The translations under genes were made by a program, and so were the position numbers. The notes below the pieces were generated by a model. It ran no database searches, was not told where the DNA came from, and saw only the letters and a list, made by a program, of their open reading frames with translations. A stretch of 64,000 nt of DNA from Branchiostoma floridae (Eukaryota > Chordata > Leptocardii > Amphioxiformes > Branchiostomatidae): contig NC_049990.1 of NCBI RefSeq assembly GCF_000003815.2, forward strand, positions 9,002,290-9,066,289, in the 5' to 3' direction. Shown here piece by piece: positions 1-64,000 of this stretch (its first letter is position 1; each line of letters begins with the position of its first letter).

Positions 1-639
1 ATGTGACCAGACTCACAGGTGTGTATTGTACGACTGGTATGTATGACAGTAGATTTGGAAAATTATTGGGCAGTCATTCATGTATCGTGTACCTACCTTG
101 TTCAGCCGTCTTTCGAATGGTCGGGTGGGTCATAGCCTCCACAAAAATCGGACGAAAAATATCTCACGACATATGATGTGTAACTGAGGTTTTAGGTTCA
201 ACAGGTTTTGTTGTGTTATATGTTTTTATTTGCATAAAGGCGTGGGTGGTGATTTGTCTAGTCGAATATTTCAAATCATAGCAAAGGAAAACGTTGAGAT
301 ATCAGTCTACAATTTTCCAGAGAGCTCCGCAATTGGATCGTACTCAAAGCTGCCAATTGTTTGGCCTCTTTTTTTTCTTACGTTAATGTTCACCAATGGG
401 CGAGAGAAGTAACATTATCCTTACTGTGTTTTGAACAAACCTACAAGCGCAAGATGAATGCTTAAAATTTCCAAGGTCAGCGCTTTTTTTTTGGATTAGA
501 GCCCCCAGGGGAAGCAATTGTAAACTTAAGAGATACAACTAAGTATAAACCGTATCTGTTTATTGCGTGTTATGTGAAGTAGAATTGAGTTACTGCAGGC
601 ACGCAATATCGTGTATTTTAAGATACTTATGGTAGTCTT
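1..639. other. No gene recognised
   Basis: I see no exon, RNA gene or clear repeat here. The upstream exons (TM1-TM2) of the GPCR that starts at 2156 were looked for in 1-2155 and not found, so they probably lie left of the window. Confidence 0.5.
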
Positions 640-767
640 CAAGTAGATTTATCGGTGGAAAGGCAGTATGTGTTCAAAGGACCAACATGGTATCCAACCG
701 GCTCCCGCGGCCGGTTGCATAATAGTTGGCCGCTTGGATACTGCCTTGCCACCGATACATCTACTTG
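640..767. repeat. Foldback element with 30-bp arms
   Basis: Positions 640-669 and 738-767 are inverted copies with 2 mismatches in 30. The inner part is again self-complementary around a GC-rich centre near 707-715. This is the structure of a short foldback transposable element. No coding capacity is seen, and 768-1747 holds nothing further that I can identify. Confidence 0.7.
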
Positions 768-1747
768 GAGATTTATTACGTAAGGTGGAATCCGACCGAT
801 CAAAACATTAAGACAAAGTCACCGTTTTGAGCCATTTTTTTTTCAATTTGCCGCTTGAATTTTCCGCCATTCTGTCCACACGGAGTTTTGTGGCCGGAAC
901 TTGTCAGTAGCTAGGTTATACAAAAAAATAAGAGCTTTCGCCCGGCTCGCTTTCGCACTGTTTACCAAAGCAGGAGCAGTGAAAGTCATGAGAATATGTG
1001 AAAATTGATAGCAAAATCAGATTATCAATAATCGAAAACATTTGTAGTGTTGGCACCAAAATTCTACACCTTTAAACGATTTGAACTGATCATTTTACTT
1101 AATCTAAGATAATATGCTCTCTGCTTCACCAAATGTCCCTTTGTTTGATGAATAAATGGGCTAATTGCTGAAGATCCGGGTCAATTGTGGACTCAAAGCA
1201 AGAGATGATTTACGTTGCTAAGACTGCAAATTGAAGAACAGCTATTCACACACACACTACAAACATTGTTATTACGCTTAGCCCCAGATCTCCTCACACC
1301 GACCTATTTTTCTCGGCACTGTTTTTTATTCATAAGAAAAGTTGACAAACATGTATCCAGAAGTTGTTTTTGAGATCAGCACAAGATTTCGCAACATTGC
1401 ATTGGCCAATAGTTATTTGCGATATAAATGAAGAAAAGAAGAGGAACGTTATTTCATGACAATTGTAAAGGATACAATGTGTGGCAACGTACAAACAAAG
1501 CATACAAAATAGTTGAACTATGTGTGTTATAGTATGTATATAGTTGATTTATTTGGACAGCATGCACTCCGGACAGGGGTAACAGAATATTGTTTTTGAT
1601 ATTGGAACTGTTACCTATTTCAAATTCAATGTCAACTGGACAATCTATTTTTTATTCAAAAATATTATCTGCAGAATCAGAACAATTGTTTCTGATGTTG
1701 AGGCCCCGCTCAAGCCGACACCTGTTAGTTTCCCTTTTTTATTTATT

Positions 1748-2030
1748 TTACCAGGAACATACAACTCAGGTCAGACTAGACCTGCTTTTCAGGCAATCCT
1801 GGGCATACATAGAAACAACACAATAACAATAAAGACATATTTCAATAACAACATAGCTGTAAAAATAGCATTACTAAGCAATTAGGTATAAGTCATTTGG
1901 CGCTTAAATGTCCTGAACTTCACCAGACTACGTGATTCGAGAGGCAGCTTGTTCCACAGCTACACGCCGTAGTACTGCAGACTGCCACGAAATGACGTCA
2001 CTCTGACGGGTGGCAACTGTAGTTAACGCA
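1748..2030 (-). mobile_element. 3' end of a CR1/L2-like LINE, decayed
   Basis: On the minus strand a frame around 1887-2000 reads FRGSLQYYGV, an in-frame stop, then LWNKLPLESR and a Phe/Arg/Lys-rich end (FRTFKRQM). This matches the typical C-terminal tail of LINE reverse transcriptases (a 'LWNxLP...' block followed by 'FK..L'). A non-coding tail rich in AATAAA-like runs follows down to about 1748. The stop inside the tail shows that the copy is dead. Family assignment is from pattern memory only. Confidence 0.6.
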
Positions 2031-2155
2031 GTATTTTCTTTTTGAACGTTTCTTAGCTATCGAATGCTGTTGGAAGAGGTTTTTGTTTGTTTGCTTGTTT
2101 GTTTTCGAAAAAGCAGAACTTTATTTCAGTTTTCTTTTTTCGTTTGATTCTCCAG

Positions 2156-5128
2156 GTGACGACATACTTCTCCAGCGTCTGTGCACTGGCTTCTACCTTC
2201 TCATTGGTCAGCCTCGCTATCAACCGGTACATCCTCATCGTGCACGCCATGAAGTAATCTTAATATTTCCTTTTTACCTTTGCCAGAATGGCTAAGGTTA
2301 TGTTTTGGGCTTGTGAGTCTGTGTGTCTGTCTGTCTGTGTGTTAACAGCATAACTCAAGAAGTCTTGAATGGATCCCGATAATATTTGGTAGGTGGGTAG
2401 GAAAACGAAGGTCAAGTTCGATAATGGGTCCCCTAGCGGCTTGCTAAGGTACTGCAGCAGAACCTCAATTTTTGATATCTCCTGTTCTGGACATGCTGTG
2501 ATCATGATTTTTGAGTGGTAGATAGCCCTTGAGGCAGAGAGTAAGTGCTGTGAGTTTGGGCCCCCTAGCGGCTTTTTTGGAACTGCAGGCGCCGGTTTCC
2601 TTTCAAACTTTGGACGAGAATAACTCTACAACGTGTTGTCATGAATTTTGGTATGTAGATAGAATGAGTGATGACTTACATAATGGTATACTAATTATGC
2701 AAATCAACAGCTAATTTGCATAATTAATGAGGAAAATTTATAAATCCACTGCATTCCATGATAGGACTTTCAAACTTGTCACATATGTAGCTGGGAAGGA
2801 GAGAAATGTTGCTAAATATCAATTATGCAAATCATGGCCTCATTTGCATAACTAATGAGAAAATATGAACATGTTGACGGATCATCATGTTTTTTGGTAT
2901 GCAGGTAGCGTAAGTGAAGACCTACATAATGAGATACCAATTATGCAAACCAACAGCTTATTTGCATAATTAATGAGGATATTTGATAAATTCACTACAT
3001 TCCATGATAGGACTTTAAAACTTGTCACATATGTAGCTGAGAAAGAGAGAAATGTCAATACATATTCATCATGCAAATGATGATCTCATTTGCATAATTA
3101 ATGAGAAAATATGAACGTGTTGACGGATCGTCATGATTTTTGGCATGTAGATAGCCTAAGTGAAGACTTATATAATGTGATACTTATTATGAAAATTAAC
3201 AGCTAATTTGCATAATTGATTAGGAAAAGTTCATAAATCCACTGAATTCCATTATAGTACTTTCATCAAAGTTGTCACATATGTAACTGAGAAAGAGGGA
3301 AGAGAGTAAGAGATGTATTTAAAGACTTTGAAAGAGAATAAGTCAAGAATGGATCAAAGGATCATCATGATTTTCGGGATGCTGATAGCTTACGTAATGT
3401 TTGATACAATTTGATATCAATAAATTGTAACTTGGGATCTAATTTGCTTAATCAATGCCGAAATTTTATAAACCAACTCTAAGCATATAATTGTAAAGAA
3501 AATGAAAGGAGTAACGCATTTGTCTACAGACAGCATTCTACATAACAAACCTGGTTTATTTGGCACAAACCTGGTTTATTTGGCAAAGGTATGTGTTCGT
3601 GGAACTCTAGTTTATATGTTAAATTGGTCTCTGATTGGGTCAAGGTGATATGGTTACATAAATGGTGCCCGCGCGCTGTTTCCTAAATGAAAATAAATTG
3701 TTTTTAAACACGCTGTAAATCGTACAAACCAGCTGCAAGATAAGCAAATAACAGTTATATGCTGTAGATTGCAAATGTGAAATGTGCAGTGATGTAATTG
3801 TAAATATGACCCCAGCAATATACATGTGCTTCCTTCCATCCAAAAATTGAGCATTTTTTCCCGTCTGAACAGGTACCAGGACATCATGGGGCCGAAGCTG
3901 TGCACCGCCATGATCACTGCGGCCTGGGTTCTCCCGGCCGTGAGCTTCGCTCTCTCCATCTTTGTGGATGGGAGGTAAGTCGGTAGTCCTGTAGACGAAT
4001 ATCACTCTATGATTGTATGCCCCAAATGTTCTGTTATACGTAATTCACTGTACACAAGGCTATCATCTTACATACCGGGATTTATATCGATGGACTTAAA
4101 TAATAAATTCAAGTACATTACGACATGCGACAGCTCCTGCATGGTAAAGAAATATATGAAAGAATGTTAAGACGATAGAAATCCTTACAATGATCGTAAA
4201 AGACCATTCTCAGCCCATACAATGTACTCTTGTGTTAAGTAAATTAACCTTATGGAACTGTAGTTATGTATCAGTATATGCCATGCTTATTAATTGTACC
4301 TTGTTCAACTGTTGCACAATAAAGCTATATACCGTTTGTTTGTATCCATCCGTTTCTAACTCCGGTTCGCTCTTATCATCGCTTTCCTTCCGAACAGTCA
4401 GGCACCCATTACAGTAGAGAATCGACTGACATATAGGCCCTTTTCACTGAGTTTTCTCTTCCTTTATCCATCGCTCTATCTCCTGCAGATTTCGCTTCTT
4501 GCCCAATGCGATGCTGTGTGCTCTAGACTTCGGCGGTGTGGTCCCACTGGCGTTCGCCATCGCGTTCCTCGCATCCGTGGTCCTGGTGGTAGGCGTCCTG
4601 CACTGCAAAGTGTACGCCGTGGCCTTACGTCATCTCAAGAACATCTACCACTTCAACCCCAAGGCTACGGAAGACAAGCTGCAAGGCGCCAAGACGACTG
4701 CCGCCATCACTGTGGCGTTCATCCTGAGCTGGGTGCCGTACTGCGCCCTGGCCGTCTGGCAGCACGTGTTGAAGTACCCGACCCACCCTGACGTGGAGTT
4801 CGCCCTGCTGTGGTTGTACGGGTGCAACGGGATCCTCAACGTATTCATCTACAGCGGCTTGAACCGGGCCTTTCGCGAGGAGGCCAAGAAGCTCATCGCC
4901 ACCGCGCGTGCATGTGTGCTGACCGCCGTGACGCTTGGTCGCCGGGTGGATGCCACCAGGCCGTCCGTGCCGACCCGGTTTGGGAGCAGTGCTCGGCGGC
5001 TAGTGGCCTGGGAAAACAGAGGATCATTCAGGGTAGAAGAGGTCCCCATGCACGAGCTTCAGATCCACGGGAAAGTGCATAGAACCGTGGTGAACGCCAA
5101 CATGAAGATAGAAGAGACAGCTTGCTAG
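2156..5128 (+). CDS. Rhodopsin-family GPCR, melatonin-receptor-like, 3' three exons (partial)
   Basis: Exons 2156-2253, 3873-3974 and 4489-5128 have GT-AG borders and matching phases (2, 2). They give the last 279 residues of a seven-helix receptor. Visible in order: TM3 ending in NRY (residues 23-25 of this fragment) in place of DRY, as in melatonin receptors; TM4 (AAWVLPAVSF); TM5; TM6 with FILSWVPY; and TM7 with NVFIY where most class A receptors have NPxxY. A charged helix-8 segment (NRAFREEAKKL) and a tail of about 85 residues follow. TM1 and TM2 are missing, so the 5' exons lie upstream of 2156, probably outside the window. The exon starting at 2156 begins with GTG in phase 0 and is not a translation start. 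The ligand is unknown. The gene is convergent with sulfotransferase A, 0.8 kb away. Confidence 0.82.
2290..2600 (+). repeat. Interspersed repeat fragment (CCTCCATGAAA family)
   Basis: The segment shares blocks with copies at 9738-10803 (reverse), 16466-16650, 30385-30620 and 54245-54440: an 'aactcaagaa...tggat' block, a 'ggtaggtgggtag' block, 'ctagcggc', 'tactgcagcag' and a 'gttctggacatgctgtga' block. It lies in an intron of the GPCR gene. This is an old multicopy element with no recognisable protein. Confidence 0.6.
2638..3380. repeat. AT-rich tandem repeat, about 245 bp x 3
   Basis: Three diverged copies start near 2638, 2885 and 3125. Landmarks recur every 245 bp, for example 'ggtatgtagatag', 'cagctaatttgcataatta' and 'cttgtcacatatgta'. 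Related ATTAATTATGCAAAT-rich sequence occurs inside the inverted copy at 9780-10330, so the tandem unit belongs to the same element family as the flanking repeat. Confidence 0.75.
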
Positions 5129-5936
5129 CTCGAGTTCCTCATTCGACTTTCATGGATATTCACATTACATCATTGCACTGGAATGTAAACTTGAATGGCT
5201 CCGCTCTCGTTTATTTATCAATTTATGACTTTCTTTCGTTGATGGATAATTCGTTGATAACTTGACATAATATTATGGTACTATTGATTCATGTCTATTT
5301 TTATTTATGTGTTTTGATTGGTATTCTTAAATTCTGTTTGATGTAGACAACATCTCTGCTGCCTTGACTGACCGGTATAATGTGTAGCTGCACTTTCAAT
5401 TCATCAATATATACTTGTTAATATGTTTTTTCTGTTGTTTTCTATGTCTCAGTCTCAGTGTATGCTATCACAACAATATTTATACATTTATTCACTAATC
5501 GTTTTATTTCGTTTTGAAAATGTTACTTTCAATTCTTCGGGTTTCACTGGTCGGAAAACCCTACCAGAGCCTCATCAACAGTACCACTTTAGAAGTCAAA
5601 CAAGAGCATATGATATGTGAATCTTGTCTAATTGTCCTGTAGTAATGTATTTCAATGCATCAACATATATTGTGTAAAGTTCAGCGCCACTTCAAGGAGG
5701 TTAAAATCCTTGGCCACTGTAAACCCAAACAACTTTCATGTTACTCTTGAATATTGTCACGAACAATTCGTTTGATAAACTGAAACTAAACAGAATTATT
5801 ATAGTTATTGTAGCACTATTTACCACTGGTTGTTATACAGTTTCGTATTAATTATTCAAATTAGGTCATGATTTGCATTATTTGAATCCATTAATGTTGA
5901 TCTCTACTGAGTATTAAGTTCCTGTCATTTAGTCCA
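5129..5936. other. Intergenic, convergent gene ends
   Basis: The 3' flank of the GPCR (+) and of sulfotransferase A (-). It is AT-rich, no exon or repeat was recognised, and no clear AATAAA was found close to either stop. Confidence 0.5.
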
Positions 5937-8900
5937 CTACTCAAACCGGAAGGTCAGATCTAGCCCCGCCATTTTCTCCTCGTGGATCGTCTCCAGGATC
6001 TGGTTCTCCTCCTGACTGAACCAGTTCTTCCAGTCACCAACCTCTCCTGAAGAAAAAAAAGAAGAAATTTCTAACAATAGATATCCTGGCTCTCCAGCAT
6101 TGTAGTCTTCTCTTGTCTTCTGCATGCAGTTTTTGAATTAATTCTAACATCGGGTCAAAACAGTTAAGTAAACGGATCTTTGAGCATGCGTTTAAATGTC
6201 TGTTTTGTGTCAACTGTAGAATCACCTGATCGTTGTAGGTAATAAATTGAAGTAAACTTCATGTACCTTTACGCATGCAGTCGCTTCTCTCCCTCGTTTA
6301 TACGATGGTTGTAAGTCGCTGACTAGACGTTATATGTCTCCGTAGCTAACTAAGAGCGAATTCTTAACCCGAAATCATATTTTAGCAAAACTCAGGTACA
6401 CCGAAGACAGTTTCAAGTACCTTTGCGGATGAACTCAAGTCCACTTCCTTCCGCCTTGCTGAAGAAAGCCTTCTGTAGTGCTGGAATACGGGAAAAGTTT
6501 GTAGCTGGATTCTCCTTCATAGCAGAGAAGGTACAGTTGGCCACCACCTCATCAATGCGCTGGTCTGACAGAGTCCTGCCCAGGAAGGTAGCGATCTTCA
6601 CCACGTGGCCTCGCAGGTCCTGTGTTTATTGAATGAAAGAAAGAATGAATGGATGATGATGATGGATGGATGGATGGATGGATGGATGGATGGATGAATG
6701 AATAAATGAATGGATGAATGGATGAATGAATGAAGACGTTTATTGTACATTTTTCACAACCGAGCTAAGTACAGATCACAACAAAGACAGACTATGTATA
6801 TAAAAGATATCACAGGTCAAGTCTAATACGGAAGTTAGGCTTCTTCTCGCTTCTTGGTAATGTAAGACTGTGTGGATTTAGCAATACTGAAGTCGGTTTG
6901 TCAAAACGCTTGAGGAATATGAATTTGTCAGTGCTACTCATATGTCTAAAATGAGGGAATCGTCCTTCTTTATAACTAAATAGAGTATTTCTATCGTTAA
7001 CTTTTGTAATATATATGTATAGCTTTCCGATTACTTACTATGTACCAAACTGACTGCATTTAGCCCCAATGGGGCATGAATATGCAATAAACTTCATTGT
7101 CATTGTTAACATACTTGGTACAATCAACAACGAAGTGTACTTCATCTTAGAAAATTAGAGAATAGAAAACAGTAGAATAGAAAGGGTTATGTTATGCAAT
7201 CTGATTGTGGCTTTTACCAGAATCGCCATCCTTCAGCAACGCTGTCATCTTTGCTAAGAAGTACTCAAATATTAAAGTATTACATGTACTTCATAATTAT
7301 ATCTATCATCATTACTTATTGTGACCACCATAATGTACCGTTTCGGTTATTTCATATATCATAGGTCTTTTCAAAAGACTTGTATTAAGGGATATAGCAC
7401 TTGCACACCATTAAATGGTTTCAAAAAAGGCGTTAAGGACCAACAACTCTTTCACAATCTTATCACCATTTTCTTTAGTCCTCAAACTCACCTGCTTCAT
7501 GTCCTCAAACTTGATGAAGAGCATGTTGCCGTCATCCTTGTGCCGCCAGTACTCCGGGATCACGTCCCACCAGAAGCCGTTATAAGCTGGCAACATGAAC
7601 AAAACACTCATTCATTAACTGTATTTCTGATATCAAATAATAGATTTTAGTGATAAGCTACATCCATGCAACTCATTAAGAACCCCCTAGCAGCTTGCAC
7701 TGGTTTTACAGCATTTTCAAACAATTTTATACTTATTTTTGTAATACAGCAAAATTACTGACCTTCTTCCGGCGTCATGAACTCCTGGAAGTTTTCTTCC
7801 CAGGATCCACAAGGAATGTTGTTAACCATCCGTCGCATGTTGTGCCACGAGACGGCCACATCTTTGACGTTCCGAGCACAGTAGACGATCTATTATGGAA
7901 CAAATGTAAAATAGTTTTAGACACAACACTGCTGAACCAGATTGATATTTTGAGGTCATTTTCCCGCCCGACAATCGTGTGGAATCATTTGCAAAGGTGA
8001 AATGTTTGCTCGTAAACTAACATCAGCTTGTATATACATGTATATACAGGTTAGTGCGCGTGAATGAAAAGCCCAACCGGTAGTGTTTTCCGGCCGAGCA
8101 ACTAAAATTGATAGGTTACATGCACATGCAGCTATTAAAAGGTGGGTTCACACGTGCGTATATATTCAAGTCCGTATGAGGTCCGCATGGAAGTCTTAGC
8201 CTCTACCAGGCTCCACAGGGCACTGGAAAAACCATCATAGAAATTGGACAGGTACAGCCAGATAACACACCATAGGAGTTAGCTGGCCGCACAGCATACT
8301 CCTTGGCCCGCTGACTCCTCTGGCATGTTATGTGTCTATATTTCTACAATTTCTGCTATTTTCCTATTGACCTATGGAGCCTGGTAGAGTCTAAGAATTC
8401 AATATGGACGTCATACGGACTTGAACGTATGCGCACGTGCGAACCTGGCTTAATGTTGAAAGACGGTGAAACGCACCTTCCCTCTCCCGTCCTTGGCTTG
8501 CTGAGGTAACATGTGATAGGGCAGGTGGGTTTTCATCAGGCGGGGCGAGGGAGCGTCCTTCAGCACCTTCGGGGTGGGCTCGCCTGTTCCCTTCACGCGG
8601 TCCAATGTTTCCAGCCAAGGAGTACGCTGCTGTATCGGAACTTTGCAAACTTCGCTGAGATCGCCATCAGCACATATCAGAGAAACGATCTGTTGAGTCC
8701 ATGTTGTACCTGGAGTTGAAGAAAAAGAAATGATTTTGTGGCAGGATTTTCTCCCGCTATATGGGAATGTTCCTCCTTACACGGTTAACAACGTGGAGGA
8801 AAATAATATGCATTTGGTACGAGTAAATCTGGAATTGACGTTGAGCAAAGTTGGCAGCAAAGCGTGTTTACTTTGTTTTTGGTGTATGATATGTTAAGAA

Positions 8901-9518
8901 CCTCACTTAGAACCGCACTGTGAAGTGATGGCCACACTATACGTCCCCAAAGAACAACCCCAAGTCAAAAGTATCCACTGGTGTTAACGTTGTTGTGACT
9001 GGTGTGTGGGAAGGTTTTATACCCTTCTAAATACATAACTTTATTGCAAAACAATTGTACAAGGTACAAAGTATGGCATCTACATAACTACAGTGCTATA
9101 ACTTAACTTAAGGCTTATCTAACTAATACAGGAGTTGTAGTATGGGATAAGTTTCTTACAATTATTGGAGGCTTTTACAATCATTTGGGGAATTTCTAAT
9201 GTCAAAACCTTCTTTGATATATTTTCCTATATCTGCCATGCAGGGATTGTCACGTCATTATGTATCTGAATACTGTTGTAGAAAAAAACTTGATCTCGCG
9301 GTCTGTTATGCAGGTTACATTGTAAAAAAAAACTAGAAGTTGGTAATAACAAGAAAGAGAAGTCTTAAGAGAGTCTTACCCGATTTAAGGTAGGCCGAGA
9401 TGAAGACGTCGTCGTCTCTGACCTCAAATGATTCCACCATCTCCATGGCAACGGGGCTGTGATTGCCGTCGAACTTCACCCCTTTGAAGTAAAACGGCTG
9501 GAAAGACTCTTGACTCAT
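5937..9518 (-). CDS. Cytosolic sulfotransferase A (SULT1-like), complete, 300 aa
   Basis: Coding exons in transcript order: 9380-9518, 8477-8709, 7763-7889, 7492-7586, 6421-6619, 5937-6046 (903 nt). Members of this family transfer sulfate from PAPS to phenols, amines or steroids in the cytosol. The 5'-phosphosulfate loop is YLKSGTTW (43-50; Leu replaces the usual Pro, Lys kept). KTHLP carries the catalytic His at 108, the 3'-phosphate motif is IVYCARNVKDVAVS (from 125), and the C-terminal PAPS motif RKGEVGDWKN spans the last junction (about 262-271). The dimerisation segment KNWFSQEENQ departs from the KxxxTVxxxE consensus. The 127- and 95-nt exons equal known vertebrate SULT1 exon sizes; exon 2 (233 nt) corresponds to two vertebrate exons. 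The 5' UTR exon runs to 9549; a possible non-coding first exon has a donor at 11380/11381. Substrate is unknown. Confidence 0.93.
6656..6736. repeat. GGAT/GAAT tetranucleotide microsatellite
   Basis: Runs of GATG, GGAT and GAAT. They adjoin the 3' end of a retroelement (next entry) and may have grown from its terminal tail. Intronic in sulfotransferase A. Confidence 0.85.
6735..6990 (-). mobile_element. Retroelement 3' end with 'tttattgtac' tail
   Basis: The sequence 'gaatgaatgaa...tttattgtac' followed by a 'caagctaagtac'-like block recurs at 15395-15445 and 27807-27860 in the same orientation. It reads as the 3' end of a non-LTR element on the minus strand, with an AATAAA-like end and a (TTCA)n tail. 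A second, plus-strand 3' end is at about 7040-7105, ending 'gcaataaacttcattgtcattg'-like. No intact ORF. Confidence 0.5.
8139..8449. mobile_element. Foldback MITE flanked by TTAA
   Basis: Long inverted ends: the left (8141 onward, GGTTCACACGTGCG) pairs with the right (ending 8449, CGCACGTGCGAACC). Complementarity continues inward for about 80 bp through 'caagtccgtatgaggtccg' and 'ctaccaggctcca'. TTAA lies at 8135-8138 and 8450-8453, the target duplication typical of piggyBac-type elements. The copy is inside an intron of sulfotransferase A and has no coding capacity. Confidence 0.75.
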
Positions 9519-9737
9519 CGTGTTCTTGCGTTCAGACTTCCAGGCTTCACTGAAAAGGGAACTGGTGAGTTAGATAGGTTGCCGGAGGGAGAGACTGATA
9601 TTACGAGGGCGGTTCAATGAAGATGTGGCATACCCATTTTGTTGACGTCGTCGAAGGTTGACAATATAGATCTATGATGACATATATGTCACTTCGTCTC
9701 AACTCTGTTTTATGTATTAACTAGAGTTCGGCGACCT

Positions 9738-10803
9738 CATACCTCCATGAAAATTTAGAGCTTTCGTAAATTTCATGCAATTGAATAACACATTAACATA
9801 ATTTATGCATGGTGTTGTTAATCATTGACTAACGTACACATGTCACAATTATAAAATTTGCATTATTAATCATGAAGTGGTTTTGCATTTTTTACATAAA
9901 TTATTCAAATATATTCCTCATTACCATATTTGGTATCTGCTTATATTCCACCTATCATAATTAACATGTGTTACATGTATTAAGGTCCAGTTATTGAAAA
10001 CAATGGAACTATACAATTTTCTCATTAATTATGCAAATCAAGTCCTCATTTGCATAACATGTATATCATTATGAACATCTTTGCCTAAGCTACCTGCATG
10101 CCTAAAATGCAGGCAATCCGTCGTTCCTTTCTGCAGTTATCCTCTTTGGAGTGTCTTGACAAAAACACCCCTGCAGTTCCACAATTAGATGTTAGGGGGC
10201 TGAAACTTGCCCCACTTGTTTATGGCACTAAAAGCTATCTAGCACCTAAATGTCAAGACCATACCATGTCTGGAACAAGAGATACATTGAAAAAACTGCT
10301 ATAATAGAATATTTTCATTAATTATGCAAATGTATTCCTATTTTGCATAATTATTACCTTACGTTGTAAAACATTGTCTAAGGTACCTACATACCAAAAA
10401 TGATGAAAATCCGTTGTTCCCTTCTTGAGTTATCCTCTTCAGAAGTTTTTGACAAAAATGCCCCTGCTATCCCAAAACTAGACGCTAGGGGGCCCAAACT
10501 TATGTCATTTTTTTCCTGAGCACAAGAGCTATCTAATACTCAAAAATCGTGACCATAGCATGTTCAGAACACCGAAATAGCAAAGCCGGAAGTTGCGCTG
10601 CAGTACCAAGGTGAGCCGCTAGGGGGCCCAAAATCTAATCATTTCCAGCTTTCGTCACACACTACCAACAAACCAAGTATGAAACCAATCCACCCAAGCG
10701 TTCATGAGTTATTTTGTTTACACACAGACACACACACAGACACACACACAGACAGACAAACACAGGGTAAAATATTACCTCCATGAAATGTCATGGAGGT
10801 AAT
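9738..10803 (-). mobile_element. CCTCCATGAAA-ended interspersed element, long copy
   Basis: Begins at ACCTCCATGAAAA (about 9740) and ends in TCATGGAGGTAAT (10789-10801), so its ends are inverted. Contains blocks 'ctagggggc', 'ctgcagt', 'attaattatgcaaat' and a (ACACACAG)n tract near 10720-10760. These blocks appear in opposite orientation at 2290-3480. No protein is recognised. It lies upstream of sulfotransferase A. Confidence 0.55.
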
Positions 10804-10824
10804 AATCTTTCCGATCTGCTACAG

Positions 10825-10967
10825 TGCCGGAGGACGAGGTGTGACAGCGGAGCCGGGTGGATTACGAGGTCCTAAATATGAAGTTCCAAGGGTGTTTGTA
10901 GACCGGAAGTTTCCACAGACTATTAAAGACGAACTGGAAGGAAAGCCGATCTGGTTCCAAGCAACAG
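10825..10967 (+). CDS. Orphan exon-like segment, possibly part of an Ig domain
   Basis: An open 143-nt stretch lies between a good acceptor (tgctacag, ending 10824) and a good donor (CAACAG|gtacgt at 10968). The phases are 2 and 1. The product contains KYEVPRVFVDRKFPQTIKDE, then LEGKPIWFQATG. That has the rhythm of the first half of an I-set immunoglobulin domain (P..F......V..GK...F.A.G). No partner exon was found on this strand, and the segment sits between an interspersed element and a SINE-like piece. It may be a captured or relict exon, or an exon of an undetected gene. I do not recognise a specific gene. Confidence 0.3.
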
Positions 10968-10975
10968 GTACGTAG

Positions 10976-11150
10976 CGTGCGTAGTCCAATTAGCGGCCCT
11001 GCCTCTGGAACTAGAAGCCGTGAGTTCGATTCCGGCTGCAGTGTTGCTCAGCCCATATGCACGCTACTGGAACGGGTTGTAGTTCATAGGGCAGGATGAT
11101 AAGCCATGGTCATTGTGCTTGTCGAAAAGAACCTAGGGGAATTTCCATGG
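10976..11150 (+). mobile_element. tRNA-derived SINE-like segment
   Basis: A tRNA-like head with a box-B match (AGTTCGATTCC near 11029-11039) follows 'gtccaattagcgg'. The body lacks tRNA pairing elsewhere. The downstream 'gcacgctactggaacgg' tail is not part of a tRNA. Best read as a SINE head rather than a working tRNA gene. Confidence 0.4.
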
Positions 11151-12112
11151 TACAATGAACCTGTAAATACTGTACATAGCACCTGTCCTCTCTGTCACGA
11201 CCATTAGAAGACTTACATGTAACCCCAGTGAGCTAAAACTTGATCGAGATCACCGTCCTTCCTTATAAAATGTCCTATAACCCCGAGTTACAGGAGGAAT
11301 GTTTTTAAAAAAATAGTACGATTGCACAGTGAAGACATGTGATTTCAGCTTCCTACGTAAAATCAAAGGTGGGATCTTACCCATAGATTCTGGCTCGCGA
11401 TGTTCACACGGCAGGTGTACCTATGACTTGACCTAGCTGCTGGCTCAGGACACGTCATAAACTGTGATCCAAGAGGAAGTTTGAAATGACGGAGCGCTAA
11501 CGACGCGTACTCCGCATGCGCAGGTCAAAGTATACTTTTTTGTTTGGTTTCAATTTGACCTATAGAACACATGACCTTTTGCACAGATTACGGTGACAGT
11601 ATACGTACAAACACAAATTTGGCGAACTAACCGACCGAAGACCGCCTTTTCTTCGTAAATATTCAACGTTACATGTGCTAGAAAGCCACAGAGAGTGTTC
11701 TGGCCAGGATTCAGGACGGTATGTTGATGTAATGGCATCCGCAACTTATAGTAAGCAAACGTAAACATCGCGCTCTTTGCGTCCCGGTAAGGAGGCTACA
11801 CTGAGTCTCAATGAAACGCATGTATCAATTCGGGTACATGAGAAGCTTTCTACGTCACGCGTCCGTCACTTTGTCATCCTATTAAACGTCGTACGCGCTC
11901 CTCCGCCCCCTGTACGACTGAAATAAATACCACGTCACCAAAGGAAAATGCCCACGTCCCACCTTGGTCCCACCCACCATGTGGCTGCGTTTCTTCGTAT
12001 TTTTTTAGCTGTAACTTATTACAACTCAGTATGTATAACGTTATGCCATTCAACACTACGACATGTCAACAATGCAGGACATAGAAAAGAGACAAGAGAG
12101 GCGAGAAGCACC

Positions 12113-12118
12113 TTTATT
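12113..12118 (-). terminator. Probable polyadenylation signal of sulfotransferase B
   Basis: TTTATT on the plus strand reads AATAAA on the minus strand, about 195 bp beyond the stop of sulfotransferase B. Confidence 0.55.
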
Positions 12119-12312
12119 GATAAGAGCCTTGAGTAAGACTTACAAATTAGAACTGTACAATATCTTTATGACAACAGGACACAGAATGTTGTTTTTGTGA
12201 CGTCCAAGCAAACATATGATTAGTGTCACCCATGAAATAGGAACCTGAAAACTCTACCTACTACATCAAAATCGCACGATGACTGGTCTGGGTATCTGTG
12301 CAGTAACAGACA

Positions 12313-15299
12313 CTACTCAAACCGGAAGGTCAGATCTAGCCCCGCCATTTTCTCCTCGTGGATCGTCTCCAGAGTCTTGTTGTCCTCCTGGCTGAACCAG
12401 TTCTTCCAGTCACCAACCTCTCCTGAAGACAAACACAAGGAATTTCTAACATTAAATATCGTGGCTCTACAGCATTTTACCTTTTTTTCTTAGTCTGATT
12501 GTCGTAAGTCAGCTTGTAGGCTACAATATCTAATTACCTGGAAAAATCCACAAATTTGCTCTATTATTTTCTCCCGCCCCCAAAAGAATAGATCAAATAA
12601 GTCGTTTAAATAAACCGACGAGATTGACACAAAGCAGACCTTCCTGAACAATACACTTCATTGGAAAGAAAAGAGACAAATCTAACTTTTGAAACTGACA
12701 GCTAACGTATTTTATGTCAGCTATGCATAACGAAATGTCATTGTCATAATCATAATCAGTACCATTCTGAGAGTTGGTTATGGCTTCACAATAATGAAAA
12801 GTATGGCTTTTGACAGGAATTGAAGACGACAGAAAGTCAAAACTCGCTTTGCTTGCTCGGTGGTTTATTCAGTGCTTGTAGGCTACATTTCAGACGATAT
12901 GTCGCCAAAAGAAAGCAACTCATTGATCCTTAATTAGCTTTTGGCAAAACTCAGAAGGACATGGAACTTGGAAGACAGTCTCAGGTACCTTTGTGGACGA
13001 ACTCCAGCCCACTGCCTTCCGCCTTGCTGAAATAACGCTTCTGCACGATGGGATCGCGGGATTTATTTGTGGCTGGATTCTTCTTCATAGCAGAGAAGGT
13101 ACAGTTCGCCACNNNNNNNNNNNNNNNNNNNNNNNNNNNNNNNNNNNNNNNNNNNNNNNNNNNNNNNNNNNNNNNNNNNNNNNNNNNNNNNNNNNNNNNN
13201 NNNNNNNNNNNNNNTGCCCTGGTTTTTGCGTCCGAGGCGATCTTATAGGACCATAATCTTAGAACTATCAATACATGCCTCCAAGGCAGGCTCTCTGGGG
13301 CCTTTTTTGTCTTTTATTTTGCTCATACTACACTTATGCTGACCAATCCTTTTTTGTACTGGGTCGCTTGTACCGCCGACGCGTACAAAGGCCCAGAGAG
13401 CCTGCTGTGGACGCTACCTCAACACAATCATTTATGCTGAGAAATATAACCATGGTATTGCTTGATTTCATTGTTATGACAAAATTTACTTTTGTGAGTA
13501 CTATTATGGTTGTTTTCTTTATTCAAATTTTGGTCATTTTCTAAAGAATTGCATTTATGGAATGATCGGTTTGTTTGACAATTTTCGTCATCATTTTTGT
13601 CCAACAAGACTGACCCGCTTCATGTCCTCAAACTTGATGAAGAGCATGTTGCCGTCATCCTTGTGCCGCCAGTACTCCGGGATCACGTCCCACCAGAAAC
13701 CGCTGTAAGCTGTGCATCAACAGAAACAATTCACAATCCCATTAATCATATAAATTTTAAAAAAATTAGACGGAATCCTATCATTCCTTCTCCTGACTGG
13801 GCTCACAAGCAAAATGGGAGCTCCCGAATCAAGGCAATGCTCCATATCAAATTAGCAACACCTCACACATGGTAAGTTGATAGTCTCCAAGCAGATCCGG
13901 TACCGCAGATCCTACGGTAGCATAAGATATTATCAAAAGCTTCCAGTGTGGCCAAACACACTCATAGGCCGGCTTCATTCCTCTGACAGCTTTTCATACT
14001 ATTTCATGCTAGAAGATTACAAATTAACAGGTGAAATAACAACTGCAACTCATCTATTTTTCAAGTAATTTCATAGCGAAACTTACAAGATACAATCTGC
14101 ACTCAATTGCCACAATTGCAAAAACATATGTCTGCAGACAAAGTGATCCTCAGTTTATCTTCAATTCCCAGCTTTGAATAGAGGACAATTGTGTTGCCCT
14201 TGCATTATACAAGTAGTACTACGTGAAAGCAAATTTGTACTGATTCTAGAAATAGCAGATCTTGAGAATTATAGCTTGATACTGACCAAGTTCCGGCGTT
14301 ATAAACTCCTTGAAGTTTTCTTCCCAGGTTCCACAAGGAAGATGGTTAACCATCCGCCTTAAGTTGTGCCAAGAAACAACCACATCTTTGACGTTTCTAG
14401 CACAGTAGATGATCTGGTAAGAAATAAACGTGACAAACTTGTAGAAATTGTAACTGATGCTAGATGCTTTTCACTTTTAATTAGCGTGCATGGTCCGGTG
14501 CTTTAATATGATGCACGTCAATTTTAGAATTCAAGGATAGTGACAGCATACAAATGTACAAGGTACAATGGATAAAATCTACTGGTACATAACTACTGTT
14601 CTGTAAGCCTAATATACCCAAATCAAGAGTGTGCCGTATGGAATGAGATGAGGATAAAAAATAACTTGGAATTGTATTGTTGAAGGAAGGTAATAAAAGC
14701 ATAGCCTGGAATCCAGCCGTATTACATTTGCCGAGAGGACAGAAGAGACTCGGGAGCTGTAATACGGCTTGATATCAGGCTAATAAAAGCGCACCTTTCC
14801 TCTCCCGTCCTTGGCTTGCTGAGGTAGCATGTGATAGGGCAGGTGGGTTTTTATCAAGCGGGGGGAGGGGGCCTTCTCAAGTAGTTTCGGTACGGGCTCT
14901 CCAGATCTCACAGTTTCCAGCCATGGAAAACGCTCGCTTAGCGGAACTTTACAGACTTCGCTGATATCATCATCCGCACATACCAGAGAAACGATCTGTT
15001 GTGTCCACGTTGTTCCTGGAGTTAAAGAAAAAGAAGTGATTTTTCTTTTACTTATTTTTTTCTGACAATTTCTCCTTACAATGTCTTGTTACAATTATGC
15101 AGCATGCAGTTGTTAAAAGAAAATAGATAGAGTTGACAAGAAAAGGATTCCTACCCGATTTAAGGTAAGCTGAGACGAAGACGTCGTCATCTCTCACTTC
15201 AAGCGATTCTACCATTTCCATGGCAACGGGGCTGTTGGTAGGGTAGAACCTGACCCCTTTGAAGTAAAACGGCTGGGAAGGCTCGAGCACTTGACTCAT
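12313..15299 (-). CDS. Cytosolic sulfotransferase B (SULT1-like), about 298 aa, one exon interrupted by a sequence gap
   Basis: Coding exons: 15155-15299, 14795-15015, 14287-14413, 13615-13709, the fifth exon starting at 12989 and running into the gap at 13113, and 12313-12422. If the fifth exon has the 199 nt of gene A, the total is 897 nt. The 127- and 95-nt exons match gene A exactly. Seen: AYLKSGTTW loop, KTHLPYHMLP with catalytic His, IIYCARNVKDVVVS, and GEVGDWKNWFSQEDN in an almost unchanged last exon. The first exon has two extra codons and the second lacks four relative to A. A and B are a tandem duplicate pair in the same orientation. The 5' UTR exon reaches 15330; a candidate non-coding first exon has a donor at 16143/16144, similar to gene A's. 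B and gene C are divergent across 2 kb. Confidence 0.9.
13113..13214. other. Assembly gap (about 100 N)
   Basis: A run of N. It removes the 5' part of sulfotransferase B's fifth coding exon (about 75 nt expected by comparison with gene A) and its acceptor site. Confidence 0.99.
13275..13416. mobile_element. TIR MITE, copy 1 of the GCAGGCTC family
   Basis: Inverted ends (GCAGGCTCTCTGGGGCC near 13287-13303; GGCCCAGAGAGCCTGC near 13390-13405). The middle contains 'ttttttgtact gggtcgctt', shared with the copy at 59648-59846. Lies in an intron of sulfotransferase B directly beside the gap. Confidence 0.7.
13878..13990. mobile_element. MITE copy, 'TCTCCAAGCAGATC' family
   Basis: Starts with 'gatagtctccaagcagatc' and has 'ctacggtagcataaga', 'ttatcaaaagctt' and 'ggccggctt' blocks. 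The same blocks appear inverted or partial at 21063-21150, 53090-53160 and in the foldback at 57384-57500. Confidence 0.6.
14702..14782. mobile_element. 81-bp foldback MITE with TAGCCTGG ends
   Basis: Positions 14702-14725 and 14759-14782 are inverted copies of 24 bp with 3 mismatches (TAGCCTGGAATCCAGCC... and ...GGCTTGATATCAGGCTA). Intronic in sulfotransferase B. Confidence 0.7.
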
Positions 15300-15394
15300 C
15301 GTGTTCTCGCGTTCAGTCTTTCAGGCGTCACTGAAAAGGTAACTAGTGAGTTAGATAGGTTGGGAGGAAGAGATTGATATTTACGACGGCGGTT

Positions 15395-15445
15395 CAATGA
15401 ATGAAGACATTTATTGTACGTTTATGCTCTCTAACAAGCTAAGTA
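15395..15445 (-). mobile_element. Retroelement 3' end fragment
   Basis: The 'tttattgtac' and 'caagctaagta' blocks match those at 6735 and 27807. Confidence 0.45.
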
Positions 15446-15781
15446 TAGGTCAAGGTGAATAGAATGCAGTTCCTAATGATTTTTAAGTACAAATTGTGTA
15501 AGGATGTGATATAAAACTTTAGTCCCACCTGAAAGTGAAGGCCGAACCTCTGCTTGAACAGTAGAATCAAACAGGTTTTGTGGTTCGGGATATGGACAGA
15601 TGTAGGCGGGGCGGAGGGGCGGAGAGGGGTTGGGGGGGGGGGGTTGGGTTAGGACAGTGCAATAGAATTCGATATGACCCAGGAATTGTACAATATTAGT
15701 TATAATTATAGCATACTTTATTATAGCTTTTCTGAAATCGTAACAGTTTAACCACCATGAAAAATGGAGATATTGTTTCTC

Positions 15782-15783
<2 letters not shown>

Positions 15784-15816
<33 letters not shown>

Positions 15817-15819
15817 GTT
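15784..15819. repeat. GT dinucleotide microsatellite
   Basis: About 17 GT units with one GC interruption, upstream of sulfotransferase B. A G-rich tract lies just before, at 15600-15645. Confidence 0.95.
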
Positions 15820-16465
15820 AGCCTGCCAATTCTTCATTGGAAATCATGACGTGTACGTTGAACTGTGTAATACACATGATGGTGTGTTATATACTGAAGG
15901 GCGGTTATAACGTCTATATATAGATACGGATATATTTATACAATACTTAGTTTAGCAGTTAATGATTGCCAATGAGCCTGTGTTTTTAGCAAACAGAGGT
16001 TAAACGCACGATTTTTCCACTAAAACGTAAAAAGGATTAAGATCTTTCTACAAACGTACTGGGGTACCCGGGTACTTACTAAGTTACATGTACGTTGATT
16101 ACGGCCCAGCACTTGTTGGGTTATACATGTATACATATCTTACCCACAAGTTCGCACACAAATCCAGTGATCGCTTTTGACGAAGAAATTGCATAGTCAC
16201 AATGACAGTCACGGAAGTGTACTATACTGATTCGCCTGAACCTTGAACTTCGAACTTAAAAAAAACATTTCACCTTAAAAGCGGTGATACATTGGGCGAA
16301 GCCGCGTGAGGGAAGTAAGACGTAATACATAAACGTACCCACTGGTCAGGCCTGGACAAGTGTGACACCGGCGTGAGTGTACTACAGGTGAACTTTGACC
16401 GAGTCAGGTAGGGGTCAGTTGGTATGATTGTCTTCACCAAGAAGGCTAATTATGCAAACGGTGAG

Positions 16466-16696
16466 CCAGGGATCAGACGGTCTGTATGTAGGTCAACAGC
16501 ATGTAACTCGAGAAGTTGTGGATGGATCTTGGCGATATTTGATAGGTATGTAGCGGTTGTAGAATGTTCGAAAATGGTTTACCTGGTGCTTTTCTCGGTA
16601 CTGCAGCGGGTTTTGTATTTTTGTCCACAGACAAATGCACTTATTGTGAAAATGCATTTTCTGAGTGACGATTAAAGTGCGTTTGTCTGTGGACAA
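16466..16696. repeat. CCTCCATGAAA-family fragment ending in a hairpin
   Basis: 16466-16620 shares the 'actcgagaag...tggatggatctt' and 'tactgcagc' blocks with the copies at 2290 and 30385. 16621-16642 and 16675-16696 are inverted copies (21 of 22 match) with a 32-nt loop. Lies in the divergent intergenic region between sulfotransferases B and C. Confidence 0.55.
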
Positions 16697-17297
16697 CGTA
16701 AGAACAGACGTTGTGTATGGATCTCCATGATATTAACCTCGTATGAAATGACTGGTTCCTCCCTTGGCAGTCCCTGTACTCGCGTGAAACTATGATGGGT
16801 AGTCTCTCATTTTCGCAAGATGAAAGAATTGTGTATGTAACGTTATAAGGTACACATCTAAATAGGAAAAAAGAAATAGACACAAAACTACATCCAGGCA
16901 ATTTTTAAGGCATATAATTTCAAAAAGTACTGACGTCATCAGCCGTACTAAGTTGTTGGTTGGCTGATGACGGAAGGATTAAAAAGAAAGAACGCAGGAC
17001 AATAGGCCAACAAGAATGTTTTCCATTGGAAACATAACTTGGGGATATGAGAATTTGCGCAAAATAAAAACTGGATCAAAGCTCAACGGTTATTTGAAAA
17101 TAAGAAATAAATTGGCAGCCGAAGTAACATTTTCACCTTTAATACCCACTAAATCAGATCTCGCATTCTGGAGAAATTTCCAGCTTTTGTAATGGGCAGG
17201 TGGCATAAAGGCTAAGCCGACGTCTTTCGTACATCTGGTAATCAGGTTTGGGTCACACAAGGCCAAGGGTCAGTGGGTCAAACCGCACATTGTCATC

Positions 17298-20200
17298 ATG
17301 TCGTCAGGCGCGGACCAACAATCTTCTGACGGGTATTTCACACATAAAGGGATATTATTCAATAGCAAAGTGAACGTAGAGTCGTTGAAAAATATCGAGA
17401 ATTTAGCTGTTAAAGAGGACGATGTTTTTGTGGCCACGTATCCAAGATCAGGTAGGTGTGAACTTCTTCGCGGAACTCAGGTCTCGATCTCGTTGGTAAG
17501 ACTTGAAGTGAAATACGGCTATGATATTTCACCTTGAACACCTTAATCGGATTCGTTTCCTTTTTGAAGTGGCTGTTCGTTGCTGACATGCAAAATGTGC
17601 AATGACTATGACTTCCTGTCGACCTTTGACCTCAAAACCTGATTGCCCTGAGTGAAACATTTTCATGTTTATAAAAAACACCATGGCGATGTGTACTTGT
17701 CGTACACATACAAATAAGCATGTCAAAGCATGTGTGAGTCAAAGGTGGATCTGTGATATTGACTTCTATTATTAAACAATTGAGTGCTATGATAATTTTG
17801 GAAGTTTAGGTTATGTAATGTTAATCTTAACATATTATACTATGAAAGTTAATTGAAATTACTGCAATAATCTTACTCAATGTAATAATGAATCTTTCCA
17901 ACATTAGATAATATTTCTTATTTCGAATCAAATTCAAAACTTAACTAGGCACCACGTGGACAGAAGAGATCTTGTGTCTTATCTACAATGGAGGAGATGT
18001 GGAGAAAGTGAAGACCACTCCGATCTACACCCGCATCCCTTACCTGGAGTATCAGTACTTTCCAGAGGGCCAGACAGAGTATGACAGGTTCTTAGAGCTT
18101 CCCTCCCCACGTCTGGGGAAAACTCACCTCCCATACAACATGCTTCCCAGGCAGCTACAAGAAGGGAGGGGAAAGGTGGGGAAACTCGGAAAATTGCTTC
18201 TGAAATTTACTGTATAATATTCGTTCATTTTTGCTTGGACTTAATTTCGCAGTTGGAGTTGAAAGAACCTTTTGCAGACAGTCTGTTGTAAATTTGTGGT
18301 TGAAAGGATTGCATGTTGTACAGCAGAAATACAATAGAAATGTACAGACATGGCATATAAGGTCAGTGTGAAAACTGTGAAAATAAAATCACCATGAACA
18401 TTTTTAGATTGATAGTAAGTTCTTTATCAACAGTTTTCTTTCATAGTAGGAACTTTGTCAAGGCATACAATGTGGTGTTGTGGCAAGAATGCAGTCACCA
18501 GAAAAGACATATGAGTTTACAGTTCTGTACATGACTTCTTCCTGTGATTGTTTCAGTTGATCTGTGTGGCACGGAACCCCAAAGATGTGGCAGTCTCCTA
18601 CTTCTATTTCCACGGGATCAACCGAAGTTTCAGGACACCAGATTCCTGGGACTCCTTCCTCTCTGACTTCATGGCAGGAAATGGTATTTGTTATTGTTTG
18701 TTATTTGTTATTGGGTAGGCTGACTACTCTTTCTTCACAGCCAGGGGCTGAACTGTGAGGAGCTTACAATAGGCGGGACTAAATTGCAAGGGTCTGGAGG
18801 GGCTGCCATTCAGCGCTGACTGAGGTGACCTCAATATGACAGCAATTGCCCCATATGTAGATTTTGGACCACTCACACCGGAAAGGGCCCCTACTCTTTT
18901 CAATAAGTGCGGTGGGTTCTTGAACATGCTCGAGGTGTGGCTTCTCTCTAACACCTCCATGCAACTACCTATCCGAGGGATGGCTCCAACTGAAGCTAGG
19001 TACTTATTTTCACATGAGTGAAGTCTCGATAAGTGCCTTTCCCAAGATTGGTGGCACATAAAAGGATTCGAAACCAGAACCTCTGGGTTATGAATTGAAC
19101 ACCCTGCTGATTGCGCCACACAACCCAGCGTATTAATGCCTAAGTGTCTTTTTCTTTAGGGACATTTTTCTTAGGAATGTCTCCTCCTTTATTAGCTTGT
19201 AACATTACAAAGAGAGGCAGACAAATGTTCATGTATTCAACTATCCTTGCAAAGCATGATTTTAATTAAACGTATACAAGTTTTATGCATCATATACATG
19301 TATGAAAAAATTCTCTAAATTCTTCTTAGGGATAAAAAATTACAACTGTAACAAGTCATATCATGTTTTTTTCCTATGACAGTTGTTGGTGGGTCTATTT
19401 TCAACCATGTCCTTGGATACTGGGCTCATCGAAGCAACCCTAGTTTACTTTTCATCAAATATGAAGACATGCAAAAGGTATGACATTATTGCTCTTTGAA
19501 TATCTAGGACAATGTGAAAACCCGAGCACGATATTTTACAACAATACAGTGCAAGTATAGGCCACAGCTAGAATATCTGCATGTATGTGATTGTATATTT
19601 TTCATTGACTATATTACCACTTATTAGATACACTAGCTGATGTATGTTGCAGATTAACATAAAACAAAACAAAAAATCACACAAATACGTAGTAGGACTT
19701 TCCCTGCATTGATAATCAAACAGTGATCCTAGCTTTACAATCAGTCTTAATTTGTTGTCACAAACACAAAAATTTACTCATATTTTATCTTGCAAAAAAC
19801 AACAACAACAGGACTTACATGGAACTGTTAGGAAATTAGCAGACTTTGTGGGACGGAAGTTGCCATCCACAACGATAGACAAGATAGCGGAGCACTGCTC
19901 GTTTAGGTCCATGAGCAAAAACCCCATGACCAACTACTCCAAACATCCGGAGCAACGCTGTCGCTTCGACACCACCAACTCAGAATTCATCAGGAAAGGT
20001 ATGTGTGACAAAAAGTAGAGTGTCAAGGGAACAACCTAATTAATAAATTTCAACATGCCTATATTCTAAAACTCCTTTGTTGACACCCATAAGGTATGCA
20101 GGTATGGTTAGAGGATGTCTGACCCCTCTAATATGGTGGGGTGTTGAAACGGGTGTCAGAAGACAGAGGTATCAGAACATATAGGGGTGTCGAAATATAG

Positions 20201-20516
20201 GGTGTAGCAACATAGGGGTGTCAGAGCATAGCTAGAGGGGTTGGAATGTATTGATATAACCAACTTTATGTACATTCTGTACTAGTGTGACCTGTTAGCC
20301 ATAGGAATTTCTTATTCACATGTGGTAGAAGTAATGAGATTTGGTACAATATGTAAAATTTTGTTTTGATAGATGTTTTCCCTCTTTCTTCTATATTCAT
20401 CAGGAATCGTGGGGGACTGGAAGAATCACTTCACGGACATCCAAAATGAAGCTTTTAACAAGGTGTTAGAAGAGAAACTGTCTGGTACAGGTTTGGAATA
20501 TGATTTTGACATCTAA
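17298..20516 (+). CDS. Cytosolic sulfotransferase C (SULT1-like), complete, 300 aa
   Basis: Exons 17298-17451, 17949-18175, 18557-18683, 19383-19477, 19812-19998, 20404-20516 sum to 903 nt. Exon sizes 127, 95 and 113 equal those I recall for vertebrate SULT1 genes, and exon 2 (227 nt) corresponds to two vertebrate exons fused. The phosphosulfate loop reads YPRSGTTW (48-55): Arg50 stands where nearly all family members have the catalytic Lys. [10 protein letters not shown] carries His111, [18 protein letters not shown] the 3'-phosphate motif (from 128), [13 protein letters not shown] the C-terminal PAPS motif, and [10 protein letters not shown] fits the dimer motif better than A or B. It is clearly diverged from A and B, so not part of their recent duplication. 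The start at 17298 is the first ATG of the exon. Activity may be altered by the Lys to Arg change; this is inference. Confidence 0.94.
18728..19131 (-). mobile_element. tRNA-derived SINE in intron of sulfotransferase C
   Basis: On the minus strand the element starts near 19131 with a tRNA-like head: box A-like TGGCGCAATCAGCAGG, an anticodon-like CAT loop and box B-like GGTTTCGAATCC (about 19062-19073). The remaining 300 bp is an unrelated body. An open frame of 131 codons runs through it by chance. Confidence 0.6.
20093..20240. repeat. Degenerate short tandem repeat ('ataggggtgtc')
   Basis: 'ggtgtc' plus 'agaacata/agggg' recur at irregular 18-25 bp spacing in the last intron of sulfotransferase C. 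Confidence 0.55.
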
Positions 20517-21062
20517 TTCTCCAGATGCTGTCGTCGCCATGTTGGTGGGTTGAATGAGAATGGATCCAAGATGGCTGCCAGTCATTCCAAACACACAAAT
20601 CATTCTAAAAGGGAATTTTCCATAGTCTGATATTTTTATGTATGTATGTAGAGGTAAAATATTCCAGTTGAGGTAGAGAGAAATTAACAATATAATGGGG
20701 TAGGGAATTTCCTGAGTAGCTTTAGTATCACAAGTATGAGATCTAAGTTGTGTAAAGGTCTGTTTGTAAGGTCTGTTTGTAATTGATGTGCAATTCAGCC
20801 CATGGCTGCCATGTATCTACAGATAAACTATGCAACCATTGATTTTTTCATAACCCTAGCTTTTCCCATTCAGTTAGTGATCAGTGAGGTAAGCTTGTCA
20901 GCTTCTCATCAATTGGGGAGGAGAATTGCTATTCCAGCCATACTCATGTTACCTCACAGTAGCCTTGAAGGCCTTCGGGTATTGTTTTGTCCTCATCAGT
21001 GAGTCATGTGAAAACAAATAGTTTTCAGCTCATGACTCTCACATATCTCTAAGCTTTGGCCA

Positions 21063-21150
21063 ATGAAACTCCTCTGCCGGCTAAACGCCTTCCCAAGCTT
21101 CTGATACTATCTTATGCCGCCGCAAGATCTGCTTGGAGATTATCTCTAGT
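21063..21150. mobile_element. MITE fragment, 'TCTCCAAGCAGATC' family
   Basis: Contains 'gatactatcttatgccgccg' and 'agatctgcttggagatta', the reverse complement of the block at 13878. Lies 50 bp downstream of the D8C gene stop. Confidence 0.6.
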
Positions 21151-21200
21151 CCAAAAAGATGGCGTATGCCAAATTGCGTTACTAATTTCAACTAAAAACT

Positions 21201-23851
21201 TCACTCATCAATGGTCGGTACGCTGTATTTCCTTCTGACAGGGCTGGGCGATACGTGCACGCTTCTCTCATGTCCGTAGCGCTTCCCCTTGTACAGTATC
21301 AGTCCGCCCCCGAGAAACAGCAGCATGAACACGATACACAGCACAGGAACGATCACTGCTGCTGTGTTGGTCGTCACAGCCGGGTTGTTGGGAGCTGTCG
21401 AAACAAAATGTGTAGCTTTGCTTAATGAGATGTCAAGTTTAGTATGTTTGCTTTTTTGACTTTGTAAAACTCACAAGCAGATAGTGGATACTATAACTGT
21501 AGGTAGATGTGCAGATATGGCACTAGGTTTTCTATTAGTGTACTATTCCATCTGTAACTTTTTAGAATAACGTACTGTGGCTGTCAGATTTCCTTCCCTT
21601 AACAAACACATGATATGATGTTATTATGATGATTAGTTCATAAGGAAGTCAAAGGCAACATTGCATCTGAAGAGTTATTATCAATATTTTCATATCAATA
21701 GGTCACGATTCAAACATCCATTAAGGATTGATCAATAAAGGTATGAAAGGAAATATGTTTACATGGATATTTGGTTGACTATCAGTGACATTTGTGATTG
21801 AGAGGACACTGTACTTACTGAAACATCCTGGTGTGAAGTCAGAATTTGAGGAGGTGGTCCCAGCAGGGCACGGTGTCTCTGTCCCTGGGGATGATTATAT
21901 ATATAGGGTTAATGACTTGTATCAAGGTGTTTACAGTGACATACGCTTCTTCATATGGTGAGTAGCGCAGTGCGGCTTTACTACTGTAACAACTGAATAT
22001 GGTTTATTCTAGGGGTGGGTACCGGTACAGAAAATTCAGGTCCAGGTCCTGTTCAGGTCCAGAGTATCAGGTCCAGGTTTGGACCTGAACCTGGACCTGA
22101 TTCAGTATTTAAGAACTTGTGACTGGACGATACTCAAACAATGGTCCATTTTGCAACAAGGACACCTGTTTTGTGGTGTATTCGACTCCCCCTGGCGTTT
22201 TAACATCCTACAAGGCTAACTGCCTCTGTACTATTGACTGTAAAATTTGGTAGAAATGACTATAGACTATACTCTACTTTGCTCTTGTTATTTTCCTCGA
22301 CCGGTAAGCCTCAAAACGTGTAAATGCCCTATTATATAATCTGTTCATTTTCCAATAGGTCCAACATCTGGTCTACTGAATTTTTTCAGGTCCGTTTTTT
22401 CTGGACCTGTCCAAAAAGAAAAACCGGTTTTATACCGGTACACCGTACGGTACACCATACCGGTACCCAGCCCTAGTTTTTTCTGTTGATATAGGTCACT
22501 GCATTATTGAACCACGGGCATCAAGGAAAAAGTGGGTCATTAACATTATAATTATATAATAGCTAATTGAAATTGACACTGACATTTTCAAAAAGTTGAG
22601 ACCCACCATTGCTACAAGTGTCAGCAATGCTCAGCTTTCATCTTCATCAGACCATTCTTTTTGACCAGTAGGACTGGAGGCTTTTAATTGGTTCATACAG
22701 CCTAGCTTTATGATAATGTTTAATATATTCAACTTTTGTATATCAACTTGAAGCTGATCTTTAAATGTCAATGGACATCCCAAATAAATCATATCATTCA
22801 AGCAAGAGTTATGAGCACATCCAACTAATATAGAAACTTTACAGGCTCCTTCTTACTTTATCAAACTTAATTGGTAAAATGCATCTGCAAAGTTTTCCCA
22901 ACCTGCACAGTACGCCATGTCGCACCCTGGCGGGCTTGTCAGGTAGTACACATAGAAGCCGCTACAGTTTCTAACCCGGATGTTAACCTGCAAACCACAG
23001 CAATCACTTCCGCTTTGGTCAAGGTGATGTACGCAGACAGTCCGGTCGACTTCCCCATCCTCAACTACCGGATGGGTGCCGTTTAACCACATGGGTTCGT
23101 GGGTACCGCATGCAAATTGCGGAGGGCAGGTGGTTGGTATCTCTCCACCGGCCGCGCTTGTAAAGCGGTACCATCCAGTAGAGAGGCCGAGATCACATAG
23201 TAAAGTAGAGTTCGCGGTAACGTTGTACTGAGTGCTGCGCTTTGGCTCTTCGTCTGCAGTGTAGTCTGTACATGGGTCTGATGAACATGCTGAAAATGGA
23301 AAAAGAAGAAACTCTAAGAAATGTAACATTTGCAAGCAAATACGTGCACATAGTGTTACTTTTACATGGTGTAGCCTGTTTGTATTTGCTAAAAAAATCA
23401 TATATGTATAGTTACCAGCCCCTCCATCTCTGTCCTGCCACTTGTTAACACCAAATATAGTCTGCTGCTTAACCAGTTACTATGGTGACAGGCTCACTGA
23501 CAGCCGCCAGGTCGAGGTCATTGACCTTTTTTTAGAAAATGAAGAAGAAACGGAGAAAAAATAAATTGTTTCGACACAGCAAAATAAGAAACCAGAAAGG
23601 CTAGAAGATTGTATCGGTCTATGATTACAAACTGATTGTATCTTATTCTAAATGTGATATAATGGTGATACAATATCATGTGTTTAGACAGTTATTCCAT
23701 AGATTCCATACTTATTAAGGGTTGACGTCTCTATCACAAAGGCGAATAATGGCCTTAAATTGTAGTACAGCAAATCGATTGCAACATCATACCTACCTTG
23801 TAAACAACAGCAAGCGGCTACCCACCATACAGCACGGTAGAAACTGAACAT
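21201..23851 (-). CDS. D8C-domain type I membrane protein (uromodulin-like ectodomain), complete, 233 aa
   Basis: Exons 23797-23851, 22903-23289, 21819-21884, 21201-21394 give 702 nt, all joined in phase 1. A signal peptide (MFSFYRAVWWVAACCC, 1-18) is followed by one D8C domain (about 19-147). The domain is recognisable by the family signatures LLCDLGLSTGWYRF, PMWLNGTHP, DCCGLQVNIRV and FYVYYLTSPPGCDMAYC, as in uromodulin, GP2 and relatives. A Thr/Ser-rich stalk (148-181), a TM helix (about 182-204) and a 29-residue basic tail ending PTIDE follow. Vertebrate relatives carry EGF and ZP domains; here there is neither. The D8C domain sits in one symmetrical 387-nt exon. A 5' UTR exon probably starts at 24860 (donor CAAG|gtgagt). 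First of three minus-strand single-pass genes. Confidence 0.9.
22010..22475. mobile_element. hAT-type non-autonomous element, 466 bp
   Basis: Ends are TAGGGGTGGGTACCGGTA and the inverted TACCGGTACCCAGCCCTA. The flanks GTTTATTC (22002-22009) and GTTTTTTC (22476-22483) form an 8-bp target duplication with one mismatch, as expected for hAT. Inside are inverted runs of GGTCCAGGT / ACCTGGACC (22040-22105). Inserted in an intron of the D8C gene. Confidence 0.85.
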
Positions 23852-25649
23852 CCTAAAACTGTAGTAAGAGAATAAAACAAAATGTCAGGACACGTCAAAC
23901 GTAGACAGTTACTGGACACGTTCTCTTGGGCACACTACGATGCGAGCACAAGTTTAAACATATAATGGCAATGACTTGAATGACAAAACATGAATCATAG
24001 CCAAAAAAATGCAATGTTTACATTGACTTAGTTGTTGAATGTTGGTGATAGTTAGAGGGTACAACAATCGGGCGTTACCATACATGTATGCATAACATGA
24101 TCCTCCTGTTATAAATGAGATTGGATGACATGGTTTACCTCCCCGAATGTACTATACATCATGTTCTAAACCTACATGTAAATATTTCTAATGTCAATCA
24201 TCACTGCTTATCAACCAATATGAAGTATGAAAAGCAAAACTCGGCACCAATTACTAATAGAATGATTGACAATGAATGTATTTAGCTGGTTTTACTAATA
24301 TCAAATGATATGTTTTGACCTGGTTCAGCATTTAGGAACATCCTTGTAAAGCATACATGTACACATGCACAAGAGAAAACTGTCAGTGCTAGACACCTTG
24401 CATAACCCACATATACACACATACATACACGCGCACACATAAACAGATATACACAACCGAATGATAGATTTTCGCAGCTCAATCAGTTAGACTCTGACAG
24501 TTATAAATTACCTCGTGAAAGGTCATACATAAAAGGGAAATATTAAGTACCTTAATTCTTTTTAGTAGTAGCTGTTTATGATCGTTTTTTTATGAAATTG
24601 AATCTTGGTCACTCTAGTGATTAGGCTCTGTGATAAACCATAAGCAATGCGTTACCGTATTATGTCATATGCCAAATGTCGCAGTTTGAATTCGAGGCTA
24701 TGTGAATGGACACCAAATGTTTAATGTCACACATCACAAACACCAAGAACCATCGTTGTTTCACTATGTACTTACGGCAAAACTGATAGGACTCTACCTA
24801 GTAGGCCCATCATACTTTTGTTTGATGTCAAAGATTCTTAATTATGACAGATTACTCACCTTGTACTGTTTGGACGAGCTGCTCATCAACCGTTACCCAC
24901 TAGTGCCGGCTTAGCACGATTACGTTTTACCAGCTTGTTGACACAAGCGACAGGTGAAAGAAATACGATCTTGTGTCTACCGTTTCGCTTGATGCTTTAT
25001 ACGGTGATCGATATGTCCCCTTCTATTCACAACGGCAAGAGAATTGTTTACTCAGTGTAACAGTGATACGACTGGGAGAAAAGTGATAATATGAGGTAGA
25101 CATATACGCGAGTGTAGGGTTTTACGTCTCTCAACTGGGGTTACTATGATATCTGTGTTGTAGTTTGCAAAGTGATTACTCGAAGAAGACAACTACACAA
25201 AAGAGTTCCGTTTCTTTTAATGACACACTGACGTAAAGAGGTCACATATCCATATCAACAGGTGGTTTGATAAAGATTATATTTTGCTTTCAGATGTACA
25301 CAGTACAGTTCTTTTTTCACGCATTGTATATTTCATCAAATGCAACGGATATAGCTTACCATTTTGTAAATCTATGCATAGATTTATCTGAGTGTGCTAA
25401 GGTCTTGTCAAATTTACCTTGTTATGATTTTTCTTAATCCTTTTATATCACCTGAAATTAGATAGAATTTCCCTCGGGAAATTGGATCCAATGCCATGAA
25501 TAGCGCTGGTCCATACCGAGTTGGAAATTCAGTCATAACCTTATAGTTATTTTCTGAAAATGGATATACTTTTCATGGCAATTACGAAGTACTACTGCAT
25601 AAACGTATTGGATGGTACAAGCATATGTAGACCTCTCAAGTATTCAGTT

Positions 25650-26938
25650 TTACGTGGAGACGCTTGTGAGACGAGCAAGAGTTCTTGGAGATTGTTGAGG
25701 ACTGGGTTGTTCCTCCATCTGAATGTATTCAAAGTTGTTCAGAGCGATCGGGTGGCCATCGGGCGAGGCTCCCAACTCGTCGTGGTGCTCGGCTGTTCGG
25801 TTTTGTTCGGGCACCTCGTACTGGTTGTCGCGACGCATTCGGCGGTTTTCGTGACGGCGCTTCGCCCATGCCATCCACATCCCTAACCCCAGCACAACAC
25901 AGGCTACCGTAGGGAATATCACTTTAGTGCCGTATGATGCCCATCCATTGTAGTGGTACGGTACTGTAAGAAAGAAATACATATTACAAAATGCATGTAA
26001 CTCCATGAGTTGTACCTGTAGTCAAAACTGTACGTGTGACCGCATGTACCTCTACTTGGGCTAACACCTCACCAATGTGACCACGCCTATTAGATAATTT
26101 TTCGTTTTGACACAAATATTAATAATCCTGTGTGTAATGACCAGCTGTCCACTTCTCACACATAAGACGTACTGTAAGTATATTGTCGCTTTTACACAAT
26201 ATTTTATACAATATGTATCAACAAATATGAGTATTTGTTACATACTCATTTACATAAACCCTTAATTTTTTTTAATGACGGTTTGTGAAAGTGTCAATAA
26301 AAACCAAACATCAATTAGCTATATCAACAGTGCAGTTATTTTAATGCAAATTATGAATATCAATCTATCACTAGTTGACAATACTTCATAACAAGGAACA
26401 GCAGGTAGATCACGGTGTCCGATTCCTTTTGTGGTCCTTTCAACCGAGACGGAAACAAAGACTCGCCTATTGCGTTACCTTCAGTTGTATTGGTGCTTAT
26501 GGCTGTAGTATTTGGTCCTGCCAATGTTGTCTCCATCCCTTCTGGCAAACAGCTTGCAATATTTAGGAAACCTGTAAAATTCAAGATTGTTCAAATTTAC
26601 TATTCAATTTTTAAACTGCCACAGTAATATCTACATTCAATGAAATATGATAATTCAGATGTACAGTTGAACATAAGCTATGACTGACAGGTATATTTAC
26701 CAGTTTTCGTTATGATTTGACTGTACATTTTGATGTGTTTTCAACTGGTTTGGCGAAGTAGGAAAGAAACAACTTAGGTAAAGTAGCTACAACCCATCAC
26801 ATACACTAGCCGTCCAAACGCTCAACAACAAGACGTTGTACAACAGGATTTTATGCTATGAGCTAACACGTTTCTTAGCTGACGAAGCTATCAGTAGTTT
26901 TGCGTATACTTACCCAGCAAAAATGGCAAGTTCATCAT
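25650..26938 (-). CDS. Short single-pass membrane protein with YxxP and YxxM tail motifs, complete, 143 aa
   Basis: Exons 26914-26938, 26479-26571 and 25650-25963 sum to 432 nt, with phase-1 joins. A hydrophobic leader (MMNLPFLLGFLNIASC) is followed by a brief ectodomain with two or three N-glycosylation sequons (NTT). Then come Tyr/Trp residues next to the membrane, a TM helix (about 54-73) and an 70-residue tail. The tail starts with a strongly basic stop-transfer (KRRHENRRMRR) and contains YEVP (88-91) and YIQM (119-122; YxxM is the p85/PI3K SH2 consensus). It ends in a Ser/Thr-rich stretch. No known family is recognised. The phosphotyrosine reading is inference from motifs only. An alternative upstream ATG (26950-26952) is out of frame. 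Confidence 0.7.
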
Positions 26939-27806
26939 GATTGCCCATCTACATCTAAACGATTTTAGTAGTCTGAAGTCCATCTCTCCTCGAAGATATC
27001 AACGATTATCAGCATGAAAACTCTGTTGAGTTGCTTGCAGTCACTGTATCACGTCTGGAGTCATGACTTTGTGGTGGGTATTGAAACATTACCTAGCTCT
27101 GTTGTGTTATGCTGGGTGTAAAATGTCTTTTGTGTTGTGGTGAAAGGAAGTCTGGTGGTTCTATCACACCCATTGCGTGTATAAGCCAGGTCAAGTTAGC
27201 AAAACGTGACAGCACGGGTTTGTCAATATAGCTTCATGATGCGTTTCTAAAGACAAGAAACAACTGTATTGAAATTTTGCAGTCACAGAAAGAAAGAGGC
27301 ACCAGTATCTACTACAACTCGCTGAAAGAAGACATACATGCAATAGTAAGCTTTTAAACATTACTGTTACACATTTATTTGAAACACAATGATAGAAACA
27401 ACGACATCATAAAACAATTGCGCCAAGTACCAATCATTCGGTATATCCAGAAAATATACCGCTAACGGTAGCACCAGTCCATGACACTAAGGTTATCTCA
27501 ACATGGGCTTTTCTTTCGGCAAAGTCCTCTGCCATTATGCACCCAGTATACACGTGCGTTACATTCATACAGTGGGTAGTGTCTTACAAACAAGCAATAG
27601 ACATACAATATCTTACTTTGTAACCAGCAATATATTCTTGCAAGATATCTTTAGACAAATTTAAATACTTCAACATAAAAGCCATCAAAGACCACGACCT
27701 GCATGATCCACCATGTATTACAAAAACGCGACAACAAACCAATAACTTCTGTTACAGTGCCAGATACCATTTAATGTTTAACGCCTTAAGGCCTGCCAGG
27801 GTATAT

Positions 27807-27860
27807 AATGAATGAATGAATGACCTTTATTGTACATTTGTGCTCAAACAAGCTAATGCA
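27807..27860 (-). mobile_element. Retroelement 3' end fragment
   Basis: (GAAT)n followed by 'gacctttattgtacatttg' and 'caagctaa', matching the ends at 6735 and 15395. Confidence 0.5.
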
Positions 27861-28048
27861 TCCAAATTATCCAGTTGCGCAAAACTATTCCATTAAGGAA
27901 AATCATCTCTCAAGTGCTTCTTCGCTGTACTGCAAGTTCTTTGAAACGGGTTCACTGTACGTGTAGTTGTATGTTCTCTTTCTACGGGTCTGATGCCCGT
28001 AAATTAAGACTTAAATAAACTCAGATAAATACTAATGACTTCTTGGAA

Positions 28049-30014
28049 TCATCCTCTGTCATCCTCTGGAATTTCTATCGGGTAAAACTCGTTCATGAGC
28101 TCTTCGTTCGGACTCGGTGACGAGGTGTGAAGTTCGTGGTAAACCGTGGGATCCTCAGCGTCACCTTCTACCAATCTGATCGGCAGTCCAGACAACTGTT
28201 CGCTCTCGGGACTACTGGAGATGAAGCCCGGGTTCTGTAGTACCGTGGACAGGTCCTCAGTCCCCGCGGGGGGACGCGCGACTTGGCCGTTAGGTCGGCC
28301 TGGAAGTCCCCGGCGACTTCTGCGCCACATCAGCCAGATGGCAACGGCGGCAGCAACGACGAGCACGGACACCACGATGAGGATGATCATCCGACTGGTG
28401 CTCTCTGCATCGAGCGCTGTCAGTGGTTCTGTGGATGTGGGGAAAACAAACAGGGTGCCAATTTATCACGTTTTGAAGCGACGTTTGCATCATGTAGTTG
28501 TGTAATATTAGTATTTTATCGGAGTATGTTTATAGCCCAAAGCTATAAGACACGGTATCATGTAGTTGTATAATACTAGTTTTTTAGTAGGTAGTGTACA
28601 TGTACATGTGTTGCAATGTTTGTGATTCAGCAAAAGCTTTGAATTATCTTTGCATTTTTTGTTTCTCTCATGTACATTGCACATGTATTAGCAACCCAAA
28701 GAAGTTTAATGAAACATTTAGAATAAAATCAGTAATGAATTCGAAAAACAGGTGAATATTTACAGCACTTGCGTAGGAGGAAATATGTTAAGAAACATAT
28801 CTTCACCTGAGCTTGTGGAGTTTGTAACCGTTGTATTTGGTGTTGATACGTTTGTAACTGCTGTGACGTTGTCCAGGTATCTTGATCCCGTTGTCAGTAT
28901 AGCTGCTGCTGTAGACGTAGATTGTCCTCTTACCTGGAAAACTGGAAACCATGGTGTTACATATACAGTTTATCTTCATTAACAACCCACTATCCTACAT
29001 TTTATTCTTGAGAAAAGTGATTTTACAAGGGGCATGCATAACTTTGGGGTACGATTGATTTTATTGTCGACTCTACGTTTTATGGAAAAAAAATATGGAG
29101 AAAGAATATTCCATCAAGTCTATAGTGCCAGTATCAAGTAACCGGTGTATAACTACCGTTTATTTCAGCAACAACCTGACTTGTGGACACGCCTTTTGCT
29201 TTGCCTACGGCTGCTTGTATCAGTGTTTACCACCTGTCACACCTTCCGTCTTTACGTTCTAGCTCTGATAAGTGCTGTTGAAAACTATCTTCACTTGTTG
29301 CTAAATTGTATTTTCCCTATTCAAGCTTCACCTGTTTAAAAAACAACGATGTGTTTGTTGTTTCTTTAAAGTCAGACATGGATAATGAAAAATTGGTTAG
29401 CGTATCGCCAGTCTATTATACCATGCTGCCAGCGCGAAAGGGTAAACATTTACAGAATACACACAGAGCTATGGACCATCAAGAGTCGCTGGAATTTGCT
29501 TCTTGTAGCTAGGTAGCTGGATATATGGGGCTTGTGGACTTCTTAGCACACGGGATGTAACTGTGGATAGAGTGGGTCTACGTCACAGCACTTGAAAAAA
29601 AGACTGTGTTAACCCTTGAACAGGTGGTTCATGGGAGTGGGGGGGGGGGGGGGGTCATGGTCATGAAACATATGCATGAAAAAAAGTAGGCCTCCGTTAC
29701 AGATCATGTGAACATAAATATATAACAAAATTGTGGGTACAGAACAGAAAATTTGTGGGAAATATGGATAATCTACTTTTGTCAGTGACTTAACAGGCCT
29801 AGAGGCGGGGAATGATTTTCTCCCTAACCTTAAATAGCAGTGTCAGATTCTACACGATTTATTACCTTATAACCTTCATTACCTTATAACATTGATATAT
29901 TGTAAAAGTACATGTACAGGTACTTGTTACAACCAACTTAAATACAACAGTGTACGCTGTCTTACCGGCAAGTACGTTGACAAACAGGAAGCTAGAGGCC
30001 TTGAAGTTGAACAT
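28049..30014 (-). CDS. Ser/Thr-stalk single-pass membrane protein, complete, 182 aa
   Basis: Exons 29966-30014, 28807-28926, 28049-28428 sum to 549 nt. A signal peptide (MFNFKASSFLFVNVLA) precedes a 40-residue ectodomain rich in Thr/Ser with several N-x-T/S sites. A TM helix (about 70-91), an RRSRR stop-transfer and a 90-residue acidic tail follow. The tail holds NPGF (122-125), TVYHEL (151-156, close to an ITSM/ITIM) and EFYPIEIPEDD near the end. The second exon's acceptor is inferred: only the AG at 28927/28928 keeps phase with exon 1, while a stronger-looking upstream AG would shift the frame. No family is recognised. The gene is divergent from the YWTD-SRCR gene, 1.1 kb away. Confidence 0.68.
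29639..29654. repeat. Poly-G tract
   Basis: Sixteen or so consecutive G. Similar tracts occur at 33357-33367 and 58121-58142. Confidence 0.95.
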
Positions 30015-30384
30015 GGTTGCCCACTCGACTCACGTCAGTTGAACTTTGGTCAACACTGTCCGGAACCTTGACGTTGGATTATGATGCGACCCTACATGAC
30101 TTTCTATCGCCATCATGCTTGACAGGCGTTTCATGGCATGATTTTCGTGTTTTGGTGTGAGAGTCAAAGTAAACGTGCCCCCCTCCCACACCTTTGGTGC
30201 GACATACAATAGTAGCGAAGGCGACGGTGGTTACGTCAGGGGTCAGTGAAAGTCTCTTTGCGTCGGTAAATATTGACATTGGGTGTTGACTGTTTCACCG
30301 CCACTCACCTATGATTTGTTGACGTGGGCAGGGTGGGGGTGGCAGGTGTGTTGTTGAGATGGGGTTTTCTAGAAGGAAAGTGTT

Positions 30385-30620
30385 TTACCTCCTTGAAAAA
30401 TCGAGGTCTGGGTGATGCCTGGGTATGACAGTATATCTCAAGAACCACTGGATGGATTGTATCCGAATCTCATGGTATTTAGTAGGTGGGTAGGTAGGTG
30501 GGGTGATCCCGTCGTTGAAGGTCTATTTTGGGCCACCTGGTGGTTGACATTTGTACTGCAGCAGCATTTTTGCCATATCTTTGGTCCTTGACGTGCTGTG
30601 ATATTGTTTTAGACAAGAAA
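30385..30620 (+). repeat. CCTCCATGAAA-family interspersed repeat fragment
   Basis: Begins 'ttttacctccttgaaaaa' and has 'tctcaagaacc', 'gtaggtgggtagg', 'tactgcagcag' and 'gacgtgctgtga' in the family order. It sits in the divergent promoter region between the genes ending at 30014 and starting at 31156. Confidence 0.6.
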
Positions 30621-31155
30621 AGAACACTTCATTCGTCCGGCATATGTGCTTTAATACTAATATGGCCAATATGGCCAATTCCAAGAAAAGAGGATCTCCT
30701 AAAAATCCGAAATTTCGGATTGTCGGTCACCTTTTAAAAACACGCACAAATATAGCTTTCTACTCCATGTTTTTCATTGGGCAGGGTACTAATTTCCATC
30801 TTATATGTCCCTCTAGTAGATATAAGAAAACAATGCACTAACAGATTGATTATACGTTCGCTTTTCTCTGATTAATTGAAAGGAAAACAACAAAACTGAG
30901 AACAGAATTTGAAGATGTTTACTCTGTTCATTGTTGGTCAACAACCCTTAACATGCGGAACGAGAACTGGACAGCCATCTTTCCAAGAAGGAATCATTCT
31001 CTTCAAATAAACACCGTATTCAACATACGGGAAGACTTCCTGATATCTAAATACCGTGAAAAGACGTGGGACTACATCATGACATTGCCTGTCTGTCGGC
31101 TCTGCGCTTCACACCCAGCTTTCGTGTCTCGGGAAGAACTTCTGCAACGTCAACG

Positions 31156-34100
31156 ATGTTAATCTTTAACACGGCGATTTTCGTGTGCTGTTTGTCGGGT
31201 ATGTAAAGGTTAATCTTCTAGAAGTTGGAACTGTTTATATTTTACAAATAACGTACATGATTTTGTCCATTCGTTATGACCGAGAGTTTAAGTTTTAGAT
31301 GACAATTTTTAGGCAGGGTAGTCATCAACATTATCAGTTTGTTTTCTTAGATCTAGATCGTTAATTTTGCATCGTACTACCAGTTTGTAAGTTACCATTG
31401 GACACGAGGTGAATTTGAAATTACGACATGTACTTGTTAGAGCGTAAATGTACAATAATGGTATTTCATTCATTCATGAAATATTGCATATAAAATATGT
31501 ATATAATATGTAACTTAACGCAACAGTAACTATATGTCTTCATGAACAATCGTTTCTACAAAATTCTTTATTGTTATAGACATCAAACGAAAAAAGATAG
31601 CACATTACCCTAGCAATCAGCTTGGAAATAAAAGATATTGGTAATACTAGTATACTTCGGAATGGTGTCAAAATAATGGCGTCATACAGAAAAAATCATT
31701 GTCGAAAATACTGGTGGAGCGTGAAAAAAATCAGAAAAAAATAAGCAGATACCCCTTGTGCAGATCTGATAAGAAACGTCCCCTGAAACTTCCAGCTGCT
31801 TGTATGAATTTTGTTTTTCGTTCTTGTTGAGTGCATCCGCGGTTCCTCTTCTCGTTGTGACACTTACATCCCACCAGTGTTTATGTAGCAATGTTCTGCT
31901 TCCGACATTTAATGTATGCACACGTGAAACCAGATTGTACAAAAACACTTGGGCAATTTCAAAAGCATTTGTTCGTTTTACCATGTTCTGTTCAATCAGT
32001 TGTTCAACATTCATGACCACAACTTTTTTTCGCACGCTCGTATCAGTTTTTTTCTGCCCATAGTGTGTCATCCATATAATCAAGACAGAATGGCCTTACA
32101 CGTATCTATGGCTCACCCACTGTCACGTTTCACTTCTCTAACTTGTACAAATGCATTCGTCTCTTTCATCAGCTGTTGTTTACTCCAATGAGGACTTCAT
32201 TCTGGTCACCGATACCCAAATGAATAGCATTTACCAAGTAAACGTCACTTCCGGACAAAAGACGTCACTTACGGTCGGCAACGTATCCCGTCCCTTTGCT
32301 CTGGATTACGACTTCAGGAACGACTACATCTACTGGACTGGGGATGGCAAGATACTGCAGTCCCACAGAAACGGGACCGGCAGAAGGGAGCTTCTAGATA
32401 CAAACATTACAGGTACAGGCTCTGATACAAGTACAAAATGAACCGGCTCCTTGGTGCTGAAATGCCATCTCTTGCAATCATTTTTATGAACCTAAGTCAA
32501 TCCTTAGCGTAACCCCTTTCATATATTTCGAACCTTTCCACGACTTTGCTCCCAACAACTCCTAGAACATAGCCTAACCTAGAATCCAAAAATAGCCTAG
32601 CACCCATACTGCTATGGTCGCATCCAAGCAGAATATGTCTTTCCCTACTGTGATTTTTTCATACTTATCATCGTCTGGCGCCAACTAACTTCCAATCATA
32701 TAAGACCTTGCCCACGACCAAGTCCCAACCATGGTCTGGAGTTCATGGTCAGCTTTGTGTGACTGCATGCTCACTATTGCTTCTTCACAGTTCATAACAG
32801 GTTCCATTGTTTTAATATTGAAAGTTAGTGAGCATGGTAAGGAATCACTGAAAACCACAAAGGTACCGTAAGACACTGCATGTAGGTACATATTCTGTGT
32901 TACATTTCCAAAGCTGGAGGACTTGCCCTTGATCTTGCTGGCCATAACATCTTCTGGACCGACATCGGGAGGAAGACCATCTCAGCAGCTCGGATAGACG
33001 GGAGCTACCAGAGAACCCTCATCTCCGCTGACCTGGATAGACCCCGAGCTATCGTCTTACAACCATCCAACGGGTAAAACTAGATCACTGTTCTTTCATG
33101 GGTACCAAACAATCTCCAACATGATCAGTGATCATGTTAAGAACGTTAGTTGATCTGTAGACATAATTAAATAAAAGGAACTTCAAGGACATTTGAGTAG
33201 CATAACTGCATATCATCTTAGAAGATCTGCGAAGATCAGACTGAAAGGATGTCGGAAATCAAAGCTACCAGTTGGCGGAAGTTCAAAATTTATTTCGATT
33301 TCTTCCAGTTTTCTAGAAGCAACTTTATTACAGATGCAGACCAAACTTACCACAAGGGGGGGGGGGTGCTGCGGGGTGGGGTGGGTACAGGAAAGTGCAG
33401 TGCAAACATGAACATGATAATGATTTGATTGCGCAACAATTTTTAAGACACAAAGAATGGCAAATTCTAATACATAATTCCAACAATTTCAGGAAACCAC
33501 ACAGTCACTACTCTACAAGAGTACTCTACGACGAAGAATAATAGTACTTTTGCAATCTTCCATAGGAATTCCGTACACAGGCTGTTCCAACATTAACATT
33601 AACAATAATTATACCACCGCCATATGTTGTGTTCCAGGTACATGTACTGGACAGATTGTGGACACGAACCGAAGATAAAGCGAGCTGCGATGGACGGTAC
33701 CGGCAGGACAACCCTCATCAACACACGCCTGGGGAAACCCACCGGTCTGGCGATCGACTTCAAGGGTATGTTCTGTCATTTGATAAAATCTAGGGAACCT
33801 TATATCACTTAGTAGCCTACATTTCATGTTTACACAAGAGGCTTCGACTGCACAGAGTCTAACGAAGTGTTAAGATAAAGAAAAAATTTGTTGCGTTTTG
33901 TGTGTTTAGATCATACTTCTAAACCAAGTACCATGTTCCATTAAGGGTGACATAAACACAATTTTAATTTGGTTGCTGTACGGTCGTTCAGCGATCACTG
34001 TCTAGCGCAAAGGGGATCGTAATGTTTATGATACGTAAAGTTCCCATCGATATTATGAAATATTTCTAAATTTCTAACTAAATGATTGGATTATGTTACG

Positions 34101-37100
34101 GGTGAAATAAACAAAATAATTTTCGAGGTTACTAACTACGATGGCCAATAGTCGAAACTACTAACTTACAATGCCAATAATAGTCGAAACTACTAACTAA
34201 GATAGCAAATAGTCTATCAAGATGAATGACGGTTCGCTTCCTTCCTATATTAGAACACGTGCTGTATTGGTGTGATGCCGGAGACCCATACCACAGGCTG
34301 GAGAAATCGGATCTCCTCGGCAATAATCGTCGGGTTGTCGTTTCGTACCCGAACACTCAGTTCCTAGGCATTGCAGTCGACGACGGCAACATCTACTGGA
34401 CGGCGAAGTATGTGATAACGTTAGCAAGGTGAGTGATATGCTTCCCACCAGACTAAAAAAGCACACACGAGTACAGATTTGCAAAGTAACTTGTTTCGTG
34501 CAAAAAGATGTTGAGAAACCCTTCCGCTAAGACGTCACCTTCTGACATCATCACAGTCGTTTGCGACAAGAACTATCTTCATCATAGAAGTTAAGAAGTT
34601 AAACTGTTCATATAAAACTGTTGATAAGTTTAATATTTTTTTCGCGATATTGTTCTCACCAGAACATCGGAGGCGAACACGGGACTTCGCGTTGCCATAG
34701 GGAGTGGGTACGGTGTACTGAATGGCATTCATCTGCATAAACATGGCGTCTCCACTGACGTTACCAACGGTACTTGTTCTTTTTTAATGTCTTCCGGATC
34801 CATCATGATTAGGAATCTTGCATTGAATGAGACTGGTGAAAACAATAGAGACTATTGTTTTGGCTTTTGCATGGAAACATTAATATTATATACGTTAGTA
34901 GGAAGCAGCTGTAAATTATGTTTATTGAACATCCTTCTTCAGCGAACGTAGCTCATTCACATTTGTACCCAGAAGTTGGTATCGGCCCCCGTCGCGTCTG
35001 AGTGGCAACACCATTGTAAACAGGATAGTAATGCGTTGCTTTTGCATCTTTTAGAATATATGGTATACTGCCTGTCTTAGACGCATAACGCATTACGTAT
35101 ACGTTACGTCCATGTTACACAGCTTGTTCCTCGTACAATGGTGGATGCCACCATCTGTGCCTGGTTCTTCCCGGAGGGAGGACGTGTGCTTGTCGTGACG
35201 GCTGGGTGCTCAGGGACGATGAATCTACCTGCACCCCTCCCGGTGAGTGTAAAGACTGTAAAAAAGTCTCAGTCTGACAAAAATCATTGTCTCACATAAT
35301 CTTTTAGTCTAAATCGTGAGGTAGATTATAGGTTCATTTCTTCACGGTCAATACATAATTTGTAAGATATGTGAAACAACATGTTCTCATAGACGTGCAA
35401 ACTAATGTTGCAGTCTGTTTCAAACTAGCTATAACCTATAGAGACACTTTTGTTATACCTTGCCCTATTTCTCTCTTGCTCGCAGATGTCCGTCTGGTTG
35501 GTGGAAGTAGCCATCACGAGGGGAGGGTAGAAATTCGGCACCACCAGGAATGGAGGACAGTCTGTGACGACAAGTGGAACAACGACAGCGCACGTGTAGT
35601 ATGTCGTCAGTTGGGGTATCCAGATGCCGCGGAGGCAAAAGGAGGGGCCTATTTTGGTCAGGGATCGGGCACTATTGGACTAGACGATGTGCAGTGTACT
35701 GGAAATGAAACAAACTTATTTGAATGCGAACATAGAGGTTGGGGCGTGAGTAACTGTGGGCACCAAGAGGACGCGGGAGTTATTTGCTTGTTGGGTACGT
35801 CAATTGTTCTATTCTTTACTTCTTGATTGTAAAGCATATCTACTGTGAACCTTATACTTCACAATAATGGTCTTTTTTGTTACTCCATTTCATTTTTATA
35901 TCTGAAACATGTCTTCCAAGATGCATTCACTTGAATTCAATCTTTAACCTGCCAACATGGCGGACACTAAATTACGTCATAGTCACGTGACTGTAAATTC
36001 CTACAGATGTTCGTTTGGTGCGAGGAGGCTCTGCGTACCAAGGACGAGTCGAAGTCTTACACGACGGGGTCTGGGGCACGGTTTGCGATCGCGGCTGGGA
36101 CTTGAGAGATGCAGACGTGGTCTGCCGTCACCTGGGGTACCTGGAGGCGGCGACGGCCGTAAAGGCGGCGGCGTTTGGCCAAGGCACGGGGCCGATCTGG
36201 GTGGACGACGCGACCTGCACTGGGTACGAGACCAGCCTGAACAAATGTGGACACGCAGGGTGGAACACGAGCTACTGCCATCACAGTCAGGATGCTGGTG
36301 TCGTCTGTCAGTTGCTAGGTAACGTCTGTCAGTTGCTAGGTAACGTCTGTCAGTTGCTTGGTAACGTCTATCAGTTGCTAGGTAACGTCTATCCGTTGCT
36401 TGGCAACGTCAGTAGTTGCTAGGTAAATGCTTGTCAGTTTCAAGGTACGTCTGTCAGTTTACATTACGCCTGTAGCTTGTGTTGGTTTAGACACAATCAG
36501 TCTAAATTTCTAGACCTCTGTTCCTTTGAATACTGTACTAGGAAAAAGGTGTTGTGAATTAACTTAATTTTGATACCCTTATCGTTAGCTGTTCGTCTTG
36601 TCGACGGGAACAGTCCTAACGAGGGTCGGGTAGAGGTGTTCTACCAGGGCAAATGGGGGACGGTCTGCGACGACGGCTGGGACCTGAAGGATGCCAGCGT
36701 CGTCTGCCGTCGCCTAGGTTACCCGAACGCAACTTCGGCTTTAGACCGGGCTCACTTTGGCGAGGGTTCGGGACCCATCTGGCTGGACGATCTGGTCTGC
36801 GAGGGCGACGAAAGCGGGCTGTCGGAGTGCGGTCACAGTGGACTAGGTGTGGTGAATTGTGGGCACCACGAGGATGCAGGAGTAGTATGTGCGCCACCTA
36901 GCGAATTGACAAGGACGACAGCGGCAACAACTTCCACCACTCCGGATACAACAACTTTCACCATTCCAGGTAAACCAAGTCTTTCCCTTGCTAATGGCCT
37001 GGTATTTAGCCCTATTCACTCTCCGTGCATGGAAGGCCTATATAATTCTGTGACAGGCACCAGGTATCTGAATGCGGATGGATACCAACTACATGTATCT

Positions 37101-38111
37101 TTCTTAGAAAACTTATCATTGTTCCTTCCGTGATTGTTCTGAAGACAATACAGACAAAAATGCTCAGGCTACTCCTGCTGGAAGAACAGTGAGCAAACAA
37201 GCAAGCATTTAAGATGGGACAGTTACGTTTAAAGTTTGTTGACGTTATGATTGTTAATTTTCCTTCTCTTGTTTTTGACAGACCTTTTCACTGGCGGGAC
37301 AAACACAAACGGGGGAAACATAAGCAACTTTAAGACACTTTAAGCCTTTGATGTAACAGGAATTCTTCTATGTTTGCCGCAGCGTCCTCTTGCGGTTTTG
37401 TAAGCATTTCCAAGTAAATCATGGTCATCTTAAATTCCTGCTTGTTTAATAGCATAAACGTTTGCACCTATGGTAATAACATTTGTTTGTTGTCATTTTG
37501 AAATAACTTGCTGTTTATATACGAATTTTTCAGCTCCTAACAAACAAACGGGCATCCTAACGTCGAACACAGCCCCTTTTATCATCGCAGCGGCTCTCTC
37601 TGCGGCCTTTGCACTTGTCGGAGTGGTGACGTTAGTCTTAAGTTTCTGCGTCTTAAGGCGCAGAAAGGCCGTTAAGAAAAGACTTCAACGTGCGATCTCC
37701 AACGACTATCAGAACACCAACCCTGCCTTCTGCATCGACGACAATCCCATTTACTGCACGGCGGGCGAAAACACCTACGATGTAGTCGGAGACCGGCCGA
37801 CTCCACACGAGAAGGCCCGAGACCTGCCGACTCCACACGGCGGGGCCCGAGACCGACCGACTCCGCACGACGGGGCCCGAGACCGGCCGAATCCGCACGA
37901 CGGGACCCGAGACCTACCGAGTCCGCGTGGCAAGACCCGAGACCTACCGACTCCGCACGGAGGGACCAGAGACCTTCCGGTTCCTCACGATGCGGTCCGA
38001 AACCGACGCGTCAGTTCAGCCAAGCAAGAACAGACGGAAGACGAGAAAACTAATGTGTACGTTGACATGAGTGCGAAGTTCAAAGTGTACGAAAATTCGG
38101 TGTCTATCTAA
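31156..38111 (+). CDS. YWTD propeller-EGF-triple SRCR transmembrane receptor, complete, 850 aa
   Basis: Eleven exons: 31156-31198, 32173-32412, 32914-33073, 33638-33765, 34254-34428, 34663-34769, 35123-35242, 35486-35794, 36007-36318, 36589-36969, 37534-38111 (2553 nt). Signal peptide 1-14. Residues 15-284 form an LDLR class B propeller; YWTD-type strands are YIYWTG, IFWTDIG, YMYWTD, VLYWCD and IYWTAK. An LDLR-type EGF domain (285-324, six Cys) packs after it as in LDLR/LRP. Three SRCR domains (325-427, 428-531, 532-635) have six Cys each, hence group A. A Thr-rich stalk, a TM helix (about 673-699) and a 150-residue tail follow, with NPAF (721-724), NPIY (729-732), seven 10-residue repeats (745-814) and YVDM near 832. 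Each SRCR is one phase-1 exon. Likely a scavenger or endocytic receptor; the ligand is unknown. The second SRCR exon ends in a donor-carrying minisatellite. Confidence 0.9.
34131..34212. repeat. Short tandem repeat, about 31 bp x 3
   Basis: 'tactaact..gatggccaatagtcgaaac' recurs three times with small changes, in the intron before the 34254 exon. Confidence 0.7.
36303..36425 (+). repeat. 21-bp minisatellite carrying repeated splice donors
   Basis: Five full units of 21 bp (36303, 36324, 36345, 36366, 36387) and a shortened sixth (36408). The first unit overlaps the end of the second SRCR exon. Each unit contains TTGCTAG|gtaac or TTGCTTG|gtaac, so donors of the same strength recur at 36319, 36340, 36361 and 36382, with a GC version at 36403. 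Because 21 is divisible by 3, every alternative donor keeps the frame and adds seven residues (NVCQLLG-like). The sixth unit breaks the frame and leads to a stop. Confidence 0.9.
37791..38000 (+). repeat. 30-bp coding tandem repeat x 7
   Basis: Seven exact-length units inside the last exon of the YWTD-SRCR gene encode D-(R/L)-P-(T/S/N/V)-P-(H/R)-x-x-x-R. The array is cytoplasmic. Regular length with point differences and no indels implies selection to keep the frame. Confidence 0.95.
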
Positions 38112-38125
38112 GGTGTTCGCCAGGC

Positions 38126-38131
38126 AATAAA
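38126..38131 (+). terminator. Possible polyadenylation signal
   Basis: AATAAA 14 bp after the stop of the YWTD-SRCR gene. That is close, so a later site may be used. Confidence 0.4.
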
Positions 38132-38441
38132 GGTTATAACATTCAAGATAGACAGAGAAGATAATATATGGAGACAAATGTTTTTACAAATGAATCTTTA
38201 TATGATTGTACACTACTACACTTGTGTATCTTTCTGCACGTCATGAATACGGGATTAAAATACTTGTTGCCTGCGATATCATATTTTGTTATTTTAATTC
38301 TTGTTACAACGTTTATGGCCTCTATTTTGAAGATTTAGGCATCTTGTTTTATGTAACTGTCTTTTACTTGCTCTTGCTCTTGCCTTAAATTTAGAGTTTT
38401 TAGAGTATGTCATCCATAAGATTTACGTGATGTGGCCTGAC

Positions 38442-38474
38442 TGAAAATAGATCTTGCGGCAGGATCTATTTTCA
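38442..38474. repeat. Perfect 12-bp hairpin
   Basis: TGAAAATAGATC and its complement are separated by 9 nt. It lies in the intergenic stretch 38112-40021, which otherwise shows no exon or known element. Confidence 0.7.
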
Positions 38475-40021
38475 TTGCCCTCTGGTTGGGTTAGGGTAAA
38501 TCCATTTGACTTCCTTTTCCAAGTAGTTCTTCTTCCTTGTGTTGTGCTTTTCGCGGCTTCTTGGAAATCATCCAAGTGTCCCGTCACACCACCAGTTGCC
38601 ATAGAGACAGATGTGACGTCACAGGTACGAGTAGGTCTCAAGTTTCCCCACCTGTCCGCCGTGTTGGTTTCTACCTGAGGCGTTTCCGTTACCCTCGATA
38701 AACAACTTCACGTCCTTGGGAGTGTCACCAAGGGTCAGATGTTCAAACAAAATGGAGTTTCTTTTTGCAAACTATTTACGTCAGAAAGGGTATGTTTTAT
38801 TTCTCAAGTATTTGTAACCGGTAACCGTAGAGGTTGTGTAGAGCAACTTTTTTTTTCAAGTTGCCTCCTTACGTTTTCTTAAGAAAGTGTTGCAATTTCT
38901 TAAAGAAACATCCTCTATGACGCATCTCTTGGGTTATCTTAGATCACCAAGCTGCAAAACATTCAAAGAATCCTAAACTCGATCCTAGTTTTGCAATTTA
39001 GCCCTGGGGTGTGGATAGAAAAGTTCATACAAGGTGAACAGTATAGTAGTTGTTATCAATCTGATCCCGACTACAAGGGTATCCATTCAGAATGTCTCTG
39101 TGTACTTTGTACACTTAACAAGTTCAGTCTCTTTAAAATACCTCAACATTTCGCGTCAGTGGTCATGAATTGCACATACGCACTAGAGCAGTCAGGCGCG
39201 AGTAAAGTGCACATCCTGACAAATTACCCGTCAGATCTACGCCAAATATATCTCTCAGTCTGTTGTTGACAAATTATCCGTTTACGCCAAGTACACAGCC
39301 CTTATGGTCTTTATTTGATTTTAAGCGAGTCGAAAACAGGGTCCTATCCCTTGTCTGTCTGTGGATGGGGAATAATATTAAACCAGAAAGAATATATCAG
39401 ACGGAGAAAGGTATCACTTTGAGTTGGTGGATACGTGTGTCGTTCAAGTGAGAGAAACGAATGTACTGGAATCAAAGTCTAAAGGAATAACCCTGAAAGT
39501 GTTGAAAACCTTGTCAAAGTCTGCAACTGAAACGCCCCTGCAGTTCCAAAGTGCTAAAAGGCCCGAACGTATGTCAAGGAAAGAATTCAGTATCTTCATG
39601 TATCACCCAAAATCATGACTTCATCAAAAGTGATTGGAATGTTTAAAAAAAATCCCCCCGCCCCACAGCCCCAGTGGGCATAGAATATCCTTCCCTATCG
39701 CTGTGCAACGCACTCTATCTCTGTCGTCATACTTGACAAGAAAGTCCAAGGAAAAGCCAGTGACCCGTAAACTGTCGACGCGCTGCTTTTGTGCAAACAA
39801 GTTGTGATTTTAACGATGACTGCGCAGTGAGACCAACACGCGGTACCGCAGCACCTGTAGCCGTGTCCTTGATTTATTCCGTAAACAAGTTTTCACAAGT
39901 GAGTAACCCGAGCGCGATGAGGAAGTGCCAGACTACACCGCCGTGAATCCTGTGGAAAAAAGAAACGACAGAATATTTTTGAGAAGAGTGTTTTGAGGAC
40001 GGACGCTTACGTGTGAAGATT

Positions 40022-42974
40022 ATGGACGGAAAGTTCGTTTTTGTGCTGTTTGCTCTACAAATTTGTGGTAAGTAACTTCTTGAAGTTCCTTTATTCTTTC
40101 GTCTGATGTTCGTCATAAGAATGACCTCATTGCATGAAAATTTACGTGTCATCCGAGGCTGGTGCTGTAATGATTAATCTACAATTTTTCGAATCAGACC
40201 TAGAGACGATATATTCCCTACTACACTTAGAGTTACAGCTCCTACAAATCGTTTAGTCTATACATAACGTGACACAAAGACAGAACTACTTTCCTCCCAG
40301 CAAAATGCCAATGGAGCAGTGTGGCGTTTCAGCATAGACATGTTCGTAACTTTCACATACAGTAGCCCTTGTCTGTGTAGTAAAATTAGACAGTCTTTTT
40401 TCTTACATGTTGATGTTTTGAATTAGAAACCATTAAGGAGAAAAATGTGAAAACTGACCGTATGACGGTATGTTCCCCAATTAAGTGGCTGACGTATACG
40501 CATACAGGCTACTGTCGGTATATCGGAAGCCCTGACGGCATTCATTTTACCCATGTTGGTATAACAAACTTCTGGTATATTTAATTGGCAGCCTTCTTTT
40601 ATTCCTCCATCATGAGACTTGAAGGGGTTTAGTATGATTAATAGCTCTTAAAATTACACAGGTCCCCTGGAGGTTGTCTCAATAACAGGTACCTTCAACT
40701 ACTGTAAATTCCGCTGTCAAAAATGGGCGGAAAACAAACAGAGACATTTGTGGACGCTGTTAATCTACAGGTCAATGCTCCGTTTATGGCTATGCAAAAA
40801 CAACAACTATTGTTTGGCAAGAGATAAAAATGATTCGATAAACCCCGATTTATACAGCATTGTTTAAATCTCAGCTGTTTCTCAGTGTGAGACTTTAGTA
40901 TTAGGTCAGTGTCACAAACTCAGCTTGGAAATTGGATCGGTAGGGCGAAAATGATGCGGGTCGTATTTAAAATCGCGGTGAAAGACTCGGGGGAACGTGC
41001 CTGGGTAGGCATTTTTGGTGTCGATGTCTTGAAAAACTCATTAGGAAGCTTCAAGAAACGCATACCTTGCAAAACTGAGACGTGGACATGCTAGTTGTGT
41101 ATTTGCGTAAGTCTTTCAAGCATAGCAAGCTTTCAGGGTATAGAGGAGGATTATGTGCTACTAGTTGTTGGTATCGTCGTCCCATTTTGACAATGCTTAC
41201 AATTGTTACTTGTGTAACTAGCACTGATATCGTTGGATATGTAAATTAGCGATATAATATCCAAGCTGAGTTTGTGACACTGACAACCTCACACTGAACC
41301 GGCTGCCATGATATCTTGATATGTTTGGATGTATAAACTAGCTAGAATTGCTTTGGTACATTTTCAAGTACTTTACGACGGGGAAACATTTGACCTTTGT
41401 ACGGTCTTGGTTGTCGTTGGATTTCCAAGTATAGGCTGTAACTAACATTCGACAAGGTTCTAAGATGACTATTTTCTTGAAACAATGCTGAATTTTACTC
41501 GACATAAGCACTACTTTCCAAAGAACGACCTCAGTTTGCAATCGTACGACCATCGCACGACGAATGTGACCGGTTTCAAACAGGTTCCTGCCTCTTGTTG
41601 AAGAATATAATGGATAGTAATAAACCATTTTTATGAACCCTAATGATATTTGGTGTTCAAGTACTAGTAATGATATGCTATATAATGATATTCAAACCCT
41701 TGGTATCCCCAATGTTACATATCTCCATGCAATGAGGAAATTATTTTTGCTCTCTCCTGACTCCTTGATAGCAACGACCTTCACATCGGCAAAGCCATTA
41801 CCAAGATCCTTCAATGACGTCACGCCCTCAACAACTACCCGTCACGTGTCAGACAAACCAATCAACGGCGTCCAAACAGCCGGCTTGCCAATCAGAGATT
41901 CGTCTCCATTGGCTACAACAGCTAAACTTGGCCAGACAACTCCCATCGTACCTACAACTTCCGTTTCCGCTGGTTTCAGCAATTCAGTTGGGCTTAAGAC
42001 TAAACCGTACACTAGATTAAAGCCTACTGCGCCAATTTCTTCTACAAAGACTGACTCTATCGTAGACACGGTGACCACGATAATTCCACGGATTACGTCA
42101 CCAAAGAGCAACTGCAGCATGCGCAACACAACGGAATGTAGAGGAGACACAGACAAACGTACGTTGACATTACTTCTATCTATTAGCTCATGATACCCGT
42201 GTGACCGACACATCATAGCTATATATCGTCTATTGCAGTGATGACTGTATTCACCAAAGCCTTTCTACTTTTCTTGTTATTTCATTTTATTAGACTTATT
42301 CAATACATAACATAATGCAAAACAAATCAAGCAAATGCAGATAAATTTTCATATGTTTCAGTTGGAATCAACTACCATTAATCAATGAGAAAGATAGTGG
42401 ATATTGATTAAGGAATGTACAAACGGGGTGGTAGCAACTATAGTGCCGTCCGCTAGGAGCGCGATTTTAGTCAGGTTATAACGCAATGTACATGTAACGT
42501 ATCTAACGTCGCCATTCGTGTTTTCCAGGCCCGGCTAGCTACGGAACAGTGCTGGCTGTGACTGCAGTAACCTCATGCCTTGCTGGTATCGTGTTAGGTA
42601 CCGGGGTCTGGCATATCAGGCGCCGGGTATTGCTCGCCAGACAAAGGAAAAGACTAGAAGAAAGAAGAAGCCAGATCGTGTACAACAGTAACCCTGCTTA
42701 CCATAGGAGTTCCTTACACGATAACGATAAGCTGTACTCCACAATATTAAGTCTCAGTGACTATTCCCCACCGATTTCCAAACTGTCAAATGAAAAGGAC
42801 AAGAAAGATGACGGAAAGAAAGTCACTACAAGTTTCATAAATCCGGTCGAAATAATGAGAAAATTTGATAAAAACTCTGACGCGAAAGGACGAGCTGGGA
42901 ATGCGCTAAATGTTTTGAAGTTGTACAAGGAAGGTGCGAGAAACAGCAGTCAAACAACAGTCGTACATACTTAG
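40022..42974 (+). CDS. Mucin-like single-pass membrane protein with RGD and NPAY, complete, 292 aa
   Basis: Exons 40022-40067, 41772-42158, 42529-42974 sum to 879 nt, with phase-1 joins. A signal peptide (MDGKFVFVLFALQICG) is followed by about 125 residues dominated by Thr, Ser and Pro, as in an O-glycosylated stalk. A short Cys-bearing membrane-proximal segment (NCSMRNTTECRGDTDK) contains RGD at 139-141. The TM helix is about 150-172. The basic, mostly polar tail carries YNSNPAY (NPxY at 199-202), YSTIL and a Lys-rich stretch. The stalk exon is a single symmetrical exon. Extra phase-1 exons between 40068 and 41771 cannot be excluded. No family is recognised. The gene resembles its neighbour at 28049-30014 in plan but not in detectable sequence. 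Confidence 0.72.
40905..41284. mobile_element. TIR element with perfect 24-bp ends
   Basis: 40905-40928 (GTCAGTGTCACAAACTCAGC...) is perfectly inverted at 41261-41284, with weaker pairing further in. An outer CAGTGTGAG / CTCACACTG pair (40883-40891, 41288-41296) may be the true ends. No clear target duplication. Lies in the first intron of the mucin-like gene. Confidence 0.75.
41386..41580. repeat. 'cgtacgac' foldback repeat, degenerate copy
   Basis: 'gacctttgtacggtcttggttgtcgt' at one end and 'aatcgtacgaccatcgcacgacgaatgtgacc' at the other pair imperfectly. Related copies lie at 47405-47616, 53609-53830 and 58078-58245. Confidence 0.5.
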
Positions 42975-43567
42975 ATGATGTTCACCTAGCGGATTATGTA
43001 TTGTTGAAGTATTATGCTTGCAGTTTTCTTTGCTTCAGAAGTTGGTGCAATATTTACGCTTACGGCGCAGCGGCAACAAAATGAGAGTTTTTAACAAGAT
43101 GAAAATTAAGTTTTTACGTTGTTGTTTAAGTTTTATGATTTAAAAAAAAGATACATAAGTCAATGAGATTAAATGAAACGAATTACAGCAAAATATGTTG
43201 ATAAGTGAGTTTCTTAAAATGTTGCACTTGATTTAGTCAGTGGACTTTGGCATTATGATTAGCATATGCATGTAGTCAACGGTACCGTAGTTATTAGAAA
43301 ACGTCCTATTGTTGTGTCAAATTCAACTCATAAATCTGATGGATAAAAGATAAGATTACATGAACAAGCCACAAAGAACTGATGTCAGATGCCATACGTA
43401 TAAAAAGGTGCAGTTTATTACAAGCCAGTAGTCTCGCTGTACATAGGGATCAGGGTTTCATTATGATTTATTTCATTGTGGTTCAATTTGAATGTTCAAC
43501 AATAGTAGATACGTCAAAACAGCTGTTTATGACTATTCATATGGGATAAGGTAAAATATGGGAATGC

Positions 43568-43573
43568 AATAAA
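43568..43573 (+). terminator. Possible polyadenylation signal of the mucin-like gene
   Basis: AATAAA 594 bp after the stop at 42974. Another occurs near 43807. Confidence 0.35.
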
Positions 43574-44033
43574 CAAATTTGTTCTCTTAATTCTTTGACA
43601 TGTAGCATGGTTTACCATTTGAAAACACTAAAATAAGTAGTGTCATCGCAAATACACAATATACAGTGACGTTCTAACTCTATTTCTACATCTATTTCAG
43701 AATACGACAATTCTACATGCTATTGACTCGACTCCCTTCTGTGTGTGACACTATAAACTACCTTAACACACATATACTTATCCATGCATGTTTTCATCGC
43801 AAGAGTGAATAAAGTACATACAATGGTTTAAATAACCAATGAAATCGCAGATATTTATAAGCGTTTAAAAACGCCAACATGGCCAATAAGAAATTATTCA
43901 TATCATTCAATGATCTCATGTAGACACAGTTCTTCTAATGTGGAGAAATTAAGACTAAGAAAAGTTAAGTGCCCTTCAATATCATCATGATAAGGTGATT
44001 TCTACAAATTCTCATTTTCCTATGCAGTCTGTA

Positions 44034-44246
44034 CAATAAACATTGGGGAGGCTCTTCTAAATCTGGCTTTTTAGGTTTCCGTTTTTGTGGGCGTGGCCTC
44101 AAACCGCTGTCAGCCAATCAGAGAATCAGCTTAGCCTTAAGAAAACATTTGGGCAATACTCTGATTGGCTGACAGTTGATTAGAGGTCACGCCCACAAAA
44201 GTGAAAACCTCAGCTCGGTTTAGCAAAGCCTCCCCAAGGTATATTG
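44034..44246. mobile_element. 213-bp TIR MITE with TA flanks
   Basis: Ends CAATAAACATTGGGGAGG and the inverted CCTCCCCAAGGTATATTG. Pairing extends inward through TGTGGGCGTG and CTGTCAGCCAATCAGAG on both sides. TA lies at 44032-44033 and 44247-44248. Located between the convergent ends of the mucin-like and astacin genes. Confidence 0.78.
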
Positions 44247-44327
44247 TATAGGCTATGTATGCGCAAGGCTCTGAGTAGTAGAATTCAAGTTCTTACAAAT
44301 TAATAAAGATTCCCCCACAACTTGTCG

Positions 44328-47300
44328 TCAACATGACGGTACGCTACAATAATCCCAATAGAGTCCGTTCGATTTCTCCTGTATGTAACACCAGGGGGAC
44401 GGGTCACCCACGGGGTTACGGCAGTAGTTGTGGTTCCCGATGCCCCCCTCCCCATTCGGGTAGGTCTGTGTGCTGAACTGGCGGTTGGTGGTGGTACTCC
44501 AGTTCAGGCACTTGTCCCCGTGCATGGTGACGTCCTGGGTACCGCGGTAACCGGTACTGTCTCGCACGGCGCACTTCAGGGTGATTCTTTCTCCTACAGA
44601 TAGTGAGAAGCAGTGATAGTTTATGTTTTTGTGTATACACTTGTATGTACCGGAGATGTATGGTTTGAAAGGTTGGCTAGATGTCACTATAGCTACCTGA
44701 AATGTCGCTAAGAAGCGTCGTAAGCTTACCAGAAATTAGGCAGTGGCTTATCTATTGACCTGCAATTGTTTGGCCTAGAGAAAATATCCGTATTTGGAGC
44801 AGAATGTAGCTTTACTGTTATGGATTTTGGCAACGGACAGGGCTTTCTGACTGAATATGTCTGTTAGGACAAAAACAACGGTTTTGGAAACCACGAATAT
44901 GTCGGACGCCAAATGACGTCATAGTCACGTGACTGCAGACATGTCTACGTTACTACGTCACCCGTACCTCCACACTGCTGCGCTCCACAGTGGCTCCACG
45001 TGACACGTCGTGTGGCCGGGTTGATGTAGTAACACCACGGTTCGGTCTCCACACCGGCAGGGTTTCTGCAGTAGTTGTGGTACCCAATCCCGTATTGCCC
45101 TGCCGTGAATCTCTGAAAAATCATAGGGATAGAAAGAAAGAATGAAAGAAAGATAGAAAAAAAAACGAAAGAAATGAAGAAAGATAGAAAGACAAAACGA
45201 AAGAAAGAAAGTAAAAAGAAATAAAGTGTTAAAAGTAGTAGAGTCCATTCCAAGACACCATGCGGATGTTTGTTGCCATTGTTTAGAATTGATTTTAAAG
45301 TTTTGTAATTATATGTCTAGGATATTTGATACTTCAGAAATATTTTTAACACTGTTTCAACTTTATAAATATTTCCCTGGTCCTGTAAAACTTTGGAAAT
45401 ATTCATGGTGTGGAATTGGATACTTCTAATGGTTTCTAAATAATGATAACAGCATTCTACCATTATTTACCATTTTCTACCATTTTTTGTAAATGGTTCG
45501 GTGGGCTGGGAATATAGCAATTCACACATCCTTGCAAAGTATGGTTGGGTGCCATGCAACAATGGCCCACCACAAAGGATCCACCAGTGCCCAGCAGTGA
45601 AATCTAAAAATATACAGATACAACAATAGGGCTTACTTTTATGGGGGCAATAAACTAATTTTACCATTTGGCCAGGTTTACCATTTTTTGTAAATATTTG
45701 TAAATGTGAAATAATCACAGAGAGGTTTCACAATTATTCTAAGTAAAGATATTTTTGTACAGTTAGTTTCAAAATGTTTCTAAAATATTCAAAGAAATTC
45801 AAATAAATGAGTATTTTCTTAGTCAATTTTTTGAAAATAATTTAATTATTGTGGCTCAGATATTCTTTTATTGAAAATAATTCAGACTAATTATAAATAT
45901 CGCGTAAAACCCCCCATGGTGTCTTGGAATGGACTCTATAGTAGTATAGATAATTACACAAAACTATTAAAAAATTGCGTCTTTTTGAAGGGGTTCTATT
46001 AACTGATAATGAAACTGCATCACTAAGTTTATTTCTAGCTTTCGAAAAGGTTTTGTAAACTTGAGTACTCGTGATAATGACGAAATACTGCATAGGATTG
46101 GCTAATTCATTTTTACTTAAAACATAATTCTATTTCAAGGTGCACAAATCCTGTCAAGAGAAATGTTGCTAAATGAAGTTAACGTTGGTTATAAACGTCG
46201 TAAAACTCACCAAAGTGTTGTAATATTGGTATTTTGCATCGCTCCATTTCAAACACGCCCTGCCGTCCGTAGTGGTCGATTTGAATCCGCGATACGATGA
46301 ACCGTCACCTGTGTAACAGTCTCCTGGCGGCAGAGGCTTCTGGGTAGGCTGTGGAGTTGGCTTGGGTGTTCCAATTGGCCTGACTATCGGTTTCACAGTT
46401 GGCTTGACTGTGGGTTTGGGGGTTGGTTTGACTGTGGGTTTTGGGGTGGGTTTGACAGTGGGTTTCTCTGTAGGCTTGACAGTGGGTTTCTGGGTTGGTT
46501 TTACCGTTTGTTTTTGAGTTGGCTTGGCTGTAGGCTTCTCCGTTGGTTTTTCAGCAGGCTTTTCTGTTGGGCTAACGGTAGGCTTCTGAGTAGTTTGTAC
46601 ATGGACTCCTACAGAAAAAAAATCATCATTATCAGATACACAGCTACACAATGGCCTGAGTACCATCCGGGCTGTTCGCTTATGTGTTCGCTTCTACTAC
46701 CCAGCAGAGAAGCGACTATATATAGCGTACAACAAAAATCGGAGCGAGAAGCGACTGTATATAGTGTATAATAAACGTCGAAGCGAACTGCTATAGGGAT
46801 GGCACCCAGGCTAGCTACACAACATTATAGCTGTCAAAGTGCATAAATTGATATAATTTACGTTTTCTATAATAATTCTAATGAACAAAGTTTTAATGTT
46901 CATCAAAGCAAATACAAAAGCTAAGACAAAAAGTAATGTGTAAAAAAAACGGACAGATAACCAACCAGAACATTGCAGATTGCCGGTTGGTTTAGACCAT
47001 GATCCTCCGGGCAGACATTTTGTAATGGCGACTCCGGTTCCACCTGCTGCGCATGTCAGGACACAGGTCTTCCCGACAGGCTGTTCGCCATAACACTTGG
47101 TCAGCACAGTGGCCGGGACAAAAAATGGAGCACATTTTTCTTCCGGTTCCAACGTGCTGACGGACATTTTAGTCGTTGTGGGAATAAGTGGCGTCGACAA
47201 CCCTAAAAAAGAGGAAAGATTGGGTCTAAAATTCGACGTATCATATTTTAATTGTGCATGAATGACATAAAATGTTGGTGCTCAGAAGGGTCGACTGCTT

Positions 47301-50300
47301 GGTGCACATGTGTGAAAATGTCACAAATGGTTTCGATCATGCACCAAATGATATTCCGTGACTTCCAGTACCTGAGGAAACAAAATACGTGTTAGGGTTT
47401 TGTGTAAGGGCGTGGTCACAAAGGTTATGCGATCGTCGTACGATGGCTAAGTTTTAGGAGGACAAATATGTACGTCTTCTGCAAAGTTTAACGGTCTTGC
47501 TGCACAAAATGCTGTTTTGGATCCATGTCGGTGGTTGGTTCTGTCACGGCTTGCTTGCAAATCCTACGGCATTAAAATCGTACGACAACCGCACGACCTA
47601 TGTGATCGAGCCCTAAGTGGTACGTTGTGCAAAGTGTCTCGACATGCTTTCTCTGTGAGATGCTGGTGGTTGAAAGACATCTACTACAACTTGGAAAACG
47701 TTTGTTAGTGTCACAAAACAACAACTCTCTACAACAACGTATACTTAATGACAGTCAATACTCACAATATTAGCACAGACACATAACTACATACAGTTGG
47801 TTAGTTGAGTCCGTCAATGGGTGTTTAAAATATGAATATACGCGATTATAACTAACTCGGGCAGTCAAGGTTCTCCTTCGGTATGGACCACGATCCGTCC
47901 GGCAGACACTTGGTGATCGACTGTCCATCGCCGGCAGAACACTTCAAAAGGCAGACGGTACCAATCTCGTTCTTGTCCGCATCACACGAAGTCGTAACAT
48001 CAGCTGGTACCACCAAATCTTGGCAGGTCTTTGGTGTCGGCTTGGTGGTCGCTGAGGGTTTCTTTTCGGGCATCTTGGTCGTCATACGAGGCGGTTTTTG
48101 CGTAGTTACCACCGCGGCAGTTGGCTTGTTTGGCGCGGGTGTAGTGAGGGACTGTTTGGGTCGGGTGGCAGGAATGATGGGGTTTTCTGGCTCTGTAAAG
48201 GTATAGGTCTGTTGTCTTACAGTCACAAGGTAAGGTATCATGTCAACTGGGTCGAACTGATTCTAAAACGTCGGTCAACACGGTTTGGTTTGAACCATCT
48301 AAGGGCCTAACTGATTCTAAACGTCGGTCAATACGGTTTGGTTTGGTTTGAATCATCTAAATGTATCAGAATATGTCACTAAGATGTTCTTTTTAATGAT
48401 TCGATGACATTCTGTTTGAATAAAAGCGCCATACATGTTTGCATAAAGGTGTTGTGCATATCATCAGTCATAAGCAAAATAGGTTTGAAGCCAAAAGGTC
48501 CCAAAGAACTTAAGGTATTCCTACATTGTTGTTAGACTGTCACTGATCACGTTCGGATAAAGTCATTATAAGACACACTTGTCGCCGAATCCTACTAAAG
48601 ATTCGGATTTCCTACAGACAAATATCGATCCATGGATAACTTACTTTCACACACAAGCTTCCCTTTCGGTGCAGACCATTTCCCGTCGCTCTGACATGTG
48701 GTTGAGATGATGGTCTCTCCCGGCCCGGAACCCACCAGACACAGGACTCGGCACACCTTGCCGCGGAGCTGAGGCTTCCCGCTCTCACAGTTGGAAATCA
48801 TGACGTCAGCTTGAATATTCAGTGGAGGGCAGGTATCTGAAACAATACAAGTGGTAAATCATGACGTCAACTTAAATATTCAGCGGAGGGCAGGTGTCTG
48901 AAACAATACGATTCGTTTGATATGTAGACTTTATATTCACCCCCGTCAAATGCAGAATATGTCGCTAATATATATAAGGAGAGGTTATATGATGAAGATA
49001 GGTCCACCACTTTATTGGGGCCAAAGCAAAGAATCTATGTGTGGACATTTTCGCAGCCGGGACGGGGGCCGATATATACTTTGTGGCCGATTATTGATGA
49101 CCCATTTCCGGAAGATGGCGCGTGTTAAAAGCAGTGGTTAAGTTCACCCTGAAGAAGCAAGAAATCTACAAGCAAATCAATGAAAAATAATCTATATGTT
49201 ATACATACTCTCTGCCTAATTACTGATGCCCTATTTCCGGAGGATCACGTGATAGAAGCATTTGTTCTGCAGTTAAACCTGAGATAGCTTCCAAGTTTCA
49301 AGGCTCGGTCAAAAAATCGTACTGGTGATGTTTTCTTTCTTGTTTTGGACCAAACATGTACGATGTCTGACCCTTGCCTCATTACCTCAATGAAAAGCGG
49401 CCTGCAGGCCGATTTGAGATTTCATGAATAAACAAAGGTTCAAACAAACAAAAATTCATATCGTCAAAGATGTATATTGTTACGCAACCTTACCGTAGAC
49501 GCAGCCCAGCTCGTCTGAGTTGTCCTTACAGTCGTTGTCCCTGTCGCAGCGGTAGGCGGTGGGGATGCAGGTGCCGTCGGTACACCTGAACTCCGTGGAC
49601 TTGCACTGCGTGGGCTTGGGTGTCGGAGGTCTCGCGGGAACAGCGGGTCTCGCGGGAATGGTGGGCTGTACCGGACTGTACACTTCTGTAGGAACGAGTA
49701 AGTAGACTTTGTATAAGTATATCTTTGTTTAATTCTGAGCCTGGGAGCCATCCTACTCAGCTAGCTTACCGGGGCTTCCATTCTCTCTTTCCAGTTGGTT
49801 CTCGTGGAGCATGACAGCCATGAATTTACGAACTCAGATGGCAACCAGGCCAGAAAAAAAAACAGTTTCTCATTGCCCAATAAATCTTACGTCACACCTC
49901 TATGAATTCACATAAACGTCATTCGAACCTAAAAAATGGTGTACTAAGAAGCAGCTGAAATTTGTGGCAAGGTCTGCCCTTTATATTGGAGTAAATATAC
50001 TGTACTCAGTCTTCATCATTTTGTCACGTTCGTTATTAGCGGCGACTGATTTGGTGTGATGAAAACATATATAACGTTATGGTGTAAATGATAGAAGGTA
50101 CTGTGTTGTACCTCTACACTCCTGTACATCGCAGTATCCCCAGCTGTTGTCCGAGTTGACGTAGCACCACGGCTTCTTCAGGATCCGGCCTGCCGGGTTA
50201 CGGCAGTAGTTGTGGTCACCAAGGCCGTGATAACCGACAGGATAGTTCTGGAGAGGAAAGAAGGAAACTCCGCGTAAATTGGCGAATACAATTGTAATAA

Positions 50301-53300
50301 AAGTCCTAACTCCTTTCACTCGAGCTCGGGAAAGTTATAACCCATTAAAATCCAGGATACAAAATGGCTGTAACGTACAATATATTTTGCACAGATGTTT
50401 GGCCCAAGGGCTATACGAACGGGGATGGGTGCCGCCCTATACACCATATGGTGTGGAGGGTTGTAACGTTAACGCTAACGTTGACGTTAAGTTGCTCTAA
50501 GATGATTGCTATCCGATAAGAGAATAGTAGATCAACTCTAAATCTTTAAAGATTTAGCGCATATCTACTGAAATGATTGCATACATACAAAATATTGATA
50601 TTTTGATATAAATCCGATTAAGTAGATATTGCATTCGTGCAATTTTTGAAGTGCTTTCAGATCGTAATACAGTACGGTAAAATGCCTCCGCCCCTGAGCC
50701 GTCGCCAAAAAAGTATAAATATGGATTACATAAGTGTTGAACTGCCTGTAGGTCGCCTCGCTCCACTTGAGGCACGGTTCACCAGCATCCGTCACCGCCA
50801 CCGTGCCGCGGTAATCCGACCCGTGGCCATGGTAACACATCCGGGCTTGTCTCAGCGACAGGTGGACTACAACAGACGGGGAGGCAAAATTGATCAGATG
50901 AAGCTGAAAGAACTATCTAAACTGATACAAGACATATATGGTTATAGTCTCTTTAAGCCCCTGTCACACTTAGTCAACCATGGCCTTCCGGCCTTCTCCA
51001 GACCATGGTTTGGAGGTAGTCATGAGCAAGGTCGTCTGTGGTTGGGAGTTGGTCGGCGAGGTTGCGTACTAGTCGTCTGATTCGGCCGACGATGAATTTT
51101 GAAAGTCAGAGTCAAGAAAGCGACATTCTGCTTAGATGTAATCAGAGGAGTGAACTGGAGCTAGCATAGCATAGATTACTCCCCATCCCGCGGCGACCTT
51201 GGTTGGGGAGTGGTTGGGACAAATGGCGAGATCCTCAATGTGTGACAGGGGCTTTGCTAGGATGGTATTCATGCCTGCCTTTACTCTGGTATTTACAATG
51301 AATCATGATACAAATACAAATATTCGCGGCATTGGATAGCAGTACACCCATGTAAGGTGTTATTAAACTATATTTCTGTTAAAATCACAGAATCCACTAA
51401 TCATTAAAGAAGTGGGACTTTTCATCAGCCACTGCCTCCAAAGAAGAAGTCAAACCACCCAGTAAAGAAGTAGAAGCATGTACATAGATAGCTGACGTGT
51501 GTGTATTTAGAATAGACACTTGTTACTTTTCACTGTCTGTATCATTGCAATTAGCCTACGGGCATGGATTTGCAAATAAATATATATTATTAAAGAAGCA
51601 AGTCTTTCACACTTGTGTAGTACGACTCAAGGTACCTTCTTTCAGTGTTCTCTCTGGACAGGAGAAGACGGCTGAGTAGTCGTGGATGTCGTTACACATA
51701 CAGGAGCAGTTGTAGGCGACAAAGGCTTCTTCGGGACAGTCCATCGCAGGACACTTATCTAAGCACAAAAAGCAGATCACCATATAATTTTTCAGTAATA
51801 CATTGTTTAGATGCTCGGAAATAGTGGAATGAGGTTTTCAATGTGGGAACAATACTGTGTTATGAAACGCATAGTCAGAGGCGAAGTGCCATAATCATTT
51901 TAGCACAGTGGAAAGGTAGCAACAAAGCAGCGCCATTAAAATATCGCAAAGATATTGAGATTTACAGTACTAGTATGTAGTAGTAGTAGACTGGTTTATG
52001 TCTGTACTGACCGCCACATCCGTAGAGAAGGTTGACAGTCTTAATGTCGTAGAAACTGAGCGCCTGTTTGTGTCCGATGAAGTACTGATACTTGGTGTCC
52101 TTTGTCACGATGGTCTGGAGATCTGCCCTCACTGTCCACTCCTAATGGATTGTAACACATCATCATGAACTTTGCAACATATCATCAACTGGACGTTTGT
52201 CCAAGAAACTACCTGCTACGGTTTCAATACGATGGTAACAGTTTTATTTTTAAAAAAGTAATGATTAGCGTCCGTGAATAGTTCAACTAGGCTGGTACAT
52301 CACAGGTGGAGTTTTTTGTTCACAATCAAAGATTATACTGCCTAGCTGAAGTTCCAATGACCTTCCTCATCAGGTCAGTTCTGATAGGTTATATACAATT
52401 CCAAACGTAGGTATGAACACAGTCACGTTTGGGACCGCATTCTTCGCAATGCAGCAGCGACACCTAGCTGCAGTGCCCAGCATTGGCCTACAAGTACACA
52501 AGTATGATGCAAGAATACGTATTTCCATTCGTTTATTTTCATGGTGGTGAGAGAAGACGTGATTGACCACAGAGTGCACTTACCGTGTTGTAGTAATGCA
52601 TGATTGACATGTAGTCATATGGGATGTTATACAAGTTGATATCGCTGGAAGACATCTTCTGGAAGTTATATTCCTCTCCTGGCTGGAACATGGAAGCGTA
52701 AAGTTTGACAACATCTAAGACAACATAAATCATTAACATAGTCCAGGGTGTAATTTTACCAAAAAAAGTTCTTATTAAACGTTGTTGTTATCTGTTGTTT
52801 AAAAACATGAATTGATCACATTATTTGTACATTGGTAGCCGGTACCAGAGCGCTTTTCATCACCATTTCCTCCAGGTTTTCAGATAAACTTGACATCAGA
52901 TCATGTAACAATAGTTGACGAGTACGCAGACATCAACAAATAGAAACAAGATGGCGCCTGCATGAAATCAAATTCGTGACATGGCAGCGTCCTGGTACGC
53001 CGGCGAAAACAATACAGTTTTGACATTCTTAAGCTTACTTCAATACGTAGAATACAATTATCTGTCTAGCTACCTTCGGTAGCCGATATACACTTCTAGG
53101 CCGGCTACACAGCTTTTGATACTATCTTATGCTACTGTAGGATCTGATTGGAGATTATGTCTTACCCGGATGTTGTTGACCAGAATGTCCACAAACTCGT
53201 CCCGGTCCGGCCGGCTGTGCTCATGGTACAGACCGAGCACGTGACCCAGCTCGTGAAGAATCACTCCTACCTGAGAAAGAGGTGACAAGAAAAATTGTAA

Positions 53301-56300
53301 AAAGAACACTATTGGATATTCTGCTAACTGCTATCTATTGTAAAGCAGAAATAATACTCAGCACAATTATTTTATAATGCCTGATGTCAACATTCGATCA
53401 AAACAAACTTTATCCTTTGTCTTAATTTATAGTCATAAAACAAATTAATAATCAAAACGTTAAAAATCTTAACAGAAACATGACGTACCGGGTTTGATGT
53501 GGCGAAAAGACAGGCGTCGTTGATTGAAACGACTTGTTGGTCCCTTTCAAGCAGTCTTCCGACATCTGATAGACACCTGTAGATATAAATGTTTGTTTTA
53601 AGACCTGGTGACATTCGCCATACGATCATCGTACGAACATCGCGCGATCTTCGCACGACCGCAAGCAGATGACATTCATGGGATATTCGTGTACGTGTCG
53701 TACAAAGCTCAGTGGTCTTGTTTCGGAAATGTTGTCTTTTACCCTTGGCGGTTGGTTCTGTCCGACAGCCTGCTTTAAAAACCTACGACGTCAAAGTCGC
53801 ACGGCATCCTACGATTGTCACCGCACTATAACTGGTAGTTATGTATATCGTCTTTTTTATTGTATAAGTCTAGGAGTTCTGGGACGACGGTTCGACTCTG
53901 CAATATGGAGAATGTCAAAACAGGGTACATTGAAAACCGTCAGTAGTCGATATGTATGTACCTTGGGGAACAGATAAACAGTAAACATCGTTTACAACAG
54001 ATCTTACTACTAACCCGATTCCTTTGTAGAAGATGATGTGATCGTGGTGCCCCAGGTAGCTAGCCAGTTTACGTGAGTATGGTTTGAACCTGGCGCAGCT
54101 GTGCTGGTGCCACTTCTCCATGGCTTCAGCGATGTACGACCGGTCACGGTGAGCTGCAAAAGGACGGACTTCATTCAGTGCTTTTATTTCCCTCGCCTCA
54201 AAGGCTATGTTTTCAGTGCCTCGTATTTGTGGATGTGTTTATGGATAATTCAAGTAGGTGTTTTTTTAACCTCCTTGGATAATTTTTTAAGCCATAGATG
54301 GACCTTTTTGATATTTCGTACGTTGGTGGGTGTAAAAAAAGTCTTGGTGGACCACCTGGTGGATTCCTTTGGTACTGCAATAGAACATTTGGTTTTCATA
54401 TCTCGTGTTCTGGACATCCTATGGTTATGACCTTGTAATGATAAATCCAATGCAGTAACGGTATACTGGCTACACGTTTAATCAACAGGCAACAACATAC
54501 ATCGGTAGTGGCGTATCAGCGTTGCTGACTTTATTTGAAGAAAGTTTTTTAGCAGAAAAAAACTTAAGATTGTCCTTTGTACATTCCATTCGCGTGGGAA
54601 ACTCCCACAGTAAAGGATATTTCAAATCCCACAAGGTCCCGTAATACTTAAGCTCGATAGGAACGAATTCCTTGGAATTCCTTAGATCTCTCTTATTTTG
54701 AAGACTTCAAACTGTCGTACTTACATAGGCTGTCCCCCATGATGTAAGGAATGGTACCGCCCGGCCACCTTAGCCGCAGGTCCCGGATGGCTTTCCGTTT
54801 CGGTCTTTTGAAGGTCGGTTCCGATCCCAGCTGTGTGATTGGACAATTCGTTAATCATGTTTATCGGTGAAGAGGAATGTAGAAAGAGGTATGCAGCCGG
54901 AGACAAGTGGACGTACTTAGCAGTGCCAAAGGCCAAGAACATAATTCAACGTCAGAGAGGGATTTTCATCCATTACATTGGCATTGTAACTAATTCTAAG
55001 TCTAAGTATAAGCACAGAGTATAAAACACGTGATACGTCGATGAAGGTTAGACATCAAGGTAATAAGATACGCCAAAAATCAGTTACTCCAGCAACCAAA
55101 ATTGTATCCAGTTGCTTGAGTCGCTTTTTGGCGTACAAAATCCGTGTCATAAATAGCCGACCATTTTCTCCCGACCTTAAACAGACCATGGTTGGGAGTA
55201 GGTCTTGAGCAACTTGAAGGTCATCTATGGTTGGGAGATGGTCCCTAGTCTTTAAAAGTCGGCTGCGCAAGCATATCATTTATTATGAAAAAAACAAAGT
55301 CCCAGGAGCTTTATCCTTGATTCACTCAGAGAAGCGAAATTGGAATAGGACGGATTCCATGTTGCTTCCAACCCAGCGCCAACAACCTTGAGTTGTTGTG
55401 GGAGCAAAGTGATGGGAAGGCCCTGAATATGTGACAGGGGCTTAACGGTTTTGCATGGGATGGATGTAGATTGGCTATCACAATAGGTTCATGATTTGAC
55501 TTGGTTGATGTTTGCATTTATTAATATTTATTACAGCCGGACGACCAATTTCATATTACAAAAGTACATCTGACAATACTAGTAAGGAATTCCAAAGATC
55601 GCCATTGCTACGGAAAAATATCATCAAAACTGATTATACCACTGTCGATAGACCAAAAAAGTCATTTCTCGATCAACTACAGATAACCAATAAGAGCTGA
55701 TGATGATGATGATGAGGACTTACCCTTAGAAAGTCTCCGTCTCCAGTGTCATTGTCAAGGTCATAGTCGTAGTCGTACTCATACCCGAACGTGTCGTTGT
55801 ACGGAGACGTCCCGTTTTTTATCATCTCCTCCACCACCAGCGCCTGCTCCGGCTCTAGCACCATGTTGATCTTCACTAGCACCAAGGGCTTGCGTCGCCA
55901 CCTTCTCCTGGGGTTTCCCGCCTTTTGGGATAGGAAGGGGAGATCTACTGAGTATACTGTTAACTATAAACGTTACAATAACATTCGTTATAGGCCATGG
56001 TGAGATTTTGATGGTGTAAAGTTTTCAAGCAAGCTGTGACAGAACCAACGACAGAAAGACAGCCTTTACAGGGCAGCCGAACTTAGCCTGATTAAATCTC
56101 GCTTACAGCAGCCCGCCAAACATCCGGCCGGCCTCCTCTGTGACGGTGAGGAGGGGCCAGTTACCGCCCTGGACAGCAAAGTTTGTGCTGAACCGTTTTG
56201 GATGGGTAGGGTGGAGTATTAGCCTGCCTATCATCCTCTGTAGTAACCGCTGGCTCAATCTTTTCTCTGGCTAAGTTTCGTATACTACTCCATGGAGTCC

Positions 56301-59300
56301 ATGAGTCCATGGAGTAGTATACGAAAAGTATGATATAAAAGACACCGCAAGCTACACAAGACGTAAAGAGAATAGTCGTGGGTACTTTTTGTGTATATTT
56401 TTATTGATACATTTCTATTTTTCGTTGCCACAAATAGCCCGGCCGGGCCCCGGTTTGGAAATGTGACGTTAACCTAAATCGAGTAATAGATACTCTCCAA
56501 GCAGAGGTTTGGCTCCGGCTGTGTTATACATGATGTCCAGCTGGCACAGAGAGGAAGTGCAGAAATTCCAGAGGCTCCCTGCCCGGCCGGCCCCCCCACC
56601 TCACCCGTCCATCTGTGCGTACTAATTAACAAGCCTGGGTGATTACACCCGATGATATACACAGCCTGTCGCCTCTTATCTATGCCTGTAGGAAACGTCT
56701 TTCCCTCATTTCATCGGATCGGCGACTAGAGCTCAATTTAGGGTCATCTGAAATGGACGGAAAGCCGCAAATTGGTGAACTTTTCCTCGTTATCTCGTGG
56801 CACGACATTCCAAAATATTCCATATGGTGGTCAAAGTGGAGACAAATAATACCACATCTGTGGTAGTAAATTGATACGAATGTTTAGATTGTGGTAAATC
56901 AACGCGTTAATTTATAGTTTTTTTAATACTTGATAATATGAATGTTGCAAGGCAACAAGATAAAAAATAACTAATATCATATCATCATCATCATCCAGGC
57001 GTGAAAGGCGAATCAAAAGGCGAATGAACATCAATTATTGTGGTTTACCCTTCTTGTCAGAGTCCCTTTCTTAGTTGTTCAGATCTGCAATGCCAAAAAC
57101 CTCCTTTGTATTCCAAGGAGTTTCAAGGTAAACATGACAGAAGAAGCAGCACATCATCTGCACACATATTCTAACTAACGTTACTCAAAATCAAATGAAA
57201 ACAATTGAAATCGCGACGTAAAATGATCAGTGTTAAAAACTGCAAAGATCTATTTGACTTTAAATTCAGATCAAGGACCTTGTTCAGATTTAAATGTAAT
57301 GAATGCTTCACACATATTTGAGAGATCTTGGAAGGGCCTGCATGTGCGAGGGTGGCTCTTTGCTAAACTCAGAAAAAGAGAGACTAATCTCCAGACAGAT
57401 CTACCGGTGGCATAAGGAGTTAAGCTGGCCAAGGAGAGTTCTGGACTAGACCCTTATGCCTAAACTCCTTATGCCACTGGTAGATCTGCCTGGAGATTAG
57501 AGCGGCTACGTACTGCCCATGGCTTTAGGGGGCGATCACACGATTGAGTGTGTTTGAGTTCCATATTGTCATAGAGAAATCTGTTTTGAGAAATTTGTTG
57601 ATCTAGCGAAAGTTAGCCTGATTAAATCTCGCTTATAGCAGCCCGCCAAACATCCGCCGGCCCTCTTTTACGCGGGGAGGGGCCAGTTACAGCCCTGGAC
57701 AGCGGAGTTTGTGTTACACAGACTAAGCGAAAGTTTGTGGGGAAAATTGTATTTTTCTCCGACTTTTACCAATTTACATGGAATTTAAACGTTAACGCCT
57801 GATAATGCCCTACCTTGACTCGAACATGTTGTTACCTACATACAAACGTTATAACTGTCCATACACTGAAACAGCCCGCATAACTGGGAGTAATTGGGCG
57901 GCTGGCATCCTTCCGAGCTGAGGACATCTCCAGTTAATGAAAACCTTACACATTTTGGAGCGGAAAAGGTAAATTGAACGGTTGACTGACCGTATGCTGA
58001 CATGGCATTGCGTGAAAAGAATAACAGCATGTCTCAAGGGCGATGTGGTTAACTTGAAGTACAATTGACATAAGGGCCCAGTCGCAAAAGTCGTATGATC
58101 GTCATGAGATCGCAAAATATAGGCTTGGGGGGGGGGGGGGGGCAAGGCGTTCGCCTGAGATCCTTGGCGGTTGGTTCTGACTTCTGTCAGTGCTTGAAAA
58201 TTGTACACCAGAATTTATTTTAACACGTATGACAGACGGTATGTAATTTTGTCCATCGATGGTTGTAGATCCTTTTTATCTAATTTTACAATAGGATAAT
58301 AATAACTGTCTTCCACGAGTTTTACTTCAAAGAATTTATCTTATAAACCTTCCAAATGCTTGGATCGAACTTTATCATAACATTTTTTAAACGATCGGGT
58401 TTTCTGACAATGCAATGCACTTCGCCCCAGAAAGTGACTGTCAGCGTCGCTGGTCAGAAAACATTACGATTTTCTACCCCCAATATCTGCTTGGAGATTA
58501 ACGGGTCCATTTTTCTTTGCCTGCGAAGCGCTAGGGTCCGGTCACATAAATTTCTTCGATCGTTCGAAATCAAAATCGTATGACGGCCGGTCTTCCATAG
58601 TGATCGCGTAATTTAACCCATAACGACGGTTAAACGCCAAATCTTCAAACTCGAACTTTATCAAAATACTTCTTGTCATAATATCATATTACTTTCACGT
58701 CTTTTATTGGTTCTAACGACATTTTGTGAACAGGGCGAAAAATCACTTCAGTATGGTTTTCATTAGGCGTTCAAAACAAGTCTGTTCGCCTAACCAAGGA
58801 CGGCTATGTTTACAAACGCCTTGATGATAATTACACTAAATGGTATGTCTAGTTATATTGAGAATAAAACAATCAGAAAGAAACCGTTCTCAATATCATC
58901 AGACATTCAATTATTAACATCCAATTTTATACAGTATCTTCCATAACCAAAATTATGAATTCGGAACAGCTGTCTCCTAGCTTCAACCATCATCATATGT
59001 TTATTTATTTTTTCAGGATCTTTCGATTCAACGCTAAATCGATAATTTATGCATATTCCATAATTCATTTCAACAATATTCCAAAACAGAGAACAGCATT
59101 GCAAATTACTGCTCTAGCGACACGAAAGAACTACATCCTAGAAACTAAGAAAGTGTGTAAATCTTCTGATTAATGAGAAAGAAATTAGTAGTTTAAGTAG
59201 TTGTAATTTACGTACTTACCTCAGTCACAGTAGCTATACAAGCGACAATAATCAGTACAAGAACGGCAGCCTTGCGTACGGTGAGTTGGAACGAGTCCAT
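44328..59300 (-). CDS. Astacin-kringle-LDLa-CCP multidomain secreted metalloprotease, complete, 1028 aa
   Basis: Eighteen exons from ATG 59300 to stop 44328: 59220-59300, 55724-55921, 54725-54830, 54015-54153, 53489-53576, 53166-53270, 52584-52682, 52012-52141, 51636-51758, 50730-50845, 50112-50247, 49494-49685, 48645-48836, 47857-48192, 46966-47202, 46211-46608, 44968-45112, 44328-44593 (3087 nt). Signal peptide 1-27; acidic Asp/Tyr-rich propeptide; furin-like KRPKRK before the astacin domain (about 106-315). The zinc site is [19 protein letters not shown] (His210, 214, 220; Glu211), the Met-turn SIMHY (265-269), and four Cys are at astacin positions, so it should be active. Then a six-Cys segment (316-356), kringle 1 (357-440), LDLa (466-502), CCP-like 505-568, 625-680 and 690-759 with six Cys each (selectin type), Pro/Thr and Lys-Pro-Thr linkers, kringles 2 (855-940) and 3 (945-1028). 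Domain borders are phase-1. Confidence 0.9.
45126..45230. repeat. GAAA-rich microsatellite
   Basis: Interrupted GAAA/GATA runs just upstream of the kringle-2 second-half exon (intronic on the minus strand, where they form a pyrimidine tract). Confidence 0.85.
45241..45936. mobile_element. Tc1/mariner-type non-autonomous element, 696 bp, TA duplicated
   Basis: Perfect 22-bp inverted ends (GAGTCCATTCCAAGACACC... at 45241-45262, complement at 45915-45936). TA lies directly outside on both sides (45239-45240, 45937-45938). The interior is AT-rich with 'taccattttttgtaaat' repeats and no transposase. In an intron of the astacin gene. Confidence 0.88.
46350..46600 (-). repeat. Coding Lys-Pro-Thr repeat (linker before kringle 2)
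   Basis: Within the exon 46211-46608, about 25 imperfect KPT / xKPTV units (from [10 protein letters not shown] to [10 protein letters not shown]) form a basic, proline-rich linker of roughly 85 residues. Repeats are degenerate at DNA level (ggtttgacagtggg-like units). Confidence 0.85.
46686..46800. repeat. Local direct duplication ('gagaagcgact...tatata')
   Basis: 'agagaagcgactatatatagcgta' and 'gagaagcgactgtatatagtgta' are direct copies 55 bp apart, in an intron of the astacin gene. Confidence 0.6.
47405..47616. mobile_element. Foldback MITE, 'gatcgtcgtacgat' family
   Basis: The left end 'gggcgtggtcacaaaggt' plus 'gcgatcgtcgtacgat' is inverted at the right as 'atcgtacgacaaccgc' plus 'acctatgtgatcgagccc'. 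Intronic. Confidence 0.65.
48795..48910 (-). repeat. Duplication of a CCP exon start with its splice acceptor
   Basis: 48795-48849 and 48856-48910 are 55-bp direct copies, 61 bp apart. On the minus strand the inner copy contains the true acceptor and first codons of the 48645-48836 exon. The outer copy repeats the acceptor and nine codons but then reads TAA, so its use would truncate the protein. Confidence 0.85.
50955..51254. mobile_element. TIR element, 'AGCCCCTGTCACAC' family, copy 1
   Basis: Left AAGCCCCTGTCACAC and right GTGTGACAGGGGCTT are perfect inverted ends. The interior has 'accatggtttggaggtag' and 'gaccttggttggggagtgg' blocks. A second copy ends at 55442. Intronic in the astacin gene. 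Confidence 0.75.
53090..53160. mobile_element. MITE end fragment, 'TCTCCAAGCAGATC' family
   Basis: 'ggccggctacacagcttttgatactatcttatgctactgtaggatctgattggagatta' matches the copies at 13878 and 21063. Adjoins the donor of the zinc-site exon. Confidence 0.6.
53609..53830. mobile_element. Foldback repeat, 'cgtacgat' family
   Basis: 'ggtgacattcgccatacgatcatcgtacga' pairs with 'gtcgcacggcatcctacgattgtcacc' at the other side. Intron of the astacin gene. Confidence 0.55.
54245..54440 (+). repeat. CCTCCATGAAA-family interspersed repeat fragment
   Basis: Starts 'tttaacctccttgg' and ends with the 'gttctggacatcctatggttatgacctt' block of the family. Confidence 0.55.
55140..55442. mobile_element. TIR element, 'AGCCCCTGTCACA' family, copy 2
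   Basis: The right end 'tgtgacaggggctt' and the internal 'agaccatggttgggagtagg' and 'tgggaagg' blocks match the copy at 50955-51254. The left end is worn ('ccgtgtcataaatag'). Confidence 0.55.
56062..56200. repeat. Dispersed direct repeat, copy 1 (copy 2 at 57600-57715)
   Basis: 'cttagcctgattaaatctcgctta', 'cagcagcccgccaaacatcc' and 'ggggccagttac.gccctggacag' blocks recur in the same order and orientation 1.54 kb downstream, in the same intron of the astacin gene. Confidence 0.8.
56276..56326. repeat. Perfect 21-bp palindrome arms, 9-nt loop
   Basis: 56276-56296 (TTTCGTATACTACTCCATGG...) and 56306-56326 are exact complements. It lies in the large first or second intron of the astacin gene and could extrude as a cruciform. 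Confidence 0.9.
57384..57500. mobile_element. Foldback MITE, 'TCTCCAAGCAGATC' family, near-complete
   Basis: Arms of about 40 bp (CTAATCTCCAGACAGATC... and ...GATCTGCCTGGAGATTAG) with 2-3 mismatches and a loop of about 35 nt. Confidence 0.75.
57600..57715. repeat. Dispersed direct repeat, copy 2
   Basis: Counterpart of 56062-56200. Confidence 0.8.
58078..58245. repeat. 'cgtatgatcgtc' repeat copy with poly-G tract
   Basis: 'cccagtcgcaaaagtcgtatgatcgtc' resembles the foldback family at 47405. A run of about 22 G lies at 58121-58142. Another end-like piece (ggtcacataaatttcttcgatcg) is at 58535. Confidence 0.45.
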
Positions 59301-59647
59301 GGCTGCACAGCACGGTTTTACACGCGATCCAAAGTACAGTTGTTCCAAGAAAGACCCAACAAGCGCCCGGTCAGCCAAACTGACGGTCAAGTCTACGACC
59401 ACACTCCTTCGCACAGCTGCGGCCGCTAGAAATGACTCGTACCACCGCTGGAGATCACGGCTACTATCTTACTATACGTCCGGTGGACTCTCTCTCTCGG
59501 GAACCGCTATGTAAAGTGACCCGCGGGGTTGTGAATTTCTGGCTCTTGTCAGGACTGCCGTGATCAGAACCACATGTGGAGGATGTGTTCCGTCCCGTTG
59601 CCAAGGCGCCCCGGAGCGAGCTCGGCTGGCCGGGCAGGGGGATTATG

Positions 59648-59846
59648 TAGCCTCCATAGCAGGCTCTTGGGGGTCTTTTTTCCGTCTTTATAAATTTGGG
59701 GCTCAAAATACACTTTTGGTGGCCATCTCTTCATGTACTGGGTTGCTTTATTGCCAGCTACGTGGATAATGGCCAGCAAAAGTGTATGACTTATGAGCCA
59801 CCAAAAAGGCGGCAAAAAGGCCCCAGGGAGCCTGGTATGGAGGCTA
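59648..59846. mobile_element. TIR MITE, copy 2 of the GCAGGCTC family, 199 bp
   Basis: Ends TAGCCTCCATAGCAGGCTC and the inverted GAGCCTGGTATGGAGGCTA. GATTAT flanks both sides (59641-59646; 59850-59855), a possible target duplication. Shares 'gtactgggt.gctt' with the copy at 13275. Confidence 0.78.
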
Positions 59847-59904
59847 CAGATTATGCGAGAGTGCGGCGAGAGGCATCCAGACCCAGACGGAGGGCATCGA
59901 TCAC

Positions 59905-60045
59905 TGTCAACTCCTGAAGGGGTGCATCTGTCAATATCAACACCTAAAGGGGTGAAACTATCGCTGTCACTATCAATAATACTAGTAACACCTGAAGGGG
60001 TGCACCCATCAATATCAACACCTGGAGGGGTGCATCTGTAGTCGG
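59905..60045. repeat. Degenerate 'cacctgaaggggtgca' tandem repeat
   Basis: The unit (about 27-30 bp: acctgaaggggtgcatc plus tcaatatcaac) appears five times with drift. It stays open in several frames on both strands, giving long spurious ORFs. It lies in the divergent promoter region between the astacin gene and the 60408 gene. Confidence 0.7.
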
Positions 60046-60345
60046 TAAATACCAACTGTAAAAAAATGCTATGTCTCAAAAGCACCATGTCGATGGCCGA
60101 AGATGTCAAGGCGTCGCTAGTGAGGTCCGGCGAATTTTGGAAATTGTAGCCATCTGAATCGCCATTTCGAAATGCGACAAACAAAATGTCGGCGGTTCCC
60201 GATAAGTCAAAAAGCTGACGTCGCCGGTTTTGACGACCGGCGATTGACCCCCATACTCTGTAACCTCGGGCTATATTCCAACCTCGATACTATCATGAAA
60301 TATGACATAAATTGACTGATTTGAAGTTTTTAGGTCATGTTTCAG

Positions 60346-60382
60346 CCAATCAAAAATCAGTGCATGGCGAGCGCTGTCCAAT
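60346..60382 (+). promoter_or_regulatory. Two CCAAT boxes upstream of the 60408 start
   Basis: CCAAT at 60346-60350 and 60378-60382, each followed by CA/CAA, 58 and 26 bp before the ATG. The second may be inside the 5' UTR, so function is uncertain. Confidence 0.35.
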
Positions 60383-60407
60383 CACAGTTCACTGTCGTAC
60401 AGACAAC

Positions 60408-60855
60408 ATGAAGCCTATCATTTTGTTAATTTTCCCGGTATTGTCAAGTGGTGTCTGCTCTGCTAGTGTGCTCCATTCCAACAGAACATACTGCACGGTA
60501 GGTCTTTTTTCAACCTTTCCTTCATACTTACTGTTGTACAGTCACCTTGCTTATGAAGTATCGAAATTAAAATATGTGACTTAAGAATCTAACACGTTTT
60601 TACGTTAGCGTAGTGATTTCAATCTTGCAGAGATTCCGATCGGAGTGTGTAAATTTGAACCTGGATAGTCAAAAGACTTCAACTTCGATTTATATCATTG
60701 CAAATGTCAATCAAAATTATCTTAGAACTGGGGTTTTGATTGACATTTGCAATTTTGTTAAATATGATTTGATGATGTTTAAAAGACTCTTAGGAGCTTT
60801 GATGTTTGACTTCAGTTTTCTGAAGTTAACTAAACTAAAAGCAGGTCATGTCTAA
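60408..60855 (+). CDS. Signal-peptide exon of a secreted or membrane protein; tentative 105-aa two-exon model
   Basis: The exon 60408-60497 encodes a clear signal peptide (MKPIILLIFPVLSSGVCSAS) plus ten residues (VLHSNRTYCT). It ends in phase 0 at ACG|gtaggt. A good acceptor at 60629-60630 opens a frame (RFRSECVNLNL...) to a stop at 60853-60855, which would give 105 residues. The second exon contains a perfect 20-bp hairpin and no recognised domain, so it may be chance. The true continuation could lie beyond the tandem repeats and outside the window. It is divergent from the astacin gene across 1.1 kb. Confidence 0.4.
60697..60753. repeat. Perfect hairpin, 20-bp arms, 17-nt loop
   Basis: ATTGCAAATGTCAATCAAAA (60697-60716) is exactly complementary to 60734-60753. 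Confidence 0.9.
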
Positions 60856-60914
60856 CTTACATGGGACAAGCTTCTGAAACAAGTCAAGTCTTCAGTTTTA
60901 TTTGTCATGTAAGA

Positions 60915-60999
60915 ATTCAGAGGGGCGAGTAAGAATGGGGATCGAACCCGGGGCGGCAGATTACAAATCCAACGTGCAAACCACAACACCAAAAGCTCT
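60915..60999 (-). mobile_element. tRNA-like SINE head, minus strand
   Basis: The minus strand has GGTTCGATCCCC (box B-like), a TTTGTAA anticodon-like loop and a poor A box. Stem pairing is incomplete, so it is a tRNA-derived repeat rather than a tRNA gene. Confidence 0.4.
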
Positions 61000-61614
61000 A
61001 GAGCCATTGGCGTGGTCAGTTTGGCAGCGCTTGAACCCCACTGTTACAGTCATATGAAGCAAAGAAACTACAGATACAATCGTCGATGGAAAGCACTGTC
61101 GATCTATTGTACAATGCTCTTCAAGAATGATGTATTTCTACGTAGTCAGAGGAGGCCTGTGATACTGACAAAAATTACTTCTCAGCATTCTTTGCAATAC
61201 ACATTCCACATTGGCAGTGCCACAACTGGTACAGTTTGATGTTTAATGTTGGGAAGAATGCCAGGCAGGAATCATTTGCTACACACCTGTATAACACTCC
61301 ATTGAAGCCCCAGTCAAAGCGCTTAACAGCTCAAAAACTCGTACTTTCCCAGAACTGGAGGGGAATTTGTTATCACCAAGCACTGTAGGGACATCCTTTC
61401 TGGGTAGTTTTAAAGAACGCTTGCAGATAGATGTGCAAAAGCTAGGTGTGACGGGTCGTTCGGTGTAATATAACCAGCTGCTGCCGCGCCGCCTGCCTGC
61501 GAAGCTGGTGTGTTTCGCCGAAGGGCGGTTATACCGGCTATATAGATACAGGTCGTAGGCAGGTCTTTCTTAGAAGGATCATCATTTTCACCCTAGGCCC
61601 TATACTGTAAATGG

Positions 61615-61770
61615 CCGCTTCACCGCGAACTTAAAACCACCGCGAACATTTTTCCATGGCAATATTATAAAGAGACTCCAGTGCATGGTGCTACCGCGAA
61701 CTTAAAACCACCGTGAAGAGTCCTTTTTCCTGCTACCGCGAAATTAAATCCCCGCGAACTTAAATACATT
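61615..61770. repeat. 'ccgcgaacttaaaaccaccg' repeat
   Basis: The motif occurs three times in direct orientation between 61630 and 61765, inside an AT-rich unit. Just upstream (61519-61548) is 'agggcggttata..g.ctatatagatac', also found at 15898-15930. Confidence 0.65.
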
Positions 61771-61794
61771 TATAGTATATCATTAACATGGATC

Positions 61795-63000
61795 ATAACA
61801 TTCTGTTGTAACATTCTGTTCAATTGAAGCGACGATAATCATCATCTGTAGATTCTGTAGGCAGCACTGGTTCAGTATATCGTCTCGCAAGGTACAGAAA
61901 TGTTGGCACTTCACTAACACCATGATGGCAACCTCCAGCTCCTGTGAGTAAGTGTGTAGGGTTTCTTTTGTGGGAACATGCTGGGGGCGTTACATCCTTG
62001 TACACATATGCACAGGGGGCAGACGGCTTGACTTCTCCTCAAGAAATGCTGCAAACTTTACGAGATACCTGTGTTTCTCAGCTCATAGCGCTATCGGCTC
62101 CTTTGGGATCTGAACCATCAAAATTTAAAATATCATGTGCCTTTCAAATTTTGTCAGTGGTGGTTAATCTTAAAATTGGTAAGGTCGGCAGGTGTTTGTT
62201 AGAAGGGTCACTGCCCCCTAGGCCCTATCATTAACCTGGATAACATTCTGTTCATTGAAGCGACGATAATCATCTGTGGCAGCACTGGTACAGTATATCG
62301 CCTCGCAAGGTCGGTAGAGCGTTGCCCATTGTTGGACTCAAAGGTTTCAGCCGTAGGCCTCACTCTCACCATGGCAAACCGTGGGTAAGTGTGTAGGGTT
62401 TCTTTTGTGAAAACATGCTCAGGGCCCGGGGCGTTACATCTTTTAAGGCCTGTACACATATACAAAGGGAGCAGAAACGGCATGACTTTTCTCAGAAAGG
62501 CTACAAACTTTATGAGTAACGTGTGTTTCACAGCTCATAATTCTATCGACTCCTTTGGGATCTGAACCATCGGCTCAGTGTCGTCCCGAATCAGAGTCAG
62601 GCTGAACCTGATCAAATACAACATTTTTCCCTAGGCCTTATCATTAGCCTAGGTAACATTCTGTTCAATTGAACGATAATCATCATCTGTGACAGTACTG
62701 GTACAGTATATCGTATGCCTGATCGGTACAGAGTGTTGGCACAGTCAGTGTGAACTGCATTTGGGACTCGTAGATTTCAGCCGTAAGTCTCACTCACACC
62801 ATGGCAAGCCACAGCACTCGTGGGTAAGTTTGTAGGGGTTCCTATGTGGAAACATGCTGGGGGTATTACATCATTGTACACATATGCGCGGGACTGCCAA
62901 CTATACGAGTGACGTGTGTTTCACAGCTTGTAATTCTATCGGCTCCTTTGGGATCTGAACTATCGACTTTGTGGTCCCGATCAGAGTTGATCGAACCACC
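61795..63000. repeat. Tandem repeat, about 420 bp x 3, degenerate
   Basis: Landmarks recur in order: 'aacattctgttcaattgaa' (61799, 62241, 62657), 'gtaagtgtgtagggtttc' (61947, 62383, 62823), and 'ctcctttgggatctgaacc' (62097, 62551, 62943). The copies differ by indels. No gene is seen. Confidence 0.88.
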
Positions 63001-63231
63001 AACTGGGACAAGGACCAGAACTTTTGTCTTACCTGTGACAGGCATTTCATATTTTATAGTATTGTTGGGTATAATATCACGTTGTGTTGTAAGCTTGACT
63101 GTAAGCTTGGTTACAGTCGAGAGGCCCGAAACGTTAAACAGCGATCTAAAAAAATAAGGACATTGCTAAAAAGGAATACAAAAGGTATGTATTTATAGAC
63201 ACAGCTGGCGGTGAAACACTGCCTTCGTGTG

Positions 63232-64000
63232 TCAATTAATTAACACCTGTTTTGTTTCTTTTACTTTCATTACAACACCCCCTATTTTACTTATTAGCTA
63301 TGGGTTTGTTTCTTTCCTTTGTATATATCACTGCAATTTGATGTGCTTAGACTGTGTCCACTTAAAAACAATTCGACAGAGTTGAATGCGGCTGTGCAGG
63401 TGTTCAAAAAATTCAATAAGGGGTCAATGACCCGACCTGAGATGTCTACGGTGTCATCAGGCATCGTCGGTAACGTTACCTATTAGTGCTGAATCGAGTA
63501 AACAACCTTGAGAACTCAGCTTCGCAAACTCGGTTGTTTATGAGGTTTGGTTTGGTTCTGTTTTATTCAGATTTCCATTAGTGATGACTGATACTAGCTA
63601 GTATGTCACTATTCTTCCTGGAGTCCGGGCGAATGACTCAAGTATTTATATAATTAACACCTGTTTTGTTTCTTTTACTTTTCATTACAACACCCCCAGT
63701 TTTACTTATCAACTTAAAGCCTGTTTCTTTCCTTTGTATATAACACTGCAATGTAGATGATTCGATGTGTTTAGTGTGTCCACTTAAAAACAATTCGTCA
63801 GAGTCAAATGTTGATAACAAATTCCAATCTACGATAGTTCTGGGAAAATACGAATTTTTTAACACATCAATCCTAGCTTGGAAACTCTGGTACTTGAAGT
63901 CATGGCTGAATACGGTGTCATCAGGCTTCGTCGGTTACTATTTGTGCTGAATCGAGTTAACAACCTCGAGCTCGGGAACTCAGCTTCGCAAACTTGGTCA
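63232..64000. repeat. Second tandem duplication, about 420-460 bp x 2
   Basis: 'aattaacacctgttttgtttcttttac' through 'cacttaaaaacaattcg.cagagt' (63235 onward) repeats at 63652 onward. 'ggtgtcatcaggc.tcgtcggt' through 'gaactcagcttcgcaaact.gg' repeats at about 63452 and 63914. It runs off the window end. Confidence 0.88.

Follow-up and report, generated by a model that had tools for sequence, protein, structure and literature searches.

A probable secreted astacin metalloprotease with kringle, LDLa and CCP-like modules in Branchiostoma floridae, and its kringle-bearing relatives

The window analyzed here, a whole stretch of 64,000 nucleotides of Branchiostoma floridae DNA (C12:9002290-9066289), carries on its minus strand, from 59300 to 44328, what is probably one gene, coding for a modular zinc endopeptidase of the astacin family (M12A) that would be secreted and would belong to a small group of kringle-bearing astacins. 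Relatives of this gene elsewhere in the genome form a series of active-looking, dead, and protease-free members, and this series is the most interesting part of the finding.

The 18 exons of the gene were rebuilt with GT-AG at every intron and zero in-frame stops (Table 1). They encode 1028 aa plus a stop codon, in agreement with the original prediction of 18 exons closing to 1029 codons. The order in the product is signal peptide, propeptide, RPKR, astacin, linker, kringle 1, LDLa, CCP-like modules 1 to 3, kringle 2, and kringle 3, with the CCP-like modules carried on Pro/Thr stalks. The length given corresponds to the exon-2 acceptor at 55921, which has a better polypyrimidine tract than the acceptor at 55870; use of the latter gives 1011 aa, a difference of 17 codons, and the residue numbers used here are those of the 1011-aa form. 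The gene model is least secure in exon 2 and the propeptide. From exon 9 onward the introns at module borders are in phase 1. A phase-0 intron divides kringle 1, another divides kringle 2 at the corresponding position, and the whole of kringle 3 is encoded by a single exon. The exon-15 donor, GTTGGT, is weak and counts against our preferred explanation. A 61-bp tandem duplication (92% match; 48795-48909) spans the acceptor of exon 13, which encodes CCP-like module 1.

Table 1. Positions of the exons and motifs of the window gene (window coordinates) and of related loci in the genome
Feature	Location	Strand	Remarks
Exon 1: start codon, signal peptide	59220..59300	-	Hydrophobic stretch 3.76; GTAAGT donor
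Exon 2: propeptide	55724..55921	-	Nine in-frame acceptors; longest 55963, 55921, 55888, 55870
Exon 3: propeptide end, catalytic domain start	54725..54830	-	
RPKR, putative furin-type basic site	54795..54806	-	
Exon 4: astacin	54015..54153	-	
Exon 5: astacin, C.S.VGR segment	53489..53576	-	
Exon 6: astacin active-site exon	53166..53270	-	
Zinc site, HEXXHXXGXXHE	53220..53255	-	
Exon 7: astacin, Met-turn SIMHY	52584..52682	-	Met-turn at 52593-52607
Exon 8: astacin domain end	52012..52141	-	Pfam Astacin aa 97-297
Exon 9: Cys-rich linker module	51636..51758	-	No Pfam match; similar exon in C4A, C4B, C12b, C12c
Exon 10: kringle 1, first half	50730..50845	-	Pfam
Exon 11: kringle 1, second half	50112..50247	-	Pfam
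Exon 12: Pro-rich spacer and LDLa	49494..49685	-	Pfam
Exon 13: CCP-like module 1	48645..48836	-	Sushi E 0.071, sub-threshold
Exon 14: Pro/Thr stalk and CCP-like module 2	47857..48192	-	Sushi E 0.011; AF2 pLDDT 83.8, predicted CCP fold
Exon 15: stalk and CCP-like module 3	46966..47202	-	Sushi E 0.081
Exon 16: KPT-repeat stalk and kringle 2, first half	46211..46608	-	Pfam
Exon 17: kringle 2, second half	44968..45112	-	Pfam
Exon 18: whole kringle 3, stop codon	44328..44593	-	Pfam
C4A: astacin-linker-kringle	C4:8.9634-8.9666 Mb	+	
C4B: astacin-linker-kringle	C4:8.9729-8.9694 Mb	-	
C12c: astacin-linker-kringle	C12:12.294-12.298 Mb	+	Zinc site intact
C12b (L012, L013): astacin-linker-kringle	C12:7.22-7.21 Mb	-	Dead zinc site
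L001: uninterrupted 715-aa ORF	C2:22.47 Mb, L001 109-2256	-	Astacin, CUB, PAN, and Kringle over cut-offs
Astacin, C.C.CP segment, at least three kringles	C19:12.72 Mb		
L028: astacin; about 1.7 kb on, single exon with two ShK and kringle	C1:3.70 Mb; exon at 3174-3845	+	
L023: astacin exon, split kringle halves	C9:23.005-23.007 Mb; kringle 1596-2633	+	Halves 1.5-2.5 kb downstream, same strand
L035 (C12d): likely signal exon, kringle, antistasin-like segment, two CCP-like modules on Pro/Thr stalks, kringle, stop	C12:12.3070-12.3111 Mb		Antistasin-like by our own reading

The window also holds a neighboring gene with three SRCR domains (35359-37130, plus strand; Pfam 115-118 bits), followed by tandem repeats at 37789-37990, a uromodulin-like D8C domain (22856-23476, minus strand; 66.7 bits), and a partial rhodopsin-type receptor (4451-5125, plus strand; 29.7 bits, just below the cut-off of 30.5).

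The catalytic domain matched Pfam PF01400 Astacin with 197.4 bits (cut-off 22.5) over positions 1-188 of the 189 in the profile. The zinc-site pattern, the Met-turn, and the four astacin Cys, reported as intact in the original prediction, are all present; Cys 131, 159, 180, and 297 are those of the two conserved disulphides, with the pairing predicted. The closest PDB match of the domain is of the tolloid/BMP1 type (E 1e-37 for tolloid-like 1). At E 1 or better, Pfam found no CUB, MAM, TRAF/MATH, or trypsin domain in the window protein. Where this gene has RPKR, its paralogues C4A, C4B, and C12b keep R.KR. An aspartate switch, FxGD, is given as shared by animal astacins in a review (PMC9848320). 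A search for F.GD in the three minus-strand frames of 59300-54700 found none, although an intron-split motif would escape such a search and the gene model is at its weakest in these propeptide exons; zymogen latency is therefore not accounted for in the mechanism proposed below.

Three kringles and an LDLa had been predicted, and both stood: Pfam Kringle gave 166.8 bits in three stretches and Ldl_recept_a 48.4 bits. The earlier module list left out the Cys-rich linker of exon 9, which lies between the astacin domain and kringle 1 and is common to the paralogues. Exon 9 matched no Pfam family at E 1 or better, and the paralogue linkers matched none over the cut-off; an assignment as ShK was dropped for want of a supporting Pfam match in any of them. 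At the linker position, a C.C.CP or C.C.CP-like segment is present in L026 and L001, and the sole Pfam match in that region is EGF_C8A_B_C6 (E 0.0057, sub-threshold). An EGF-like origin of the linker is thus possible, and we keep it unnamed because the only match at that place is sub-threshold.

The three modules described originally as selectin-type CCP are better called CCP-like. With Pfam PF00084 Sushi they reached 14.0, 16.6, and 13.8 bits against a cut-off of 20.7 (E values in Table 1), and phmmer with all three against PDB gave zero matches. A three-row profile, run against PDB, had 18 of its 19 matches in CCP proteins (best E 0.014), and the AF2 model of module 2 has a predicted CCP fold; the model of module 1 (pLDDT 59.6) was left unused. 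The CCP-like character is thus carried by the profile and by the fold of module 2, whereas "selectin-type" is a tentative label that goes back to the six Cys per module.

To find relatives, the whole genome was searched (513,431,437 bases in 431 contigs). Eighty exon matches were grouped into 34 astacin places, of which 22 were checked for a kringle (L006 with a flank of only about 1.5 kb) and 12 were left out. Astacin and kringle occurred together at nine of the 22. Kringles are very common in this genome (150 scored among 528 candidates), so nearness alone is no proof of a single gene at the C1, C9, and C19 places.

The order astacin-linker-kringle recurs at four further loci (C4A, C4B, C12c, and C12b), and zinc sites are intact in the window gene, C4A, C4B, and C12c. 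C12b has HLLGSAMGLYPE at the zinc site and SIMQW at the Met-turn, with the catalytic Glu, two zinc His, and the Tyr lost. Despite its dead site, it still matches the Astacin profile with 141.4 bits, and its exons as read are open; against the window gene, pN is 0.372 and pS 0.690 over 194 astacin codons. Past its kringle come a CCP-like module (Sushi E 0.001, 19.9 bits, just below the cut-off) and a further kringle start, in the same order as in the window gene, and then an assembly gap. In L001 the kringle scored 36.1 bits (cut-off 34.3), the listed ORF opens with TTG, and we read in it an EGF-like stretch that has no Pfam match. Since astacin and kringle lie there in one uninterrupted ORF, splicing cannot explain their pairing. 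An assembly or model artefact was ruled out because of the order at the four further loci and this single uninterrupted ORF, and the same two observations bear out the original claim that astacin, kringles, LDLa, and CCP modules belong to one protease gene. Two other places were recorded: L037 (879-5221, plus strand; C3:32.46 Mb), where LDLa and kringle stretches alternate without an astacin match, and L018 (7833-8618, minus strand; C14:2.117 Mb), with about five tandem copies of an astacin active-site stretch (ELMHTIGFLHEQSRADRDKH and alike).

Astacin trees were built without L003 (91 aa) and L024 (85 aa), which fall below a 100-aa limit, and without L022, L023, L025, and the second astacin of L020. 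In a 19-row tree, a 99/97 branch split the five linker genes together with L026 and L001 from the 12 others, and the five linker genes did not form one group by themselves. In a 17-row tree, from which L001 and L018 were left out as long rows, six kringle-bearing astacins lay on one side of a 98/95 branch, found in 98% of 200 bootstrap trees, this group of six having been defined after sight of the first tree. On the other side were 11 rows including BMP1 and tolloid-like 1 from PDB and the kringle-linked L028, which groups with astacins whose search for a kringle came up empty. A clade of the five linker genes alone was neither shown nor rejected with this 17-row set (p-AU 0.088). With L028 placed there and L001 on a long branch (3.12), we make no claim of a single origin of all kringle astacins. 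Between C4A and C4B, dN is well under dS in the astacin (0.175/1.738, about 0.10), linker (0.231/1.115, about 0.21), and kringle (0.140/1.023, about 0.14) regions; other pairs are uninformative on selection because their dS is high or saturated.

That the window gene forms one chain, from astacin through kringle 3, is likely. It is improbable that the model fuses two adjacent genes, one for an astacin-linker protease and, behind it, one that encodes kringle/LDLa/CCP/kringle and no protease, a situation that may hold at C12:12.29-12.31 Mb. There, the last exon of C12c runs into an in-frame stop, and about 9.8 kb downstream lies L035, which is 3.3 Mb from the window gene and resembles its C-terminal half; this protease-free relative suggests that such a half may exist alone. 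The likely signal exon of L035 (score 2.82) has a GTCTGT donor read by eye, and no astacin exon was found between C12c and L035. The tail of the last C12c exon contains a phase-1 GTAAGA, so C12c and L035 may themselves be one gene. Within the window gene, intron 9 has one weak signal-like ORF at 51351 (2.69 compared with 3.76 for exon 1), followed by GTAAAT and GTAAAG in the phase 1 needed by exon 10, so an internal start there is possible. Against a division into two genes, the linker is 790 bp from kringle 1, the length of intron 9, the phases match, and introns 8, 9, and 10 have no AATAAA or ATTAAA hexamer. The order is likewise continuous in C12b, where the stretch from linker to kringle contains no signal-like ORF, and none was found in introns 8, 11, and 12 of the window gene. 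The polyA hexamers present in introns 1-4, 7, and 11-16 count against our preferred explanation. The scan for signal exons applied a rough hydrophobicity rule, and since its donor pattern missed the GTCTGT of L035, little weight attaches to a "no donor" outcome.

From the features of the sequence we infer that the gene yields one transcript and that its product is secreted, activated by furin, active, and docked through its module array. The product would be secreted as a zymogen, and a furin-like convertase would cut at RPKR. The new N-terminus would then come to lie inside the catalytic domain, and the C-terminal kringle/LDLa/CCP array, on its Pro/Thr stalks, would keep the active enzyme where it acts. 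What the array binds may be considered in the light of plasminogen, in which the first Asp of the RNPD motif belongs to the lysine site. A fibrin- or lysine-directed protease of the plasminogen kind, with a metalloprotease in place of trypsin, would agree with the kringle fold, with plasminogen as the best PDB match of kringle 3, and with RNPD being retained in the kringle of C12b and in two kringles of L026. All five aligned plasminogen kringles read RNPD, whereas window kringles 1 to 3 read RNPA, RNPA, and RNPV, and C4A, C4B, and C12c have RNPY, RNPY, and RNPP. Although this is single-residue evidence, the absence of the first Asp from the three window kringles means that docking of the fibrin type is not indicated, and we regard such a protease as very improbable. 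The original description of the modules as plasminogen-like thus applies to their fold but not to this Asp, which is replaced by Ala, Ala, and Val. It is also unlikely that the product is a binding or adhesive protein whose array attaches to surfaces (microbes or matrix) and whose protease activity is incidental. The dead C12b, with its astacin profile kept and its exons open, and the existence of L035, a relative with no detected astacin, agree with such a role; the window copy, however, keeps its catalytic residues, and astacin dN is well under dS between C4A and C4B.

In the family of kringle proteases, plasminogen is an active member and HGF a dead-protease member. We put forward tentatively, as a possibility with the odds somewhat against it, that one kringle-astacin stock gave rise to enzymes with intact sites (window gene, C4A, C4B, and C12c), to C12b as a retained pseudo-protease, and to L035 as a protease-free kringle-CCP protein, which would make a metalloprotease counterpart of the plasminogen-HGF series.

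Tolloids carry a furin-type activation site, and tolloid/BMP1 (M12A; PDB 3edi and 3edg) shares such a site with the window gene and has the catalytic domain closest to it in PDB; unlike tolloid/BMP1, which lies across the 98/95 branch of the 17-row tree, the window gene has no CUB. The plasminogen/HGF family likewise joins a protease to a kringle array, with trypsin where the window gene has an astacin metalloprotease and with the first Asp of RNPD that the window kringles lack. We know of no kringles and no astacin domain in pappalysin-1. Lancelet SRCR-kringle-LDLRA-PAN-trypsin proteases, some of them with a non-functional trypsin domain, are listed in Table 2 of PMC6337849; as given there, they resemble the window gene in joining kringle and LDLa to a protease and differ from it in being serine proteases with SRCR and PAN where the window gene has CCP-like modules.

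The original prediction knew of no described astacin with kringles. Novelty of that kind is not supported, as a 2023 review names KRING and SUSHI among the domains that occur with astacins (PMC9848320, Fig. 1 legend); as far as that legend allows comparison, these are the same kinds of partner domain as in the window gene, and the word LDLa does not occur in the accessible text of the review. The window architecture is not described in the accessible portions of PMC9848320, PMC12549020, PMC10855680, PMC11788884, PMC6626399, PMC3927612, and PMC6337849. The astacin-kringle pairing is thus already known, and the full architecture with the active/dead/protease-free series appears to be undescribed in the open-licence PMC literature, where an absence is a weak sign.

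Kringles paired with a second protease fold are therefore a repeated architecture and no one-off. Active-looking, dead, and protease-free members in one genome offer a natural set in which to ask how kringle arrays function once the enzyme is lost, and the finding bears on the use of clotting-type modules outside the vertebrate clotting system. If the series derives from one stock, the pseudo-protease C12b may serve as a ligand, a decoy, or a regulator, and two unrelated catalytic folds would have followed the same course from enzyme to signaling or binding protein.
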